Shown here piece after piece: positions 1-64,000 of a DNA stretch of 64,000 bases. The stretch spans positions 1-64,000 of the forward strand of contig CALXOW010000010.1 in assembly GCA_944390115.1 (NCBI GenBank), written 5' to 3'. A program made the position numbers and the translations under genes. Position 1 is the stretch's first letter. Each line of letters starts with the position of its first letter. This DNA comes from an uncultured Anaerobiospirillum sp. GTDB taxonomy: Bacteria; Pseudomonadota; Gammaproteobacteria; Enterobacterales; Succinivibrionaceae. The notes under the pieces are model-generated. The model searched no databases. It saw only the letters and a program-made list of their open reading frames with translations, and was not told the origin of the DNA.

Positions 1-144
1 CACGAACCGCAGTGCGCAAGACTAGGATTAACATCCTGCGGTGCCTATATATTCCCAACCAACGTAGTCCACCATAGATGGACTGAGGCTAGTCAACCTG
101 GGCTTGATTGCTCAAGCCCCGGTCGTAAGACCGGGGTAGTTGAC
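1..144 (+). mobile_element. Right end of a TnpB/IS605-type element (omega-RNA-like 3' part), partial
   Basis: The segment is non-coding and full of short hairpins: ACCGCAG/CTGCGGT (6-12 with 36-42), AGTCCA/TGGACT (66-71 with 79-84), GGGCTTGA/TCAAGCCC (100-107 with 112-119) and CCCCGGTC/GACCGGGG (117-136). It ends in GGGGTAGTTGAC at 133-144. A final GC-rich stem followed by GTAGTTGAC is, as I recall it, typical of the right end and guide-RNA (omega-RNA) scaffold of IS200/IS605/IS1341 elements that carry tnpB. The tnpB gene would lie to the left, outside the window. The sequence just after 144 would be the guide/target flank. No transposase is visible here, so the assignment rests on structure and the terminal motif only. 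Confidence 0.45.
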
Positions 145-159
145 AGTCAGTGCTGATCC

Positions 160-909
160 TTACTTGAGTTTTAACAGGGCCGGAATGGCTTGAGTGAACA
201 AACGCAGGGTGGTCTTGGTCCCAGCAGCGCGCCGCTTGACCTCATCTTCACAGAAGACCTTGAACTGCTTGACCAATAAGGTATCAAGCTCGTCTTCACT
301 GAACATGGAGTGGGAAAGATCGAGGTTGTGGCGCAGCAGGGCGGTAAAGGCGGCCTCATCCTCTAAGATCTTGTGACTTGCCTCGGCGTCGTCCTTGGCC
401 AGCTCAATGCGCAGCTGAGCCGCGTCGTTTTCGCCTTCCTCCGAGCTGCGATACTCCTCGAAGGTGGCATCGTCGGCGGCATAGACCGGCATCCGGTCGA
501 AGTTGTAGTGGAAGTCATCAAAGTTGACTTGACCATCCTCGTCAAAGACGGCCCATGGCACCACGCTCATGCCGAAGCGGTCGAAGACACTGGCCTCAAT
601 CAGCTGGTCTTCGTAGAAGGCCAGCGCAAAGCGCACCTTCTTTTCCTCGTAGAGCTCGCACAGGGTGACGATGAGACGGCCTTGCTCATCGGTCTCGTAC
701 AGCTTGAGGTGGCGCAGATCGACCTTGTAGTTGGTGATCTTACGCTCGGAGTTTAAGACCTCATCCTCACTGTAGACCTTGAGGACACCATTGCCGTTCT
801 GATCCACCTCATGCACGATATATGGCTTACCGCTTGGGTAGAACTGGTCTTCAAACTTCACCTTAGCAGGTTGAGCTGGCTTTCTTGCCTTCTTGTTGGC
901 TTTGGCCAC
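160..909 (-). CDS. Hypothetical protein, 249 aa
   Basis: I do not recognise the family. The start is GTG, placed by an AAAGGAG ribosome binding site 7 nt upstream. The first 20 residues are lysine/alanine-rich and basic; the rest is acidic. The stretch around residues 20-60 (YPSGKPYI, then an alternating aromatic/charged pattern) faintly resembles the start of YwqK/MORN-type repeats, a family that is abundant elsewhere in the window, but I cannot show a full repeat. The C-terminal 80 residues look helical. No signal peptide or membrane segment is visible. The next gene upstream on the same strand (1002-1529) is 92 nt away, so the two may be co-transcribed. The stop lies 15 nt from the putative TnpB-element end. 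Confidence 0.75.
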   Translation of the reverse strand: MAKANKKARKPAQPAKVKFEDQFYPSGKPYIVHEVDQNGNGVLKVYSEDEVLNSERKITNYKVDLRHLKLYETDEQGRLIVTLCELYEEKKVRFALAFYEDQLIEASVFDRFGMSVVPWAVFDEDGQVNFDDFHYNFDRMPVYAADDATFEEYRSSEEGENDAAQLRIELAKDDAEASHKILEDEAAFTALLRHNLDLSHSMFSEDELDTLLVKQFKVFCEDEVKRRAAGTKTTLRLFTQAIPALLKLK

Positions 910-1001
910 GATAATCTCCTTTCATAGAGAAAAAATGAAACTGGACAGACAATCCCCGGCGCCTAGTCTAGCATAGGCCTGGCGCTCAGCCTAATCTCGG
1001 C

Positions 1002-1529
1002 CTAACCTTGAGGATTAAGCTTGGTGATGTAATCCTCGATCTTAAGGCCATGCACTAAGAGCATCATGGCGCCGCGCTGATAGACCTTGTGATAGACGTC
1101 AGGGTCGATCATCGGGTTTTGTAACAAGAGGTCAAAGGCGGCGAGCACTTGCACCGCGCTATTGGTGCACTTCTCATGGCGCCATTTGGCCACAGCGACG
1201 ATGGCTTTGCGGATTGCCTGATCGATCTCGGCATTGGTGTGCACTGGGTCTAAGCGGCAGGGGGCAATCACGATCAGGGTGAAGATTGCTTCCGTGGCTA
1301 AGAAGCCCGCTGGTAAGCTCTCCCATTCCTTTAAGGGCAGATCGCGCTCGATCATGCCGCGTTTGGCGGCATAAAGGCGCAGTAGGGCCTTAAGCTGCTC
1401 CAGCCCCAAGGGCTGGTTGACCCGCGCGATCTCTTGCATAACGTCATGGATCGCCATCATGCCAGTGTGAAGCTCTGCCGCCGCCGCTTGATTTAACTCA
1501 TCGGCACTGGGCTTATTGTCATCACTCAT
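1002..1529 (-). CDS. Hypothetical helical protein, 175 aa
   Basis: The family is not recognised. A longer reading frame extends upstream, but the ATG at 1529 has AAAGGAG about 6 nt before it, so this start (MSDDNKPSAD) is preferred. The protein looks entirely helical, cytoplasmic and mildly hydrophobic in the middle (around EAIFTLIVIAPC), with no clear signal peptide or domain motif. It probably forms a small operon with the 160-909 gene downstream on the same strand. No functional inference is justified. Confidence 0.7.
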   Translation of the reverse strand: MSDDNKPSADELNQAAAAELHTGMMAIHDVMQEIARVNQPLGLEQLKALLRLYAAKRGMIERDLPLKEWESLPAGFLATEAIFTLIVIAPCRLDPVHTNAEIDQAIRKAIVAVAKWRHEKCTNSAVQVLAAFDLLLQNPMIDPDVYHKVYQRGAMMLLVHGLKIEDYITKLNPQG

Positions 1530-1881
1530 AGCATCTCCTTTCATATAAGCATGTGTGGCCACAGTGTACCCCCTCATCAGGGCTTAAGATGCGCCCGCGC
1601 CCGCAAATTTCCGCGAAAAAAACAAAACGCGCCCCAATCACACGGCGCCCGCCCCATGTGCCCCGCAAGAACATGGTCCCCATGCGTAGGTCCAGATAAC
1701 GAGTACCAGCTCACGGGCAGATGAACCCCGCCACAACTAGCTCGTTGTGTAGCAGAAGGGGAGCTATCCTTGCTCATGGGGCTTAAGAATCAGCGGTGCT
1801 ATCTTGCTTGGTGACAGTTAGTACCGGAGTGATGGCGGGACACCCGAGATTAGGGCTAAGTGTGCCCACTGCGTACTCAAA
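1530..1881. other. Gene-poor spacer
   Basis: No convincing gene is present. A short minus-strand frame (1577-1777) has no ribosome binding site and no family resemblance. The stretch holds one imperfect copy of the dispersed 12-mer (GGCGCCCGCCCC at 1644-1655) and presumably the promoter of the 1529-1002 gene, but I see no clear -35/-10 pair. Confidence 0.5.
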
Positions 1882-1921
1882 CTTAAAAGGCGGTGGCCCT
1901 TGGGGGCTACCGCCTTTTAAG
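1882..1921 (-). terminator. Rho-independent terminator of the Dam gene
   Basis: There is a near-perfect 18-bp inverted repeat with a 4-nt loop. The arms run CTTAAAAGGCGGT...ACCGCCTTTTAAG with one G-T pair near the loop. On the minus strand it lies about 25 nt after the Dam stop codon and ends in TTTT, as expected for an intrinsic terminator. Confidence 0.8.
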
Positions 1922-1946
1922 TTGATTGGTTGCTCAATTATAGCAT

Positions 1947-3170
1947 TTAGCGCTCGACCAGGGCCTCAACTGCGGGCTGCTCGGTTGGTACCGGCACGAC
2001 TGGAGTCTGGGTTAACTTAGCCATCAGATCGGTTGGCGCCTCAGCCTGCTTGGCTTGATCTTTAACCGAATCCATCATGGCGTTGGCTACTTGCGCCGTG
2101 ACCTTGGTGTCGTTCGGAAGCTTGGTGGTATCGGCCACCTTGATTTGGGCGGTGTCAGGACCAAAGGCCTGCTTGCGCTCCTGCGGCAGTACCTGTGAGG
2201 CTTGGGCTAATTGCAGCTTGGCCTTAGCGGCAATCTGAGCGGCACGGGCAGCTTGCTCTGGGGTCTGCTCCTTGTGCTCAGGGGTGCAGATAGTGCCCGA
2301 CATTAAGATTAGCGGAATACGGTTCTTACGGGTGTGGTAGTTGCGCACCACCAGCTCATGCACCGGGCCACGTTTATCACCCTTGACGTTGATGCTGCGG
2401 CGCGCATCGACCGTAGTGATGTAGTAGTCCGAGTAGAGCTCACGGATAAACTCGGTCGAGGAGTTGGAGAGCATGAACTTGATGCCCTTGGCGCTCAGTT
2501 CATCGCAGCACTCCTTTAAGCGCAGCTGATCGGCGCGGCTAAAGCCACCTCGGCTGTAACCGGTGAAGTTCGAGGAGTCGCTCAATGGGTCGTAAGGCGG
2601 GTCTAAATAGACAAAGGTGCCCTTGTCCAAGCGGCGCAGTACCGAGGAGAAATCCTCGCTGTAGAAGGTGACCTTGCAGCTGTTAAAGAAACGGCTCACC
2701 GCACGCACTACTTGCTCGTTGACGATGTTCGGGTTCTTGTAATGGCCAAAAGGGGCGTTGAACTCGCCCTGGCGATTGACGCGGAACAGGCCATTAAAGC
2801 AGGTCTTGTTGAGGTAGATGATGCGCGAGGCACGCTCGACCTTGCTCAAGCTCAAGAAGGCCTTAGGATCGCGATCGAGATTGCGCAGCTCGTAGAAGTA
2901 CTCTGGGCTGTTCTCGTGGGTCTTGAGCGAGGCAATGAGCTCGTCGGCGTGATCGCGGATCACCTCATAAACCCCGATAAGCTCATGGTTTAAGTCATTG
3001 ACGATCGCCTTATTGGGCTGCAGTGCAAATAAGACGGCACCACCGCCAAAGAAAGGCTCGCAGTAATGCGAGAAGCGCTTAGGGATGAGCGGACCTAAAG
3101 CGCCTAATAACTGGCGCTTACCACCTACCCATTTAAGCACTGGAGCTACTTGGTCTGACTTAATAACCAT
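1947..3170 (-). CDS. dam: DNA adenine methylase (Dam family) with C-terminal extension
   Basis: This is an adenine-N6 methyltransferase of the Dam/D12 class, which transfers a methyl group from S-adenosylmethionine, usually to GATC. The SAM-binding start (KWVGGKRQLL, residues 6-15), EPFFGGGAVLF near residue 35 and the catalytic LDPPYDP near residue 187 are all visible. The ATG at 3170 is chosen over an upstream in-frame codon because GGTGGGG precedes it and family members start just before VLKWVGGK. The protein has 407 residues where Dam usually has 270-280. About 130 C-terminal residues, rich in Ala, Gln, Lys and Pro after CTPEHKEQTPEQ, have no counterpart that I know. No restriction partner is adjacent, so a solitary regulatory or repair methylase or a phage-type Dam are both possible. 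A strong terminator follows. Confidence 0.9.
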   Translation of the reverse strand: MVIKSDQVAPVLKWVGGKRQLLGALGPLIPKRFSHYCEPFFGGGAVLFALQPNKAIVNDLNHELIGVYEVIRDHADELIASLKTHENSPEYFYELRNLDRDPKAFLSLSKVERASRIIYLNKTCFNGLFRVNRQGEFNAPFGHYKNPNIVNEQVVRAVSRFFNSCKVTFYSEDFSSVLRRLDKGTFVYLDPPYDPLSDSSNFTGYSRGGFSRADQLRLKECCDELSAKGIKFMLSNSSTEFIRELYSDYYITTVDARRSINVKGDKRGPVHELVVRNYHTRKNRIPLILMSGTICTPEHKEQTPEQAARAAQIAAKAKLQLAQASQVLPQERKQAFGPDTAQIKVADTTKLPNDTKVTAQVANAMMDSVKDQAKQAEAPTDLMAKLTQTPVVPVPTEQPAVEALVER

Positions 3171-3573
3171 CAACAAATCCCCACCCAACTGTATGCGCAA
3201 GCGCTATCGGGAGCCACGCTGCGCGCCGATAATCAGATGGGCACTGAAGCTCTTAGCTGTGTGAGCGGTTTGAGCAGAAAATGAGAAATGATCTCAAAGG
3301 CCAATCGTGATCACGAAGGGCAATTATAGCAAACCCGATCCCACCCCTTGCAGCAAATCGTAGGCCCAAGGGCTCCAGGAAGCCGGTAAAATCGCGCCAA
3401 GACTGATCTAATCAAGGGGCCAGATCTCAGGGAGATTTTTTGCCCTATTTAGGTGAACCTACTTCCCAAATTTTGGCAAACGGCCATTTGGCATGAAATT
3501 TGGCTCAAGCCTGCCTTAAGGGGATCTACCGCGCTATCATAAGCAGGTTCACCCCCAAATTAAGGAGTTTGAC
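3171..3573. promoter_or_regulatory. Divergent intergenic region with promoter of the 3574 gene
   Basis: The region lies between two divergent genes. Near the right end, GCGCTATCAT (-10-like TATCAT at 3535-3540) matches the GCGCTATAGT element found in front of the related genes at 5554, 9220, 13577 and 18085. It is followed by the ribosome binding site TAAGGAG. A small dyad, TGAGAAATGATCTCA, lies near 3280-3295. No gene is visible, and the Dam promoter could not be assigned. Confidence 0.4.
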
Positions 3574-5466
3574 ATGAGTGCCGCGCCCCATAACCTGCCC
3601 GCGATTGACCTGAGTCGAGCTGTGCCTTTGGTCGGCAGCAGTCCTAAGACTCAAGCCCCAGCGCGCACTCAAGCGCTGAGTTCAGCTCAGGTCAAGCTCA
3701 CCAGCACCTTTGCCCCGGAGCTAGGCGAGCGCCTGTGGTCAGGACCTGCGGCGACAACGGCCGGGCTCAAGGCTCCACCCCTCACCTTACCATCGGTTGG
3801 ATCTGAGGCCGACCCGCTCGAGTGGAGCTCAGGGCATATCGCCGGTGTCTATCTCATGCCGCCCTTTGGTTCTGGTCTGCGTACTTGCGGCATCCTCTAT
3901 CAAGATGGAGTAGTGGAGCGCTGCCGGGTATCGGAGCAGGGGGTAAAGCAGGGCCCATATCAGCTCTATTACGCCTTAGGGGGCTATGAACTTCATGCCG
4001 CTGCGGGCCAGCAACAATTGTTTGAGTCCTCCTTGCTCAAGGAAAACGGCACCTATTGCTCGGGCCTGCCCTGTGGAGACTTCAGTGTCTGGGATGAAAA
4101 CAAGGTGCTCATAGCCTGGGGCCGCTACGAGCTGGTCGAAAGTACTGAGCCTAATGCTCTCAGTCTTGACCTCTTAGAGCTCCAAGATCAGCTCATCGGC
4201 CCTGAGAGTATCTTAGGGCAGTGGCGCGCCAACTTACCGGGCAAGCGCAATAAAAAACGCCGCCCCGAGCCCCGGCCACAGGCTGTGTCGATGCACGTAG
4301 CCCCGGATACCATTATCGTGCGCTATCAGGGCTTAAGCCGTCAGCTTAACGGCGCGACTCAGACCTTTTGCTTAGGGCCTGAAGTATCGGTGCTCAAGGT
4401 AAGCCGAGTCCCTGATGAAACATGGTGTGAGGCCTGTAGCCGCACCCATGCTCAGGTGTTACGCGCGGTTACCGCTCAAATCACGGCCTTGCAGCAAGCG
4501 CAACGTGCCGCCGATGAGCTCCATCGCAGCTTAGGTCAGCCGCCCCGGCCCTTAAATCGCATCGCGCCTTTACAGATCATGTGCTTTAACCAAGAACCAG
4601 AGCGCACCACCACGCTGCCCAATGAGGTCTTAGCAGGTGCCAAAGAGGACAAGCTCGCCTATGAGAGCAGCCTTGAGCTCTTAGCCCAGGTGCAAGCAGA
4701 GGCCGTGATTGCAGGCTGTGAGCAAGGAGGTTTTGCTCGTTTAGACCTGGGCTATTTGCCTCAAACCGACGATGGCGCTTACCTCATCGGCCTGCTGATT
4801 TCATCACCACAGCATTTAGAAGCGCTCAGCGCCCGCGTCATCGCCCAACAACCTCCGAAAGTCACAGGACCGTTTTATGGCTTGACCGCGCGTGGGGCGT
4901 TGGTGATGAAACCGCGCCCTGAGGACTTTGCGCTACCACTGTGGTCGAAGTGGGCTCAAGAACAACCGTTGACTCTGCCTGCGGCCATGGACGCCGACCT
5001 CTCTGACTTTCAGGCGGCCTTTACTTGGCAGGCTGAAGGGCGTAGCGACCTTTTTGATGATCAAGGTGCGCCCTTAGGCAGTATCGACTATGGTCCATTT
5101 GGTCTGATGCATGGAGCCTTGAGCTTTTTGTATGAAAAGCCGGGCCTCGCCGAATACGGTGTCAGTGAGCTCGGGCTCATCGCCCCGAGCTTTACCTACA
5201 TCCAGTACCAGAACTTCCACGCCAGCTTCCCGGCCAGCGTCTTGACCGTGGATCGCATCACGGGCGAGTTTGATGGACCGTATCAGGTGATCGAAGACTT
5301 AGACGAGCTCTTTGCCCAGGGCTATCACCGCACCTTGCTCCATCGCGAGGAAACTTACGGTCCTAATGGCCGTGAGGTGCGCAATACTTTGGCGCCATAT
5401 CGCCCTGACACCTTTGTGCGCGAATACGGCTTCTATCACCAAGGCGTACCACAGCCCAACTCATAG
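3574..5466 (+). CDS. MORN-like repeat protein, singleton 1 of the expanded family
   Basis: This 630-residue protein belongs to the family that fills 3.5-20 kb. Shared landmarks occur in the same order in every member: a GPYQLYY-type strand, CSGLPCGDF near residue 160, a conserved central segment ETWCEACSRTHAQVL near 282 followed by a helix, AGCEQGGFARL near 380, and SFPASVLTVDR near 551 followed by a DGPYQVIEDLDELF segment. The repeated Gly-x-(Phe/Tyr)-x-(Leu/Val)-Tyr pattern resembles degenerate MORN_2/YwqK repeats. That is an inference from pattern, not an established assignment. The start is supported by TAAGGAG 7 nt before ATG. No signal peptide or membrane segment is seen, so a cytoplasmic location is likely. 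The biochemical function is unknown. Its stop is followed directly by AGCCCGCCCC, a variant of the dispersed 12-mer. Confidence 0.85.
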   Translation: MSAAPHNLPAIDLSRAVPLVGSSPKTQAPARTQALSSAQVKLTSTFAPELGERLWSGPAATTAGLKAPPLTLPSVGSEADPLEWSSGHIAGVYLMPPFGSGLRTCGILYQDGVVERCRVSEQGVKQGPYQLYYALGGYELHAAAGQQQLFESSLLKENGTYCSGLPCGDFSVWDENKVLIAWGRYELVESTEPNALSLDLLELQDQLIGPESILGQWRANLPGKRNKKRRPEPRPQAVSMHVAPDTIIVRYQGLSRQLNGATQTFCLGPEVSVLKVSRVPDETWCEACSRTHAQVLRAVTAQITALQQAQRAADELHRSLGQPPRPLNRIAPLQIMCFNQEPERTTTLPNEVLAGAKEDKLAYESSLELLAQVQAEAVIAGCEQGGFARLDLGYLPQTDDGAYLIGLLISSPQHLEALSARVIAQQPPKVTGPFYGLTARGALVMKPRPEDFALPLWSKWAQEQPLTLPAAMDADLSDFQAAFTWQAEGRSDLFDDQGAPLGSIDYGPFGLMHGALSFLYEKPGLAEYGVSELGLIAPSFTYIQYQNFHASFPASVLTVDRITGEFDGPYQVIEDLDELFAQGYHRTLLHREETYGPNGREVRNTLAPYRPDTFVREYGFYHQGVPQPNS

Positions 5467-5521
5467 AGCCCGCCCCATACCACTAAGACCCCAACTTATC
5501 CAGGAATACCAGCAAAAGCGC

Positions 5522-5527
5522 TATAGT
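5522..5527 (+). promoter_or_regulatory. Conserved -10 box (TATAGT) of the family, copy at 5554
   Basis: AAAGCGCTATAGTGGG matches the element before the genes at 9220, 13577 and 18085. It lies 26 nt before the ATG at 5554. No consensus -35 box is evident, so an activator or a non-standard -35 is possible. Confidence 0.45.
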
Positions 5528-5553
5528 GGGTACAGGAATGAAAGGGGGCCCCT

Positions 5554-7272
5554 ATGAGCAAAAAACGATCTAAGGCTAAGCAGCGCACCCAAGAGGCGCC
5601 GCAACAAATTCAGCCGCAGCCGCTGGTGCGCCGTCGCTGCGTCAGTGTCAAGCAGCTGCGCGCGCAAGCCCGCGAGTTGGTGCGCAGCTCCCCCGCTGAG
5701 CTTCTGGCCCAGCTTTACCCCATCAGTCTCGAGCGTAAAGGCTATTGGTTATTAGGCCCAAGGGGCATTGCTTGGGAGCAAAGCTTAACCCAGGCCAATG
5801 GTCTGCGCTTAAAGAGCATCGGGCACGCAGCTGACCCTAAGGAATGGGACGGCGTGGCCTTAGTGTGGCTGCAATACCAGGAGCAACAAAATAGGCGCCG
5901 CTACCAAGTGCTCAATGGGTCAGGTCAGGTGGAAGCAGGTACCATCACCCCTGAGGGCACCAAGGACGGCGCTTACACTCTGTATCACAGCATGAAGGGC
6001 CTCAAGCACGCCTACTACCAAAGCCCAGAAAAGCAGCTTGAGGCCACGAGCTATCCCTACGAGGAGGGGGCCTTTTTTCATGGCCTGCCTTGCGGGAGAT
6101 TTACCGTGACCGACGAAAACGGTACCAAGCTGTGCGCCGGCTGCTATGAGCTCATTGCGCTCCAGCACTCCGAGCTGACTGTGGACGCTAGAGAACTGGC
6201 CCAGCGCTTAGGCCCGCACCAAGAAATCCGTAAGCTCTGCCGCCGCCACAAGAAAGCCCTAAAGGCCCGCCGCGCGACTGACACTCAGCAGCTCATCGCC
6301 GTGAGCACCGCGCGCATCGTGGTGCGCTACGACTATCTAAGTCGCCGCTTAGCAGACGACGCCGTACAGGGCTTTAGCATTGGGCCGTACTTGCCCACCG
6401 TCACCATACAGCGTAAGCCCCAAGAATCTTGGCTTGAGGCCACCAGCCGCACCCATCACGAGGTCTTACGCCGGGTTGAGCGCCAAGTGGCCGCGCTCCA
6501 CGCCGCCCAAGCTACGGCTTATGAGCAAGGCGAAAACTGGTTAGGCGCGGCTCAACCCAAAGGAATAGTGGCAGGGTGTGAGCAGGGTGGCTATGGGCAG
6601 TGGGCTCTTAAAACTATGGCGCAAAGCGCTGATGGCACTTATCTGAGAGCGTTCTTGCTGAGCTCACCTGATGAGCCCCCAGCTCAAGCTAACCACGCAG
6701 GTTACTTCTTAGCGCGTAATGGCCGCATTGTGTCCCATGAGGTCGAGGGCAAGCCGCTGCCCTTATGGCCTGCGGCGACGCCCAAGCCGCCGCAACTTAA
6801 CTCAGCACCCTTTGCTTGGCTGGCCGCAGGCTCAAGTGTCATCACTGGGGGCGCAGGGGAGAGCTTAGGGCAGGTCTGGTATAACCAAGGGTACGCCTGC
6901 AGCTTTAAGCTGTTTAATGAAGCGGCGGCCACCGGTGAGGCGCTCACGTGCGAGGAAGGTATAGTGCAGCCGAGCATGCGCCTTGCGCTCTACCAAGACT
7001 TTAGGGCGCGCTTTCCGGCGGCGATCTTGACCGTGGACCTGACCACCGGACAATTTGAGGGCCCCTACGAGGTGCTCTACGACATCGACGAGCTCTTTGC
7101 GGCAGGCTATCACGGCGAGCTCTTGGAGTTCTACGGAACCTATACTGCGGGCAATAACACCAAGAACCTCAAGCGCCTAAGACAGTTCTACTCCAGCACG
7201 GATTATCGGCGCGAACAGGGCGTCTATGAGCAGGGCAAGCCGCGTGTCACCGCCACCCACGAGCTTGAATAG
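5554..7272 (+). CDS. MORN-like repeat protein, singleton 2 of the expanded family
   Basis: A 572-residue paralogue of the 3574 gene with the same order of landmarks: FFHGLPCGRF near residue 174, ESWLEATSRTHHEVL near 291, GCEQGGYGQW near 341 and RFPAAILTVDL near 486. It starts with a strongly basic, Gln/Pro-rich 30-residue segment (SKKRSKAKQRTQ) not found in the other members, which could bind nucleic acid or simply be a linker. It lies 87 nt after its neighbour with its own promoter-like box. AAAGGGGG precedes the ATG. No known catalytic motif is visible. It converges with the 7316-9025 gene across 43 nt. Confidence 0.83.
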   Translation: MSKKRSKAKQRTQEAPQQIQPQPLVRRRCVSVKQLRAQARELVRSSPAELLAQLYPISLERKGYWLLGPRGIAWEQSLTQANGLRLKSIGHAADPKEWDGVALVWLQYQEQQNRRRYQVLNGSGQVEAGTITPEGTKDGAYTLYHSMKGLKHAYYQSPEKQLEATSYPYEEGAFFHGLPCGRFTVTDENGTKLCAGCYELIALQHSELTVDARELAQRLGPHQEIRKLCRRHKKALKARRATDTQQLIAVSTARIVVRYDYLSRRLADDAVQGFSIGPYLPTVTIQRKPQESWLEATSRTHHEVLRRVERQVAALHAAQATAYEQGENWLGAAQPKGIVAGCEQGGYGQWALKTMAQSADGTYLRAFLLSSPDEPPAQANHAGYFLARNGRIVSHEVEGKPLPLWPAATPKPPQLNSAPFAWLAAGSSVITGGAGESLGQVWYNQGYACSFKLFNEAAATGEALTCEEGIVQPSMRLALYQDFRARFPAAILTVDLTTGQFEGPYEVLYDIDELFAAGYHGELLEFYGTYTAGNNTKNLKRLRQFYSSTDYRREQGVYEQGKPRVTATHELE

Positions 7273-7315
7273 TATCGCGATCACTGGGGCTACTAAAACT
7301 TTGAGACAGAGCAGC

Positions 7316-9025
7316 TTAGCCATTGCTCGGGAGCACATCGGCCAAGGCTACACGTGCAAAACCGCGTTTGCCCGGCTCGCCACAGAAAACTAAGCCAAAG
7401 CGCGCCACTCGTGGCTCACTATTGCCATTGAGTGCATATTTACGGTCTTTGATTTGTTGCAATGCCTCGGCGAGCTTGTCATCAAGCTTATTTTGATCGA
7501 AGCTTGCCTCGTACTTGAACTCGAAGACGACCGTGAGGTGGCATTGCGGTACATCGAAAACACAATCGGCCCGACCATTAAGCGACATGACCTCCAGGCG
7601 TGGTTTGAACCCAATACCGAATAAGAGCAGGGTCACCAGATCCGTCACCCAGAACTCATTGTTAGGGCAGTGGGTGTAGGGCAATATCTCAATGGAGTTA
7701 TTGAAAAAGGAACGTAGCTGCTCTGGATCCAGGCTGGTCAGTGCCGCTAGAACCTCTTGCTTGGATTTAGAAGAGCAAATATCGGATGCCAGGTTGAAGA
7801 AATGGCGCGCCAGCAAATTTGTAAAGGATAATTTGGTCTCCTCATTAGGGCAAGCCAGATGAACCTTGCTGCTTGGGGTGAAAAGCTTAGTGAAAGTGAG
7901 ATAGCCGGTCTGAAAGAGCAAGGAGTAAGGATTAGCCTGAGGATTAATGAGAGAGGACTCCATAAACTCCTTAGCGCCCAGCACAATCTCGCCTTGTTCC
8001 ATTTGTTCCAAGAGTTGCTTGAGATCAATGCGGTCTAAAGAGATCTTAAGCAATTGGGGCAAGCCTAACCCTTCCTCGAAGCTCCAATAGGGCTCGGTGC
8101 TTGCGTACACATTGTCAAAAAAGCGCAACACCGACCAAGTCGAAAAAACTTTGTTTTGTTGCGAGCCATCAAAGGAGTAACCGTCATACCAGGCTGACAT
8201 GTCATCTAACAAGGTCTCAATTTGCTCAGCGCTCACCGCTTCCGGGGCACATCCTTCCCTGATGGCAGCTGAATGGCGCAAGTAAGAGGCAAAATATTGT
8301 TTGAGCTCATCACGGGTATAGCCACAGCATGAGGCAAATCGTGGATCCAGCGAGAGATCGGTAAAGCTGTTGCCAGACGTACCCAAGTCGAGATCTTGAA
8401 AGCGAGTGATGCCGGTGAAGAAGACACAACGGAATTTGCCCGAGTTCCGTTTGACTGCGCTATACAATTGCCGCATCACATTCTTGCAGACAGCAAGTTC
8501 TTGTGGCTCATGAGCATGGTACAGTAAAGGTGAGTCGTACTCATCGACGAGCAGTACCAATGACATCGGAGCCAGCTGCTTGAGCATATGACCGAAAATT
8601 GCGCCAAAATCAAGGGGATCGTCTGGTACGCTGAGCGCTTGTTCGTGACAGAACGAAGTAATAGCCCCCATTAGCGCAGCCTCAAATTGCGCCGCAGTAC
8701 GTCCTGAGTTAAGGTCATGAAAATCAAGATGCAGCACGAGGTAATGGCCGCTATCTTTCCACAGCTGTTCAATGGCCAACCCCTTAAAAGGGGAGTCTGA
8801 TTGATCCGTTAAAGGTTTAACTCCATGCCGGAACAGCTCCTCAAGGGTGGACAACAGGGTGCTTTTACCAAAGCGACGGGGACGAGTCAAAATTTGAGGT
8901 CTGATATGTTTCGCAATCTGATAGACGAAAGCGGTCTTGTCGACGTACACAGCACCAAAGCTACGCAGTAAGGCAAAAGATTGGCAGCCCAGCGGCAGTT
9001 CGCTTTCTAAGTTGTAATAGTCCAT
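7316..9025 (-). CDS. AAA-ATPase-like protein with PD-(D/E)XK nuclease domain
   Basis: A two-domain protein of 569 residues. The N-terminus is an AAA-ATPase-like domain (PF09820 type): YVDKTAFVYQI, then the P-loop RPRRFGKSTL near residue 48 and the Walker B motif LLVDEYDSPL near 157. The C-terminus is a PD-(D/E)XK nuclease-like domain (PF08011 type), with an Asp in GRADCVFDV near 490 and VFEFKYE near 504, followed by a helix LAEALQQIKDRKYA typical of the family. The start is fixed by GGGAGG 6 nt before ATG. Such genes occur in many copies in gut Bacteroidetes and other anaerobes, and their role is not firmly known; mobile or defence-related functions are proposed. It is inserted antisense between members of the MORN-like family. 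Confidence 0.85.
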   Translation of the reverse strand: MDYYNLESELPLGCQSFALLRSFGAVYVDKTAFVYQIAKHIRPQILTRPRRFGKSTLLSTLEELFRHGVKPLTDQSDSPFKGLAIEQLWKDSGHYLVLHLDFHDLNSGRTAAQFEAALMGAITSFCHEQALSVPDDPLDFGAIFGHMLKQLAPMSLVLLVDEYDSPLLYHAHEPQELAVCKNVMRQLYSAVKRNSGKFRCVFFTGITRFQDLDLGTSGNSFTDLSLDPRFASCCGYTRDELKQYFASYLRHSAAIREGCAPEAVSAEQIETLLDDMSAWYDGYSFDGSQQNKVFSTWSVLRFFDNVYASTEPYWSFEEGLGLPQLLKISLDRIDLKQLLEQMEQGEIVLGAKEFMESSLINPQANPYSLLFQTGYLTFTKLFTPSSKVHLACPNEETKLSFTNLLARHFFNLASDICSSKSKQEVLAALTSLDPEQLRSFFNNSIEILPYTHCPNNEFWVTDLVTLLLFGIGFKPRLEVMSLNGRADCVFDVPQCHLTVVFEFKYEASFDQNKLDDKLAEALQQIKDRKYALNGNSEPRVARFGLVFCGEPGKRGFARVALADVLPSNG

Positions 9026-9149
9026 CTTAACCTCCCAAATCCAGCTTAATCAAAGCTTGGATATAGTTAGATCCTAGCACATAGTGAGCCAGACCCACTC
9101 TCAGGCAATTGCGTTCATACCTTCTCCAAAAAGAACGCCAAAAGATTTG

Positions 9150-9191
9150 AAGGCCTTTTTTCACATGTTAGGGGCCTTTTAGCGCTATAGT
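9150..9191 (+). promoter_or_regulatory. Terminator-promoter module, copy 1
   Basis: A short hairpin (AAGGCC at 9150-9155 with GGCCTTTT at 9173-9180) is followed at once by TTTTAGCGCTATAGTGAG with the -10 box TATAGT at 9186-9191. The same hairpin, then TTTAGCGCTATAGTGGGAA, occurs before the genes at 13577 and 18085, so it was copied with the A-B gene unit. The hairpin could end upstream transcripts or form part of the regulatory region. Confidence 0.5.
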
Positions 9192-9219
9192 GAGAGCAGA
9201 TGCAAATTTAGGAGATTTC

Positions 9220-11058
9220 ATGAGAGATTTCACCGCAGAGCCAATTAGCCTGGCCACCGTCTTTAACCCACTTCCCATTAATGTTCCAACCTCCAAGCCT
9301 AAGTACCATTCTCGCACCAATGCGCTCACGGCGCAGTGCCAGGCCATAAGCAAGATCGCCACCGGTGCTATGTCCTTAGCCGAGCTGGGCTTTAGTCATC
9401 CCAGATACGACGTGTTCATGATCACCCCCAGTGGCAAGCCCTGGGCCTCACGATTGCCCCCGGCGGTGCCCTTTAGCCTTGAGGAACAAGGGCCCCAAGC
9501 CGATCCCCAAGAATGGCTGGCCCCATCAGTACTTTATATCGGACAAGAACCCAGACGCGTCAGTAACAACAGATACCCAGAGATTCTTTATGATGATGGA
9601 ACTAAAGAAACCTGCCTACTACTCATGAATGGGCAAAAAGATGGACCTTACCAGCGGCGCTGCATCAGAACCCAGCTGGGCTATCACTGGGTACTAAACC
9701 CAGATGAGTGGTGGCATCCGTTCTGGGGGCACAGTGAAGAAGGCTCGTACTTCCACGGCCTGCCCTGCGGCAAGTTCGTCCTGAATGACGCTAATAACCA
9801 CTTGCTCTGTGCTGGGCATTTTGAGCTGCTCGAAGTAGGGCCCGATGAGCCTGGGATCACCGTCAATGTCATGGAACTCTTTGAGCGCCTGAGCAAGGAT
9901 TACTACTTGCGCCGCATCCGGCGCGAGGAGCGTAAGGCCTGGGCCCAAGGCGAGGAAGTGCCCACTGTGACCAAGACAGTGCGCACCAATGCGATCGTGG
10001 CGCGCTACCATACCTTAAGCCGTATTCTGCCCAATGGCATGCGCCAAAGCTTCAGCGTGGGGCCAGAGCTGCCAGCGGTCATGATTGAACGCCAAGCAAA
10101 TGAGACCTGGTACGAAGCCTGTAGCCGCACCCATCAGGAAGTACTGGCTTTGGTTCAAGCGCAAGTTGGAGCCTTGCAAGCAGCACAATTGGCCGCTCAC
10201 GATGAGCTCACCAATAATGAGCAGAGCGCAGATACACCGACCTACCTTCAGCTCTTAGGCCAAGCTCAATCCCCAGAACTGGTCACCGGAGCAAAACAGG
10301 GCGGTTTTTGGCACGTCCTTTGGGACATGCTGCCCCAAGCCCACGATGGTGCTTACCTAAGCGGCATCTTGGTTAGCTCCGAGCGCTTTCTCAAGACCCT
10401 GTGCGCCCCTGATTATCAGGCTCCGGTCGCCCATTACTCGATGAAGAAAACGCGCCGCTTGGTGCAAGCTCCCGAGACGGGCTTTCGGGCGCTGCCCATT
10501 TGGGCGACAGGAATGTCCGTCCCTGAGCTCAGTGCGGAGAGCTTTTGCTGGCAAGCCCAAGGCAAGAGCGCCATCAAAGATCCCGCCGGAGAGGACGAGG
10601 CCGTAATCACCTATGGCCAGCGCGGCTTAGCTGATGGGGCTTTTGACCTCTATAACCAAGCGCTCGCCACCGCTGAACACGGCACCTTTAAGCAAGGCCA
10701 GCTCGACCCCAGCTTTAGCTTTGAGCTGTTCCAAGACTACCGGGCCCGCTTTCCGGCCGCCTGCTTTACTCTGGATGTACGCAACGGTGAGCCTGAGGGG
10801 CCCTTCAAGCTCTACTTCACCATCGACCAGCTCTTTGAGAAGGGTTATCACGCGGTCTTATTGGAGGCCTGCGGCGAAATCAAGACTGAGCAAGGCTTCA
10901 AGACGCAAAAGCGCCTGTGCACCTATATTCCCGGTACCTACGTCAAGCAAGAGGGCTCCTACGAACAAGGCAGCCCTAAGATCACCAAGCGCCACCAGCT
11001 CAAAGCCTATCAACGCCCGTACCGCTACTACGGCTGGGGCTATCACTATCGCTACTAG
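9220..11058 (+). CDS. MORN-like family, A-type gene of tandem unit 1
   Basis: The family protein has 612 residues. A GTG ten codons upstream overlaps the -10 box, so the ATG at 9220 (TTAGGAG, 5 nt spacing) is taken as the start. Landmarks are FHGLPCGKFVL near residue 178, NAIVARYHTLSR near 258, ETWYEACSRTHQEVL near 295, GAKQGGFW near 357, and FPAACFTLDV near 511 followed by EGPFKLYFTIDQLF. The C-terminus is Tyr/Arg-rich (YRPYRYYGWGYHYRY). MORN_2/YwqK-like strands recur (DGPYQRR, DGAFDLYNQ), so an all-beta scaffold with a helical middle is likely. It is the first gene of a two-gene operon, with 12 nt to the B gene. Function is unknown. Confidence 0.85.
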   Translation: MRDFTAEPISLATVFNPLPINVPTSKPKYHSRTNALTAQCQAISKIATGAMSLAELGFSHPRYDVFMITPSGKPWASRLPPAVPFSLEEQGPQADPQEWLAPSVLYIGQEPRRVSNNRYPEILYDDGTKETCLLLMNGQKDGPYQRRCIRTQLGYHWVLNPDEWWHPFWGHSEEGSYFHGLPCGKFVLNDANNHLLCAGHFELLEVGPDEPGITVNVMELFERLSKDYYLRRIRREERKAWAQGEEVPTVTKTVRTNAIVARYHTLSRILPNGMRQSFSVGPELPAVMIERQANETWYEACSRTHQEVLALVQAQVGALQAAQLAAHDELTNNEQSADTPTYLQLLGQAQSPELVTGAKQGGFWHVLWDMLPQAHDGAYLSGILVSSERFLKTLCAPDYQAPVAHYSMKKTRRLVQAPETGFRALPIWATGMSVPELSAESFCWQAQGKSAIKDPAGEDEAVITYGQRGLADGAFDLYNQALATAEHGTFKQGQLDPSFSFELFQDYRARFPAACFTLDVRNGEPEGPFKLYFTIDQLFEKGYHAVLLEACGEIKTEQGFKTQKRLCTYIPGTYVKQEGSYEQGSPKITKRHQLKAYQRPYRYYGWGYHYRY

Positions 11059-11070
11059 AAGGGAGGCATC

Positions 11071-13488
11071 ATGGACAATCAGCACCAAGCAGGCATCGAT
11101 TTGAGCCAAGCAGCATCTAATCTGGGCGATACCGTGGCCAGCACTCAGCCGCCCGAGGCAAAGGCGCAAACCACAGCAGGTAGGGAGCCGCAGCCTGAAT
11201 TAAGTGAGCGCGATGATCCCTTGCTTAATGAGCTGCGCAATCAATGTCAGCTCCATCACTCGGAGCTTAGTTTTTTGGCCGGCCTCGACTTGCCGGGCGC
11301 TCCTTACCAAGACGTTTGGCTGGGACCAGGGGGCGCTGAGCTGGCGCCGCTCTTGCCAGATGCTACGCCCTTAAGTCTCGAGCAGGTAGGGGCGGAGGCT
11401 GACCTGCAGGAATTTGAGTCCAGCTCAATTTCCTTAGTGGGCCGTAATGGGGACATGCTCTATATTCGCTACCAGGACGGCACGGTCGAGTGCTGTCCAC
11501 GCGATCCCCAAGGACAAAAGCACGGGCCTTTTGCGCTGTACTACCCCAGCCTTTTTTACCTGCGCTCCCAGCCCCAGTTTGAGTCTCATTTGCACCAGCA
11601 CTTGGGATTCTTCTATCAGGGGCTGCCCTGTGGTCCGTTTGAACTTTATGACGAAAACGGAGTGTGTATCTGCAAGGGCTGTTATGAGCTCATGGAAACA
11701 GGGTTCACTGCTCAGTCTCAAGCAATCAACCTCAAGCAGTTGCTCAATTTCATCAACAACTACGAACAGGCCGCGAACCTAAATGAAGTACTCATCCCCG
11801 ATGATAAGGTAGATAGGGACATTAAGCCCACTTGGAAGCAAGAAAGTATGTTCGTGCTCCGTGATTGCATCGTGATTCGTTATAGCACGCTCTCTCATAG
11901 TTTGCCTCACGGACAAAGCCAAAGCTTTGGAGTTGAGCCGGAGCATCCGGCGGTATTGCTGCAACGCCACGCCAACGAGACTTGGCTTCAGGCATTGATG
12001 CGCGCCCACCAGCGGGTGCTACACCTGGTGCAAACGCAGATTAACCATTTACGACAAGCTCAGCGCGCTGCAGCCCAGCTTTTAGCGCCTGCTCAAACCG
12101 CTACTGCCGAACCTGATCTCAATGAACTTAAGAGCCAGCTAACAGCACCTTGCTTTGATGATGAAGTAGGAAGGAAAGTTCATCAGCGTTGTCTTAAACA
12201 CTTAGGCAAACTCCAGCCCGAGGCACTGGTCACCAACTGCAAGCGCGGTGGCTATGCGCCGGGACTCCTTGATTGCCTACCCCGTACTGCCGATGGCCGC
12301 TACCTCAATGGCATCTTAGTGAGCTCGCCCGAGTACTTTGAGCGGCAAAGCTATCGCTGTCAGGTGGAGCAGACAAGGGGCACCAAGTCCGATGCTCTTC
12401 TCCAAGACAATCCTATGTGGACTGTCCTACGTTTGGCTTATTTTCTTCACTACCAGCAAAACGATAAGCTGGAGGCGCCGGATCTTGACCAAATTAAGGT
12501 GACTTACCCTTGGCTTATCTGGATGAAAGAGCTCTTTGCTCCAGCTTTGCCTGACGCAGCATCTGAGCCGCCCTTTTCAGGGTGCACTTGCCAGTGTTGG
12601 GGCGAGTTGCAACTTAACAGCATGGTTCCAGACCGGCCTCGAGCACAGTGGACTCCTGTTCCAACTACTAAAGACGCCCTGATGCAGTTGACTGCTGATA
12701 TGAAGCAATACTACAGCGCCTACTTTCAGCCATCAGACTTAACTTCTTATGGCTTGCGCTGGGGACATTACTTTTGCTCCGCTAAACGAGGCATTATCAC
12801 CAACGCCAAGGTCCAAGGCTTTAACGCGTTGCCCATTTGGGCGCAGTGGGATATCGCTCCCATTAATGTCGATGCGCCCCAGGAATTGCTCAACTGTTAC
12901 TTTTGCTGGCATGCAGCGGGCGCAAGCACTTTGTACGACGACAATGGCTCATACGTAGGCCATATCGATTATAAAAATTTCGGCCTGTGCGATGGCGCCT
13001 TCCAGCTGTACGATGTGACCAAAGAAACCAGCGTGCAGGGTCAGCTTAAGCATGGTCAACTCCAGCCCACTTTACATTTGACCATCTACCAAGACTACCG
13101 CTCGAGATTTCCAGCCGCCACGCTCACCGTGGACTTAGCGCAAGGTTCGTTTAGCGGCTCATATCACACTATTTATGGTATCGATGAGCTCTTCGAGCTC
13201 GGCTATCACGCGGTCTTGCTCGAAACTTATGGCGCAATTGAGACCGAGGATGGCACCAAGAAGCTCAAACGTCTGATCCAATACACGCCGGGCTCCTATC
13301 TCAAGGAACGTGGAGTTTATCAGGCCGATGGCACGATTCAGGTAACCACCAAATACCGACTAGAAGAGTATGTACGACCGGCCCCGTATCGCCCTCGGTA
13401 CTACCACCACTGGGATTACGACGACGATCTGGACGAAGACGAACTGGCTGAACTGTGGGGTGACGATGAAGACGATGAGGACTACTAA
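11071..13488 (+). CDS. MORN-like family, B-type gene of tandem unit 1, with acidic tail
   Basis: An 805-residue family member, the longest. It shares FYQGLPCGPFELYDENG near residue 180, ETWLQALMRAHQRVL near 304, NCKRGGYAPG near 389 and RFPAATLTVDL near 678. Compared with A-type proteins it carries an extra 120-150 residues between the GGY motif and FNALPIWAQWD (roughly 430-590). It also ends in an unusually acidic tail (residues 782-805, Asp/Glu-rich, interspersed with Tyr and Trp). The acidic tail and the basic/aromatic C-terminus of the A-type partner suggest the two products could interact; that is inference. AAGGGAGG precedes ATG, 12 nt after the A gene stop. The stop codon overlaps a perfect AGCGCCCGCCCC motif. 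Confidence 0.85.
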   Translation: MDNQHQAGIDLSQAASNLGDTVASTQPPEAKAQTTAGREPQPELSERDDPLLNELRNQCQLHHSELSFLAGLDLPGAPYQDVWLGPGGAELAPLLPDATPLSLEQVGAEADLQEFESSSISLVGRNGDMLYIRYQDGTVECCPRDPQGQKHGPFALYYPSLFYLRSQPQFESHLHQHLGFFYQGLPCGPFELYDENGVCICKGCYELMETGFTAQSQAINLKQLLNFINNYEQAANLNEVLIPDDKVDRDIKPTWKQESMFVLRDCIVIRYSTLSHSLPHGQSQSFGVEPEHPAVLLQRHANETWLQALMRAHQRVLHLVQTQINHLRQAQRAAAQLLAPAQTATAEPDLNELKSQLTAPCFDDEVGRKVHQRCLKHLGKLQPEALVTNCKRGGYAPGLLDCLPRTADGRYLNGILVSSPEYFERQSYRCQVEQTRGTKSDALLQDNPMWTVLRLAYFLHYQQNDKLEAPDLDQIKVTYPWLIWMKELFAPALPDAASEPPFSGCTCQCWGELQLNSMVPDRPRAQWTPVPTTKDALMQLTADMKQYYSAYFQPSDLTSYGLRWGHYFCSAKRGIITNAKVQGFNALPIWAQWDIAPINVDAPQELLNCYFCWHAAGASTLYDDNGSYVGHIDYKNFGLCDGAFQLYDVTKETSVQGQLKHGQLQPTLHLTIYQDYRSRFPAATLTVDLAQGSFSGSYHTIYGIDELFELGYHAVLLETYGAIETEDGTKKLKRLIQYTPGSYLKERGVYQADGTIQVTTKYRLEEYVRPAPYRPRYYHHWDYDDDLDEDELAELWGDDEDDEDY

Positions 13489-13499
13489 GCGCCCGCCCC
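13488..13499 (+). repeat. Dispersed 12-mer AGCGCCCGCCCC (representative copy)
   Basis: Exact copies of AGCGCCCGCCCC start at 13488, 13627, 36689, 37445, 62188 and 62491 on the plus strand. Reverse-complement copies start at 29611, 40939, 47430, 58134 and 59399. One-mismatch copies start at 1644, 47484 and 49706. Several sit at or just after stop codons (13488, 49706, 59399). Three are inside genes, reading Pro-Ala repeats or Gly-Ala repeats. At random base composition about 0.02-0.1 copies would be expected in 64 kb. Confidence 0.8.
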
Positions 13500-13506
13500 A
13501 ACCATT

Positions 13507-13549
13507 GAGCCCCCTTTTTCATGAGGTAGGGGCTCTTTAGCGCTATAGT
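13507..13549 (+). promoter_or_regulatory. Terminator-promoter module, copy 2
   Basis: The hairpin GAGCCCC (13507-13513) with GGGGCTC (13529-13535) is followed by TTTAGCGC and the -10 box TATAGT at 13544-13549. It ends the first A-B unit and starts the second. It is nearly identical to the copy at 18012-18057. Confidence 0.55.
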
Positions 13550-13576
13550 GGGAACAAACACATATCAGGAGTTGCT

Positions 13577-15406
13577 ATGATCAAATCTACTGTTGAACCA
13601 ATTAACTTGGCCGCCCCCTTTAATCCAGCGCCCGCCCCTTTAGTCCCAGCACACCGGAAAAAGCGCCGCTCATCTCGGTCTAAACTCAAGGCGCAGTGCC
13701 AAAAGCTTAGCAATGACGCTTCAGCAGTATTGACCTTAGCCGAATTAGGCTTTGAGCAAACGAGCTATGCTAGGCTGTTGCTTGGTCTCAACAATCAAGC
13801 TTTAGCTGCGAGTTTGCCCAAAGCGCTACCCTTGGATTTTGAGAAGCAAGGTCCACAGGTTGACCCTCAGGAGTGGCTTGCTCCCTCAGTCTTGTGCGTG
13901 GGGCAAGAATTAAGATGCAAATACAAAAATCGCTCTTGTGAGATTCTTTATGCCGATGGCTCCAAAGAACTCTGTGTGCTGCTTGCTAATGGGCAGAAAG
14001 ATGGACCATATCAGCGGCGCCGCATTAGGACACAGCAGGGATACTTCTACGGGTGTTGCTCTGATGACTGGGGAGGATTTTGCTGGGATCACAGCGAGGA
14101 AGGCTCTTACTTTCACGGGATTCCCTGCGGCAAGTTTACGGTACATAACGACAGCAACCAGATACTCTGTGCCGGGCGTTATGAGCTTATGGAGACAGGC
14201 TCTGATGAGGCAGGGCAAACCATCAATGTCCTAGAGCTCTGTGCCCGCATGGAGCCTGATTATCGCTTGCGTAGTATCTTCCGCAATGAGTACCTAGCCT
14301 GGGTCCAAGGGGATGAGATGCCTACCGTGACCAAGCGGGTACGCACCAATGCCATTGTCGCCCGTTACCACACGTTAAGCCGGATTTTGCCCAATGGCAT
14401 GTGCCAAAGCTTCAACGTGGGCCCAGAACTTCCGGCAATTTTGATCGAGCGCCTAGACCACGAGACATGGTGCGAGGCCTGTCGCCGCAGCCACCAAGCA
14501 GTTCTAGCCTTAGTGCAAGAGCAAGTAATGGGCTTACATGAGGCACAACGAGCAGCTTATGCCTCGCTCAGCAAAGTCGCGCCCCAATCGCTGCAGCTTT
14601 TAGGACAAGCTCAAGCAGAAAAGCTGATTAGTGGAGCTAAGCGGGGTGGCTTTTGGAGCAGCATCTTGCAAACGCTGCCCCAGGCTCCAGACGGGGCCTA
14701 CTTAAGCGGTCTCTTGGTTAGCTCTGAGAGCTTTCTTAAGACCATATGCGAGCCTGATTATCAAGCGCCAGTCGCCCATTACTCGATACTGGAAAATAAC
14801 CGTCTGGTGCAAGCACCTGAGACCGGCGGGCGCGCTCTGCCTATTTGGGCATCGTGGGCCCAACCACCGATCTTAAGCCCTGAGGGCTTTTGCTGGCAGG
14901 CTCAGGGCACAAGTGAAATCAAGGATCCTGCCGGTGAGGATTCAGCCGTGATCACCTACGGGAACCTAGGCTTATGTGAGGGAACTTTCGACCTCTATAA
15001 CCAAGCGCCCGCTACTGCCGAGCACGGCTCTTTTAAGCAAGGATTACTCGAGCCGAGCTTTAGCTTTGAGCATTACCAAGACTTTAGAGCGCGCTTTCCG
15101 GCTGCCTGCTTCACTCTTGATGTGCGTACCGGCGCACCCGAGGGGCCGTTCAAGCTCTATTTCACCATCGACCAGCTCTTTGATCAGGGCTATCACGCAA
15201 TCTTGCTGGAGGAATGCGGTGAAATCAAAACCGAGTATGGCACTAAGACGCAAAAGCGTTTGCGCGCTTACATTCCTGGCTCCTATCTGAGCCAAGCTGG
15301 AACCATTAAGCAAGGGCGCATCAAGTTCACCAAACGCCGAAAGCTCAGGCCTTATCAGAATCCTCGGCATTACTACGACTGGTACGATCCTTACTACTAT
15401 AATTAG
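13577..15406 (+). CDS. MORN-like family, A-type gene of tandem unit 2
   Basis: A 609-residue A-type protein, close paralogue of the genes at 9220 and 18085. Landmarks are HGIPCGKFTV, NAIVARYHTLSR, ETWCEACRRSHQAVL, SGAKRGGFWSS and FPAACFTLDV, with a Tyr-rich C-terminus (YYDWYDPYYYN). The ATG follows CAGGAG at 6 nt spacing. A 146-bp stretch (14714-14859) is identical to 19210-19355 in the unit 3 copy although flanking DNA differs, which points to gene conversion or recent recombination. The early coding region contains an exact AGCGCCCGCCCC (13627-13638), encoding Pro-Ala-Pro. The next gene, a B-type, starts 10 nt downstream but is broken. Confidence 0.85.
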   Translation: MIKSTVEPINLAAPFNPAPAPLVPAHRKKRRSSRSKLKAQCQKLSNDASAVLTLAELGFEQTSYARLLLGLNNQALAASLPKALPLDFEKQGPQVDPQEWLAPSVLCVGQELRCKYKNRSCEILYADGSKELCVLLANGQKDGPYQRRRIRTQQGYFYGCCSDDWGGFCWDHSEEGSYFHGIPCGKFTVHNDSNQILCAGRYELMETGSDEAGQTINVLELCARMEPDYRLRSIFRNEYLAWVQGDEMPTVTKRVRTNAIVARYHTLSRILPNGMCQSFNVGPELPAILIERLDHETWCEACRRSHQAVLALVQEQVMGLHEAQRAAYASLSKVAPQSLQLLGQAQAEKLISGAKRGGFWSSILQTLPQAPDGAYLSGLLVSSESFLKTICEPDYQAPVAHYSILENNRLVQAPETGGRALPIWASWAQPPILSPEGFCWQAQGTSEIKDPAGEDSAVITYGNLGLCEGTFDLYNQAPATAEHGSFKQGLLEPSFSFEHYQDFRARFPAACFTLDVRTGAPEGPFKLYFTIDQLFDQGYHAILLEECGEIKTEYGTKTQKRLRAYIPGSYLSQAGTIKQGRIKFTKRRKLRPYQNPRHYYDWYDPYYYN

Positions 15407-15465
15407 GGCGGCATTATGACTAAGCAAAAGCAATCAGGCATCGATTTGAGCCAGGCTGCCTCCAA

Positions 15466-15648
15466 CATAGGATATCTCGACCACAAGTGTCGGTCCTTGT
15501 TCCATACAGGTCTTAAGGTCAATCGGACCTGGGGCAATACTAAAGCAGGCGTACCGGCCTTGCTCCTTAAGCAAGGTCAGGGCACCGCGCGCATCGCGGC
15601 CGCCACACCGGGCGATAGTAGGGGCGCCTTAGGCTAAGCGCGCTCCTT
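15466..15648 (-). pseudogene. Fragment of a glycerate kinase gene (C-terminal part)
   Basis: Read on the minus strand the segment matches the C-terminal part of the glycerate kinase at 20956-22389, including the CFSIAPGPIDLKTCMEQG region. The exact nucleotide stretch CAGGTCTTAAGGTCAATCGG is shared with 19990-20192 and 21032-21060. It carries indels and stops and has no start, so it is a remnant. It is closer to the fragment at 19990-20192 than to the intact gene, so both remnants probably derive from a different glycerate kinase copy. Confidence 0.75.
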
Positions 15649-17789
15649 ACCAATTCTTGTGGTTGGGGGCCGGTGGTGCTGAGTTGGCGCCGCTACTGCC
15701 GGATGTTCCGCCCTTGAGTCTTAAGCGGGTAGGGAAAAAGCCTGACCCTCAGGAATTTGAGTCCACCTCAATTTCCTTAGTAGGACGTATTAGGAATAGG
15801 CGCTGTATCCGCTACCAAGACGGTACGATCGAGTGCTGCGAGCTCAATCATCAAGGGCAGAAGGAGGGGCTTTTTGCGCTGTACTACCCCAGCCTGCCGC
15901 ATCTTGAGCAAACATTTTCCAAGCTTGGCTCGCATTTTCTTCAGCAAAAAGGCTTCTTTTACCAAGGTCTGCCTTGTGGTCCGTTTGAGCTTTACAACGA
16001 GCATGGCGTGTGCGTATGCAAGGGCTGTTATGAGCTCATGGAAGCAGGCCCTTATGATCAGTCCCAGAACATCAACCTTCAGCTCTTACAAAAGTTCATC
16101 AAAGCCAATCAACAGGAAGATGCTTTAAGTGAGATGCTCTTCCCAGCCGAAAGGTTAAACAGAGCCTTCAGATATGCTCGGTGGCAAAAGATGATGCCGA
16201 TACGCCTTGATTACATCGTGGTTCGTTATGGCGTGCTCTCGCACCGTTTGCTCCATGGGCAAATTCACACCTTTGAGGTTGGTCCGGAGCATCCCGCCAT
16301 ATTGTTGAAGCGGCACGCTAACGAGACTTGGCTTGAGGCATGTACCCGCGCCCACCAGCGGGTGTTGCGCTTGGTGCAAACGCAGGTCAATGAGCTCAAA
16401 CAAGCCCAGCGCGCTGCAGCTGAACTGTTAAACCAAGATGAAGTCGCAAGTACCAACTGCGATCAAGAGCTTGATGAAATCAAGGCACAGTTAGCGTCAC
16501 CATGTTATGAAGATGACTTAGGGGGACGAGTTCACCTGCGCTGTCTTGAAAAATTAGGCCAGCTCCAACCTGAGCCGATTGTATCTAACTGTGAACGTGG
16601 TGGTTATGCACCGGAGGTGCTTGATTGCTTTACCCGTACCGCAGATGGACACTATCTTAATGCCATCTTAGTGAGCTCAGCAGAGTACTACGAGCGGCAA
16701 AGTTATCGCCGTAGGGTGGAACAGACCAATGGTGCCCAGTCTGATACTATTGCCCAAGACAACACTGCCCTGGCTGTATTAAGGCTGGCTCATTTTATCG
16801 AACACCAGCAAAACGAAGAGGCGCGCGCACCTGATCTTGACCAGGTCGAGATGCCGAACGATGTGCTGTGTTGGGTTAATGCGCTGTTTGCTCCAGCTTT
16901 GACTGATGATAAGCCCTATACTGAATACGCACTCAAGCGTTGGGGTGAATTACAGCTCACCGACATAGCCCTCGAAGCTCCACAAACCAACTCGGCGTCA
17001 ACTCAAGCGTACTGCGACCCCAAGAGTTCCTTAGGGCACTTAACCTCTTACGTGAAGCAGTATTATGACGCCTGTAAACAGCGCTCCGACTTAGCATCGT
17101 GCGGGTTACACTGGGGGCATTATTTTTTTTTATTGCGCCCGTCGCTGCACACTCTCAAACGTTAAAGACATAAGCTTTCGTGCGCTGCCCATTTGGGCGC
17201 ACTGGGATATTATCCCCATTAGCATCGATACTTCAATTAGCCTGCTAAACGACGGCTTTAACTGGCATGCCGCAGGCTTAACCTCCTGGTACGACACCAC
17301 AGGCTCACTCATTGGCCATGTCGGTTACAACCATTTTGGCCGCTGTGATGGCACCTTCGAGCTGCACAATGAGGCCACAGCAACTAGCGTGTATGGTCGA
17401 CTTAAGGTGGGACAGCTACAACCTACTTTAACCTTTACCATCTACCAAGACTATCGCACGAAATTCCCGGCCGCGACGCTCACTGTGGACTTAGAGCAAG
17501 ACTCTTTTATCGGCCCTTATCAAACTATTTATGGTATCGATGAACTCTTTGAAAAGGGGTACCACGCGGTTATGCTCGAAGACTGGGGCATGATCATGAC
17601 CGAAGCCGGCCTTAAACCCTTTAAGCGCCAGATCGCATACACTCCTGGTACCTATCTCAAGGAAGAAGGTGTTTATCAAGCTGATGGCGCAGTTCAGGTA
17701 ACCAAAAAACATGAACTTTGGCCGTATGTGCGCCCAACATCCGCTTGGGACGACGAGGACGATGAAGACGAGTACTGGGATGACGATAA

Positions 17790-17956
17790 CATGTAGACGG
17801 GAAAATTTGAGTTGAGCCATGCAGGTTTGTATCGGCATCTTGCCAAGATGCTGACAAGAATGTGATTTTTATCAGGAATCTTGATGCTCCAAATCTTCAG
17901 CTTGGCACTGTTAGGGGCTGCAACGACTAGCCACACCAAATTTTCCCGTCTACATG
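17790..17956. mobile_element. 167-bp MITE with 20-bp perfect terminal inverted repeats
   Basis: Termini are perfect inverted repeats of 20 bp: CATGTAGACGGGAAAATTTG at 17790-17809 and its reverse complement at 17937-17956. The element is flanked by a 9-bp direct repeat TGACGATAA (17781-17789 and 17957-17965), a clear target-site duplication. No coding capacity; a small internal hairpin, GCATCTTG/CAAGATGC, lies near 17836-17852. A 9-bp duplication fits mobilisation by an IS4-type transposase, which is inference. The insertion truncates the acidic tail of the unit 2 B gene. Confidence 0.9.
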
Positions 17957-18011
17957 TGACGATAATGACTTTGACCAATGGGATGACGACGAGAAAAGTT
18001 TCTAAGATAGC

Positions 18012-18057
18012 TTTGAAGGCCCTTTTTCACGGAGTAGGGGCTTTTTAGCGCTATAGT
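18012..18057 (+). promoter_or_regulatory. Terminator-promoter module, copy 3
   Basis: An imperfect hairpin (AAGGCCC with GGGGCTT) is followed by TTTTTAGCGC and TATAGT at 18052-18057. The remaining leader (GGGAACAAACAC...CAGGAGTTGCT) is almost the same as in copy 2. Confidence 0.55.
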
Positions 18058-18084
18058 GGGAACAAACACAAATCAGGAGTTGCT

Positions 18085-20001
18085 ATGGGTAAATCTACTG
18101 CTGGGCCAATTAACTTGGCCGTCCCCTTTAATCCTGCGCTCAACCGTTCTGTTTCAGCACACAATCAAGTACATCGTTTATCTTGGTCTAAGCTCAAGGC
18201 GCAGTGCCTAAAGCTCAGTAAGAGCTCTTCAGGCCCCTTGTTCTTGGCCGAATTGGGCTTTAACCGAACAAGCTACGATGTACTGTTACTCGGTACCAAC
18301 GATAATACATTAGCTGCGTGCTTGCCTACAGCACAGCCCTTTAATCTTGAGGAACAAGGGCCACAGGTTGACCCTCAAGAGTGGCTTGCTCCTTCAGTCT
18401 TGCGCGTAGGGCAAAAAGCAAATTGGATTTACGACATCCGTGCTTCAGAAATTATTTATGATGATTACGCCAAAGAGTACTGTGGGCTGCTTACTAATGG
18501 ACAAAAAGATGGACCTTACCATAGGTACAGTCTTTGGTCAGAGCAAAGATACTTCTGTGATATAAGTGACCGTTTTGGCGGAGATCACTTTGAGGAAGGC
18601 TCATACTTTCACGGGATTCCATGCGGCAAGTTTAAGGTGCAAGACGACAACAACCAGATACAGTGTGCTGGGCGCTATGAGCTTATGGAAACAGGCCCTG
18701 ATGAGGTGGGGCAAACCATCAATATCATCGAGCTTAACCAGCGTCTATACCATGATTATTCCTTAGACTACATCTTCCTCGAAGAGCGCTCTGCTTGGGA
18801 GCAAGGAGAGAAAACTCCAACCATAAATAAGACCGTGCATACCAATACTATAGTCGCCCGCTACGACACGCTCAGCCGGATGCTGCCCAATAGCATGCGC
18901 CAAATCTTCTCAGTTGGACCAGAACTGCCGGCCGTTATGATCACCCGTCAAGACGACGAAACTTGGTATGAGGCCTGTCGCCGCACCCATCAAGCAGTAC
19001 TGGCCTTAGTTCAAGAGCAAGTTGAGGCCTTACATGAGGCACAACGATCAGCCTACGATGCGCTCGACGCAGATGCGCCTGCACACCTGCGGTATTTAGG
19101 ACAAGCCCAACCTAGTCCATTAATTCGCGGAGCAAATCGAGGGGGCTTTTGGGGTATTATCTTGCATACGCTGCCCCAAGCCGATGATGCCTCTTACTTA
19201 AGCGGCATTTTGGTTAGCTCTGAGAGCTTTCTTAAGACCATATGCGAGCCTGATTATCAAGCGCCAGTCGCCCATTACTCGATACTGGAAAATAACCGTC
19301 TGGTGCAAGCACCTGAGACCGGCGGGCGCGCTCTGCCTATTTGGGCATCGTGGGCTCAATTGCCGGTTTTAAGCCTGGGAAGCTTTTGTTGGCGAGCACA
19401 AGGCAAGAGTGAGATCAAGGATCCTGCCGGTGAGGATTCAGCCGTGATCACCTACGGGAACCTGGGCTTATGTGAGGGAACTTTCGACCTCTATAACCAA
19501 GCGCCCGCAACTGCCGAGCACGGTACCTTTAAGCAAGGATTACTCGAACCAAGCTTTAGCTTTGAGATTTACCAAGACTACAGATCGCGCTTTCCGGCCG
19601 CAAGTTTCACTCTTGACGGGCGAACCGGTAGACCCAAGGGGCCCTTTACGCTCAACTTCACTATCGACGAACTCTTTGACCAAGGATATCACGCGGCCTT
19701 GCTTGAGACCTATGACGTCAAGACTGAGTATGGCACCAAGACACAAAAGCGCTTGTGTGATTATAGTCCCGGCACCTACGTGAAAAAAGAAGGAACCTAT
19801 GAGCGTGGACGACCTAAACTCTCCAAACGCTGCAAGCTCAAGCCTTGTCCGAATCCTTGGAGCCACGACGTTTGGGATGCTGATGTCGAAGTCGTTCGGT
19901 TTGGTGGTCGCGGAATATTCAAAGATAAAACAATACGAGCCTTATTCGAGTCATTCAATCCGCCAAAGAAAAAGCGTAGATACAATAGGTGGTGGCGATA
20001 A
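18085..20001 (+). CDS. MORN-like family, A-type gene of tandem unit 3
   Basis: A 638-residue A-type paralogue. Landmarks are HGIPCGKFKV, ETWYEACRRTHQAVL, RGANRGGFWGI and FPAASFTLDG. The ATG follows CAGGAG. Its C-terminus differs from the other A genes: after KRCKLKPCPNPW about 45 basic residues end in KKKRRYNRWWR, and the last few codons lie in DNA matching a glycerate kinase gene. The original end was therefore probably replaced when the partner B gene was lost. It shares a 146-bp identical stretch and near-identical following 170 bp with the unit 2 gene. Function is unknown. Confidence 0.82.
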   Translation: MGKSTAGPINLAVPFNPALNRSVSAHNQVHRLSWSKLKAQCLKLSKSSSGPLFLAELGFNRTSYDVLLLGTNDNTLAACLPTAQPFNLEEQGPQVDPQEWLAPSVLRVGQKANWIYDIRASEIIYDDYAKEYCGLLTNGQKDGPYHRYSLWSEQRYFCDISDRFGGDHFEEGSYFHGIPCGKFKVQDDNNQIQCAGRYELMETGPDEVGQTINIIELNQRLYHDYSLDYIFLEERSAWEQGEKTPTINKTVHTNTIVARYDTLSRMLPNSMRQIFSVGPELPAVMITRQDDETWYEACRRTHQAVLALVQEQVEALHEAQRSAYDALDADAPAHLRYLGQAQPSPLIRGANRGGFWGIILHTLPQADDASYLSGILVSSESFLKTICEPDYQAPVAHYSILENNRLVQAPETGGRALPIWASWAQLPVLSLGSFCWRAQGKSEIKDPAGEDSAVITYGNLGLCEGTFDLYNQAPATAEHGTFKQGLLEPSFSFEIYQDYRSRFPAASFTLDGRTGRPKGPFTLNFTIDELFDQGYHAALLETYDVKTEYGTKTQKRLCDYSPGTYVKKEGTYERGRPKLSKRCKLKPCPNPWSHDVWDADVEVVRFGGRGIFKDKTIRALFESFNPPKKKRRYNRWWR

Positions 20002-20192
20002 CGTCATAGGATGTCTCTGTCACAAGCGCCTGTCCTTGTTCCATACAGGTCTTAAGGTCAATCGGGCTAGGAGCAATGCTAAAGCAGGCGCACCGGCCTT
20101 GCTCCTTGAGCAAGGTCAGGTCAACGCGCGCATCGCGGCTGCCATACCGGGTGATATTAGGGGCGCCTTAGGCTCAGCGCGCTCCTTGACTT
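19990..20192 (-). pseudogene. Second glycerate kinase gene fragment
   Basis: On the minus strand this reads parts of the glycerate kinase C-terminus (DLTLLKEQG, CACFSIAP, PIDLKTCMEQG) matching the intact gene at 20956-22389. It lacks the rest of the gene. It begins inside the last codons of the 18085 gene and occupies the place where a B-type gene would be expected in tandem unit 3. Confidence 0.75.
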
Positions 20193-20297
20193 ACAAGTTT
20201 TAACGCTTACAAATGGGATTAGACAGCGTCCCAGCGCTTCTGCTGGAAGCTGAAGAATCCAAACGACGCTGTTTCTATCTCGATAGGGAGGCCAGCT

Positions 20298-20723
20298 ATG
20301 GCTGAATTTCAAACAAAAGTAGGCGCACCAAAGCCTAGATTACCAGGCTCGATCGTTAATCCAAAAAGCTTTACTGCTGCCACTACAGATGGCTCTTTAA
20401 AGCCGGGTGACTTTGCTTTTAAGGTAGCATCAGAGTACGGGCAAGACGTCTACATTGTCTCCAAGACAGGCAACTATCTGCGTGGCATCGTAAAGCATGG
20501 CTTTATGCCTTACACCAAGGGCGTAACTATCGACATTTTAGTTAGCGGTGCTATTTATGCGGCTATACCTGATGGTCAAACCCCGTCATCTGGTCAAGCA
20601 GTGCTATGCGATCCTGCCTCCGGTGAGGTAACTTACGGTAAAACAGGCGATCCTAATGATACGGGATGGAAAGTACTATCCTGTGATCCAGGCAATGGCT
20701 TGGTCGTTTATGAAAAATTATGA
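20298..20723 (+). CDS. Phage capsid cement/decoration-like protein
   Basis: A 141-residue protein preceded by GGGAGG 7 nt before ATG. The sequence is Gly-, Asp- and Pro-rich with a beta pattern: LKPGDFAFKVA, then a G-x-x-x-G-I turn (YLRGIVKHGFMPYTKG), ILVSGAIYAAIPDGQTPSSG, and a C-terminal GLVVYEKL. This order (entry into capsid, 'pristine' loop, gain of value at G-x-I-Y) resembles phage head-decoration/structural cement proteins such as the DUF2190 and Gp24-like groups. No other phage gene is nearby, so it would be a prophage orphan. The assignment is by pattern only. Confidence 0.55.
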   Translation: MAEFQTKVGAPKPRLPGSIVNPKSFTAATTDGSLKPGDFAFKVASEYGQDVYIVSKTGNYLRGIVKHGFMPYTKGVTIDILVSGAIYAAIPDGQTPSSGQAVLCDPASGEVTYGKTGDPNDTGWKVLSCDPGNGLVVYEKL

Positions 20724-20850
20724 GAGGCTAAGCTCACAGACCTCCCATAAAAGCTAGTCCTCTTGCAGCCCCCAGCTGAATCTGAAGGCGTGCAAGCCGC
20801 TGGGCAAGTATCAGGCACATGGCCTGACCAAGAGATTGAAGCTTTCAAGC

Positions 20851-20881
20851 GGTGCGGGCGGTGATCATAGCTGTCCGCACC
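20851..20881 (-). terminator. Possible terminator of glycerate kinase gene
   Basis: GGTGCGG (20851-20857) pairs with CCGCACC (20875-20881), about 75 nt after the glycerate kinase stop on the minus strand. No T-run follows, so it is weak evidence. Confidence 0.3.
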
Positions 20882-20955
20882 CTTGATATTGGGCTTACGA
20901 TCGTAGGCCTAGATTTGGGCTTAGCATCAGAGCACGTTCTAATGCTGGAGGTAGC

Positions 20956-22389
20956 CTAAGCCAAGCGGCGTCCCAAAAGGTAGGTGGCCATGACGTTATA
21001 GGCGGCGTTGGTCAAAAGCGCTGGGCCTTGCTCCATGCAGGTCTTAAGGTCAATCGGGCCAGGGGCGATGCTAAAGCAGGCGCATAGGCCTTGCTCCTTG
21101 AGCAATGTCGGGTCGACGTGCGCATCTCGGCCGCCGCATAGGGCAATGGTAGGGACGCCTTGGGCTTGAGCACGGCGTGCCACGCCCATTGGGCCCTTGC
21201 CGCCTAAGGTTTGCGTGTCGAGGTTGCCCTCGCCGGTGATGACCAAGTCTGCTGCCTTAAGCTCGGCATCAAAGTTCAAGAGCTTCAGTACCACATCAAT
21301 GCCACTCTCAGGCTTTGCCCCCATAAAGTACATCAAGGCCGCGCCTAAGCCGCCTGCGGCGCCCGCACCCGGCGCGCAAGTCAGGTCGGTAGCGTAGTGC
21401 TCAGTCAACAGGGCAGCGCCCTCACTCAAAGCCGCCTCCAAGCGCGCTTTTTGCTCGGTGTCAGCGCCTTTTTGTCCGCCAAAGACGTAGGTGGCGCCGT
21501 GCTCGCCTAAGAGTGGATTAGTGACATCAGACAGTAGGGTGACGGTGCAACCAGCAAGGCGTGTCTTCAGAGCATTATCATAAAGTCCTGTAAACTCACG
21601 CCAGCTTTCCACCGAGGTCACAGGAGTACCCCCAGTACCTGAAGCACCCGCAAACTTCACCCCTAAGGCTTGCACCATACCCAGGCCTAAGTCATTGGTA
21701 GCCGAGCCGCCTAAGCCAATCTTGAAGTCAGTGCAACCTAAGTCCAAGGCTTTGGCAATCATCTGCCCTAAGCCATAGGAAGAGGCCTGCATGATGTTGC
21801 GCTCTGCGACCGGAATTAGAGGCAGGCCCAGGGCTTGCGCCGACTCAATGATGCACTCGTTACCGCGTACCAGCATAGTGGCGCGTACCTTAGGGGCGCT
21901 GAGGTTGGCACAATGGACGTCCAGCGTAACCCGCTCAAAGCCTTGGGCACAGAGCTTAGCGCTCAGGCAATCAATCAGGCCTTCACCACCGTCAGCTAAG
22001 GGCAGATTGACGCAGGTCAGTACACTTTCAGGCAATAAAGCCGCACCGGCTTGCTCCACTCCTGCTTTGACGCAGTTACCAGCGTCATAGGCCGAAAGCG
22101 AGCCCTTAAATGAATCCATGGCCACCAGCACTTTCATAAACTTTGGCATTGGAAGGTCTTTGGGCGGATCTTGCTTGAAGAGCTCAAAGAACTTTTCGTT
22201 GGGGTACATCTTGGTACGATCTTCAGGATCAACAAGCTTGCCAATGAGCACGCGCTTTGGGACGCAGTATTGCCTATCAGGATAGTACGTGCGGCCTGTT
22301 TCAAGCAGGACGTACACGGCATCTTGGCGCTTGGAGAAGATGATTTTCCCCGGTTGCTGGGGCACAGCAAAGACGCTTTTATGTAACAT
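20956..22389 (-). CDS. Glycerate kinase fused to a transposase-like N-terminal segment
   Basis: The C-terminal 390 residues are a GlxK/GarK-type glycerate kinase, phosphorylating glycerate to a phosphoglycerate with ATP: KVLVAMDSFKGSLSA, LPLADGGEGL, KIGLGGSATNDLGLGM, VITGEGNLDTQT and CGGRDAHVDP are all present. The first 84 residues before KVLVAMDSFKG are unlike any kinase. VYVLLETGRTYYPDRQ and PKRVLIGKL followed by an N-E-K-F-F-E-L segment resemble the N-terminus of IS1634/IS4-like transposases. The fusion is in frame with no good ribosome binding site in front of the kinase methionine (22137), while the ATG at 22389 has AGGA 11 nt upstream. A fused protein is thus the best reading; internal initiation at 22137 remains possible. 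The organic-acid context is not visible. Confidence 0.85.
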   Translation of the reverse strand: MLHKSVFAVPQQPGKIIFSKRQDAVYVLLETGRTYYPDRQYCVPKRVLIGKLVDPEDRTKMYPNEKFFELFKQDPPKDLPMPKFMKVLVAMDSFKGSLSAYDAGNCVKAGVEQAGAALLPESVLTCVNLPLADGGEGLIDCLSAKLCAQGFERVTLDVHCANLSAPKVRATMLVRGNECIIESAQALGLPLIPVAERNIMQASSYGLGQMIAKALDLGCTDFKIGLGGSATNDLGLGMVQALGVKFAGASGTGGTPVTSVESWREFTGLYDNALKTRLAGCTVTLLSDVTNPLLGEHGATYVFGGQKGADTEQKARLEAALSEGAALLTEHYATDLTCAPGAGAAGGLGAALMYFMGAKPESGIDVVLKLLNFDAELKAADLVITGEGNLDTQTLGGKGPMGVARRAQAQGVPTIALCGGRDAHVDPTLLKEQGLCACFSIAPGPIDLKTCMEQGPALLTNAAYNVMATYLLGRRLA

Positions 22390-22558
22390 TGTTTCAACGA
22401 TCCTAAAGTGCAATTAGCGATTGGGCGGGCGATAGTTAAGTCTACCGCTTTGCGGAGGTCATGCGGACAAATCCAACATCAAGGTGCGAGCCACTATGGT
22501 CGCCGACTACACTGCTAAAGTTTAGTGAAGGGTCAGCAGCGCTCGCACCTGATTATAG

Positions 22559-23578
22559 CTAATCACGGGACTGAGCACTGGACTCAGTTGAGCTCTTGGC
22601 TCCAGCAGTCGGAAGTGTCTGAGCTACGTTGTCTCCAGCTACCGTACTTTGCTCAGAAACTACGCTGGGTACTGCTACCGCAGTTTCAGCTGCAGCTTTT
22701 TTTGCCAAGGCTTGAGCTTTGCGCTCAGCGGCACGCTCGGCGGCGCGTTCCGCGCGCTCTTGTTGCTTGCGCTTTTCGCGCATTGCCGACTCGAAGTTGC
22801 TGATGACCGCGCCAATGATGACGTTGATGAGTAAGAAAGCTGCCAGGATGTACCACACGATGTGGTAGCCGGTAATCACAATCTCCGGTACGTCCAATAG
22901 CCCCAGGCGTGAGGCGGCACAGAGGTGATAGCGCACATCGGACCATGCATCGCCCGACATACAGCGCACTAAGGTAAAGATTGCCTCGCTTAAGTTAGCG
23001 TAAGGCTCTTCTTGCATCTCGGTCGGCCACGGCGCGATTTGGCGTAGTTGCTCCAAAGCCTCAAGCTGCTCTGGGCTTGCCATAGCCATATTAGGCAGGC
23101 GGAATAGGTAGATGCCGATTACCGCAAAAACGTAGAGGAACACGCCCATGACCACCAGGTTGTAGGTCAGGGTCTTAAGCGAGCGCAGCAGTACCGTAAC
23201 GATGATTCTAAGCTCTTCCATAGTGCGCAGCAAGCGCAGCACCCGGAACACACGGATGATACGCAAGAGCTCAATCACTATGCCGTGGTCACCAAACCAC
23301 GAGGTTGGGACATAGCCCGCAGCGACGATGATAAGGTCAAAGACGTTCCAACGGTTGGCAAAGAACTCCGACACCGAGTAGCAAGCTAAGAAGCGCAGTG
23401 CCAGCTCAAAGGTAAACGCCACCAAGAAGGCATAGTTGAGCGTGTAGATGAGCTCACTTGTGGTGTAAGTCTCGATGCCAATGACCACGCTGTTGGCCAA
23501 AATCACCAGCATGGCCAAATACTCGAAACGTCGGTTGATTACGATGCGCCGGATAAACTCCCGAGTGCTCTCTGTCAT
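22559..23578 (-). CDS. Voltage-gated cation channel (single-domain, 6 TM)
   Basis: A 340-residue inner-membrane channel subunit, expected to form a tetramer. Six helices are visible. S1 is FEYLAMLVILANSVVIGI, S4 carries regularly spaced arginines (RIIRVFRVLRLLR near residue 105), and S6 is VWYILAAFLLINVIIGAVI. The pore loop reads FTLVRCMSGDAWSDV near residue 206, close in pattern to domain IV of eukaryotic Cav channels (R-C-A-T-G-E-A-W-Q-D) and with the D-x-W-S-D arrangement known to favour calcium in engineered bacterial channels. Calcium selectivity is inference. The cytoplasmic C-terminus is a coiled-coil-like Arg/Ala/Glu stretch (KRKQQERAERAAERAAER), as in NaChBac relatives. The ATG at 23578 has GGAGG 6 nt upstream. 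Confidence 0.88.
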   Translation of the reverse strand: MTESTREFIRRIVINRRFEYLAMLVILANSVVIGIETYTTSELIYTLNYAFLVAFTFELALRFLACYSVSEFFANRWNVFDLIIVAAGYVPTSWFGDHGIVIELLRIIRVFRVLRLLRTMEELRIIVTVLLRSLKTLTYNLVVMGVFLYVFAVIGIYLFRLPNMAMASPEQLEALEQLRQIAPWPTEMQEEPYANLSEAIFTLVRCMSGDAWSDVRYHLCAASRLGLLDVPEIVITGYHIVWYILAAFLLINVIIGAVISNFESAMREKRKQQERAERAAERAAERKAQALAKKAAAETAVAVPSVVSEQSTVAGDNVAQTLPTAGAKSSTESSAQSRD

Positions 23579-23695
23579 AGCTTTCCTCCACCAAAGCTCA
23601 AAGCCAAAGCACATGCGCTATTGTACTAGCTCTAACTTGGGATAGACCGAGCAAGCACCATCGCGAGACCATTGAGGACGGTACGGGCGTAGTTG

Positions 23696-23723
23696 GATAA
23701 TATTACTGTACTGTGAAATTATC
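23696..23723. promoter_or_regulatory. Operator-like dyad upstream of the type I RM operon
   Basis: GATAAT (23696-23701) and ATTATC (23718-23723) are inverted arms around a further imperfect dyad (TTACTGTACTGTGAA). Its left part resembles the 29-bp repeats at 61699-61727 and 62453-62481 when those are read on the minus strand. It lies 119 nt before the hsdR start and could bind a regulator; none is encoded next to it. Confidence 0.35.
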
Positions 23724-23799
23724 ACGATCCACATCCACCTGCCGAGAGTGGGGCGGCACGCAATTACAGTGTGTTTTTAGGACTTTGCGCCTAAAAATT

Positions 23800-23807
23800 G
23801 CTATGAT
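23800..23807 (+). promoter_or_regulatory. Extended -10 promoter of hsdR
   Basis: TGCTATGAT (-10 box TATGAT at 23802-23807 with a TG at -15) lies 34 nt before the hsdR ATG. No good -35 is seen, which fits an extended -10 promoter. Confidence 0.45.
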
Positions 23808-23841
23808 GTAACTTGGTGGGAAGTTCGGAGAGATAGGGTGA

Positions 23842-26676
23842 ATGAAACCAGAAGAGCATGCTCGGGTGACCATTGACCGCCAGCTGACCGCAGCAGGCTG
23901 GCCGGTAGTGAACCGTAATGAGTACATACCAGCGCTCGGCGCAGCGGCAATTCGTGAGACCTTAATGCAAGGGCAGCGCGAGGCCGACTATATGCTCATG
24001 CTTCATGGCAAGGCAGTTGGTGTAGTCGAAGCCAAGCGAGCCGACATCAAGCTTGATGATGCTGACCATAAGGGCCAAGTCCAATACTATGCCCAGCGCA
24101 TTCTGTCTCATGAACCATACTGGCAACTGCCACTGCCCTTGGTGTACCTCGCCAATGGCAAGGAAATCCTGCTGCAAAACGGCTTCAAGCAAGACCAAGA
24201 CTTCAAGCCCCAAGACCGCTTCTTAGCCCCATGCAAGGTTCAGCTGCTCCTAACAGCCCAAGGTGTCATCTTTCCGCCTGAGTGCAGTGAGTTCAAGCTC
24301 CTGCCGCCTTTAGCTGAAAAAGGCCTGCGTAAGTGCCAATTTGAGGCCATCCAGAACTTTGAGCGCAGCCTCATAGCGGGCAAAAAGCGCGCTTTGATGG
24401 TCTTGGCCACAGGCGCCGGTAAGACTCACACCGCCTGCACCTTAGTCCACCGCCTCTTAGCCTACACGAGACAGGTGCGCTCGGTGCTGTTCCTGGTCGA
24501 CCGCAATAACTTAGGACGCGCCGCCAAGAATGCCTTTGAGGGCTATGAAGTCGATGGGCAAAGACCTTTTGCCCAAAGCTATGGCGTAGCAGAGCTCACC
24601 TCAGTCGAGCAGCTCACTAACTCCAATCTCGCGGTACGCGTTTGCACCATCCAGCGCCTATACTCGATCTTAAGCGGCACGGAAGAGGAGCAAGAGTATG
24701 ATCAAGAGCGCGACAATAGCGAACAAGCTCAAGTTGCCCTACCAGAGCATGCGCTAATTAAGCCTGATGCTTTTGATCTCATCATTATCGATGAGTGCCA
24801 CCGCTCGATCTACTCTACCTGGGGCTTAGTCTTATCCTACTTTGCTGACCATGCTTTGCTCCTAGGCCTGACAGCCACCCCAATCAAGGAGTCACTCGAC
24901 TTCTTCCAGCGCAACGTAGTGATGGACTACACCTTGGCTCAGTCCGTTGCTGATGGTATCAATGTTCCGGCTCAGGTTTATCGTATCAAGACCCAGCTGA
25001 CCGAAGAGGGCGGCGAGATTAAGCAGGGTGAATCTCTGAGTGTTACCTCAAACTATACCGGTCTGACCAAGCAACGTACCGCCCAGATGGCTCAGCCTTT
25101 TGCAGCTTCTGAACTTAACCGTGTTATATGGGTACCGGACCAAATTCGTACCATCCTCAGCGAGTACCGTGATGTGGTCTATACCAAGCTCTTCCCGGAG
25201 CGAGAGGCTAACTTCGACTATCTGCCTAAGACCTTAATCTTTGCGCGCAATGAGAACCACGCTAAGCTCATTGCCCAGATTGCCAAGGAGGTCTTTGACC
25301 GCACGGATGATCACTTTGCTCAGACCATTACGTACTCCTCGCCCGATAGCAATGCGCAGATTAGAGCTTTCCGCCAAAACAAGGACTTCCGCATTGCCAT
25401 CACCGTGACCTTGGTTGCCACTGGTACTGACGTACCACCACTTGAGGTCCTGATGTTCCTCACTGATGTACGCTCCCAGGTGCTTTATCAACAAATGAAG
25501 GGCCGTGGAGTCCGTACCATCAGCGATGACCACTTACGCGAGGCCACCCCTAATGCCCAGCATAAGGATCGCTACATCCTGGTCGATGCAGTCGGCGTCA
25601 CGGAACATGAGAAGGGACTGCCGCAACTAACCAAGGACAGCCCAACCACTCCTAACCTGGAGCGCTTACTGGAGCTGCTCTCGCACGGTCAAGTCTCAGA
25701 TGACAACATGCTGTTACTGGCTCAGAAGCTTACGACCATTGCTAATAGGGGCGATCCCGACGAGCTGGCAGAGCTAAGCCGAATCGCGCCTCACCTTGAT
25801 TTGCTTGACTTTGCGCGCACCATCAACCTTGCTTGCGACCCAGACTTTGAGACCTATCCACAAGGCGAACTGACCCGCCCGCAAAGCACGGTTAAGCCAC
25901 TGCCTCCATACATCGACAGCAACGAGCCTAATACTGAGCGCAAGGAACTTTTGGCGCCATTGCTCAACGATCTCAAAGCGCGCAAGAAGCTCATCGAGAT
26001 CGCACGGGGCTACTTAAAGCTCTTACCGCAGCAACGCGATACCTTGACCTATTCGGACTTTTCGCACGAAAGCGCCCAAAATCAGATCGAGACCTTTGAG
26101 CGCTGCCTCAATGAGCTTGCGCAAGAGAACAAAGTGGTACAGGCCATCCGTGACAACAAGGTCGAGGTTCAGGTGCTCTCCGCAGATACCATGGACGAGC
26201 TCAAGCAAGAGATTAAGCAACACATGTCTGAGTTCACGGTCAATGGTATCTGGAACAGCTACGAGCTCTTAGAGCGTGCTCAGCGCGAGTTGCAAGCAGA
26301 CAGTGAGCCTCCGCATGTGGTGCCGCTTGATAGCGCCAATGAGGATGAGCGCGATGCCGCCACCAATTTATTGCAGCTGATGCGCTATGCGTGGCATAAT
26401 TCCGCAGATCTGGTTTCTTTGGCCAATCAGGGTAATCTCAATAAGCTCTTTAATCTGTGGTGTGGTCAGACCCAAAATGACCTGCCAATGGATGATGAGC
26501 ACAAAGAGCTATACCACGAGCTGGCCAGCTATATCGCTATCAACGGCGCGATCAATGACCCATCTGAGCTCTACGATCTGAACCCAGATTTGTTCTCAAG
26601 CTTGCGTTCGAGCTTTGGCTCCGAGGCACAGCGCCCGCTCCAGTCACTCAACCGCTTCTTACTGTTACGTGCGTAA
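23842..26676 (+). CDS. hsdR: Type I restriction endonuclease subunit R
   Basis: HsdR, 944 residues, is the ATP-driven translocase and nuclease of the type I complex. The N-terminal nuclease domain shows the E-x-K core in GVVEAKR near residue 60, with an upstream acidic residue in READYML. The helicase motifs are in order: Walker A LATGAGKTH near 188, IIDECHRS near 315, GLTATP near 342, TGTDVPPLEVL near 530 and QQMKGRGVRT near 551. A C-terminal helical domain binds the methylase core in the family. The ATG is preceded by AGGGTGA. It heads an hsdR-hsdM-hsdS operon, with 18 nt to hsdM. Confidence 0.95.
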   Translation: MKPEEHARVTIDRQLTAAGWPVVNRNEYIPALGAAAIRETLMQGQREADYMLMLHGKAVGVVEAKRADIKLDDADHKGQVQYYAQRILSHEPYWQLPLPLVYLANGKEILLQNGFKQDQDFKPQDRFLAPCKVQLLLTAQGVIFPPECSEFKLLPPLAEKGLRKCQFEAIQNFERSLIAGKKRALMVLATGAGKTHTACTLVHRLLAYTRQVRSVLFLVDRNNLGRAAKNAFEGYEVDGQRPFAQSYGVAELTSVEQLTNSNLAVRVCTIQRLYSILSGTEEEQEYDQERDNSEQAQVALPEHALIKPDAFDLIIIDECHRSIYSTWGLVLSYFADHALLLGLTATPIKESLDFFQRNVVMDYTLAQSVADGINVPAQVYRIKTQLTEEGGEIKQGESLSVTSNYTGLTKQRTAQMAQPFAASELNRVIWVPDQIRTILSEYRDVVYTKLFPEREANFDYLPKTLIFARNENHAKLIAQIAKEVFDRTDDHFAQTITYSSPDSNAQIRAFRQNKDFRIAITVTLVATGTDVPPLEVLMFLTDVRSQVLYQQMKGRGVRTISDDHLREATPNAQHKDRYILVDAVGVTEHEKGLPQLTKDSPTTPNLERLLELLSHGQVSDDNMLLLAQKLTTIANRGDPDELAELSRIAPHLDLLDFARTINLACDPDFETYPQGELTRPQSTVKPLPPYIDSNEPNTERKELLAPLLNDLKARKKLIEIARGYLKLLPQQRDTLTYSDFSHESAQNQIETFERCLNELAQENKVVQAIRDNKVEVQVLSADTMDELKQEIKQHMSEFTVNGIWNSYELLERAQRELQADSEPPHVVPLDSANEDERDAATNLLQLMRYAWHNSADLVSLANQGNLNKLFNLWCGQTQNDLPMDDEHKELYHELASYIAINGAINDPSELYDLNPDLFSSLRSSFGSEAQRPLQSLNRFLLLRA

Positions 26677-28173
<1,497 letters not shown>

Positions 28174-29529
28174 ATGGAGTTTGGTCCCTTACGCCAGCAG
28201 ATTCTCCAGCTTGCGGTCTCGGGCCAGCTGGTTGAACAGCTTGACAGTGAGCCTGCGGTAGAGCAAGTAGGTCCCGCACCAAAGCCTGATGAGGTGCCGT
28301 TTGAGCTGCCAGCTAAGTGGAAGTGGGTACAGATTGGAGCAGTTGGGCAAATTATAGGTGGCGGCACCCCTTCATCAAAAGTACTAGAGTACTGGGAAAA
28401 TCCTGAAGTTGCTTGGATTACTCCAGCTGATTTAGTCGCTACTCAAGGTGCTTACATTTCTTCAGGCTCACGCGGAATTTCTCAGCTTGGTTTGCAAAAG
28501 AGCTCAGCCAAATTGGTTCCAGTTGGTACGGTGATTTATGCTTCCAGAGCCACTATTGGCGCATTGGCTATAGCAACTAATGAATGCTGCACTAATCAAG
28601 GCTGTAAGTCGTTAATCCCATATGAAGCTGTAATCACCTCCAAGTGGGCTTACTACGCCTTGATTTATGCTACCCCTGCAATTAAGAACCTAGCAACTGG
28701 TACAACCTTCGCAGAAATCTCAGGTAAAAAGCTTGGCAGTGTTTGGATTCCCCTTCCTCCTATAAAGGAGCAAGATCGCATCACTGCACAGGTAGATGAG
28801 ATGCTGGGACGCCTTGACCAGATGGAGGCGGCCTATAGTGAGTTTGCTGGGCCTATGGCCGAGCACTTTAGGAACCTTATGCTCGATAAGGCCATTAGGG
28901 GCGAACTGGTACCGCAGCTTGACTCCGAGCCTGAGGTAGAGCAGGTAGGACCAGCCCCTAAGCCTGACGAGGTACCGTTCGAGCTGCCTCCAAAGTGGAA
29001 GTGGGCTAAGATCTGTTCTGTTGGTCAAGTAGTCGGCGGAGCTACCCCAAAGTCAAATATACCAGAATACTGGGAGCATCCAACGGTAACATGGATTACA
29101 ACAGCCGACTTAACCTCCGCAACTAGTGGCTATGTTTCCGATGGAGCAAGAGGCATCACTGAGCTTGGTCTAGCGAATTGTTCAGCAAAGTTAGTTCCAC
29201 CAGGATCGGTGATTTACACAACACGTGGAGCTCGTATTGGTGACTTGGCTATAGCAACAAAAGAGTGCTGCACCAACCAAGGATGTAAAACTCTAGTCCC
29301 AGACACGACGATTCTTACATCTAAGTGGGCCTATTACGCTCTCATGCATTCTACCCCTGTGATAAGGAACATTGCAGCAGGTACAACATTTGCCGAGATA
29401 TCAGGCAAGAAGTTCGGCGAAGTGTTTATTCCCATTCCTCCTATTGAAGAGCAGCGTCGTATCGTAGCCAAGCTCGAAGAAGTCTTCGCAGGCGTCGAGA
29501 AGCTGGGCAGCTTAATGGAGTACGCTTAA
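28174..29529 (+). CDS. hsdS: Type I specificity subunit S with two near-duplicate recognition domains
   Basis: HsdS, 451 residues, sets the DNA sequence recognised by the RM complex. The order is a short N-terminal helix, recognition domain 1 (about 45-205), a central conserved helix region (DRITAQVDEMLGRLDQME), recognition domain 2 (about 270-425) and a C-terminal helix. The two domains are clearly paralogous. Both contain the motifs EYWE, SAKLVP, ECCTNQGCK, SKWAYYAL, TGTTFAEISGKK or AGTTFAEISGKK, and PPI-x-EQ, with more than half of positions the same by eye. The linkers before each (QLDSEP-V-EQVGPAPKPDEVPFEL) are also repeated. Such symmetry predicts a recognition site with two similar, inverted halves. 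AAGGAGG precedes the ATG. Confidence 0.93.
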   Translation: MEFGPLRQQILQLAVSGQLVEQLDSEPAVEQVGPAPKPDEVPFELPAKWKWVQIGAVGQIIGGGTPSSKVLEYWENPEVAWITPADLVATQGAYISSGSRGISQLGLQKSSAKLVPVGTVIYASRATIGALAIATNECCTNQGCKSLIPYEAVITSKWAYYALIYATPAIKNLATGTTFAEISGKKLGSVWIPLPPIKEQDRITAQVDEMLGRLDQMEAAYSEFAGPMAEHFRNLMLDKAIRGELVPQLDSEPEVEQVGPAPKPDEVPFELPPKWKWAKICSVGQVVGGATPKSNIPEYWEHPTVTWITTADLTSATSGYVSDGARGITELGLANCSAKLVPPGSVIYTTRGARIGDLAIATKECCTNQGCKTLVPDTTILTSKWAYYALMHSTPVIRNIAAGTTFAEISGKKFGEVFIPIPPIEEQRRIVAKLEEVFAGVEKLGSLMEYA

Positions 29530-29573
29530 GGGGGCCCCTTAACCACAACCTAAAGGCCGGGCTTACGCCCGGC
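29526..29573 (+). terminator. Terminator after the RM operon
   Basis: Two stem-loops follow hsdS: the palindrome TTAAGGGG-G-CCCCTTAA (29526-29542) and GCCGGGC-TTAC-GCCCGGC (29556-29573). No long T-run follows, so termination strength is uncertain. Confidence 0.5.
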
Positions 29574-29700
29574 TTGACCATACTTAGGGGGTAGGTATAT
29601 GGGCTAAGTAGGGGCGGGCGCTGGAAAGGAACACTGGCCTAACTGCTGCATGCTAAAATGAGATAGGTAGGATGGATTAACGCTGATAGGGGATGAAACT

Positions 29701-31587
29701 GTGGCCGAACTAAACCAAGCGAAGCTGAAGTCCATGCCAATTGGGGCTGAAAGTTGGACTGACCTCAAAGCTAAGTTCTTTGTAGATAAGACCGAAAAAA
29801 TTCTTAATTTGATCACCAATCAAAACAAGGTGTGTTTTTTTCGTCCACGGCGCTTTGGTAAAACCATTCTTGCCTCCACTATTGCTGATCTCTTTCTTAA
29901 TGGAGATAAGAATTTCGAGGGCACGGCTATTCAAGGGAAGTGGCCGTATTCCGCTAATGAGTTCAAGGTTCTAAATATAACTTTTTATGGCCTTGGAACT
30001 AATAATACTACTGGTAAACAAAATATTTTTGATCAAAATATGATGGAACGGAATATCTGTACTCGGGTTCAGCTTGCCCAAACCATATCCGATCCAGAGA
30101 GTGAAGTGCCCTTTAATGACGCTTTTAGTTTTGATCAACTTTTTACTTCGATCGCACGCTGGTCGGCTAAATCAAAGCTGGTATTATTGATTGACGAATG
30201 GGATTATCCGTTATCATCTAATTTAGATAATGAAGTAAACTTCCATTTAGCTCTTGATGTCATTGGCAGTTTTTTTAGTTTTGTAAGAGCAATTCAACCA
30301 AACTTTTTACTTGTTACGGGAATCATGCGCTATAGCAATGCATCACTGTTAACAGGGAACAGTTTGTTCGACATGAGTATGCACCCAGATTTTGCCGATC
30401 TGCTGGGGTACACTCAAACTGAACTTGAAAACAACTTCGGTCCATACATTGAAGAGGCGGCGCGGCGCTTAAATGTGACCGAGGAAGCGCTTTTAGATAA
30501 GATTAAATCTTATTATGACGGTTTTTGTTTTGATGATAAAGCGCAAACTAAATTGTATTGCCCACAATCTATCAACCAATTTTTCGCTCAGTTAACTACT
30601 GGTCCTAACTCCCCAGAGTTTAAAACTTTCTGGACGGATAGTTCTAATACCGCGAGCGCTCTTAGGACTTATCTTAAAGGCCGCATGATAGCCGTTTCCT
30701 CTCTTGAAAGGCTAGTTGATCAGGGCACCTATTTGTCGCGTCAAGCGCTCTCAACTGCCTCAACCTTTGAGGAAGTCCAGTTTTTACCACTGCTGGCGCA
30801 ATGTGGCTACCTCACAATTAAAGAGGTAAAACACAATATTACCGCAGCTGATTTAGATTCCAACAAAATCGTATCAAACGAGCCAACACACGCGGAGGTC
30901 GATCAGCAAAATCCGATAGTTAACGCTCTCAGTGCTACATGGGAGGCGACTTCTTCGTTGGGCAATAGGAATGACACATTTTACCACTGCACCTTCCCAA
31001 ATATGGAGGTTCAAGATGGTTATATCGATGCCTTTTTCCGCTACTTGCTTAATGAGACATACGATGGGGCCAGCCTTTGGCTACCCCACGCAACCACCCA
31101 ACTAGCAATAGCTCTTCGTGATGGGAATATCGCCAAAACGGCAGATTGGCTCAACGAACTTCTGGTCGACTCCATTTTCTACGACAAGAAGATTTCTATC
31201 CTCGAGAGCGTTTATCGTGATTTTATTAAAACTTTTTTTAGATTTAAACTGCGAGCTCGGGTAGAAATCGCCAACAGCTCAGGGCGCTCTGACCTAGAAG
31301 TTGCCGTTGGTAAACGTGTTTACATCTTTGAACTGAAGCGTTCCTCCTCTAAGTCGCACAAAGCAATTCAAAAGCTGCTTGATGAAGCTGAGTCTCAAAT
31401 TGACCTTAATTCTTATGGGATTAACGATGTTAATCACGAGTACTATCGTGGTGCTGAGCTCGTTGCAGTGATCTTTGTGATCTACGACAAGACAAGACAA
31501 ATCGCTGCGTGGCGCAGTATTGACGTTAATGGCCTGCACCAGGAAGGAACCTTAAACCACAAAAATCATCGCAATACCTTTTTGTAG
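29701..31587 (+). CDS. AAA-ATPase-like protein with PD-(D/E)XK nuclease domain
   Basis: A 628-residue protein of the same two-domain type as the 7316-9025 gene. The P-loop RPRRFGKTIL is near residue 48, Walker B LLIDEWDYPL near 162, and the sensor-like LLVTGIMRYS near 202. The nuclease core has Asp in GRSDLEV near 526 and FELKRS near 543, then a long helix HKAIQKLLDEAESQI. The start is GTG, with TAGGGGATG upstream. Coding DNA here is noticeably more AT-rich than in the flanking RM operon and the 7316 paralogue, which suggests separate acquisition. The exact role of this family is not established. Confidence 0.85.
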   Translation: MAELNQAKLKSMPIGAESWTDLKAKFFVDKTEKILNLITNQNKVCFFRPRRFGKTILASTIADLFLNGDKNFEGTAIQGKWPYSANEFKVLNITFYGLGTNNTTGKQNIFDQNMMERNICTRVQLAQTISDPESEVPFNDAFSFDQLFTSIARWSAKSKLVLLIDEWDYPLSSNLDNEVNFHLALDVIGSFFSFVRAIQPNFLLVTGIMRYSNASLLTGNSLFDMSMHPDFADLLGYTQTELENNFGPYIEEAARRLNVTEEALLDKIKSYYDGFCFDDKAQTKLYCPQSINQFFAQLTTGPNSPEFKTFWTDSSNTASALRTYLKGRMIAVSSLERLVDQGTYLSRQALSTASTFEEVQFLPLLAQCGYLTIKEVKHNITAADLDSNKIVSNEPTHAEVDQQNPIVNALSATWEATSSLGNRNDTFYHCTFPNMEVQDGYIDAFFRYLLNETYDGASLWLPHATTQLAIALRDGNIAKTADWLNELLVDSIFYDKKISILESVYRDFIKTFFRFKLRARVEIANSSGRSDLEVAVGKRVYIFELKRSSSKSHKAIQKLLDEAESQIDLNSYGINDVNHEYYRGAELVAVIFVIYDKTRQIAAWRSIDVNGLHQEGTLNHKNHRNTFL

Positions 31588-31662
31588 AGAGATGGCTTGA
31601 CCTAGACGGGAGCCGGAAATGTGGCTTGAGCATGTCGCCCCGTGCTAGCGCCCCACCTCATA

Positions 31663-32048
31663 AGGAAGCTGTCACTTAATTAATGTCCAAATTTTTCGAC
31701 CTGTGCGGTCGGCGACCATTGCGAGACCAAAACCTTGAAGTTTGCCGGTTTGCTGATGGCTATCGGTTGACCGGAACTCAAATCATAGCCATCGATAGCA
31801 ACCAAATATCAAGGTGCGTACTGGTATCACAGCTCGGATTTTCGACCTGTACGGTCGTGTGCCACCTTTAAGTAAACAACCACCTAAAACGGCTCTTTGC
31901 GCTGTACCTGCAATCACTCTTAAGCTCTTTGTGGTAATCATAAGAGCCATAAACAGGCAGAAAGCACGATATCTGTGGCTGTTTGCTTCTAAGTGGCAGT
32001 CGACCGTACAGGTCGAAATTTTGGACACTTATTTTGTTATAGCTTCCT
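31663..32048. mobile_element. 386-bp non-coding element with nested inverted repeats
   Basis: The ends (31663-31711 and 32001-32048) are imperfect inverted repeats of about 48 bp: AGGAAGCT, an 11-nt variable gap, then A-x-TGTCCAAA-x-TTTCGACC and GT-x-CGGTCG. A third copy of TTTCGACCTGTACGGTCG lies inside (31844-31861) and, with the right end, forms a second inverted pair that extends into TGCCAC/GTGGCA. Another internal dyad, GATGGCTAT/ATAGCCATC, is at about 31756-31798. No coding frame is credible. It looks like a MITE or a nested pair of MITEs. I find no clear target-site duplication. Confidence 0.6.
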
Positions 32049-32140
32049 AAGGAACTGAATGCCATCACTTGGATCACGAGCATGATTGGGAGGTAGCATC
32101 ACGCAGTTTTTACCTCTCCAATCATGTTAACAAGCCGATT

Positions 32141-32475
32141 TTAAGCTATTTATACGCGCAAAGCGATTTTGGCGCACCAATCGTTTTAAGCAAGGTATTT
32201 ACTCCAAACCATGCGCCAAAACCGGCCAAAATCGGGCCCAGATAGGGGTACTCAGAGGTAGGTTCCTGAAACTTGATGGCAACAGGACATAGGGTGCATG
32301 ACATAGGGTGGGTGAGCCGCTGCTAATGAAGTCAGGCCACCTAGTTCTGGTCCATGCCTGGAGGCAGGTTAGTCCCAGCTCAAGTTGGCAGAGAATAGGG
32401 GCCTGCTAAACAGCAGGACTTCGAACGAGCGCCGGACTTGAAGATGTCACAGACCCCTTCCCCTTAGAGACCTAT
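32141..32475. repeat. 335-bp direct repeat, copy 1 (structured 174-bp core)
   Basis: The segment recurs at 33948-34282. The last 174 bp (32302-32475 and 34109-34282) are identical, while the first 160 bp differ at scattered positions. The identical core can fold into consecutive hairpins: TGCC-TGGA-GGCA, CCAGC-TCAA-GTTGG and CCTGCT-AAAC-AGCAGG. It has no coding capacity. Such sharp conservation with strong hairpins suggests a structured RNA or an element end; which is not clear. Confidence 0.7.
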
Positions 32476-32702
32476 ATCAGGACTTGCGGTAAGACACCGA
32501 CCTTAAAGGTCAGCACTGTACAGTCCTTGAGCTTAAGGCCAAGAGCTGACCCCACATGCCAGCCCCAAGCTGAACTAGAAGCGAGGTTAGCGCAAGTCAC
32601 TGCGGACTTGTAGCAATGCTTGTTGACTGAATAGTGTAAAGATGATTAAATATATCAGATAATTTAATATGGCAATAATCTTGCCTCCATAAGGAGCCCC
32701 AA
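32476..32702. promoter_or_regulatory. Leader of the truncated AAA-ATPase gene
   Basis: The first part is featureless, apart from the palindromic CTGTACAG at 32516-32523. The last 70 bp are AT-rich (ATTAAATATATCAGATAATTT), a probable promoter region. AAGGAG precedes the next ATG. Confidence 0.35.
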
Positions 32703-33941
32703 ATGACCGCTAATGTTCTTGATGCTCTGCGAGCACTGCCTACCGAGACAAACTCGTGGGCCGATATCCGCAGCAAAGACTTGCTTTATGTCGACAAAAC
32801 TGAGTTAATCCTCGACTTAGTGTCGAACCACAAGCGTGCTTTTATCGCCCGGCCTCAGGGCTTTGGTAAGACCCTGCTTAACTCGATTTTGACCGAGCTC
32901 TTTAGGCACGGCGATCAGTCCTTTGAGGGTACCACCATCTACGGTAAGTGGAATCGGCCCTTAGGCACCAAGGTGATTAGCTGCAATTTTTCAGGCCCGG
33001 CTCAAACAACTGCTAGTGGCTTGACGGCCTTGATCTGCAAACGCTTGGTTGAAGCTTGCCGCCAAGCCGGTTTTACTGAGGACGTCTGCAAGCAGCTCAG
33101 TTTGCCTATAACCTTTGAGGGCTTCTTTAGGCAGCTTAAGGCAGTTACACGTGAGGAGTCGCTCATGTTCCTGATCGATGACTGGGACTACCACTTACTG
33201 GTTAGCTTGACCGTAGGATGGCAGTTTAAAGGCTTAGCCAAGGTCTTAAAACAATTCTTTGCAGAATTTGAAACGTTGGACAACGTCGAGTTTGCCTTGG
33301 TGACAGGCACCTTGCGTTACTCCGGTGGCTGCCCATGGGCCGGAGATGAGCGTTATGACCAGACTTTATCCTCTCATTACGCGACCTTGTTGGGCTACAC
33401 TGAGTCCGAATTAGAACGCTACTTCACGGCGTATGCCCAAGCAACATTGCAGCGCAAAGATGAGTTAACCGAAGACTTCTGTACTCTGCGCGAGTACTAC
33501 GGTGGATACTGTTTTGATGAACAGGCCGAAACCAAGTTGTACAGCTCTCACGAGATCAATGCTTTCTATGCCCAGTTGTGGGAATCAGATGAGGAACTGA
33601 ACTTTAAATTCTTTTGGTGCACAAACCCAAGTCCCAATCACGATTTAGTCGCACTCATTGCCAAGCATAAGCCGACTGATTCGACCATACAGCGCTATTG
33701 GGATGGTGATACCTGGTTTAGTCGCGCACAATTGGCCGCATGCTCAACTTATGACCAGCTTTCCTTTGATCAGCTGATGCTTCAGTTAGGTTACCTCAGA
33801 GTTATAGCTCGTGAAGACGACTCAAAATCGCGCGGACCAAGATACGTATGCGGTTTAGCCAATGGTGAGATCGGGGATATCATTGAATATGCCCTCGACC
33901 TCTATGACGAAGGCTACAGGCATTATATCCAATGCGACTAG
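32703..33941 (+). CDS. AAA-ATPase-like protein lacking the nuclease domain
   Basis: A 412-residue relative of the 29701 and 7316 genes. The P-loop reads RPQGFGKTLL near residue 50, with Gln-Gly where the others have Arg-Arg, and Walker B is FLIDDWDYHL near 156. GTLRYSGG and LLGYTESELERYF follow as in the paralogues. The protein stops where the C-terminal PD-(D/E)XK nuclease domain would begin, 7 nt before the second 335-bp repeat, so recombination at the repeat probably removed it. The start is well supported by AAGGAG. It may be a decayed gene or a stand-alone ATPase. Confidence 0.75.
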   Translation: MTANVLDALRALPTETNSWADIRSKDLLYVDKTELILDLVSNHKRAFIARPQGFGKTLLNSILTELFRHGDQSFEGTTIYGKWNRPLGTKVISCNFSGPAQTTASGLTALICKRLVEACRQAGFTEDVCKQLSLPITFEGFFRQLKAVTREESLMFLIDDWDYHLLVSLTVGWQFKGLAKVLKQFFAEFETLDNVEFALVTGTLRYSGGCPWAGDERYDQTLSSHYATLLGYTESELERYFTAYAQATLQRKDELTEDFCTLREYYGGYCFDEQAETKLYSSHEINAFYAQLWESDEELNFKFFWCTNPSPNHDLVALIAKHKPTDSTIQRYWDGDTWFSRAQLAACSTYDQLSFDQLMLQLGYLRVIAREDDSKSRGPRYVCGLANGEIGDIIEYALDLYDEGYRHYIQCD

Positions 33942-33947
33942 GCTTAT

Positions 33948-34282
33948 TTCAGCCATTTATACGCGTAAAACGATTTTGGCGCACCAATTGATGGGAGCAA
34001 GGTATTTACTCTAAACGATGCGCCAAAACCGGCCCAAATTGGGCCAAGATAGGGGTACTCCAAGGTTGGTTCCTGGATCTTGATGGCACAAGGACATAGG
34101 GTGCAGGGCATAGGGTGGGTGAGCCGCTGCTAATGAAGTCAGGCCACCTAGTTCTGGTCCATGCCTGGAGGCAGGTTAGTCCCAGCTCAAGTTGGCAGAG
34201 AATAGGGGCCTGCTAAACAGCAGGACTTCGAACGAGCGCCGGACTTGAAGATGTCACAGACCCCTTCCCCTTAGAGACCTAT
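33948..34282. repeat. 335-bp direct repeat, copy 2
   Basis: See copy 1 at 32141-32475; the spacing is 1807 bp. Together they bracket the truncated AAA-ATPase gene and could have arisen by duplication of the whole 1.8-kb unit followed by loss of one gene. Confidence 0.7.
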
Positions 34283-35955
34283 GAGGGGGCTTGGCCTAGA
34301 CTCCGCATTCGATGGTCACTCCGACGCAGGTCTTGCGCTTTAGGCCAAGACTTGGCTCCGTTCACCTAACCTATGACCTGACCTTGAGCGCGGCTGGAGC
34401 TGGTCGCTCCGTACTTGCGGCCGCGCCCACTTCGAGCTCAGCTTGAGCTAAGACCGGTGTCGACTTCGGACTATATACAGTCCTTAGTGCAGTCCAACTT
34501 AGACCTGAGCTGCCAGTCACTTGGTGCCAGACAGACTGCGACATATCAGCCATGAGGCGCGCCGCCCAGACCACAATCCTTGATGTGGACTTCGGAGCTT
34601 TGCTTCAAAATCTATGCGCACGACCCTATTAGATTATGTTAAATTTAGCTAATATATAAGTTAAGCGTGCTCCTTCTATTTAAGACCCGCGCAGAAGTCG
34701 CTGCCTGAGCTGCTTGCCTGAGATTTCTGTTGTCTTCATGGTGCTGTGGCGTCTTGGTGGAGCTCCTGCCCTTATCTTTATAGTCCTACTACCTTAATTT
34801 AACATAACTACCATTATGCGAAGTTCAAAATCAGACTGAGATATGCCTCAAAAACCAAAAGCTCAAGCGTCACCCAGACCACAAACCCAAACCAGCCCAC
34901 ATAGCTGACAGCCCAACCAGCACTCAGCACCAGACCAAGCGCCTAAGACACTCCGACCAATCTCAAGTCACCAACCCTTAAGAACCAAGACCGCCACCCA
35001 GTCCCCAGATAGTCCGCCCATGCTACTTACCCCAAACCGGGTCGAGCTCGTCCCCAGAGCCGGACTAATAACTCAGCCTAGGGTGCAGGGTCATAAGATA
35101 GGTCGAGGTCGTAGGGTCGAGTCCGTACCCAAAGGCAAGCTGGGAGTCGGTCGGTCGGTCTTACTTACGAGCTGAAGGGTTAGCTGAGGTCAACGCCAGT
35201 TCGGTGAACTGGGTCACCGCCAAGGGAAGGTTGTCTTAAGTAGGACCTGAGCTTTTCGGACCTACCCCTATCCTGCCCCACCCTACCTCCAGATCTATTC
35301 ACCCCAAGGTCGGTGCACCTACCGACCTAGCCCATGGCCTGACCAAGCTACCAGAACCAAACTTACCTCGGAACTCAGAGGCTTAGGTCAAAGCTACACC
35401 GACCACGACCACCAAAGTCAGGTTGGCTCGAGCTGACTCTGAGTCCAAAGTCATGCTTCGCCCCGGTGCTCAGCCGTGACCTAGAAAGCCCGCCAACCGG
35501 ACCACCAACATCCTGCACCATGGTGGCTCTGTTGGGTCGCGGTGCCTTAGAGCTGGCAGTAGCGTGATTGCCCCTACGATGACCGTTGCTCTTCAAGCCC
35601 CTCGGTCGCGACCGAGGTTGGCCGAGTGAACCTGTGAGGGCGCTGAGCTGACGCAGATTGAGCTCAAGCTACCTTTGAGACCGACTGAAATGACCGGTTT
35701 TGACGCATCAATCCCTGCAACTACCACCACAAAGGTCAATTCATGCGCCAAAACCCGTTTATGCGTATAAAAGGCTTAAACAAGCCATTTATTGCATTAA
35801 AGTCGTAGCTGTGCCCGCGCTGGCACTACCAGCCCATAGGTCGAGGCTCGGTTCAACCCTGGCTGCACCCTCAGAGCGCTGGTGTAGCAGCGCCGTTTTA
35901 GCAGTCACGCCTCGCAGGTTATTTTCTGCTGGAGCAATTAGTGAGGAGGTCAAGT
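34283..35955. other. Long gene-poor stretch
   Basis: I see no credible gene in either strand. 34600-34680 and 34790-34820 are AT-rich. About 34850-35040 is strikingly poor in G (mostly A and C on the plus strand). 35680-35790 contains a diverged, inverted relative of the first part of the 335-bp repeats (TGCGCCAAAACC..., TATGCGTATAAAAGG). The stretch looks like decayed mobile DNA. Confidence 0.5.
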
Positions 35956-36042
35956 GCTATAATGACTTCATAACATTTAGCAAAGCGTCAACATTACGTT
36001 GACGTGAAGTTCCGTTACTGGATGGAGACCGAGCCATCCAGT
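35956..36042 (+). ncRNA. Candidate small structured RNA with its promoter
   Basis: TGCTATAAT (-10 box 35958-35963, extended form) is followed by two perfect hairpins: CGTCAAC-ATTAC-GTTGACG (35986-36004) and ACTGGATGG-AGACCGAG-CCATCCAGT (36017-36042). No open reading frame with a ribosome binding site follows. There is no T-run after the second stem, so the 3' end is unsure. Confidence 0.3.
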
Positions 36043-37205
36043 CCTAAACCTGAACTAACTTCGCCGCGCGCGCTCAACCACCTGCCTCTCCCTCCCTGCG
36101 CCACTTCATCTTTAAGCTGAGCCCTATTCTTTGCCCCGAGCTTCCCCCTATTTAGGCCGGTTTTGCGGCATGCTTGCCTGTAAGTACTAAGCCCCAAGGT
36201 CAATCATGAGCTATAAACGATATACGCGTATAAAGCGCTTAAACTAGGTATTTTGCTTGACTCAGCGGGCTCAAGTGTACGCAGTGACTGGCTGCGGGGC
36301 GCGCTGTTTGAGCTTGATGGCCGCCGCTGCTCTGACGCCATCTGGGGCTTGGCCGTTACGCCCGGCTTGGACCTCACCCCATAATCCCCGCCCCAAGCCC
36401 AGGGCGCTACCAGCCAAAAGCTGACTTTTGCCCTTATCACGTATCTGACAAAACAGATTGCGGCTCTTGAATGAAGTGCATGGTGCTGCCCGGTACGGCT
36501 TTATCTTTGGGCGGCAGTTAGTTCAAATCCCAAACGACACTTCGGTCGCACACACCATGGAGGGGGATTAAGCTCATCGTGGGTATGCGCCTTCAGCGGG
36601 AGTTAGTCACTCTGGTGGCACGGATTAGCCTTGGGCTTAGCTCCAATAAGTTGCTGCGTCATTGCGCCCTGGGAGAGCTGGAGTTACCAGCGCCCGCCCC
36701 TAGTCTTTTGCTCGTTTTGCCCTACCACTATATTAAGACAATCGATAAACTTAATATAGTCGTTGTGCATCATGACACGAATGATTTAGGGTAAGCTCAT
36801 TGCGCGGGGTTGGGCTGGGGTGAGGTGCTCGCTGGGTGAAGAGCAAAGGTGGATTAGGCTATCTGCTTTGCTAATGGTAGCTGCGCTCGAGCCGACCTAA
36901 GGGTATTGCCGACATTGGAGCGCTCCCAGCGAGCTTAAGGTAAAACTCAGTATCCTGAGCCGAGAGTTAGTACCGTCCATCCTACGACGAGGCTGGCGGC
37001 AAGAAGCGCTACTTCGAACATGGGATTGCTCCTTAAGTTGTGTGACCTAATGGCGCAGGACCATACTACCTGGCTGGCCCCACTGCGGCGGCTCGTCTAC
37101 CCTAGGCCGCGCAGCTCCAGCCTTAAGCTGCGCCCAATGCGAAATCAGTGCCCGCCGCCCATAGATGTAAGATTGACTACCTATGGACCTGAGCGTGGGT
37201 ATGGC
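36043..37205. other. Gene-poor stretch with strong inverted repeat
   Basis: The only clear structures are the palindrome TATACGCGTATA near 36218-36229, next to sequence related to the 335-bp repeat, and a perfect 11-bp inverted repeat ACTATATTAAG (36727-36737) with CTTAATATAGT (36750-36760). The latter could be an operator or hairpin. One exact AGCGCCCGCCCC lies at 36689-36700. Short reading frames have no support. Confidence 0.4.
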
Positions 37206-37289
37206 TTAGCGCCGAGGCCAAAAGAAATAGGCCAGCAGCCCGAGAAAGATAATCGTGATGTACATATTGATGAGTGCATCGTTGTTCAT
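37206..37289 (-). CDS. 27-residue single-span membrane microprotein
   Basis: A small frame with a real ribosome binding site (AGGA, 9 nt before ATG) encodes MNNDALINMYITIIFLGLLA followed by YFFWPRR. This is one hydrophobic helix with a polar N-terminus and a positive C-terminus, the layout of small inner-membrane proteins. The outline resembles CcoQ of cbb3 oxidase, but no oxidase genes are near and the match is too short to name it. Chance occurrence cannot be excluded. Confidence 0.4.
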   Translation of the reverse strand: MNNDALINMYITIIFLGLLAYFFWPRR

Positions 37290-37564
37290 GGCTGGATTCC
37301 TATATGGCCTAAAGTGGATGGGGTCGTATCCCGTGGTCGTCCTCGTGGGCTCAGTATTAACACGCGCGACCTTGGTCTTAGTGCTGAGTGGTCGCCGTGA
37401 TACTAAGTAAAAGCTTGGGGCTTATAAGTGGTGTGCATTGCAACAGCGCCCGCCCCTTAAGGCGTAAAGATAAACCTGTAGTCTTAACTCTCCAGTACCT
37501 ACTAAGGTCACGGTAAGTTCGAGAGCTCGAAGAGTGCGCCGCTTGTACCTGCTATGGTGTCGTC

Positions 37565-38002
37565 CTAATCGTAGCTGCTATCACTACCGCCGCAGTCGCA
37601 GCCGCAATCATAGCTGCCGCCCGCATCACTGGAGCAGTCGCAGTCATAATCGCAGCTATCAGTGTCGTCTGCGCTTGAGTTGTAGTCGTCGTAATCGTAG
37701 TTGCTGGTATCGTCCTCACTGGCACGATGGCTGGTGCGCTCAAAGTCTAAATCGTGATGCGTCCAGAGGTAGTTGTTGGGAATGGAGCTGTCATATGGAG
37801 TGCGGTCATACGGGTAAAATGAATTAGTCGCTTGCGTCGAAGTGCAGTGCGAAGCCGTGTTTGCTCGGTATCGTCTCGCGCCGCTGTAAGTGGGCCGAGG
37901 TGGCTCCAGCGTCCGACAGAAGATGACTGCCATAATCACTCCTACCGCCAGTATCACCGCCATACCTACTAGCACACCCAGAACAATCAAGCTCGTATTC
38001 AC
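37565..38002 (-). CDS. Membrane-anchored protein with Asp/Ser/Cys-rich tail
   Basis: A hypothetical protein of about 145 residues. The GTG at 38002 (AAGG 10 nt upstream) is preferred; an in-frame GTG seven codons upstream is possible. Residues 3-30 form one hydrophobic helix (SLIVLGVLVGMAVILAVGVI). The rest is hydrophilic and ends in a low-complexity tail with repeated Asp, Ser, Tyr and Cys (CDYDCDCSSD, CGCDCGG). Similar Cys/Asp tails are seen in some metal-related or surface proteins, but the family is not recognised. The repetitive coding DNA is GTAG/TCGTAA-rich. It may belong with the 37206-37289 microprotein on the same strand. Confidence 0.5.
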   Translation of the reverse strand: MNTSLIVLGVLVGMAVILAVGVIMAVIFCRTLEPPRPTYSGARRYRANTASHCTSTQATNSFYPYDRTPYDSSIPNNYLWTHHDLDFERTSHRASEDDTSNYDYDDYNSSADDTDSCDYDCDCSSDAGGSYDCGCDCGGSDSSYD

Positions 38003-38187
38003 TTCCAAAATACCTTCATGCACTTGAAGCGTAATCCACGGTACCGTCCCCTCGACTTTTGTGATTCTGTGCTTCGTAGTCTTTGAGGCGCTGACCGCTT
38101 GCAGGAGCCTTAGCCGGATATTGGTGGAGCAATGATACCGACTAACCAGAGCTGTGGCTTTAAGTGTACTATATTTAACAGGTATAT

Positions 38188-38195
38188 GCTATAAT
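38188..38195 (+). promoter_or_regulatory. Promoter of the HigA-like gene
   Basis: TGCTATAAT (TATAAT at 38190-38195, extended -10) lies in an AT-rich stretch 159 nt before the higA-like start. GGTATATGCTATAAT and a following AATTCGATTTTTCAATT could form operator elements for autoregulation, as is usual for HigA; that is inference. Confidence 0.45.
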
Positions 38196-38353
38196 CAAAA
38201 CGCAAAAAGTATAAAAAATTCGATTTTTCAATTTATACGGTGCTTGGTACATATACCAGAGGGCACCACTCCCTAGAAGCGCGGAGCTCTGATCATGAGC
38301 TCCTGATAAGGACGGTTAGAGGCTCTATTGGTCGACTATGGTAGGAGAAACTT

Positions 38354-38602
38354 ATGTGCAGGCATAACCCACCCCATCCTGGGCGTATTCTGGCGGCGTG
38401 CTTCGATCACAAGCGCACTCTTGAGGATACCGCTCATAAGATCGGCGTGCCCGTGTGGGTACTGACTGACATTATTGCGGGCCAGGCACCAATTACTCCG
38501 GAAATTGCCTCCGCGCTCCATACTGTATTAACTTTCACCCCGCCGCGCATCTGGCTTAAGCTACAGGAGCGCTATGATAGCTGGCAGCGTGAGGCTCTAT
38601 AG
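38354..38602 (+). CDS. HigA-family antitoxin (XRE-type HTH), orphan
   Basis: An 82-residue DNA-binding protein. The family pattern is clear: HPGRIL, then a helix-turn-helix (LEDTAHKIGVPVWVLTDIIAG), PITPEIASALHTVL, and the closing IWLKLQERYDSW (family: W-L-x-L-Q-x-x-Y-D). HigA normally represses its operon and neutralises the HigB mRNase. The HigB toxin gene, usually just upstream, is not found on either side; the preceding 300 bp are non-coding. It may be a solitary regulator or what remains of a toxin-antitoxin pair. GGAG lies 6 nt before the ATG. Confidence 0.8.
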   Translation: MCRHNPPHPGRILAACFDHKRTLEDTAHKIGVPVWVLTDIIAGQAPITPEIASALHTVLTFTPPRIWLKLQERYDSWQREAL

Positions 38603-38905
38603 CTTATGCGCCCATCCCCTATTTGAGCACCCACTATTGGCTTGGATATCTGGTTGGGAGCGACCAAGCGGCGCGCCTCAACACTCAAGCTCTGAGCCCC
38701 ATAGGTGGTTGGCCGACATGACGTGTCTTATGGGTAGTGCGCTTTACCTTGGGACTTCCGTCGCGGTTATGCCGGACGAGCGATGCCGGGCCTAAAGTCT
38801 TAAGCCTTTCCTCATAGCCCCTACTGCGTGCCTGCTTAAGCCCCTGGGTGCTGGCCCTACTTGCCCTCTACCTACGCGTGAGCCGCCCGCCCCCAGATGG
38901 CTTGC
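38603..38905. other. Gene-poor spacer
   Basis: No gene or clear signal is seen. GCCGCCCGCCCC near 38883 is a two-mismatch variant of the dispersed 12-mer. No strong terminator is visible after the HTH-array operon, which ends at 38906. Confidence 0.4.
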
Positions 38906-39382
38906 TTAGTCGTCCACGAAATCTAAGGGGCGGCGCCGCATGAGCAGCGGGCGTGCCTCCGGTCCTAAGGCCCAGGTAATGTCGTCCACCTCAAAGTCGT
39001 CAAGCCAGCACTCGTAATACGAATGGGCATCTCTAAGCCAGCCATAGAGCACGTCGTACTTGAGGTCGAGGACCTTGGCCACGATATAGGGCGCGTAATG
39101 CAGCCGCTCTACGGCATCGACGGCGGCAATCTTAAACTGCGGCAGGCTCCCTAAGGACACCTTAGGCACACCCTTGCGAATCTTCTTGGGGTCACTGCTG
39201 GCCATATCGGCCTCATGCCAGCGCTTGCAGCAAGCAAAGAGTCCCTGCTCGGCGACTTTTTGCAAGATAGCTTCGACTTGGCCTTTGTTGAGGCCAAAGT
39301 ACATCGCGAGCTGCCCCTTAGGGGTTCCCTTGAAAGCCAGCGCAACTAAACGAATGCGCTCGGCACCATTAAGCTTTGTCAT
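38906..39382 (-). CDS. HTH-repeat protein, one A-B pair
   Basis: A 158-residue protein made of a single A-B repeat pair. The A unit (residues 4-55) starts GAERIRLVALAFKG and ends QGLFACCKRWHEAD; the B unit (about 75-130) starts LPQFKIAAVDAVERL and ends in the degenerate ECWLDDFEV. Each unit holds a helix-turn-helix-like core (QLAMYFGLNKGQVEAIL; YIVAKVLDLKYDVLYGWL). The start overlaps the end of the preceding gene by 14 nt, with GGAG upstream, so the two are translationally linked. It is the last gene of a four-gene minus-strand operon (44258 to 38906). Confidence 0.8.
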   Translation of the reverse strand: MTKLNGAERIRLVALAFKGTPKGQLAMYFGLNKGQVEAILQKVAEQGLFACCKRWHEADMASSDPKKIRKGVPKVSLGSLPQFKIAAVDAVERLHYAPYIVAKVLDLKYDVLYGWLRDAHSYYECWLDDFEVDDITWALGPEARPLLMRRRPLDFVDD

Positions 39383-41165
39383 CTACCTTCACTCCTACTA
39401 AATTGCGATCCTCTGCGCTAAATTGGCGCAGCCACTGGGCATAGCCCTGCTTGCGCACCCGTCCGTACTTAATGCGTAGCTTACCAATCTTCAGGCCCAA
39501 GACACTTGCCACGTGCGAAACCAGCAGGCCTTGACTGATGACGGCCGTCACGGCAGTCAGCTCAAAGGCCGGTATGCTATCGAGGTCGACATTTAGGGGC
39601 GTTTGTTCTAGTTCCTCACGCAACAAGCTTTGGGCGCGCGCGGAGTATTGATCGACCTTACGTTGCTCCTCACACCAAGCGTAGAGCCCCTTTTCCTGGG
39701 CTTTGGCCTTGAGGCGAGTCCCCAGCTGATAAGGTACTTGCTTATTGCCTTGCAAGGCAGCACCTAACAGCTCAATGCGACGCTTGCCGCTGTAGTTGCT
39801 ATGAGCGTAGCGCTTGAGCAAAGCTGAGAGCTCAGGCGTGATGGGCTCAGTAACTACGAGCGCCGCCTCCGGCCTTTTGAGCCAAGCCTCAACTTGCTTG
39901 AGCTCTAAGCCCAAGACCTCGGCTGCCTGCTGGGGGCTGACCCCTTGCTCCTTAATCACGCGCAAGGCCTCGCGCCGCAACTCAAGAATTTGGTTGAAAT
40001 CAAGTTCCGGCCACTTGCGCTTGCGATCGGCGGCAATCAAGGCCGGAGCATATGGCGACTCTTGGTCAAAGCGCCGCATCTTAGCGCACCAAGCATAGAG
40101 TCCCTGGGTTTGTACCTGCTTTCTCAAGCCAACAACTGTGCCCAGCGCCACCCCAAACAGTTCGAGCACCTCTCTTCTACCCCACTTACCGCTTAAGAGC
40201 GCGGCCATAATATGGATACGAAAGGCACCACTATGCTTGGGTGACCGATGTGGTGTGTTTGGCCTACTCTGAGGCTGTAAGCTACGGCCCCAGGCTTCCA
40301 GCCCTTGCTCTTGTGCCGCTGTCAGCCAAGCTTTGATCTGCTTTTGCGTGCAGGCCAAGGCGCGCGCTACTTGCGCGACACTCATGCCGTCACGCTGCAC
40401 CGCCCACACGGCTGCCTCGATAAACTTGGGGATAGTCGAGAGCTCGACCGCTGGAAGCGGATGGGCCCGCTCAAATTGCTTTTGTTCCTTGGTAAGCGGG
40501 TTTTGTGCGGAACACTCCCGTTCTTGGAGCAACCAGGCTATTAAACTGGGCTGAGGTGTTTTCGTGGCCAGGCGCCAGATATGGTTATGGGAGAGCTGAG
40601 AGCGCGTGGTCAGTTCCTTGACGGTCAATTGGTGGGACCAGTACAGCGCCACAAGAGCGATCCGCCGCTGTGGGCTCAACAGAGCACGATTAGTGGCAGC
40701 ATACTTGCGCTTGTTAGCAGGACGCCGAAAGTTCATAACCTCTTTGAGATTAGGTTTGGTGCGCTGAAGCTGGCTGCACCAAGCATCCCAGCCCAGGTTT
40801 TGGAGCGCCAGCAGCTGCGAGGAAAGCGTGCTTACTGCCACATGAAAGAGCTGCGCGGCGGCGCTAATGGACATACCCGCGCGTACCTCTTGCACAGCCG
40901 CCAAGATGAAGTCTGGAACCAAGGTGCAGTTAACCTTGGGGGCGGGCGCTGGTGACCGAGCCGAAACGTCATTACGGGCCTGTTGGGCCTGACACCAAGC
41001 GCTCAGCCCCTGCTCCTGACAGGCCGCAATCAGTGCCTTAACTTCGGCTTCATCGAGCTTAAAGCTATAAGCCAGCGCGGCGTAGGGCACCCCTGCTAGT
41101 GCGGCCGCCATGAGATCAATCGCTTGGTCCCCAGTTAAGGTGCACTCTGTCTGATTTTGGTCCAT
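39369..41165 (-). CDS. HTH-repeat array protein, four A-B pairs
   Basis: A 598-residue protein consisting almost wholly of eight helix-turn-helix-like units in the order A-B-A-B-A-B-A-B, roughly 70-75 residues each. A units begin SGxxRIxxxAAxLSG and end in QGLxAWC followed by a charged helix (for example AFRIHIMAALLSG, QTQGLYAWCAKMRRFD). B units begin with a short acidic lead, then IPxFxxAAVxAV (IPKFIEAAVWAV, IPAFELTAVTAV), and end QGLEAW. The core in each looks like transposase OrfA/HTH type (VAQVARALACTQKQIKAWL). No catalytic domain, signal peptide or membrane segment is present. The ATG at 41165 is preferred to an upstream GTG because GGTGG precedes it. A role in binding DNA is inference from fold pattern. 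Confidence 0.85.
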   Translation of the reverse strand: MDQNQTECTLTGDQAIDLMAAALAGVPYAALAYSFKLDEAEVKALIAACQEQGLSAWCQAQQARNDVSARSPAPAPKVNCTLVPDFILAAVQEVRAGMSISAAAQLFHVAVSTLSSQLLALQNLGWDAWCSQLQRTKPNLKEVMNFRRPANKRKYAATNRALLSPQRRIALVALYWSHQLTVKELTTRSQLSHNHIWRLATKTPQPSLIAWLLQERECSAQNPLTKEQKQFERAHPLPAVELSTIPKFIEAAVWAVQRDGMSVAQVARALACTQKQIKAWLTAAQEQGLEAWGRSLQPQSRPNTPHRSPKHSGAFRIHIMAALLSGKWGRREVLELFGVALGTVVGLRKQVQTQGLYAWCAKMRRFDQESPYAPALIAADRKRKWPELDFNQILELRREALRVIKEQGVSPQQAAEVLGLELKQVEAWLKRPEAALVVTEPITPELSALLKRYAHSNYSGKRRIELLGAALQGNKQVPYQLGTRLKAKAQEKGLYAWCEEQRKVDQYSARAQSLLREELEQTPLNVDLDSIPAFELTAVTAVISQGLLVSHVASVLGLKIGKLRIKYGRVRKQGYAQWLRQFSAEDRNLVGVKVDDKA

Positions 41166-41183
41166 GTTAACCACCATTCTCAC

Positions 41184-42014
41184 TTAGCAGCGCGTATTCG
41201 GTGCTGCTTGGAGCCAACTTGCCACCTCGGCCGTACTGACGCCCAGGATGGTGGCCACCTTAGCCAGGTCACGCTCCTGCTTTAATACCGCCTGCACCGC
41301 TGCCTCCCGTAAGGCGGCCTCCGCTGCGCAACTAACCTCGGGATCGGCGCACTCACGGCAACTAGGGTGTCGCTCGAGGTCTTGGATCCGCATGCGCTCA
41401 CACCACAGCAACAAACCTTGCGCCTGAGCTTGCCGCAGCAGACGGTGCAGGTAGACTGGGCTGGTGTGAAAGAGCGTGGCCACCTGTTGGTCATCGCCTA
41501 AGCAGCCACTTAAGCACGCGGTCACCATCTTGATACGTCGGGCGCCGCTATTGGCCTGATTGTTTTTGGTGACATGATTAAGCACAGTTTCAGGCACGCA
41601 GTGCGCGCGTAAGTGCTGTGCCCAAACCATAATGCCTTGATTGTGGGCGGTGACCGCTGCCAGCTCCAGCTCAAAGGGCTTAAGTCCAAAGAGCTGGGCC
41701 GCCTCAGTGACACTCAAGTGCTGGAGCGTAACCTCAGTAACAGCGGTGATGATAAATTCCGGCGCCCGCCCACAATTGACGCAAGGCTTAGGTGTCGCCC
41801 CAATCTGCGGAGTAAAGCAGCGCGCATCGCGGGCGCGCTGGACTTGGCACCAGACGGTGAGACCTTGACGGCGCGCAGCGCTGTGCAGCTTCTTGACCGC
41901 AAAGGCCGTGGTGTGAAAAGTAGCCGCGACCTTCTCGGTGGCCACCCCAGCACTTAAGGCGGCCACGATTTGGATCGCCTCATCACCGGTCACGGGATTA
42001 ATCAGCTGCACCAT
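41184..42014 (-). CDS. HTH-repeat array protein, two A-B pairs
   Basis: A 276-residue protein with units A (TGDEAIQIVAALSAG to QGLTVWC), B (APEFIITAVTEV to QGIMVWAQHL), A (SGARRIKMVTACLSG to QGLLLWCERMR) and B (ALREAAVQAVLKQ to VASWLQAAP). The last B unit lacks the QGLxAW end. A cysteine cluster (CRECADPEVSC) precedes the last unit. AGGAGG 6 nt before ATG makes a strong start. It is the second gene of the operon: 15 nt after the 42030-44258 gene and 18 nt before the next start. Confidence 0.85.
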   Translation of the reverse strand: MVQLINPVTGDEAIQIVAALSAGVATEKVAATFHTTAFAVKKLHSAARRQGLTVWCQVQRARDARCFTPQIGATPKPCVNCGRAPEFIITAVTEVTLQHLSVTEAAQLFGLKPFELELAAVTAHNQGIMVWAQHLRAHCVPETVLNHVTKNNQANSGARRIKMVTACLSGCLGDDQQVATLFHTSPVYLHRLLRQAQAQGLLLWCERMRIQDLERHPSCRECADPEVSCAAEAALREAAVQAVLKQERDLAKVATILGVSTAEVASWLQAAPNTRC

Positions 42015-42029
42015 CTTGACCTCCTAGGA

Positions 42030-44258
42030 CTACGACAACATCGGGATTAGCGCGCGTGACACCAAGATGCGCTCGGGAATGGTAAAGTGCCGCGCCCAAT
42101 TTACAAAGCCCAGCTCTTGTACCTCTTTAAACCAGGTTATGATTTGCTCGGGGGTTAGGCCCAGCACTGTCGCAACCTCGGTTATGCTCTTACCTTGGCA
42201 TAAGACGGTGTACACGGCGCACAGCGCAAAAGACCGCACCTTGCTGCAATCGACCTGAGGGTCACCTGACTCCTGTGCCACGAGCTGATAGTGGTTTTGG
42301 CGATCAAAAGCGCGCATTTCCTCACACCAGGTATAGAGCCCCTTAGTGCGGGCGGCGACCAAGAGCGCACGCACCGTCTGATAGCCCACATGAAAGCGCA
42401 GCGCCACCGCCCAAGTCGCGCCAAACTCTTTACTGAGCAACGCTGCCAGTATGTTAATGCGACGGCGGCCACTGTTATAGGCACGCTCGGTCCGCTGGGG
42501 CACTCTACCCTCGGCCAGTACGCTAAGACGCCACGATTCTAAGCCCTGCTCCTTTGCCGCCTCACACCATACGCGCACTTGTTTGAGTTTCACGTTCAAG
42601 GTTGCCGCTACTTGCTTCTTGCCCATAGTATGAGTCAGCACCGTCTCCACCGCCGCCACCTTAAACCTAGGTAAGCATGACAGGTCGGGCTCTGGCAGCG
42701 GATGCGCCGACTCAAAGGCTAATAGTTCGGGAGTGACGCCTTCGTATTGGTCACGGGAGCGTTGCGCAGCACACCACGCAACTAAGCCCTGTTTGCACGC
42801 GGCACGGGCCAAGGCGCTCACGCGGGCCGCATTAATTTCAAGTTCTTGCGCCAATTGCTGCGCACTCTTCATACCTTCCAGGTAATAAGCAACTATGGCA
42901 ATGGCGCGGGCGCCACTGGTCGCACGGCGCGCGTCACCGCGCCTAGTAGGCCCTTTGGTACCTGAAGTTGCTTCTGAACTTACGGAAGTGTCATCCTTGA
43001 TAGGCTCAGGGGCTACCAGCTCGGGGGCGACTAAGCGCAGTTGCTTGGGATCATGAACTTGCATCCAAGCGTTAAGCCCTACGTCCTGAGCTACGAAACA
43101 CCAAGCATCAATGTTTTCCTGCGGCTGGCCTAATACCGCTGCGACTTCCGCCATAGAGTAACCTTGATTGAGTACGGCATAGGCCGCCGCGAGCTTAAAA
43201 ACGGGTACTTGGCTCAGGTCAAAATCAAACTCGGACTCACGTTGTAGTGCCCGGTCGGCCGCGCGCAGGGCGGCGCACCAGGCAAAAAGGCCTTGCTCTT
43301 GCGCCTCTTTAAGAAAGCGCTCTAAGGTGCTACGCCCGACATGCAAATACGTGGCGGTGCGGGTTAGGTTGCCGTACTTACCGCTTAAGAACTGCGCCAA
43401 CATCGTGATGCGGCGCGTGCCGCTATAGTGCAGGGTATCTTGTGACTCAGGGTGCAGCGGAGCCAATTCTTGGGCCCAAGCTGAGATCGTCTCTGGGGCT
43501 AAGGTTAAGGCGGCGGCAATTTGCTCCACACTAAGCTCATGGTGCATGAGTGCGCGCAGCGCATCGTGCTTGAAGGCGGGGATAGCCGCAAAGTCCGGCT
43601 CAGGGAGCGGATGGGCCGTCTCAAAGGCCAGCATCTGAGCCGAGCGGCGCCGTTTGTGATCGTGAGCGCGCATCTCTTGGCACCAGGCGCACAGGCCCAT
43701 CTTTTGCGCCCGCTGTAACTGCGCACGTAAGGACCGCACCGGCACGCATTGGTCCGCACTGATTTGCTCAAAGGTCTTGGTGCCGCTCAATAAAGCTGCG
43801 ACCATGGCAATTTTGTGCACGCCACTAAAGTGCGTCAAGCGATAAGAGACAGGCTCACTGGGGGTGGCCGCAACTTGAGCTGACCACGAATCTAAACCCA
43901 TAGCTTGGGCTTGCACGAGCGCGGCACTAAGCTTAGTGGGGATCACATTAAAGATAGCCGCCGCTGCGCCCGCATCCAGGCGCTGTGACAAAACCGCGCT
44001 GACGGCAGCAATGAGAAACTGAGGTAAGGCCGCGTAATCTACCGGCAGCAGTGGGCGCGCAAAAGTAGCGGGACTACCTACACGCTGCGCTATGCACCAT
44101 TCCATTAAGCCCTGCTGCTCACATTGCGCCCACAAGGCTGCGACCGTGGCTTCAGGCACGGCGAGAGTGGCAGCAATTTCGGCCTGCGACATACCGGCCT
44201 GCATCGCTGCTACGATGTTAATGCATTGTGCTCCGCTCAGCTGTGTCTCTGTCGCCAT
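42030..44258 (-). CDS. HTH-repeat array protein, five A-B pairs
   Basis: The longest array: 742 residues with ten units in strict A-B alternation. The A units start near residues 8, 148, 290, 440 and 600. Typical A starts are SGVHKIAMVAALLSG, SGTRRITMLAQFLSG and SGRRRINILAALLS; typical ends are MGLCAWCQEMRAHD and KGLYTWCEEMRAFD. B units start LPQFLIAAVSAV, IPAFKHDALRAL, VPVFKLAAAYAV, LPRFKVAAVETV and VRSFALCAVYTV. Between A and B, a linker such as LAFESAHPLPEPD recurs in several pairs and in the 39369-41165 protein. A short Gly/Thr-rich spacer divides pairs 3 and 4. The ATG at 44258 has GAGGTG upstream. It is the first gene of the operon. Confidence 0.85.
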   Translation of the reverse strand: MATETQLSGAQCINIVAAMQAGMSQAEIAATLAVPEATVAALWAQCEQQGLMEWCIAQRVGSPATFARPLLPVDYAALPQFLIAAVSAVLSQRLDAGAAAAIFNVIPTKLSAALVQAQAMGLDSWSAQVAATPSEPVSYRLTHFSGVHKIAMVAALLSGTKTFEQISADQCVPVRSLRAQLQRAQKMGLCAWCQEMRAHDHKRRRSAQMLAFETAHPLPEPDFAAIPAFKHDALRALMHHELSVEQIAAALTLAPETISAWAQELAPLHPESQDTLHYSGTRRITMLAQFLSGKYGNLTRTATYLHVGRSTLERFLKEAQEQGLFAWCAALRAADRALQRESEFDFDLSQVPVFKLAAAYAVLNQGYSMAEVAAVLGQPQENIDAWCFVAQDVGLNAWMQVHDPKQLRLVAPELVAPEPIKDDTSVSSEATSGTKGPTRRGDARRATSGARAIAIVAYYLEGMKSAQQLAQELEINAARVSALARAACKQGLVAWCAAQRSRDQYEGVTPELLAFESAHPLPEPDLSCLPRFKVAAVETVLTHTMGKKQVAATLNVKLKQVRVWCEAAKEQGLESWRLSVLAEGRVPQRTERAYNSGRRRINILAALLSKEFGATWAVALRFHVGYQTVRALLVAARTKGLYTWCEEMRAFDRQNHYQLVAQESGDPQVDCSKVRSFALCAVYTVLCQGKSITEVATVLGLTPEQIITWFKEVQELGFVNWARHFTIPERILVSRALIPMLS

Positions 44259-44421
44259 GATCACCTCACTACCTATAACCCCATTGTAGCAAGGTCAAGA
44301 AAGTCAGCGGGCAAACCGAATGCTCAAATGTGCGCCCCGGCGCCTTCTCTCACGCAAATTAAGAGCCGCGCCCCGACCGGCGCTGAAGGAGAGGCTCCTC
44401 ACCAGGCGCCCACTCGCGGTG

Positions 44422-45090
44422 CTAAAAGGTGTCAGCGTCGTCCGACCAATCCAGCACCACCGTCTTATGGCGATTACCTGCCTTATCGAGCAGTTTCAAC
44501 GGTCTGATATAGGCACGTACCTCGGGGGTACAGGAGTTAACCCAGTTGATATAGCCTTGGGCCTCAACCTCTTGGGCTAATTGCACCACCTTATCGGGAT
44601 CGACCGCAAAGAGCTCAGCGGCATAGTCTGGCGCAATCTCATGGGTAAAGACCGCTGCCATCACCGCCAGGCGCCAGGCCTCACTTTCCCAGAAGTCCAC
44701 GGTGAGACTTGGGTCCGTGCTCGGGTCAAGCTTCGCATTGCGTGCCTCTTGCTCCTTTAAGTTCTGAGCCTTAGGCGAGGCCTGGTCCAACTTGCGCTGC
44801 TCAAAGACCCAAACGACGATGCCCATGGCCTCGCTCATATCCAAGATAGCGTTCACATCGCACGAGAACAGGCGCTTGAGCTCACTTTTGCTGGGCAGCT
44901 TGGTGAGGTAATAGCCCAAGATCTTAATGGCGCGATCGCCGCTACGCCTCAAATTGCCCTTAGGGATATCCAGCGCTAAGGACCAGCCGGAGGTATTAGG
45001 CAGGCGCCGATGGGTGCCGATGTGGTAGTCACGAGCTAAGGCTTCCGGCGTCACCTGCTCCTCAAATTTGGCTTTAGGAAATTTGGCCAT
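44422..45090 (-). CDS. HTH-repeat protein, one diverged A-B pair
   Basis: A 222-residue protein. After a 45-residue basic N-terminus (MAKFPKAKFEEQ) it has one A unit (SGDRAIKILGYYLTK to MGIVVWVFEQRKLD, with Cys of the usual AWC replaced) and one B unit (SEAWRLAVMAAVF to QGYINWVNSC). Divergence from the other units is the strongest in the cluster. It ends about 160 bp before the four-gene operon start and is divergent from the 45160 gene, with which it shares a 69-bp intergenic region. The ribosome binding site is weak. Confidence 0.75.
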   Translation of the reverse strand: MAKFPKAKFEEQVTPEALARDYHIGTHRRLPNTSGWSLALDIPKGNLRRSGDRAIKILGYYLTKLPSKSELKRLFSCDVNAILDMSEAMGIVVWVFEQRKLDQASPKAQNLKEQEARNAKLDPSTDPSLTVDFWESEAWRLAVMAAVFTHEIAPDYAAELFAVDPDKVVQLAQEVEAQGYINWVNSCTPEVRAYIRPLKLLDKAGNRHKTVVLDWSDDADTF

Positions 45091-45159
45091 GGCAGTAATT
45101 CCGCTAAAATGAGAGAGAAAACGAATTTTGATAGCAATCCCGCGTTACAGGAGCTAAGT

Positions 45160-45636
45160 ATGGGGCGTCAGCGCACTTATCAGGTACCAAGATTAACCTC
45201 AAAAGAGCGCGCCCACTTACGGGCAATGAGCACTGATGACCACGAAAGTGAACTTAAGCGGCGCCGCGCCCAAATTTACCTTTTAGCCGCCGCTGGCTGG
45301 AGTAATGCTGAGATCGCGCATAAGCTTGCCATCACTTGTGTCACGGTAATCAAACACATCAAACTGTGCCAGCACCAGAGCGTGATGCAAGCTATGACGA
45401 CCCCATCTCGGCGCGGGCGCCGCTACAAAATCTCCAGCGCCGCGCGCCATTGGGTGCGCACGGTGTACCTCAATGACAACCCTACAGACAGTTTACGCCC
45501 CGTACGCTGGACCATGCGCAGCTTACATGCCTACATTACCACGCATGCTAAGGAGCACGGCTTTCCGGAGCTTGCCGATGTGTGCCTGGCGACGATCTGG
45601 CATATCGTGCACCCAGACACTAAGCCCACGGCTTAA
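45160..45636 (+). CDS. IS630-type helix-turn-helix protein (no DDE domain)
   Basis: A 158-residue, very basic protein that resembles the N-terminal HTH of IS630-family transposases: LTSKERAHLRAM, then RRAQIYLLAAAGWSNAEIAHKL and a second helix VTVIKHIKLC, and a winged second HTH (WTMRSLHAYITTHA). The catalytic DDE half is absent and no remnant follows, so it is either a transposase remnant or a domesticated DNA-binding protein. The ATG at 45160 with AGGAG is preferred to an upstream frame extension. It is the only plus-strand gene within the HTH-array cluster. Its stop codon overlaps that of the 45633 gene in the shared TTAA. Confidence 0.75.
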   Translation: MGRQRTYQVPRLTSKERAHLRAMSTDDHESELKRRRAQIYLLAAAGWSNAEIAHKLAITCVTVIKHIKLCQHQSVMQAMTTPSRRGRRYKISSAARHWVRTVYLNDNPTDSLRPVRWTMRSLHAYITTHAKEHGFPELADVCLATIWHIVHPDTKPTA

Positions 45637-47276
45637 TCACGCGGCGTAAGCCACACAAAGTCTTCTTCACTGATACCGGCGCCCTTAGCCCAAGCCTCCA
45701 GCCCCAGCTCCTTGGCTTTTTTGACCCAATAAGTTAAGGTCGCCCCGGACAGGCCAAAGATCGTTGCGGTCTTATTAACCGACAGGCCCCGGTTGAGGAC
45801 GGCATCAACCGCCGCCAGCTTAAAGGCCGAAATCTGGGCAAAAGCGACCTCAGGCTGCTTTTCCTTTTGCTCGCGCGCCAGCAAGTCCGCTGCACCCAAG
45901 TACTCTTTGTCTAAATTGCGCAAGCTAAGGCACCATGGCAATAAGCCCTCTTCTCTAACCTCACGCAGCAGCACTGAAACAAAGGACACCGACACATGAA
46001 AACTCTCGGCGAGCATGGCGTTGGACATAAGGCCAGTCGTTGCTAGGGCGATGATGCGAATCTTACGATCGCCGCTGACCTTCATACCACGGCCATCGCG
46101 CTCCTTGACGACCAGATCCGCGCCTGACGCCTTGGCACGGGCTTCCTTACGCGCCGCCGCTTCAGCTGCGGCAGCCGCCTCTTGGGCCTCACGCTCCTTG
46201 GCTTCCTCTTCAGCCTGAGCCTGAGCGCGTTTCAGTTCACGCTCTTTGAGCCACTGATAGATGATAAATTGTGGAATATCATGGGCATCGCTGACGGTAT
46301 TCACTGACACCTCTTGGCGCTCGATGCGGCTCAACAGCTCGTCCTTTTCCTCCTCGGTGAGCTCATCGTCATCCTCCTCTGAGGCTTCGTTCTCTTCCGC
46401 CTGAGCCTCAGGGGCCGCCGCTGTGCTTGCAGGCAGCTCTAATTCCATATCATCGAGGTTTCCGACATCGCCCCAGTTGTCAGTGGTGCAGTCATCCACC
46501 ACCTCAGCCTCATCCTCCTCAGGTACCGGCTTACCGCGCAGCGGCTGCGGCACGATAGCTTGCGCCAGCTCCTGGGTCGTAGGCATCTTGACCTCGGCCA
46601 CTTGCGCTTGCTCTTGAGCTACTTGCGCTTGGGCGGCACGGACGGCAGCTTGAGCCTCCTCTTCAGCGGCACGCTCCGAGGCCGTAAGCGCGGCCACTCC
46701 CAGTTTCGAGCTTAAATCCTCGAGCACAGAGATATTGGTTTCTGGGGTTGGGAAGGCCATGGTGGCAGCAGGCGTAACTGCTTCAGCTGGAGCGCTCGCA
46801 GGTGCAGAGCTTTCCGTTGATGGGACATTCGCACTCTCAGGGGCAGCGGAAGTGGTGTCAACAACTGTAGCCTCTGGAACGGCATTGGCCACCGTGTTTT
46901 GCGCAGCGGCTGGGCTGGAGCTTTCAGGAACAGCCACCGGGCTTGGTTCGGCCGGGGCTGTCACTGCCGCGTCAGCTGTGGTTGCTGCCGGGGTTTCAGT
47001 CTGAGCAACATTGGCAGCTGCGGGAGCGGGAGCAGCCGCTGCGGACGGAGTGGCCGTCCCTATGTGGTCGACCACGTAGTAGGCCTTGCCACTTAAGTTC
47101 AAGAACTCAGGGGTGAGGCACTGCGCCTCATGATAGAGCTGGCCTTGCTCGCGCAGCCACAGATAGACGGTGGGCGGATTGATGTGATATTGGGCGGCGA
47201 CCTCATAGACCGAAAGGTCGTGGTTAACTAATTTTGAAACCAGCTCAGCCTTGAGCGCGTCAGTTACCTGCTGCAT
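45633..47276 (-). CDS. HTH-repeat protein with long Ala/Pro/Glu-rich linker
   Basis: A 547-residue protein. An N-terminal HTH (residues 2-45: LVNHDLSVYEVAAQYHINPP) is followed by about 230 residues of low complexity rich in Ala, Pro, Glu, Ser and Val. Then come an acidic patch (EEDDDELTEEEKDEL), another HTH-like unit (VNTVSDAHDIPQFIIYQWL), a charged coiled-coil stretch (AEEEAKEREAQEAAA), and at the C-terminus one complete A-B pair (SGDRKIRIIALATTG to EGLLPWCLSLRNLD; ISAFKLAAVDAVL to LGLEAWAKGAG). The ATG at 47276 has AAGGA 6 nt upstream. The layout (two end domains joined by a flexible linker) suggests a bridging DNA-binding protein; this is inference. Confidence 0.82.
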   Translation of the reverse strand: MQQVTDALKAELVSKLVNHDLSVYEVAAQYHINPPTVYLWLREQGQLYHEAQCLTPEFLNLSGKAYYVVDHIGTATPSAAAAPAPAAANVAQTETPAATTADAAVTAPAEPSPVAVPESSSPAAAQNTVANAVPEATVVDTTSAAPESANVPSTESSAPASAPAEAVTPAATMAFPTPETNISVLEDLSSKLGVAALTASERAAEEEAQAAVRAAQAQVAQEQAQVAEVKMPTTQELAQAIVPQPLRGKPVPEEDEAEVVDDCTTDNWGDVGNLDDMELELPASTAAAPEAQAEENEASEEDDDELTEEEKDELLSRIERQEVSVNTVSDAHDIPQFIIYQWLKERELKRAQAQAEEEAKEREAQEAAAAAEAAARKEARAKASGADLVVKERDGRGMKVSGDRKIRIIALATTGLMSNAMLAESFHVSVSFVSVLLREVREEGLLPWCLSLRNLDKEYLGAADLLAREQKEKQPEVAFAQISAFKLAAVDAVLNRGLSVNKTATIFGLSGATLTYWVKKAKELGLEAWAKGAGISEEDFVWLTPRD

Positions 47277-47599
47277 ATCACATCCTTGTTCGAGGTTAGG
47301 CGCAAAGTCCAATTGTCCTTAATTTAGCCGTGAACCCCGGCTAAATCAAGTCTTTTGGCCCACCCCGTAGGTGCGGCAAGTCCCAAGGCTGAGGCGCAAG
47401 CTTACTCTTCACTCAAGTCCTTGACCTCAGGGGCGGGCGCTACCGCTTGCCACTCAGGAGCTGGCCCGGTCAGGGTAAAGCATGGGGCGGGCGCCTCGGC
47501 CGTGACCTGGCCCAAGATGAGCGATAAAGCCCCTACTCACCGCCCAGCTGAAGGGCGGCCCCTGGGGCGTGGGCTGCAAGAGGCTTTTAGCTGGTGCGA
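47277..47599. other. Spacer with two copies of the dispersed 12-mer
   Basis: No credible gene. The segment contains GGGGCGGGCGCT at 47430-47441 and a one-mismatch copy at 47484-47495 (last base C for T). It presumably carries the promoter of the 47276-45633 gene; no clear boxes are seen. Confidence 0.45.
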
Positions 47600-48283
47600 T
47601 TACTTAAGGGCGCGTGTGATGAGTTCGCCCACCGAGTCGGCGACCTCTGAGGCTAGGCTGCTGACGGTGTCGTAAGCGTCACTGGAGGCAGAGCCCATGG
47701 CCTCAATCCCCTTGCACGCGGTATTGCTCAAGGAGTTAATGCCATCGCACACAGTGTTGGCCAGACTGTCGCTGTCAGTCTCGTTTGAGAGCAATTTGGC
47801 AGCAGTAATGGCGGTTAAAGTGGCTAAGGCTAAACCACCGCCAATGCGGGCGGCCTTGCCTGCCTTGGGGTTGAGCAGAAGGGCGGCGGCAAAGGAGGCA
47901 GCGGCGATAGCAACTTCACGCACCTGGTAGCTGTTAGCCTCGCCAGTCACGCACCAGTTGGCAAAGTGCTCGCAGTTGTTGAAGACCAGCGAGTAGTGGT
48001 CTTCGTGCTCGCGACTGAGGGCACGCTCCACGATTTCTTCAGGCGAGAACTTGGCGTCATCATGCACGAGAACCGTGACCTCATCGCCCTCGGCAAATTC
48101 CTCCAGGCTGTAGATCGTGACGCCGGTATTGAGCAGATAGGCCACCACCTTACCGTCGCCGATGTAGATGCCGTGATGCTGGTACAAAGGGCGGTGGGCC
48201 ACGACGTGCATGCCCGCCTTCAGCTCACTCTCAGATACGCCATTACTGCTGTCCAGCAGATCGGAAATTGCCGTGGAAATCAT
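47600..48283 (-). CDS. LRAT-domain protein (NlpC/P60 superfamily), paralogue 1
   Basis: A 227-residue protein with the LRAT fold, a thiol acyltransferase/hydrolase related to NlpC/P60 and the H-REV107 phospholipases. The histidine motif YQHHGIYIGDG is at residues 34-44 and the catalytic NNCEHFANWC at 102-111 with nucleophile Cys104. The C-terminal part has a hydrophobic helix (VAIAAASFAAALLL), a second one (GGGLALATLTAITAAKLL) and then repeated amphipathic motifs (SLANTVCDGINSLSNTACKG). Lipid or thioester substrates are likely; the true one is unknown. It lies 68 nt after a close paralogue on the same strand, so it is probably co-transcribed with it. AAGGAAGAG lies upstream of the ATG at an unusually long spacing. 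Confidence 0.85.
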   Translation of the reverse strand: MISTAISDLLDSSNGVSESELKAGMHVVAHRPLYQHHGIYIGDGKVVAYLLNTGVTIYSLEEFAEGDEVTVLVHDDAKFSPEEIVERALSREHEDHYSLVFNNCEHFANWCVTGEANSYQVREVAIAAASFAAALLLNPKAGKAARIGGGLALATLTAITAAKLLSNETDSDSLANTVCDGINSLSNTACKGIEAMGSASSDAYDTVSSLASEVADSVGELITRALK

Positions 48284-48351
48284 GGTTATTACTCTTCCTT
48301 GGTTGTACAGAGCGCTTAAAGACGGGCTTTGCAGCGGTTGAGCCGATATGA

Positions 48352-49470
48352 TTACTTGAATAAGCCCGAGAAGAAATCGCCAACCGAGTCGGCAATATCA
48401 CTGACCGTGTCGCAGGCATCGGAGGCGAGGTCGCTCACCGTATCGTAAGCATCAGAGGCCAGGTCGCCGACGGTATCAACGGCGTCTGAGGCGAGATCAG
48501 CAGCACCCGAAGCTATGTCACCGACCGTATCAACGGCGCTCGAGGCCAAGTCACCGACTGAATCCAAAACATCACTGGCGGTATCACCGACCGAGTCGAT
48601 GACGTCGCTGGCCGTTTCACTGACCGAGTCAGCTATGTCTGAGGCCAGAGCACTAAATTCATCGCCGATCTCTGACGCCGTGTCGCTGATGATATCGTAG
48701 GATTCTGAAGCGACAGAGCTAACAGAATCAAACGCCTCGCTGGCAGCGCCCGTGACGGTATCAAAGGCATCGCTGATAGAATCTCTGACCTCATCGTCGG
48801 ACAAAACTTTGTACAAGCCTACTCCAACAGCAACGGTAGCGGCAGCGGCAGCTACCGGTACCGCAACTGCGGCTAAGCCTGTTGCTGCGGCAGCACCACT
48901 GGCCGCGCCTGCGGTGGTGGCAGTGGCAGTAGCTCCGGCTCCGGCACTGGCCGCAACACCACCACCAACTGCGCTCGCAGCGGTGAGAGCACGGACAGCG
49001 GAAAAAGCAGCGCTTCCAACGCGCACCGACGTCTGCGCATGGTGAAGAGCTAAGGCGGCGACAGCGGCCAGAGCCGTCGTTTCGATCGCAACTTCACGCA
49101 CCTGGTAGCTCTTGGCCTGACCTGTTATGCACCAGTTAGCAAAGTGCTCGCAATTGTTGAAGACTAGGTTGTAATCATCTTCGCCGACACGATCGAGCGC
49201 ACGATCCACAATTTCATCTGCCGAGTACAGGGCATCGTCGTGCTCGTAAACAGTTACCTTGTCACCATCAGCAAATGTGCTCCAGCTGCAAACGGTGACG
49301 CCGGTATCGAGTAAATAGGCCACGACCTGGCCATCGCCGATGTAGATACCGTGATGCTGGTAGCCGATACGATGGGCCACAACGTGCATGCCAGGAGTCA
49401 GCTCGTCAACCGAGGCACCATCACTGGAGTCCAGCCAATCAGAAACCGTCGTAATTGCAGTTGAAATCAT
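48352..49470 (-). CDS. LRAT-domain protein with long repeat tail, paralogue 2
   Basis: A 372-residue protein with a domain like paralogue 1: YQHHGIYIGDG at 37-47 and NNCEHFANWC around 105-114 (Cys107). The ATG at 49470 (GAGAAGAG upstream) begins MISTAI as in paralogue 1, so an in-frame extension to 49542 is rejected. After a hydrophobic Ala/Gly/Thr/Val-rich middle (about 140-235) the last 130 residues are an amphipathic repeat with alternating period 11/7: SVGDTASDV, TVGDIASGA and TVSDLASDA recur. Such repeats often coat membranes or lipids. The coding DNA of the tail is itself repetitive (48400-48620). A lipid-directed effector is plausible; this is inference. Confidence 0.85.
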   Translation of the reverse strand: MISTAITTVSDWLDSSDGASVDELTPGMHVVAHRIGYQHHGIYIGDGQVVAYLLDTGVTVCSWSTFADGDKVTVYEHDDALYSADEIVDRALDRVGEDDYNLVFNNCEHFANWCITGQAKSYQVREVAIETTALAAVAALALHHAQTSVRVGSAAFSAVRALTAASAVGGGVAASAGAGATATATTAGAASGAAAATGLAAVAVPVAAAAATVAVGVGLYKVLSDDEVRDSISDAFDTVTGAASEAFDSVSSVASESYDIISDTASEIGDEFSALASDIADSVSETASDVIDSVGDTASDVLDSVGDLASSAVDTVGDIASGAADLASDAVDTVGDLASDAYDTVSDLASDACDTVSDIADSVGDFFSGLFK

Positions 49471-49716
49471 GCTCTTCTCGATATTTCCGAAAAACGGAAA
49501 TAAAAAATTAAATGACAATGTGCGCCTAATGCACTTTTTCACCTAGCTACATCTTAGCACTAATCGAGCTGTTTGACTGACGCCAAACATAAAATTTTGA
49601 AATTTTCCCCACCCTACCAGGTGGCAATGGGCGCGCCCCTCTTCACGGGACGACACAACCCCGCCTCTGCACTGGGACGTGCTTAAGCTTCTAAGGGGAA
49701 TGTACAGGGCGGGCGC

Positions 49717-52700
49717 TTAGCTAAAAGTTCCGATCAGCGTCATGGTCTTGCCGTCGCCTTTGCTGGGGGCTTTGAGCTTATTGCTGACCGATGGAAATTG
49801 CGCCGGGGTGACCTTAGGCTCAGGTTTAGTTGTGACCTTAGGCTCGGCACTACTTGGCTTTGGCCCTGGCTTTGGGCCTTGCGGGCCGCCTGGGGTACGG
49901 GTTTGGTTTTGGGCTGGTTTTTGCGGCTCGTGCTCCTTGTGGGCGCCTAAGTCGGCGACACACTTGAGCTCGCCCATGCTTTGGTCGGTGCAGCGGGCTA
50001 GGCGTGCCACATCGCCTGGATCGCAATAGAGGATGTGCAGGTGCTGGCGCGCGCGGCTAATGCCGGTGTAAAAGAGCTCCTTGCTCAGGCCGTCGGCTTT
50101 GTGATCGCCGATGATGAGCGCGACCTTGTCGGCCTCCGCACCCTTAAATGAATTGATGGTGCTCAGGCTGATGTGGTCGTTATCAACACTAAAGCGCTCC
50201 TTGTAGAAGGCGTTGTTCTCAGAGAGCCGCACGTGGCTTAACGCCGCCTCCGCTTTCACTGCAAGATCGGTGATGATTTCGCGATCGGAGTGGCGATAGA
50301 GCAGCGCCGACTTCGGGTCCTGCTCAAAGCCCAGATGCTCAATCCAGCTGGTGAGCTGGTCGATCTCCTGCTTTAAGGCTTGATTTGATGGGGTCTGACT
50401 GAGCTGACGCTGGCGATCCTTGAGATCGCTCTTTAAGAGCTGGACGATTTGGCGCTGATGACGGCCCATCAAATCGGTGCCAATGCCTAAGTAGGCGGCG
50501 AGCATACGCTCGTAGAGGCGCTTGGCACTTGGGGCATATAAGGCTAAGACCGCCGCTGCAATCAGCTTGGCGATGCGCTCCCACACTGTCGGTGCTAATG
50601 CCGTCAGGCGTAGGAGCTGCAAGGTGCTATTTTCACCATCATCGCGCGGCTTGATGCGCCCGAGCGGCGCTCCGCTCGAGGAGCGCTCGGTGAAGGCGAC
50701 ATTGTAGTCGTGGCACAGCGCCGCCAGACTAATCGGATAGCACTTGAGGGTGCTCTTATCGGGCACCGCGTAATCATCTAAGAAGCTCAGCGGCGCCAGG
50801 CTTGCCTCTAAATTTAAGGCGGCGCGGCTCTCCTGCAAGGCCTCGTTGATGAGCAAGGCCTCGACCAGGAACGCCTGCTCACTCGGTCCCAGCTGGGTAC
50901 TCTTCTTGGGATCCGTAAAGGCGGCCGTAAGCTCGGTCAGTTCGGCGCACAGGCGATTTTTGCTCTCGGCATAGCGCGGTCCCAGCGCCCAGCTTAAGTA
51001 CTCGTTGTGGTGGTGGGCAATGAGATAGTGCTCGCGACATAAGCGCTGCTGGAGGTGGTAGAGCACCTGCTCGGCACTGCTTAAGAGCTCAGGACCGACA
51101 GCAGTTAAGACGCGCTGCTCTAAGCTTTGCATCATTAGGGCAGTTTTATGCATACGCCCAGTGTGGCGCATCATGAAATCAAGGTACACCAGCGGGGCGC
51201 TGTGTGCGGCTAATACCGCCCATGAGGTGGTGAGCTCATCGGAGAGATTGCGGCGCTCACTGCGCGATAGCGGAGCAAAAATGGCGTGGGTGCCATGATT
51301 TAAGGCGCAGAACTTATTGACCTGCTGCCACATATCCTCGAGTACCGAGAGATAGTAAATGCGGCTACTTGCTTCCTTGGTGTTAATGAGTTTGAGCGCG
51401 CGCTGATAGGACAGCGCATTCTCGCTTAGGCGATGAATGGTGAGCGCACCTAAGATCTTGGCTTCATCGGTCCCGACTTCATCTAAGCTGCGCCCACTAA
51501 GACGTGCGTCGCTCAAATCATGGGCCTGAGGGGTAGTGCGTCCGGAGAGCTCAGTTAGGTCGGGCTCCAGCGCCTCATTGAGCCACTGCTCGGAGGCGGC
51601 CTCTTGCTCCTTACTGCTTGCCGCAAAAGGCAAGGCAAAGAGCTGGCTTAAGGCGTTGAAGCTCAATAAGGTGACCGGGAGCGGGCGCCGTAATTGGAAT
51701 TGAGCTGTGACCTCGCCTTGGACAAAGGCGCGCGCTAAACGCGAGCATTGGGTGCGTACCAGCTCACTGCGCAAACGCTCTAAGGTAAAGGCCGCCATAT
51801 TAAAGGCGCTAGGAGAGGTCTCAAAGGGCAAATTAAGGCGTTTGGCCTTAGTCTTGAGATTGCCTTGCTCTTGGGCGATCGCATCCCACATCTGCTCGAT
51901 GCTCAAGGTGCCCTTGATGCCGCTGTGACCTAAGGCTTGACGGGCTTGATTCTGCTCGCGCTCCCAGCTCATATAGCGCGTGAAGATCATATTGATGTTG
52001 TAGCCAATCTCCTCGGAGGTAAAGGCTTCGAGCTTATAGCGATGCACAGCGGTGGCAAGACCAGGATTTAAGCGGTACGACAGCGGCAAGACGCGCACGG
52101 TGACGCGCTGAGTGCGCTCTAATTCTTGCAGCTGCGCCATTAAGGCTGAAGACAGCTCTAAGCAGCATTGGGTCAGCTCTTGGTTGAGATCGCGCCCTGC
52201 CAAGGACTGGGCCTTAACCGCGCGCAGCTCGTCTTGGGTATTTAGGAGTTGGCTTAAAGCTGAGATCGCTTGGCTTTGCGGCGAGCTTGAGTCGGGGGTA
52301 CTGCGCTTAACCGGCTTTGGCTCATGCGGCTTGGCGGTAATCAGGCCTAAGTTAACCCCGGAGCTGGTCTCAGCCGTGCTGCTGGCATTAAGTGGGCTTA
52401 ACTGCGGCAAGACCTTGTTGAGGTTAGTTAAGAGCAGGACCAAACGGCTTAAGGAAGCGGTGGTGTGATAGAGGTTTTGGCAGAAGTCGGCAAAGAGATA
52501 GCAGCAGCGCAGCTTGGTGCAGCGGGTTAAGAGCTTGAACAAAAACTCTGGGCGCACGTCTTGCGCCTCATCCACCATCACGATATCAAAGGAGCTTAAA
52601 TCAAGCTCATCTAACGCCTCGGGAATACTGAGGGCGCACACAGTGAAGCGGCTTAAGTCCAAGTTGACTACATGGCGCTTGAGACGCTCCATGATAAAGG

Positions 52701-55425
52701 CGCCCAAGGTCAAATTGTAGTGCAAGATGAGCACGCGCGGCGCGCGCCCTAAGACCGTCATGCCTTCAAGCCCTGCGGTCGGCCCGCCTTGGCTTAAGGC
52801 CCCACGCTCTTGCATCAAGGTGACGTAGCTGTAGACCGCCTTTTCGACCAAGACCTGGGTACGACCTGAACCTAACACACCTAAGACTAAGCCTAAGGGG
52901 GCGGGATTTTGCACGGCGGTCAGCTGCAGGGCATCTAAATGGACGCAGCTGTACTCACGCAGTGGGGCTTCATACTGGGTGAGATTACCTAGGTTATAAG
53001 CCCCCCGGCACGGGTGGGCGCTGGGGTCCACATCGGGGCGAATCAGGCCTAACTTCGGCTCAAGGCGCTGCTCACTTAGCCCCGGACCGCGCTGTAAAAA
53101 CTCACGCCGGGCGCGCTCATAGGCATCCTGACCCCAGCCCAAGAGCAAATGGCGCTCACTTTGGTCATTGAGGATGGAGCGCGGGCGCGCCAGCGACTCT
53201 GTACCCTTGAGGCGCTGCAAGTTATGCTCAATGCCCAAAATCTTGAGTTTATTAGGCTGACCGACCACCGGCTGGAGCTCAACATCGGCCACATCATGCG
53301 ATGGCTTAGCTTTAATGGTGAGCTTGACCTTGTACGGCGCCTTAATGTTATTGAGGTTAGGCCCCATGATAATGCTCTCATGGGTCTCGATGTACTCAAT
53401 CTGGGCCCCTTGTGGCAGGTAGACTTGGCCATCGTAGGCCGAGCGCTTGCCCATAAAGCCATCGAGCTCCTCTTTGCGCGTGACCAAGCTGCGCAGCTCG
53501 GCGCTCGAGTTTAAGATCGGACGGATCTTAAGGCGATCAAAAAGCGACGGGCGATGCTCTAATTGCTCCAAGCCCCAGAGCTGATAGGACACATCATCGC
53601 CCTTGAGCAAGGCGCGCTCATGGCGCTCGTCGATAAGATAAGGCACACGTTGGTCTTGAGCCAGCCACTTAAGACCATGACGGCCGCCTAAACCTCCTTG
53701 GCCAGGGTTAAATAAAGACAGGGCTGAGCGCTCGGGCGAGCCAATCAGGCCCATTTCGCCGCCCACGAAGATACTTTCATGGGTGAAGTTGTGCTCTAAG
53801 TACTCACAGGTGGTACGCAGTAATTCCTGCTTGGGCCAGCGAATATGAATCGAGGCTTCACCTTCGACCACATAGGTCTTTAAGGTCGAGGGCGGAAAAA
53901 TCGCGTGGACATTACGCTCATTGACGTAGAGGTAGCATTGCACTACATGAACGTACTGGAGCAAGTCGCGGTAAGAGTAGATATTGCCCGGCTCGCAGAA
54001 TGAGCGCGCAAAGTGCTGGCGCAGCTGGACGCAGTACTGCTTGCGCTGATGCACCAATTGCGGGTTAGCGCGCAGCTCGTTATAGGTCTCGCTGCACAAG
54101 AGCACGATGATGACGCCGCGTCGGGCGTTGGCCACCACTAAAGGCAGATGTTGGCCGTTGAGCCACAGATCGTGGAATACCACATCACCCCGACCAAAGC
54201 TCGGGGCATAGAACTCATGAAGCAGGCGCGCTGGGAGCGAAACCAAGGAGCCGTAATTTAATCTGCGCTCATGCTTTAAGGTACTAAGCGAGGGGGCTTT
54301 AGGCTTACCTTGCAGGGCACTGGCTAAATTAGCCGCCGCGCCTGAGTCCTCAGCTTCTTGGGCCGCTTTTTGCTCAGCCAAGGCCTGCAAGACCAAGGGA
54401 TCATCGGCCTTGAGCTCTTCTAATAAAGCTTCACCTAAGAGCGACTTGATGGTGAGCTCAGGCTCGCCCGAGTGGGCCCAGCTCTTGGTGGAGCTAGGTA
54501 AGACCACCGTGCCCTTATTATCGGATTTGGCCGCCAGCTCCATTAATTTGCGCGCAAAGAGGTCAGCTAGGCCACTAGCCTGACTTTCCCCTAAGGCCCC
54601 GACATTTAAGGCGTCGTCCTCGTCTTTCCCGGCAGCGGCGCTAAAGGAGTCGCTGGTGAAATTAGGCGCGACCTCAGGGGCGGCGGTGAGCTGGGCAAAG
54701 GGCGCATCGTTAAAGGTGGTATTGGTAAAGGCCTCGAAGGGATTCTTGGCGTAAGCGCCCCAGGCGCCGGTGGCACCCCAGCCGCCATCGCTTGAGGGCT
54801 TACGCGGAGCCACTTCGGTGCTGGTGGCACCAGTGGCGGTAGCAAGTTCGGTGGCTAAGAGGGTAGGTCCAGCGGGCACCCCGCCGATCACTTGGGGCGT
54901 GACATTAGGCACCGGGGCGCCCACGCGCAAGGTAATGGAATTGATCGTAAAACCGACGGTACGGGCGTTGTGCTCTTGATAGACCTTAAGTAAGGAACGC
55001 GCACGCTCCGAGGCAATTTCGGTGGTGCTAATCTCTAGTGTCGCCGCCGCATATTTAGGGCTTGAGCTGCCATTAGTACGGGCAGGCTCGCTGGGACGGC
55101 CAGGCTCACTTGTGCGGCCAAGCTCACTGGTGCGACCAGGCTCACTTGCACGGGCAGGCTCGCTTTTACGGTGTAGCGGCACTGCGACCATCGTAGGACC
55201 ACTAGGAGCAGCAGGCTCAGGGGCGGGTGCGGGCGCTTGGGCACGCTTTTGGCGCGATAAGACGTAGGCACGGGCGGTATTAGCACTGACCTTATTAGCG
55301 CGCAAGGAGCTCGCGGTACGGCTGAGATCAGATGATGCGCTGTCCGAGCCGCCTAGGGCAGAGCGTGGGGTGCCAACTGGCCCCCATAAGCTGCGATTGC
55401 CCTGAGAAAAGCCCGCTTGCGCCAC
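49717..55425 (-). CDS. Giant UvrD-like superfamily I helicase with degenerate NERD-like region
   Basis: A 1902-residue protein. The first 390 residues are low-complexity (Ser, Ala, Pro, Gly, Thr), including repeats of SEPGRTSE. A segment at about 390-470 (DVVFHDLWLNGQHLP, VVANARRGVIIVLLC) resembles the NERD nuclease-related fold but lacks its usual Asp and Lys. Helicase motifs follow: P-loop GVLGSGRTQVL near 849 (Arg-Thr where GKT is usual), Walker B VMVDEAQDVRP near 950, motif III-like LFADFCQNLYH near 977, SYRLNPGLA further on, motif V INSFKGAEADKVAL and motif VI FYTGISRARQHLHIL near the C-terminus. A 100-residue Pro/Lys-rich tail ends it. Start GTG has AGGGGG upstream. It probably unwinds DNA in repair or defence, but P-loop change and size are unusual. 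Confidence 0.85.
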   Translation of the reverse strand: MAQAGFSQGNRSLWGPVGTPRSALGGSDSASSDLSRTASSLRANKVSANTARAYVLSRQKRAQAPAPAPEPAAPSGPTMVAVPLHRKSEPARASEPGRTSELGRTSEPGRPSEPARTNGSSSPKYAAATLEISTTEIASERARSLLKVYQEHNARTVGFTINSITLRVGAPVPNVTPQVIGGVPAGPTLLATELATATGATSTEVAPRKPSSDGGWGATGAWGAYAKNPFEAFTNTTFNDAPFAQLTAAPEVAPNFTSDSFSAAAGKDEDDALNVGALGESQASGLADLFARKLMELAAKSDNKGTVVLPSSTKSWAHSGEPELTIKSLLGEALLEELKADDPLVLQALAEQKAAQEAEDSGAAANLASALQGKPKAPSLSTLKHERRLNYGSLVSLPARLLHEFYAPSFGRGDVVFHDLWLNGQHLPLVVANARRGVIIVLLCSETYNELRANPQLVHQRKQYCVQLRQHFARSFCEPGNIYSYRDLLQYVHVVQCYLYVNERNVHAIFPPSTLKTYVVEGEASIHIRWPKQELLRTTCEYLEHNFTHESIFVGGEMGLIGSPERSALSLFNPGQGGLGGRHGLKWLAQDQRVPYLIDERHERALLKGDDVSYQLWGLEQLEHRPSLFDRLKIRPILNSSAELRSLVTRKEELDGFMGKRSAYDGQVYLPQGAQIEYIETHESIIMGPNLNNIKAPYKVKLTIKAKPSHDVADVELQPVVGQPNKLKILGIEHNLQRLKGTESLARPRSILNDQSERHLLLGWGQDAYERARREFLQRGPGLSEQRLEPKLGLIRPDVDPSAHPCRGAYNLGNLTQYEAPLREYSCVHLDALQLTAVQNPAPLGLVLGVLGSGRTQVLVEKAVYSYVTLMQERGALSQGGPTAGLEGMTVLGRAPRVLILHYNLTLGAFIMERLKRHVVNLDLSRFTVCALSIPEALDELDLSSFDIVMVDEAQDVRPEFLFKLLTRCTKLRCCYLFADFCQNLYHTTASLSRLVLLLTNLNKVLPQLSPLNASSTAETSSGVNLGLITAKPHEPKPVKRSTPDSSSPQSQAISALSQLLNTQDELRAVKAQSLAGRDLNQELTQCCLELSSALMAQLQELERTQRVTVRVLPLSYRLNPGLATAVHRYKLEAFTSEEIGYNINMIFTRYMSWEREQNQARQALGHSGIKGTLSIEQMWDAIAQEQGNLKTKAKRLNLPFETSPSAFNMAAFTLERLRSELVRTQCSRLARAFVQGEVTAQFQLRRPLPVTLLSFNALSQLFALPFAASSKEQEAASEQWLNEALEPDLTELSGRTTPQAHDLSDARLSGRSLDEVGTDEAKILGALTIHRLSENALSYQRALKLINTKEASSRIYYLSVLEDMWQQVNKFCALNHGTHAIFAPLSRSERRNLSDELTTSWAVLAAHSAPLVYLDFMMRHTGRMHKTALMMQSLEQRVLTAVGPELLSSAEQVLYHLQQRLCREHYLIAHHHNEYLSWALGPRYAESKNRLCAELTELTAAFTDPKKSTQLGPSEQAFLVEALLINEALQESRAALNLEASLAPLSFLDDYAVPDKSTLKCYPISLAALCHDYNVAFTERSSSGAPLGRIKPRDDGENSTLQLLRLTALAPTVWERIAKLIAAAVLALYAPSAKRLYERMLAAYLGIGTDLMGRHQRQIVQLLKSDLKDRQRQLSQTPSNQALKQEIDQLTSWIEHLGFEQDPKSALLYRHSDREIITDLAVKAEAALSHVRLSENNAFYKERFSVDNDHISLSTINSFKGAEADKVALIIGDHKADGLSKELFYTGISRARQHLHILYCDPGDVARLARCTDQSMGELKCVADLGAHKEHEPQKPAQNQTRTPGGPQGPKPGPKPSSAEPKVTTKPEPKVTPAQFPSVSNKLKAPSKGDGKTMTLIGTFS

Positions 55426-55724
55426 TACTTAGCCCCCTACTATCAACCTAATTCAACCTCACGTTATGCCGCCACCCAAGATGAGAACATCAGGCCAGTT
55501 TTTATGGCAAAAACTAAGGCCCGGCTCTCCCCTGGTGGGGGCACAACAATTTTTTTTTGACAGCGCGCTATCCCGCTTCCGGTCAAGCTTCGCACCTCGG
55601 CTGTGCTTAGGTTGGGGCACACAGCACAGATTGTGCCGAAAAGGCGCAGTGGTCCCTAGATATAGCCTAATAAATCCGATAGATATCGCCTTGGAGACTG
55701 ATAGATAGCGCCCTAAGAGCTTAG

Positions 55725-56468
55725 TTACTTACATTTAGGCGTGTGGGCAGGCACAGCCTGCAATTCGGAGCTCTTTAAGTTGCGGCCTGAAGCACACTTA
55801 CCGGCGATAGCTTTATCATCCTTGAAGGTGACCTCATAGATGAGTTGACCGGACTCATCGTAGAACATAGCAGGTCCGTGGCGCTTGCCTTGCGAGTAGA
55901 TAATGTGGGCTTGGACCTTATTGGGGGCATCGTAATAAAAGCTCATGATACCATCGAGGCGATCTAAGGCGTAATTGGCATCGTACTTGAGGTTGCCGCT
56001 TTCATAATAGCCTTGAGCCGGGCCATGACGCATCCCCTCAAAGTATGGCACAATCTCGACCAAGTGCCCCGAGCGATTGAACTCGTAGCTCATACCATCG
56101 GCTTTATGCTTGGCATAAGGCATGACCTTATACAAAGAGCCGCCCTCAAAGTAGGTCAGCTCATAGCCATCCTTCTGCCCCTTCATATAGGTGGTCTCGC
56201 TGACCAAGACCTCAGGATTGTCCTTAGAGTAGATACGCTCGACGCAGCCTGACTCGGTGAACTTATCGGATGAGGCCGCGCATTGGCGCACGCCCTTGAT
56301 ACGGTCATAGCATTGGGCATAGGCCGCGTTGGCATCAAATTGTTGCACCATCATAGCACGCGCATTGACTGAGCCGTCGGGCATGACTGCCCCCGCAATA
56401 TCCGCTGCTGCGAAAACCGGTCCACAAGCTAAGGCCAGAACCGCTGTCCCCCATGCCTTCTTGTCCAT
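55725..56468 (-). CDS. Secreted MORN-repeat (YwqK-type) protein
   Basis: A 247-residue protein with a signal peptide (DKKAWGTAVLALACGPVFAAA). Successive MORN_2/YwqK-type strands are clear: GQKDGYELTYFEGG, HKADGMSYEFNRSG, MRHGPAQGYYESG, RLDGIMSFYYD, KRHGPAMFYDESG. It is thus periplasmic or secreted, unlike the larger MORN-like family at 3.5-20 kb. Some relatives are called YwqK-family antitoxins, but no toxin partner is adjacent, so that role is not claimed. Cysteines near both ends may form disulfides. The ATG at 56468 (AAGGAG, 7 nt) is preferred to an upstream in-frame codon. Confidence 0.85.
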   Translation of the reverse strand: MDKKAWGTAVLALACGPVFAAADIAGAVMPDGSVNARAMMVQQFDANAAYAQCYDRIKGVRQCAASSDKFTESGCVERIYSKDNPEVLVSETTYMKGQKDGYELTYFEGGSLYKVMPYAKHKADGMSYEFNRSGHLVEIVPYFEGMRHGPAQGYYESGNLKYDANYALDRLDGIMSFYYDAPNKVQAHIIYSQGKRHGPAMFYDESGQLIYEVTFKDDKAIAGKCASGRNLKSSELQAVPAHTPKCK

Positions 56469-56675
56469 TACCAACTCCTTACAAAAATCTTGCAACCAAT
56501 CAAGTGTACCTACAAAGTCCTTGGTCTATAAAGTCAAAAAGTCCCAAAGTGCCAGCATCAGAGCAAAATAGCAGCCCCACAACTGCGCTGCCCACCGCGT
56601 AATTTGCGCTAAGATGGAGCCCACAACGCCGCGCGGTTCAATGCCGCACGCTTAAGCCCAGAGGGAGGGAAGGTC

Positions 56676-59303
56676 ATGGCAGATAACAAATTGGCTCAAG
56701 AGCGCCTCGCGCACGAACTCTTAGCCCAAGAAGGCCTCGATGAACGTCCGCACCAGCTCAACGCTGCCCCGGCCGGTTACGGCCCTGACCATATTGAGGT
56801 GCGCGGTGCGGCCGTGCACAACCTCAAGCAGCTCAACCTCGATATTCCGCTCCATCAAGTGGTGGCGATGGCGGGTGTCTCCGGCTCAGGTAAGTCGTCT
56901 CTAGCCTTGGGCGTGCTCTATGCCGAGGGCTCGCGGCGTTACTTAGAAGCGCTCTCGGCCTACACTAGGCGCCGCCTCACTCAGGCCACTAAGCCTGAGG
57001 TCAAGAGCGTGCGCTATATCCCAGCCGCGATTGCCCTGCATCAGCGCCCTACCATTCCTTCGCTGCGCTCCACCTTTGGTACCTCAAGCGAGCTTTTAAA
57101 CAGCTTGCGCCTGCTCTTTTCGCGCTGCGCCAGCCACCGCTGCCCTAATGGCCACTATGTGCCGCCTTCCCTGAGCGTCGCGGCGGAGCAAGATTTAGTC
57201 TGCCCTGAGTGTGGGGCCCATTTCATGGGACCGTCGGCCCAAGAGCTCTCCTTTAACGCCCAAGGCGCTTGCCCCTACTGCGAAGGCACGGGCACGGTGC
57301 GCACGGTCAATATCGCTTCCTTAGTGCCCGATGAGAACCTTACCATCGACCAAGGCGCGGTCGCGCCGTGGCAAAGCCTGATGTGGTCGCTCATGACCGA
57401 CGTGTGTCGCGCTATGGGCGTGCGCACCGATGTCCCGTTTAAGAACCTCACGGATGAGGAGAAGGACATCGTCTATCACGGCCCGGCAATCAAGCAGCAC
57501 ATCCTCTATCGGCCTAAGAACCCTAAGAAGAGCGCCGAGAGCACCGAGCTCGACTTTACCTATTACAACGCGATCTATACGGTCGAGAACGCCCTGTCCA
57601 AGGTCAAGGACGAAAGCGGCATGAAGCGCATTGCTAAGTTCTTAACTACCAGCGCCTGCCCGCACTGCCAGGGCACGCGCCTCTCGGAGGCCGCTCGAGC
57701 CCACCTCATTGACGGCCACGACCTAGCCTGGGCCTGCACCTTGCCTTTAAGTGAGCTTGAGGCTTGGCTTGCTACCGTGCCTGCCACCCTACCTGAAGCG
57801 CTGCGCCCGATGGCCCAAGCCATCATCGGCTCCTTTAGCCTCAACGCCGCGCGCCTGAAGGCCTTGGGCCTGAGCTACTTGAGTCTCGATCGCCCCGCCA
57901 ATACCCTTTCCACGGGCGAGCGTCAGCGTGTGCAGCTGGCGCGCGTCGTGCGCAATCGCACCAGCGGCGTGCTCTACGTCTTAGACGAGCCATCGATTGG
58001 CCTGCACCCTTACAACCTTAAGGGTCTCGAGGCCGTGCTGCACGAGTTGATTGCCGACGGCAATTCGGTGGTCTTGGTCGATCATGAAACCGAGCTGTTG
58101 CGCCACGCCGATTACTTAATTGAGCTCGGGCCGGGGGCGGGCGCTGCCGGTGGCTCCATTGTGTTCCAAGGCCCACTGAGTGAACTTAGCAGTGCCTCCA
58201 ATTCTTTAATTGCCCCCTACCTTCAGCCGCATAACCGCGAGCCTCTCACCGCCTCCGAACGCCAGCAGCGCTTTAAAGAGGCACAGCAGACTTTAAGTCA
58301 GTTTGACGATGCGCTGAGCCTGACTATGGGGCCGCTGCACACGGTGCAAGGTCTGACCCTGACCTTAAAGCGCCATGCCCTCAATGTCATCACCGGCGTC
58401 TCGGGCTCGGGCAAGACCACGGTGATTTTGGAGAGTTTGATTCCGGCGCTGCAAGCCCAGCTCGAGCAAGGCACCATGCCAGCGCATATCAAGAAGCTGA
58501 CGCATCCGTGGATTGAGCATGTCCAGGTGATTGACTCAAGTCCGATTGGTACCAATATCCGCTCGACCGTGGCCACCTACACCGGGATCCACGATGCCCT
58601 GCGCAAGGCCATCGCCAAAGAGCCTGAGGCAAAGGCCCAGGGCCTTAAAGCGAGTGACTTCTCCTACAACACCGGCAGCCTGCGCTGCCCCGAGTGCGAC
58701 GGCACTGGCGCCATTACCCTCGATGTCCAATTCTTACCTGACGTCGATATCCCGTGCCCGAGCTGCCATGGCAGCCGCTACGCGCCGCAGGCCCAAACAG
58801 TCAAACTCAAGGGCCAGTATTCTATGCCTGAGCTCATGGGCCTGGAGGTCAGCGCCGCCAAGGAGGCCTTGCACGGCATTAAGGCGGTACACCAGCGCCT
58901 GGAGCTCCTCGAGCTTTTAGGCCTAGGCTATCTCACCCTAGGTGAGGCCACCACCTTGCTCTCAGGCGGAGAAGCGCAGCGCCTGAAGCTTGCGAGCCAC
59001 TTAGAGCAAAGCCAAGAGGGCACGCTCTTCGTCTTTGATGAGCCGACCATTGGTCTGCATCCTAACGATGTGGCGCGCCTGATTGCTATCTTGCGCCAAC
59101 TGATCGAACGTGGCGCCACCGTGGTGGTGATTGAGCACGACCTCGATCTCATCACGGCCGCCGACTTCATCGTCGACCTAGGCCCCGAAGGCGGCAGCGC
59201 CGGTGGGCGCATTGTGGCTCAGGGTAGCCCGGCCATGTTGGCTTACGGTGATTATCCTGAGTCGCATACCGCCCAGTTTATTAAGGAGGTTTATGCCGAC
59301 TGA
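56676..59303 (+). CDS. UvrA2-like ABC ATPase (class II UvrA)
   Basis: An 875-residue DNA-binding ABC protein of the UvrA superfamily. Walker A1 is VSGSGKSSL near residue 66, signature 1 STGERQRVQLARV near 411, Walker B1 LYVLDEPSIGLHP. Walker A2 is VSGSGKTTV near 574, signature 2 LSGGEAQRLKLASHL near 762 and Walker B2 FVFDEPTIGLHP. Zinc motifs CPECDGTG and CPSCHGSR lie near 671-700. Length below the roughly 940 of canonical UvrA, together with HQRPTIPSLRSTFGTSSELLNSLR near the first insertion, fits class II UvrA (UvrA2), which lacks the UvrB-binding region and is linked to drug or DNA-adduct tolerance. GGGAGGGAAGG lies before ATG. An in-gene GGGGCGGGCGCT is at 58134. Confidence 0.88.
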   Translation: MADNKLAQERLAHELLAQEGLDERPHQLNAAPAGYGPDHIEVRGAAVHNLKQLNLDIPLHQVVAMAGVSGSGKSSLALGVLYAEGSRRYLEALSAYTRRRLTQATKPEVKSVRYIPAAIALHQRPTIPSLRSTFGTSSELLNSLRLLFSRCASHRCPNGHYVPPSLSVAAEQDLVCPECGAHFMGPSAQELSFNAQGACPYCEGTGTVRTVNIASLVPDENLTIDQGAVAPWQSLMWSLMTDVCRAMGVRTDVPFKNLTDEEKDIVYHGPAIKQHILYRPKNPKKSAESTELDFTYYNAIYTVENALSKVKDESGMKRIAKFLTTSACPHCQGTRLSEAARAHLIDGHDLAWACTLPLSELEAWLATVPATLPEALRPMAQAIIGSFSLNAARLKALGLSYLSLDRPANTLSTGERQRVQLARVVRNRTSGVLYVLDEPSIGLHPYNLKGLEAVLHELIADGNSVVLVDHETELLRHADYLIELGPGAGAAGGSIVFQGPLSELSSASNSLIAPYLQPHNREPLTASERQQRFKEAQQTLSQFDDALSLTMGPLHTVQGLTLTLKRHALNVITGVSGSGKTTVILESLIPALQAQLEQGTMPAHIKKLTHPWIEHVQVIDSSPIGTNIRSTVATYTGIHDALRKAIAKEPEAKAQGLKASDFSYNTGSLRCPECDGTGAITLDVQFLPDVDIPCPSCHGSRYAPQAQTVKLKGQYSMPELMGLEVSAAKEALHGIKAVHQRLELLELLGLGYLTLGEATTLLSGGEAQRLKLASHLEQSQEGTLFVFDEPTIGLHPNDVARLIAILRQLIERGATVVVIEHDLDLITAADFIVDLGPEGGSAGGRIVAQGSPAMLAYGDYPESHTAQFIKEVYAD

Positions 59304-59368
59304 GCACTGGGCACTAAAGAACTAAGGCGCCCAGAAACCGAGGCAACACGATAGGCCTAAAGACACCA

Positions 59369-59393
59369 CAGCCGAGCATAAAGCTCGGCTGTA
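59369..59393. terminator. Bidirectional terminator between uvrA2-like and binding-protein genes
   Basis: ACAGCCGAGC-ATAAA-GCTCGGCTGT is a perfect 10-bp stem with a 5-nt loop, placed between two convergent genes. No T-run is present, so it is a hairpin of probable but unproven terminator role. The exact 12-mer at 59399 sits beside it. Confidence 0.5.
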
Positions 59394-59420
59394 GGTGAGG
59401 GGCGGGCGCTGAAATTGGCC

Positions 59421-60482
59421 TTATTTGCAGTACTCGAGCAACTGTTGTTGCTGCGGCAGACCCAACCCATCGTTGATCCGTGCCAGCTCGCCTGAGCAGG
59501 TCAGCTCGACAACCACCTTAGCGACAAATTCCGACAGGTCAGAGTCCTTAGGGGTGGCGATACCAAAAGGCTGCGGCGCAAAAGTCTCAGGGAGCATATG
59601 ACGCTCATCGTTTAAGAAGATCGAAAGCTGGGAGCGGTCATTGCAAAAGCCTGCGACCACGCCGCGCTTTAAGGCTTCATGAGCTAACTCGGCGTTATCG
59701 TATTCCTTAAAGGAGATACCCTCGCTCCAAGTCTTAGCCACAAAGGTTTCAGGATCAAAGCTATCGAGATCAATCGCCCCGAGCTTAACCAGCTCTTGGG
59801 TTAAGGCTAAGGCCGAATTGGTCTTAACCGTAACGGCGATACTCTTGCCCACTAAATCTGGCAGGCTCTTAATCTCAGGGTTTTCGACCAAGACCGAAGC
59901 ATAGTCGGAGAAGTACGGCGTACTAAAGTCCCATTGCATTTGGCGCGTTGGGGTAATGGTCATAGTGCCCATGACTAAATCAAGCACGCCTTGGTCTAAG
60001 AGCTCGGTGCGCGTGCCTGAGTTGACCGCAACAAAATGCACGTCAACGCCCAGCGCTTTGGCAATACGCTTACCCAGCTCAACCTCCAGACCCGAGAATT
60101 GACCGGTTGCTTCATCTAAGTAGCCTAAACCCTTGATATCGGACTTAACGCCGATGTTGACCACGCCGCGCTCTCTAATCATGGCAACCATATTGGTATT
60201 GCCTTCATTGACGCCGGTACCAAAGCCAGCGGTACCCTCAGGCACGATCATGCTGCCCGGCAGCATCTTTTCGGTGGCGTAAGCCTCAGAGGCCGCTGCG
60301 ATGAGCACGGTCCCAGCTAAGAACAAGGCGGCACTAAGACGCCCGAATTTAAAGCGCGAAGCGGCACGGTTAGCTTCAGCTGAGTCATAAGTAGAATCCG
60401 AGCTAGCTAAAGCGGGTGCGGCGCCATACCATGAACGCCCGACACACGCGGCTAGACCATTGAGAGTAAGAAAACGCGCCAT
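59421..60482 (-). CDS. Periplasmic amino-acid-type solute-binding protein
   Basis: A 353-residue ABC transporter substrate-binding protein of the SBP_bac_3 family. The family order is recognisable: RGVVNIGVKSDIKGLGYLDE, SGLEVELGKRIAKALG, VMGTMTITPTRQ, then DFSTPYFSDYASVLVE and LVGKSIAVTVKTNSAL. The N-terminus is unusual: about 45 polar residues precede a hydrophobic signal-like helix (LSAALFLAGTVLIAAA, cut likely after EAYA). No methionine near that helix explains the extra residues, and AGGAGG fixes the start at 60482, so the signal is internal or the annotated start is genuinely long. No permease or ATPase genes are next to it. The ligand is not identifiable. Confidence 0.88.
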   Translation of the reverse strand: MARFLTLNGLAACVGRSWYGAAPALASSDSTYDSAEANRAASRFKFGRLSAALFLAGTVLIAAASEAYATEKMLPGSMIVPEGTAGFGTGVNEGNTNMVAMIRERGVVNIGVKSDIKGLGYLDEATGQFSGLEVELGKRIAKALGVDVHFVAVNSGTRTELLDQGVLDLVMGTMTITPTRQMQWDFSTPYFSDYASVLVENPEIKSLPDLVGKSIAVTVKTNSALALTQELVKLGAIDLDSFDPETFVAKTWSEGISFKEYDNAELAHEALKRGVVAGFCNDRSQLSIFLNDERHMLPETFAPQPFGIATPKDSDLSEFVAKVVVELTCSGELARINDGLGLPQQQQLLEYCK

Positions 60483-60866
60483 GGCGGCCTCCTAACGCAA
60501 ACCCGTTGCACTGGTCGTACCGCCTACTCCCAAGAAACGGTGTTTGGGCGCGCAGCGGAAAGCACCTCAACCAGTGATACGCCTGCTGCCGGTCTGGTCA
60601 CAAGCGAGCAACATTAGCATTTGGTACCAAGATAGCCGAAGTGGCACCCAAATTTTGTGAGCTCAGACGGGATTTCACAGGGAAGTGGCTTATTATAGGC
60701 ACAAGCGCCCACGATTGATCAATACAAAGGCCAAATCTAACATCTAGGTCACAGCGCCAAGCCCCATGCCTAGCGTCTATTCCGGTCCCTCACGCGATAA
60801 ATGACCCATAACAGCAAACTCAAAGATAACTCCGCCGCAATTATTAAGATTTAGTCCCAACAACAG
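60483..60866. other. Gene-poor spacer
   Basis: No gene. It presumably carries the binding-protein promoter near 60620-60700; no clear boxes or repeats were found. Confidence 0.35.
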
Positions 60867-61532
60867 CTAGAACGTGGCAGGCACGCAATCAGGGCAAGCG
60901 CTCTCATAAGAGCCAGCTGGAGAGCCAGCAAGCCCGCCCAAGAACTGGCGGCAGTCCGCCGCACTAAGTTTCCGCACCACGCGGCAGGGATTACCGGCGG
61001 CGACCACGCCATCGGGTAAGGAGCGGTTGACCACGGACCCAGCCTCAATCACCACATGCGAGCCAATGGTAACGCCCGGCAAGATGCAGCTGCCCGCGCC
61101 AATCCACACGTAGGAGCCAATCTCAATGGGATAGGCGTACTCGATGCCTTGATTGCGCAGCTCAGCATCAAGAGGGTGACCTACCGCTGTGATGCTGACG
61201 TTAGGACCAAGATAGACGTGAGAGCCAAAGCGCACCGGCGCCGAGTCCAAGATGACCAAGTTATGCGCGGCAAAGAAGTGGTCGCCTACAAAGACGTTAA
61301 AGCCGTTATCGACCATCAAGGGCGCTAAGATGCGGCACTCAGAGCCCAGCGCCCCCAGCAACTGCCCAAGTAACGACTGCTGGCGTTCAAGGTCGGACGG
61401 CTGCGTACGATAGTTGAACTCAAAGCACAGATCTTTTGCGCGGGCGCACTGGGGCACCAGCCCGACCTGCTCGCGGTCACTGACAAAGACCTGACTGCCA
61501 TCAGCCAAACTCAAATCATCACCTACACTCAT
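60867..61532 (-). CDS. Hexapeptide-repeat acetyltransferase (maltose/galactoside O-acetyltransferase-like)
   Basis: A 221-residue left-handed beta-helix acyltransferase. GSHVYLGPNVSITAVGHPLD, VWIGAGSCILPGVTIGSHVVI and SLPDGVVAAGNPCRVVRKL are typical of the Maa/LacA/NodL group, which transfer acetyl from acetyl-CoA to sugars; active-site His is in AVGHPLD. The ATG at 61532 (GGGGG 8 nt upstream) gives the usual N-terminus; an in-frame codon at 61577 is rejected. The N-terminal 45 residues (MSVGDDLSLADGS...) correspond to the Mac domain region but are diverged. The true sugar substrate is unknown. Confidence 0.85.
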   Translation of the reverse strand: MSVGDDLSLADGSQVFVSDREQVGLVPQCARAKDLCFEFNYRTQPSDLERQQSLLGQLLGALGSECRILAPLMVDNGFNVFVGDHFFAAHNLVILDSAPVRFGSHVYLGPNVSITAVGHPLDAELRNQGIEYAYPIEIGSYVWIGAGSCILPGVTIGSHVVIEAGSVVNRSLPDGVVAAGNPCRVVRKLSAADCRQFLGGLAGSPAGSYESACPDCVPATF

Positions 61533-61698
61533 CCCATACCCCCAACGAGCAGACCAAGCCCTACCGGCCCCAACCACAGCCGCTCAAGCAAGCTCAGGCG
61601 GCCAGAAACCATGCAGCTGACCCATTATAGGCAGGGCCGGGGCGCAGTTCCAATAGGAGCTTTGCTTGAGTCACGGATTTTGCTTGATGGTTTTTGTT

Positions 61699-61727
61699 TA
61701 GTATTTTGACCGTACGTCAATATTATC
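61699..61727. repeat. 29-bp direct repeat, copy 1
   Basis: Identical to 62453-62481. The centre is TTGAC-CGTAC-GTCAA, a short dyad, and it ends in AATATTATC. Resembles the dyad at 23696-23723 on the other strand. Confidence 0.7.
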
Positions 61728-62452
61728 GCGACTGACGTCATATCGTCCCACCTCAATCTCACTCCATTAAGGCCGTACCGCCGCAGCCGCTGGCCTGTCC
61801 TAAGGGTCCAAGCTCTAGTCTGACCAGTCACGGCAATGTCTGTCGCATCACTGATAACTCTTACCGACGGTCACCAGACCTCGTGCGCCTTAGATGAGGC
61901 ACCTCCACCCCACCGCACTCAAGCCTCATCACTCCCGCTCCTCCTCGCTTGCGCTAGCCCCACAGCCATAGAGCCCCGAACCCCAAAAGGCCACCGCGCA
62001 CGATCCGCTAATCCCCTCATCTCACGCCTTGATGCCTGACCAAATCAAGCAGGCAGGCAGGCCTTACCGCACCCCAAGCCGACGGCCATCGCGTAAGTCA
62101 CGAGCCTAGTCATTAAGCGCAGCCCAGCACTGCGATAAGGCAAGGTAAGCTTGGACCTTCGTGCTCCCTACAGGCCTCAGCAGTACAGCGCCCGCCCCAG
62201 AATCCATCTGGAGTAAAGCCGCTCCTGCGGTCAAAGACCAATGCGGGCCCTTAGCGCTAATGAGTGCACTGCGCACTGCTTGAGCCGTTGGTTGCACCAC
62301 CCCGGCAAAGCCGTAGTGAAGCCGGCTAAGCCTTATCCCCTACACTTACGCCTGTCTTCAGGCTTCTGTCAGGGCACGCCGCTTCGTCTTGGCACTACAT
62401 ACCGCGCGGCCAAGGCGGCAATTTACCTTGAGGCTGAGTGGAGTTGGTTTTG

Positions 62453-62481
62453 TAGTATTTTGACCGTACGTCAATATTATC
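62453..62481. repeat. 29-bp direct repeat, copy 2
   Basis: Same sequence as 61699-61727 and in the same orientation, 754 bp apart; the dispersed 12-mer starts 10 bp after it at 62491. Confidence 0.7.
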
Positions 62482-62655
62482 CAAGTTTGCAGCGCCCGCC
62501 CCAGGCTGGTTTAGGCGAGGTCGACGCCCTCCTCCGGTTTTGCCCCCTTTTTTTTTTCATCTGAGCACTCTACCCCCTAGCGGACCAGACATCTCTTCGG
62601 GCGGTCTGTTTGGGGCCTGACTTTAGGCGCGGCTGGCCGCTGGTTACCGAGCGCA

Positions 62656-62689
62656 AAAAGGCCGCAGCACTGCGGTACTGCGGCCTTTT
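62656..62689 (-). terminator. Rho-independent terminator of the SulP gene
   Basis: AAAAGGCCGCAG (62656-62667) pairs with CTGCGGCCTTTT (62678-62689), a perfect 12-bp stem 54 nt after the SulP stop on the minus strand and ending in TTTT there. Confidence 0.8.
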
Positions 62690-62742
62690 AGGTATTGAGG
62701 GCATGCCCTCGGGACAGCGCTTTGGGGCGTTGGCGCTCTTAG

Positions 62743-63999
62743 TTAGTGAGGCTGATGCGTGTCTTGGTGCTTAGCTACAAAGTTAGGGTCAGCCATCAAA
62801 GCAGCGGCCATCTTCAGTGCCGAAGCAAAGTCGGTGGCAAAGGCGGCTTCCTTGTCCAGGGCGACACCGGCCTTATCGAGCAATGCGCGCGGCTGCTTGC
62901 GCAGACCGGCGAAGATGATAAAGGTCTTGTGCTCGTGGCAGGTCTCGATGATGCTCTCAATCGAGGCCTCGCCTGAGGCATCGAGGTACGGCATATAGCG
63001 CATGCGCAAAATCAGGATGCGCGGCATGACGAGTTGATTCTTGAGGCGGTCACTGAGCTCGCTGGCCACACCAAAGAAGAGCGGGCCGTTGATCTGGAAG
63101 GCGGCGACACCTTCAGGTACCACAAAGTCCTTAGGGGCATAGATTGGATTGCCTGCACCCTCGGCACTGACGGTACCTGCTTGGTTGGTCCACTCACCGT
63201 CGGTGGCGTCATACTCAGTTAAGCGCATTTCTGGCTGAATCTCGACCGACTTGCTCATATGGCGCATAAAGAGCAGCGAGGCAAAGGTAACGCCCACGCC
63301 AATAGCGACTGTCAGGTCAACCAGCACGGTCAGAGCGAAAGTCAAGAAGAGAATGGTACGGTCCGATGGTGAGATCTTGGCAATCTGGATGAAGTGCTTG
63401 AGATCACTCATACCCCAGGCCACTAAGAACAGCACTGCGGCTAAACCAGCCATTGGGATATAGGCCAAGATGTCCATAATGGTGTAGAGGAACACCAGCA
63501 AGCACAAGGCGTGGAAGATACCCGACATCGGGGTCTTACCACCGGACTTGATGTTGGTCGCAGTACGGGCAATAGCGCCGGTAGCAGGTAAGCCGCCAAA
63601 GAAACCCGAGGCAATATTGGCCACACCCTGGCCCACCAACTCCTGGTTTAAGGAGTGGCGCTGACCGGTCATCGCATCGGCGACCACAGCCGAAAGCAAG
63701 GCCTCAATACCAGCTAAGAAGGCAATGGTAAAGGCCGACGGAATCAGCTCACGTACTTCCTCTAAGCTCAGCTCTGGTAAGGTTGGAGCTGGCAGGCCCG
63801 TAGGCAAATCAGGGAAGCGCGTACCAATAGTCTCGACTGGGAGCTTGGCAAAGTAGGCAATGAGCGAAACCACCACAATGGCCACTAAGTAAGCTGGGAT
63901 CTTAGGGCTTACCTTCTTGCAGCCGATAATGAGGAATAAGGCCAAAAGACCAATGCCTAAGGCATAGATCGAGGTCTCATTAAGGTGGGTGAGGTACAC
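62743..63999 (-). CDS. SulP-family anion transporter with STAS domain, 5' end outside window
   Basis: A partial protein, 418 residues seen, whose N-terminal part lies beyond the right edge. It is an inner-membrane SulP/SLC26 transporter, typically for sulfate, bicarbonate or dicarboxylates. The SulP signature region FFGGLPATGAIARTATNIKSGGKTP is divided here as FGGLPATGAIARTA followed by TNIKSGGKTPMSGI, and multiple membrane helices flank it. The cytoplasmic C-terminus is a STAS domain (VAAFQINGPLFFG, YMPYLDASGEASI). The substrate cannot be told from the sequence. A strong terminator follows the stop. Confidence 0.9.
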   Translation of the reverse strand: MYLTHLNETSIYALGIGLLALFLIIGCKKVSPKIPAYLVAIVVVSLIAYFAKLPVETIGTRFPDLPTGLPAPTLPELSLEEVRELIPSAFTIAFLAGIEALLSAVVADAMTGQRHSLNQELVGQGVANIASGFFGGLPATGAIARTATNIKSGGKTPMSGIFHALCLLVFLYTIMDILAYIPMAGLAAVLFLVAWGMSDLKHFIQIAKISPSDRTILFLTFALTVLVDLTVAIGVGVTFASLLFMRHMSKSVEIQPEMRLTEYDATDGEWTNQAGTVSAEGAGNPIYAPKDFVVPEGVAAFQINGPLFFGVASELSDRLKNQLVMPRILILRMRYMPYLDASGEASIESIIETCHEHKTFIIFAGLRKQPRALLDKAGVALDKEAAFATDFASALKMAAALMADPNFVAKHQDTHQPH

Positions 64000-64000
64000 C

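Follow-up and report, generated by a model that had tools for sequence, protein, structure and literature searches.

Tandem arrays of alternating helix-turn-helix units encoded near the dif site in a clade of Anaerobiospirillum

Six minus-strand genes (g1 to g6) encode chains of predicted helix-turn-helix (HTH) units in the window, the 64,000-nucleotide stretch of uncultured Anaerobiospirillum DNA analyzed here (genome G000; Table 1). The open reading frames and unit profile HMMs agree with the 14 A-B pairs counted in the initial annotation, distributed as 1, 4, 2, 5, 1 and 1. The tight four-gene operon that it described is also borne out: g3 and g4 are 15 bp apart, g2 and g3 abut, and g1 and g2 overlap by 14 bp. 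The last gene, g6, extends beyond position 47276, where the originally annotated stretch ended. A type I restriction-modification operon, in which hsdR, hsdM and hsdS are all present, is a neighbor of the arrays. This operon, the dif site and the transposase kinship of the units were absent from the initial annotation.

Table 1. Features of the array locus in window coordinates.
Feature	Position	Strand	Length	Content
dif core	34797..34822	-		chromosomal dif (XerC half, spacer, XerD half), motif match
hsdR-hsdM-hsdS	23842..29529	+		type I restriction-modification operon, same variable locus as the arrays
g1	38906..39382	-	158 aa	1 A-B pair
g2	39369..41183	-	604 aa	4 A-B pairs
g3	41184..42014	-	276 aa	2 A-B pairs
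g4	42030..44264	-	744 aa	5 A-B pairs
g5	44422..45090	-	222 aa	one divergent A-B pair
HTH protein	45109..45636	+	175 aa	like IS630 transposase N-terminus
g6	45633..47312	-	559 aa	one C-terminal A-B pair
Helicase	49717..55425	-	1902 aa	SF1 (UvrD/RecD-like)

The A and B units, each of approximately 58 aa, alternate strictly across all arrays according to the unit HMMs. Motif seeds (30 A-like, 24 B-like) were the source of these HMMs, and the resulting pair calls are partly circular because the seeds draw on the array proteins themselves and, judged by position, three of the B seeds belong to A units. A less circular profile (A3) was built from 33 pairs, among them all but one of the 14 window pairs and none from genome G003. 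It recovers the left-out window pair (E 1.9e-19) and finds 14 pairs in G003 (E 3.4e-16 to 1.4e-47). Pairs are 23–36% identical to the first alignment row, the orthologue of that row excepted, and sequence comparison indicates that A and B units are homologous to each other. The A and B units of g5 were assigned by position; both obtain their highest score from the B model, which was seeded in part with the first unit of this gene. In g6, a weak N-terminal HTH (residues 22–55, 11.9 bits with the unit HMM) is followed by an acidic Ala/Pro-rich linker, a second weak HTH at about residues 318–362 and the C-terminal pair. Homologues of g6 are present in all four genomes that carry arrays.

The HTH fold proposed in the initial annotation is supported by structure prediction, in which one pair was modeled confidently as two HTH domains (pLDDT 94). 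The five-pair g4 protein was predicted with flexible joints (pTM 0.30). The closest relatives of the units are transposase HTHs, with the strongest kinship for B; at E<=0.01, Pfam HTH_28 matches 23 of the 33 pairs and HTH_Tnp_1 matches 16, and HTH_psq is also among the matches. A Foldseek search against the PDB gave no match at E<=0.001, and the VIA-align rows span almost solely the B half, so that the A half was barely tested. A match to the 'CAP repeat' of PDB 8vd6 (E 8.7e-10) was set aside; we took it as an engineered protein because the one paper found to name 8vd6 is a protein-design paper. As the initial annotation had noted, no catalytic domain is joined to the arrays in Pfam, NCBIfam (six of six genes), PADLOC (four of six) and PHROGs (five of six), where the matches fall on HTH models or on the HTH portions of longer ones. 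No DDE catalytic domain was found in the six genes by Pfam or NCBIfam. The longest open frames of arrays reach 1393 aa, with up to 16 HTH units per protein. The recognition helices carry almost no net charge (+0.03 and +0.01 per residue), and individual units can be net acidic, reaching -4; the recognition helices of five LysR regulators carry charges from -2 to +1. The acidic proteins are g6, G9_b, G10_a and G10_c, and the two largest arrays of G010 are, like g6, acidic overall.

Array proteins are under purifying selection (dN/dS 0.08–0.27) and are kept position by position between species. Pairs 1–4 of g2 each cluster with the same-position pair of a four-pair array in G009; the G003 copy of g3 contains an in-frame stop. 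The HTH chains are real, under selection and non-catalytic. Between two species, 71 of 388 recognition-helix residues changed, compared with 1 of 70 in five LysR regulators encoded by these two genomes, counted with the same 14-residue window; LysR is the sole control and slow overall (5 of 294 residues changed in the whole domain). The varied helices suggested in the initial annotation are partly supported. Helix 3 exceeds helices 1 and 2 combined in variability and carries more differences than expected, yet equal variability is seen in helix 2 and in the helix that follows the recognition helix of B. The dN/dS values of helix 2 are 0.28 (A) and 0.38 (B), those of helix 3 are 0.26 and 0.32, and that of the helix after the B recognition helix is 0.28. 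Column entropies for helix 2 versus helix 3 are 2.78 versus 2.70 in A and 2.33 versus 2.78 in B, with 2.89 in the last helix and maxima at outer helix-3 positions. Because helix 2 changes as fast, the recognition helix is not unique in its rapid change, and the pattern may reflect relaxed constraint on exposed parts. In g4, four of the ten HTHs show no helix-3 change. At predicted DNA-facing positions, picked after the per-position table was seen, dN/dS is 0.50, which is below 1. Positive selection was dropped as a proven claim, since dN/dS is below 1 in every pooled class of orthologous sites. In an internal duplicate of G009, 9 of 14 positions differ in the helix-2 segment of B, and a single small segment has a pN of 0.31 above a pS of 0.14, on 1.5 synonymous differences.

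Arrays occur in four of 11 Anaerobiospirillum genomes (G000, G003, G009 and G010), which form one clade, a small group of gut bacteria, and in none of 46 other genomes of the family by profile search. Outside G000, only single-HTH matches were obtained in a class sample (369 genomes including G000; eight genomes with matches) and a phylum sample (398 genomes including G000; two genomes with matches). These searches scored up to 11 and up to 10 candidates per genome, so that only 11 and 10 of the 14 pairs in G000 were recovered, and an array would still show. One of the genomes with single-HTH matches contains the same frame at 11 places. Plasmids and phages gave no tblastn match with the five-pair protein, and none of 66 candidates from viral contigs matched g6. 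In the literature searched, with subscription journals and preprints largely outside its scope, no paper joined Anaerobiospirillum, genome and helix-turn-helix. The initial annotation knew of no described system with this layout, and none was found among the matches listed for tandem, repeated or modular HTHs within the same scope.

Of the two neighbors named in the initial annotation as candidates for co-occurrence, the giant helicase is present in the same four genomes as the arrays. Near full-length helicase orthologues (67–90% identity) were found in exactly the four array genomes of 41 searched. Six further genomes of the genus contain partial matches and one contains none; LRAT was found in G000 and G003 only, among the loci searched. 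Array, helicase and g6 occur together in one clade only, and the helicase co-occurrence is not independent evidence because the four genomes are that clade. N6_Mtase homologues are present in 10 of 11 genomes of the genus; the nearby type I operon therefore says little, and methylase co-occurrence was rejected as an indication of a link. The 175-aa HTH protein between g5 and g6 showed no catalytic domain. Its homologues lie beside the arrays of G003 (78%) and G010 (42%), and none was found in the G009 loci searched.

The dif half-sites, ACTTCGCATAA and TTATGTTAAAT, match the proteobacterial XerC/XerD half-sites tabulated in PMC2731167. The window holds one match to the dif motif, with 0.01 expected. 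Allowing up to two mismatches, exactly one dif-like site was detected in nine of the 11 genus genomes and none in two, with zero matches for a reversed control; these counts come from fragmented MAGs. The site has no mismatch in the four array genomes; its distance to the closest array gene is 4.1 kb in G000, 3.8 kb in G009 and 4.5 kb in G010. Strand skew was assessed at 500 bases for seven of the nine sites. TA skew drops at each of the five minus-strand dif sites; GC skew reverses sign in G009, G010 and G007 but only deepens in G000 and G003. Of two sites on the plus strand, the one in G001 shows the mirror image and the one in G006 departs from it in TA skew. In the 31.5–39 kb region of the window, no repeated site family was convincing, and no DNA repeats stood out convincingly as candidate array targets. 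Literature on dif and hotspots offered no direct precedent among the matches listed.

We tentatively favor the reading, at a probability of about one in three, that the arrays are DNA-binding proteins, multivalent and derived from transposases, that belong to a conflict locus near the terminus. The data show the predicted fold, the alternation, kinship, selection, pattern of variability and location; DNA binding, the class of target and the helicase as a partner we infer. The arrays would have grown by duplication of an A-B pair with kinship to the DNA-binding domains of transposases. Because a pair is predicted to fold as two HTHs and the linkers joining pairs are mostly short, one protein would form a string of 2–16 DNA-binding beads. 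Each protein would most likely contact DNA at several sites together, with some sequence preference, and may tether, coat or mark DNA. The targets probably turn over, as for proteins that handle mobile or invading DNA, because the DNA-reading HTH parts differ between species and the core helices stay. The large SF1 helicase may act on array-bound DNA. Points against this reading are the equally fast change of helix 2, the near-neutral recognition helices with some acidic units, and the confinement of array, helicase and g6 co-occurrence to one clade.

The proximity to dif would also fit a role in organizing the terminus, in which the arrays occupy sites near dif and, in the manner of MatP, bridge or condense this region, or assist FtsK/Xer resolution. 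A MatP-like organizer would be expected to bind sites repeated around the terminus. The short dif-to-array distances in three genomes, the single dif-like site in most genomes of the genus and the inheritance of the arrays with the clade are consistent with this role. However, G001, G004, G005, G006 and G007 have a dif-like site and no array match, the DNA-reading HTH parts are not conserved as those of a factor with fixed chromosomal sites would be, and no repeated site family in the interval given above was convincing; we regard terminus organization as unlikely. A similarly low probability is assigned to transcriptional regulators or xenogeneic silencers of local accessory genes, which would use several HTHs for avidity. 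The predicted HTH fold and the acidic linker in g6 would suit them, and the Drosophila protein Pipsqueak, which has four HTHs of a transposase-derived family, is a precedent (PMC10379775, PMC10027918). Six array genes at one locus exceed the needs of local control, though, and the array HTHs diverge between orthologues whereas the LysR regulators barely do.

The near-neutral helices, the acidic units and the acidic proteins would be expected if the units no longer bound DNA and now served as protein-protein scaffolds, and the similar change of exposed helices 2 and 3 agrees with this. Yet LysR helices are equally neutral, and the entropy maxima lie at outer helix-3 positions, although a protein-binding face would look alike; scaffolding is rather unlikely in our view. 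Decaying insertion-sequence remnants, in tandem by chance, could account for the kinship to transposase HTHs, the in-frame stop and the weak units. This alternative is highly improbable and largely refuted by the purifying selection and the position-by-position retention across species; the long open frames also speak against it.

A bolder form of the conflict-locus reading, which we consider improbable, is a clade-private, protein-only recognition system. Its long alternating HTH arrays would recognize composite sequences on mobile or invading DNA and pass them to the dedicated giant SF1 helicase, and specificity would shift through fast turnover of DNA-reading helices and through array duplication. 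In logic, it would be the bacterial equivalent of the zinc-finger arrays that act against transposons. The idea in the initial annotation that such arrays could read long DNA sites is tempered by the low identity between pairs, the near-neutral recognition helices and the flexible joints of the g4 model. Should the arrays bind DNA modularly, they would offer a new type of natural scaffold for recognizing long DNA sites. With their place beside dif and inside a restriction locus, two questions can be tested: how transposase parts without catalytic function become domesticated in bacteria, and whether the surroundings of dif harbor conflict systems of their own.

Tandem HTH proteins are already known, and none was found with so many units in strict alternation, several genes per locus and DNA-reading helices that evolve more rapidly than the core. 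TALE repeats are short and near identical and differ at two specificity positions. The tandem repeat architecture is shared with TALE, BurrH, STAR and pTERF, whose repeats bind DNA or are thought to (PMC11417379). Identity with TALE-like proteins was rejected on unit length and pair divergence, given near-identical TALE repeats of ~34 aa (PMC4363659). TnsD, the Tn7-like target selector, has a TniQ core and is part of a transposon, neither of which was seen in the array genes by Pfam; g6 has one weak TnsD match (E 0.56). BrxA of BREX, as described in PMC12839542, is a DNA-binding component with two or three HTHs from a defense locus that also encodes a helicase or unwinding component. It resembles the arrays in having several HTHs encoded together with such a component, and differs in having two or three dissimilar HTH/wHTH modules instead of 2–16 alternating units. 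At E<=0.01, BrxA was absent from the PADLOC matches listed for 10 window proteins (four array genes among them; for one protein, 25 of 44 matches), and no BREX genes were found among the window proteins scanned. The N-terminal HTHs of IS3/IS630 transposases (HTH_28, HTH_Tnp_1) show the best kinship to the units, above all to B; unlike these transposases, the arrays have no DDE domain by Pfam or NCBIfam, are tandemly amplified and are kept in a chromosomal place. Pipsqueak, one of several transposon-derived HTH transcription factors, likewise has transposase-like HTHs in tandem, and HTH_psq is among the Pfam matches of the arrays. It is, however, eukaryotic, binds (GA)n and has a BTB domain, for which the array genes have no Pfam match, whereas the arrays are bacterial and consist of up to 16 HTHs in alternating A-B pairs, with several genes per locus.

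Fourteen A-B pairs of homologous helix-turn-helix (HTH) units are spread over six minus-strand genes (g1 to g6, 38906-47312). The initial annotation had counted 1, 4, 2, 5, 1 and 1 pairs per gene; these numbers are borne out, and A and B alternate strictly. The pair in g5 is divergent, with A and B assigned by position, and g6 carries an extra weak HTH at its N-terminus. As described earlier, g4-g3-g2-g1 form a closely packed operon, and no joined catalytic domain was detected in any of the six genes. Profile A3 was built from 33 pairs of the window genome (G000) and two other Anaerobiospirillum genomes (G009 and G010), excluding the array-carrying G003 and the divergent window pair. It matches 14 pairs in G000, every one at the array locus, and 14, 6 and 18 pairs in G003, G009 and G010, respectively.

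Several HTHs per protein occur in Drosophila Pipsqueak (four; PMC10379775, PMC10027918), BREX BrxA (two or three; PMC12839542) and TnsD, and the main text of PMC11417379, which surveys DNA-binding repeat proteins systematically, lacks the term HTH. The view that no described system has this layout holds for the open-access literature searched, in which no family of equally long alternating HTH arrays was found.

Arrays are present in 4 of 11 Anaerobiospirillum genomes and in 0 of the 46 remaining family genomes; class (369 genomes) and phylum (398) samples, both including G000, gave only single-HTH matches beyond G000. When genome contigs were scanned with two g6 peptide patterns, 3 of 74 candidate stretches were relatives, all from Anaerobiospirillum, and the named matches are MAGs of this genus (Candidatus A. 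stercoravium and two uncultured). The SulP transporter near the arrays is 93-98% identical to the G000 copy in the other array genomes; among genus genomes without arrays, three have 75-78% identity and four no match. Based on this distribution and the SulP identities, the arrays are a marker of one clade, with no sign of recent mobility. Pairs inside one protein are 23-36% identical, and by sequence comparison the units of one protein are old and divergent, without homogenisation. In a tree of 50 pairs, each of the four g2 pairs joins the pair at the matching position in the four-pair array of G009; strong support backs two of these four joins. Entire arrays are duplicated in G010, where pairs can be matched by position among genes a, b and d.

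Features of the window
Feature	Position	Strand	Remark
HEARO RNA (RF02033)	1-144	-	HNH endonuclease-associated RNA; extreme window edge
Proteins of ~500-800 aa	3574-20001	+	several
hsdR-hsdM-hsdS	23842-29529	+	type I operon
300-bp direct repeat	32140-32439, 33947-34246		92% identity; 3' of two AAA-ATPase genes
Gene-poor spacer	33942-38353		~4.4 kb, around dif
Second XerD half-site	34634-34644	+	TTATGTTAAAT, exact; ~150 bp from dif
dif site	34797-34822	-	inside shared element 34785-34826; about 4 kb from arrays
g1	38906-39382	-	
g2	39369-41183	-	
g3	41184-42014	-	
g4	42030-44264	-	
g5	44422-45090	-	
g6	45633-47312	-	
Two LRAT-domain genes	47600-49542		one with long repetitive alanine/serine-rich tail
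SF1 helicase	49717-55425	-	1902 aa
ABC/UvrA-like ATPase	56676-59303	+	875 aa; PADLOC mad3 model match, E 1.8e-60

A non-coding element of 40-42 bases recurs at the arrays of G000, G009 and G010, and its sequence identifies it as the predicted chromosomal dif site; both half-sites agree with the proteobacterial motif (PMC2731167). In 9 of 11 genus genomes this pattern has a single occurrence (reversed control, 0), without mismatch in the four array genomes and with 1-2 mismatches in five others. The distance between dif and the closest array gene is 4.1 kb in G000, 3.8 kb in G009 and 4.5 kb in G010; in G003 the two are on separate contigs. Strand-skew evidence at dif sites is mixed. In blastn comparisons of the window spacer, the dif element is all that G009 and G010 have in common with it, and one G003 contig matches it in two further short stretches. 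Another gene-poor spacer around dif, of ~4.7 kb, lies at locus L025 1083-5745. The second XerD half-site is opposite to dif in orientation and forms an inverted repeat with it. A long series of flagellin-like genes lies near dif in G007:C17, from a related species without an array match (L090 12961 to L091 15244); one copy examined has Flagellin_N and Flagellin_C.

The arrays sit in an accessory locus at the terminus whose content varies. Around dif and the arrays lie hsdRMS, AAA-ATPase/PDDEXK-like genes, a HigA-like gene, two LRAT genes and the SF1 helicase. The suggested check on co-occurrence of arrays and giant helicase finds an orthologue (67-90%) in all four array genomes; the seven remaining genus genomes have partial matches only (six) or none (one). 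The G009 helicase shows two stops in the search row, yet an uninterrupted 1873-codon frame is present. In G003 the type I operon is a different allele, with hsdR and hsdM at 26-27% identity (L092 5458-9578 versus window 23842-28173) between flanking genes that, where compared, are 94-99.8% identical (the next two 99.8%) in these two close species; G009 hsdS has 35% identity to that of the window. One G010 contig carries the helicase C-terminal part, g6 and hsdR in succession, and on a second an hsdS adjoins an array. What connects the arrays, the type I operon and the helicase is adjacency; any functional link is putative. Four HigA-like antitoxin copies lie near the G009 type I operon (L079 5486-6822).

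A further suggested check concerned hypervariable positions in the recognition helices. Between G000 and G003, helix 3 (the recognition helix) differs at 71 of 388 residues, against 51.4 +/- 5.6 expected with differences spread across each HTH (p 0.00055), and its column variability exceeds that of helices 1 and 2 combined (p 0.005). Its dN/dS is 0.29 versus 0.17 for the remainder, and 0.50 at six DNA-facing positions per helix, which were taken from general HTH geometry and picked after viewing the per-position table. In the five LysR orthologue pairs found between the same genomes and used as a control, 5 of 294 residues differ overall, and the corresponding helix, taken as 14 residues, has 1 change in 70 (Fisher p 5e-5 versus the arrays); a sixth LysR match is in G003 alone, without a G000 partner. 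Helix 2 evolves equally fast (dN/dS 0.28 and 0.38 in A and B versus 0.26 and 0.32), which speaks against a simple reading. Helix 2 variability equals that of helix 3 in the A unit. In an internal duplicate of G009 g6, 17 of the 32 residues in helix-3 segments differ and only 1 of the 24 in helices 1; the B helix-2 segment likewise differs (9 of 14). Changes are unevenly spread, with 5-8 recognition-helix changes in 6 of 28 units and an unchanged recognition helix in 4 of 10 HTHs of g4. Because helices 2 and 3 of HTHs both face DNA, the pattern is compatible with target turnover; it is also compatible with relaxed constraint on exposed parts.

We favour, at a probability of roughly one in three, a model in which strings of transposase-derived HTH beads would bind DNA multivalently at a locus that may deal with mobile or invading DNA, the SF1 helicase being a candidate effector. 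The predicted DNA binding by the arrays is likely. The near-neutral array recognition helices count against it, but the five LysR helices are no less neutral; the single-clade distribution was also counted against it. That the arrays instead serve as a protein scaffold is improbable.

A role as terminus organiser is unlikely, although slightly less so than the scaffold. A local regulator or silencer at this variable locus is no more and no less likely than the organiser. That the arrays are decaying remnants is barely credible: the g3 copy of G003 does have an in-frame stop, but purifying selection acts on the array genes, with dN/dS of 0.16, 0.27, 0.19, 0.21, 0.08 and 0.27 for g1 to g6.

Towards the start of the window, the five of the ~500-800-aa proteins that were compared with Pfam (3574, 9190, 11071, 15657 and 18085) have no match. 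The ORFs of this stretch look paralogous, since a single G009 ORF matches five of them.
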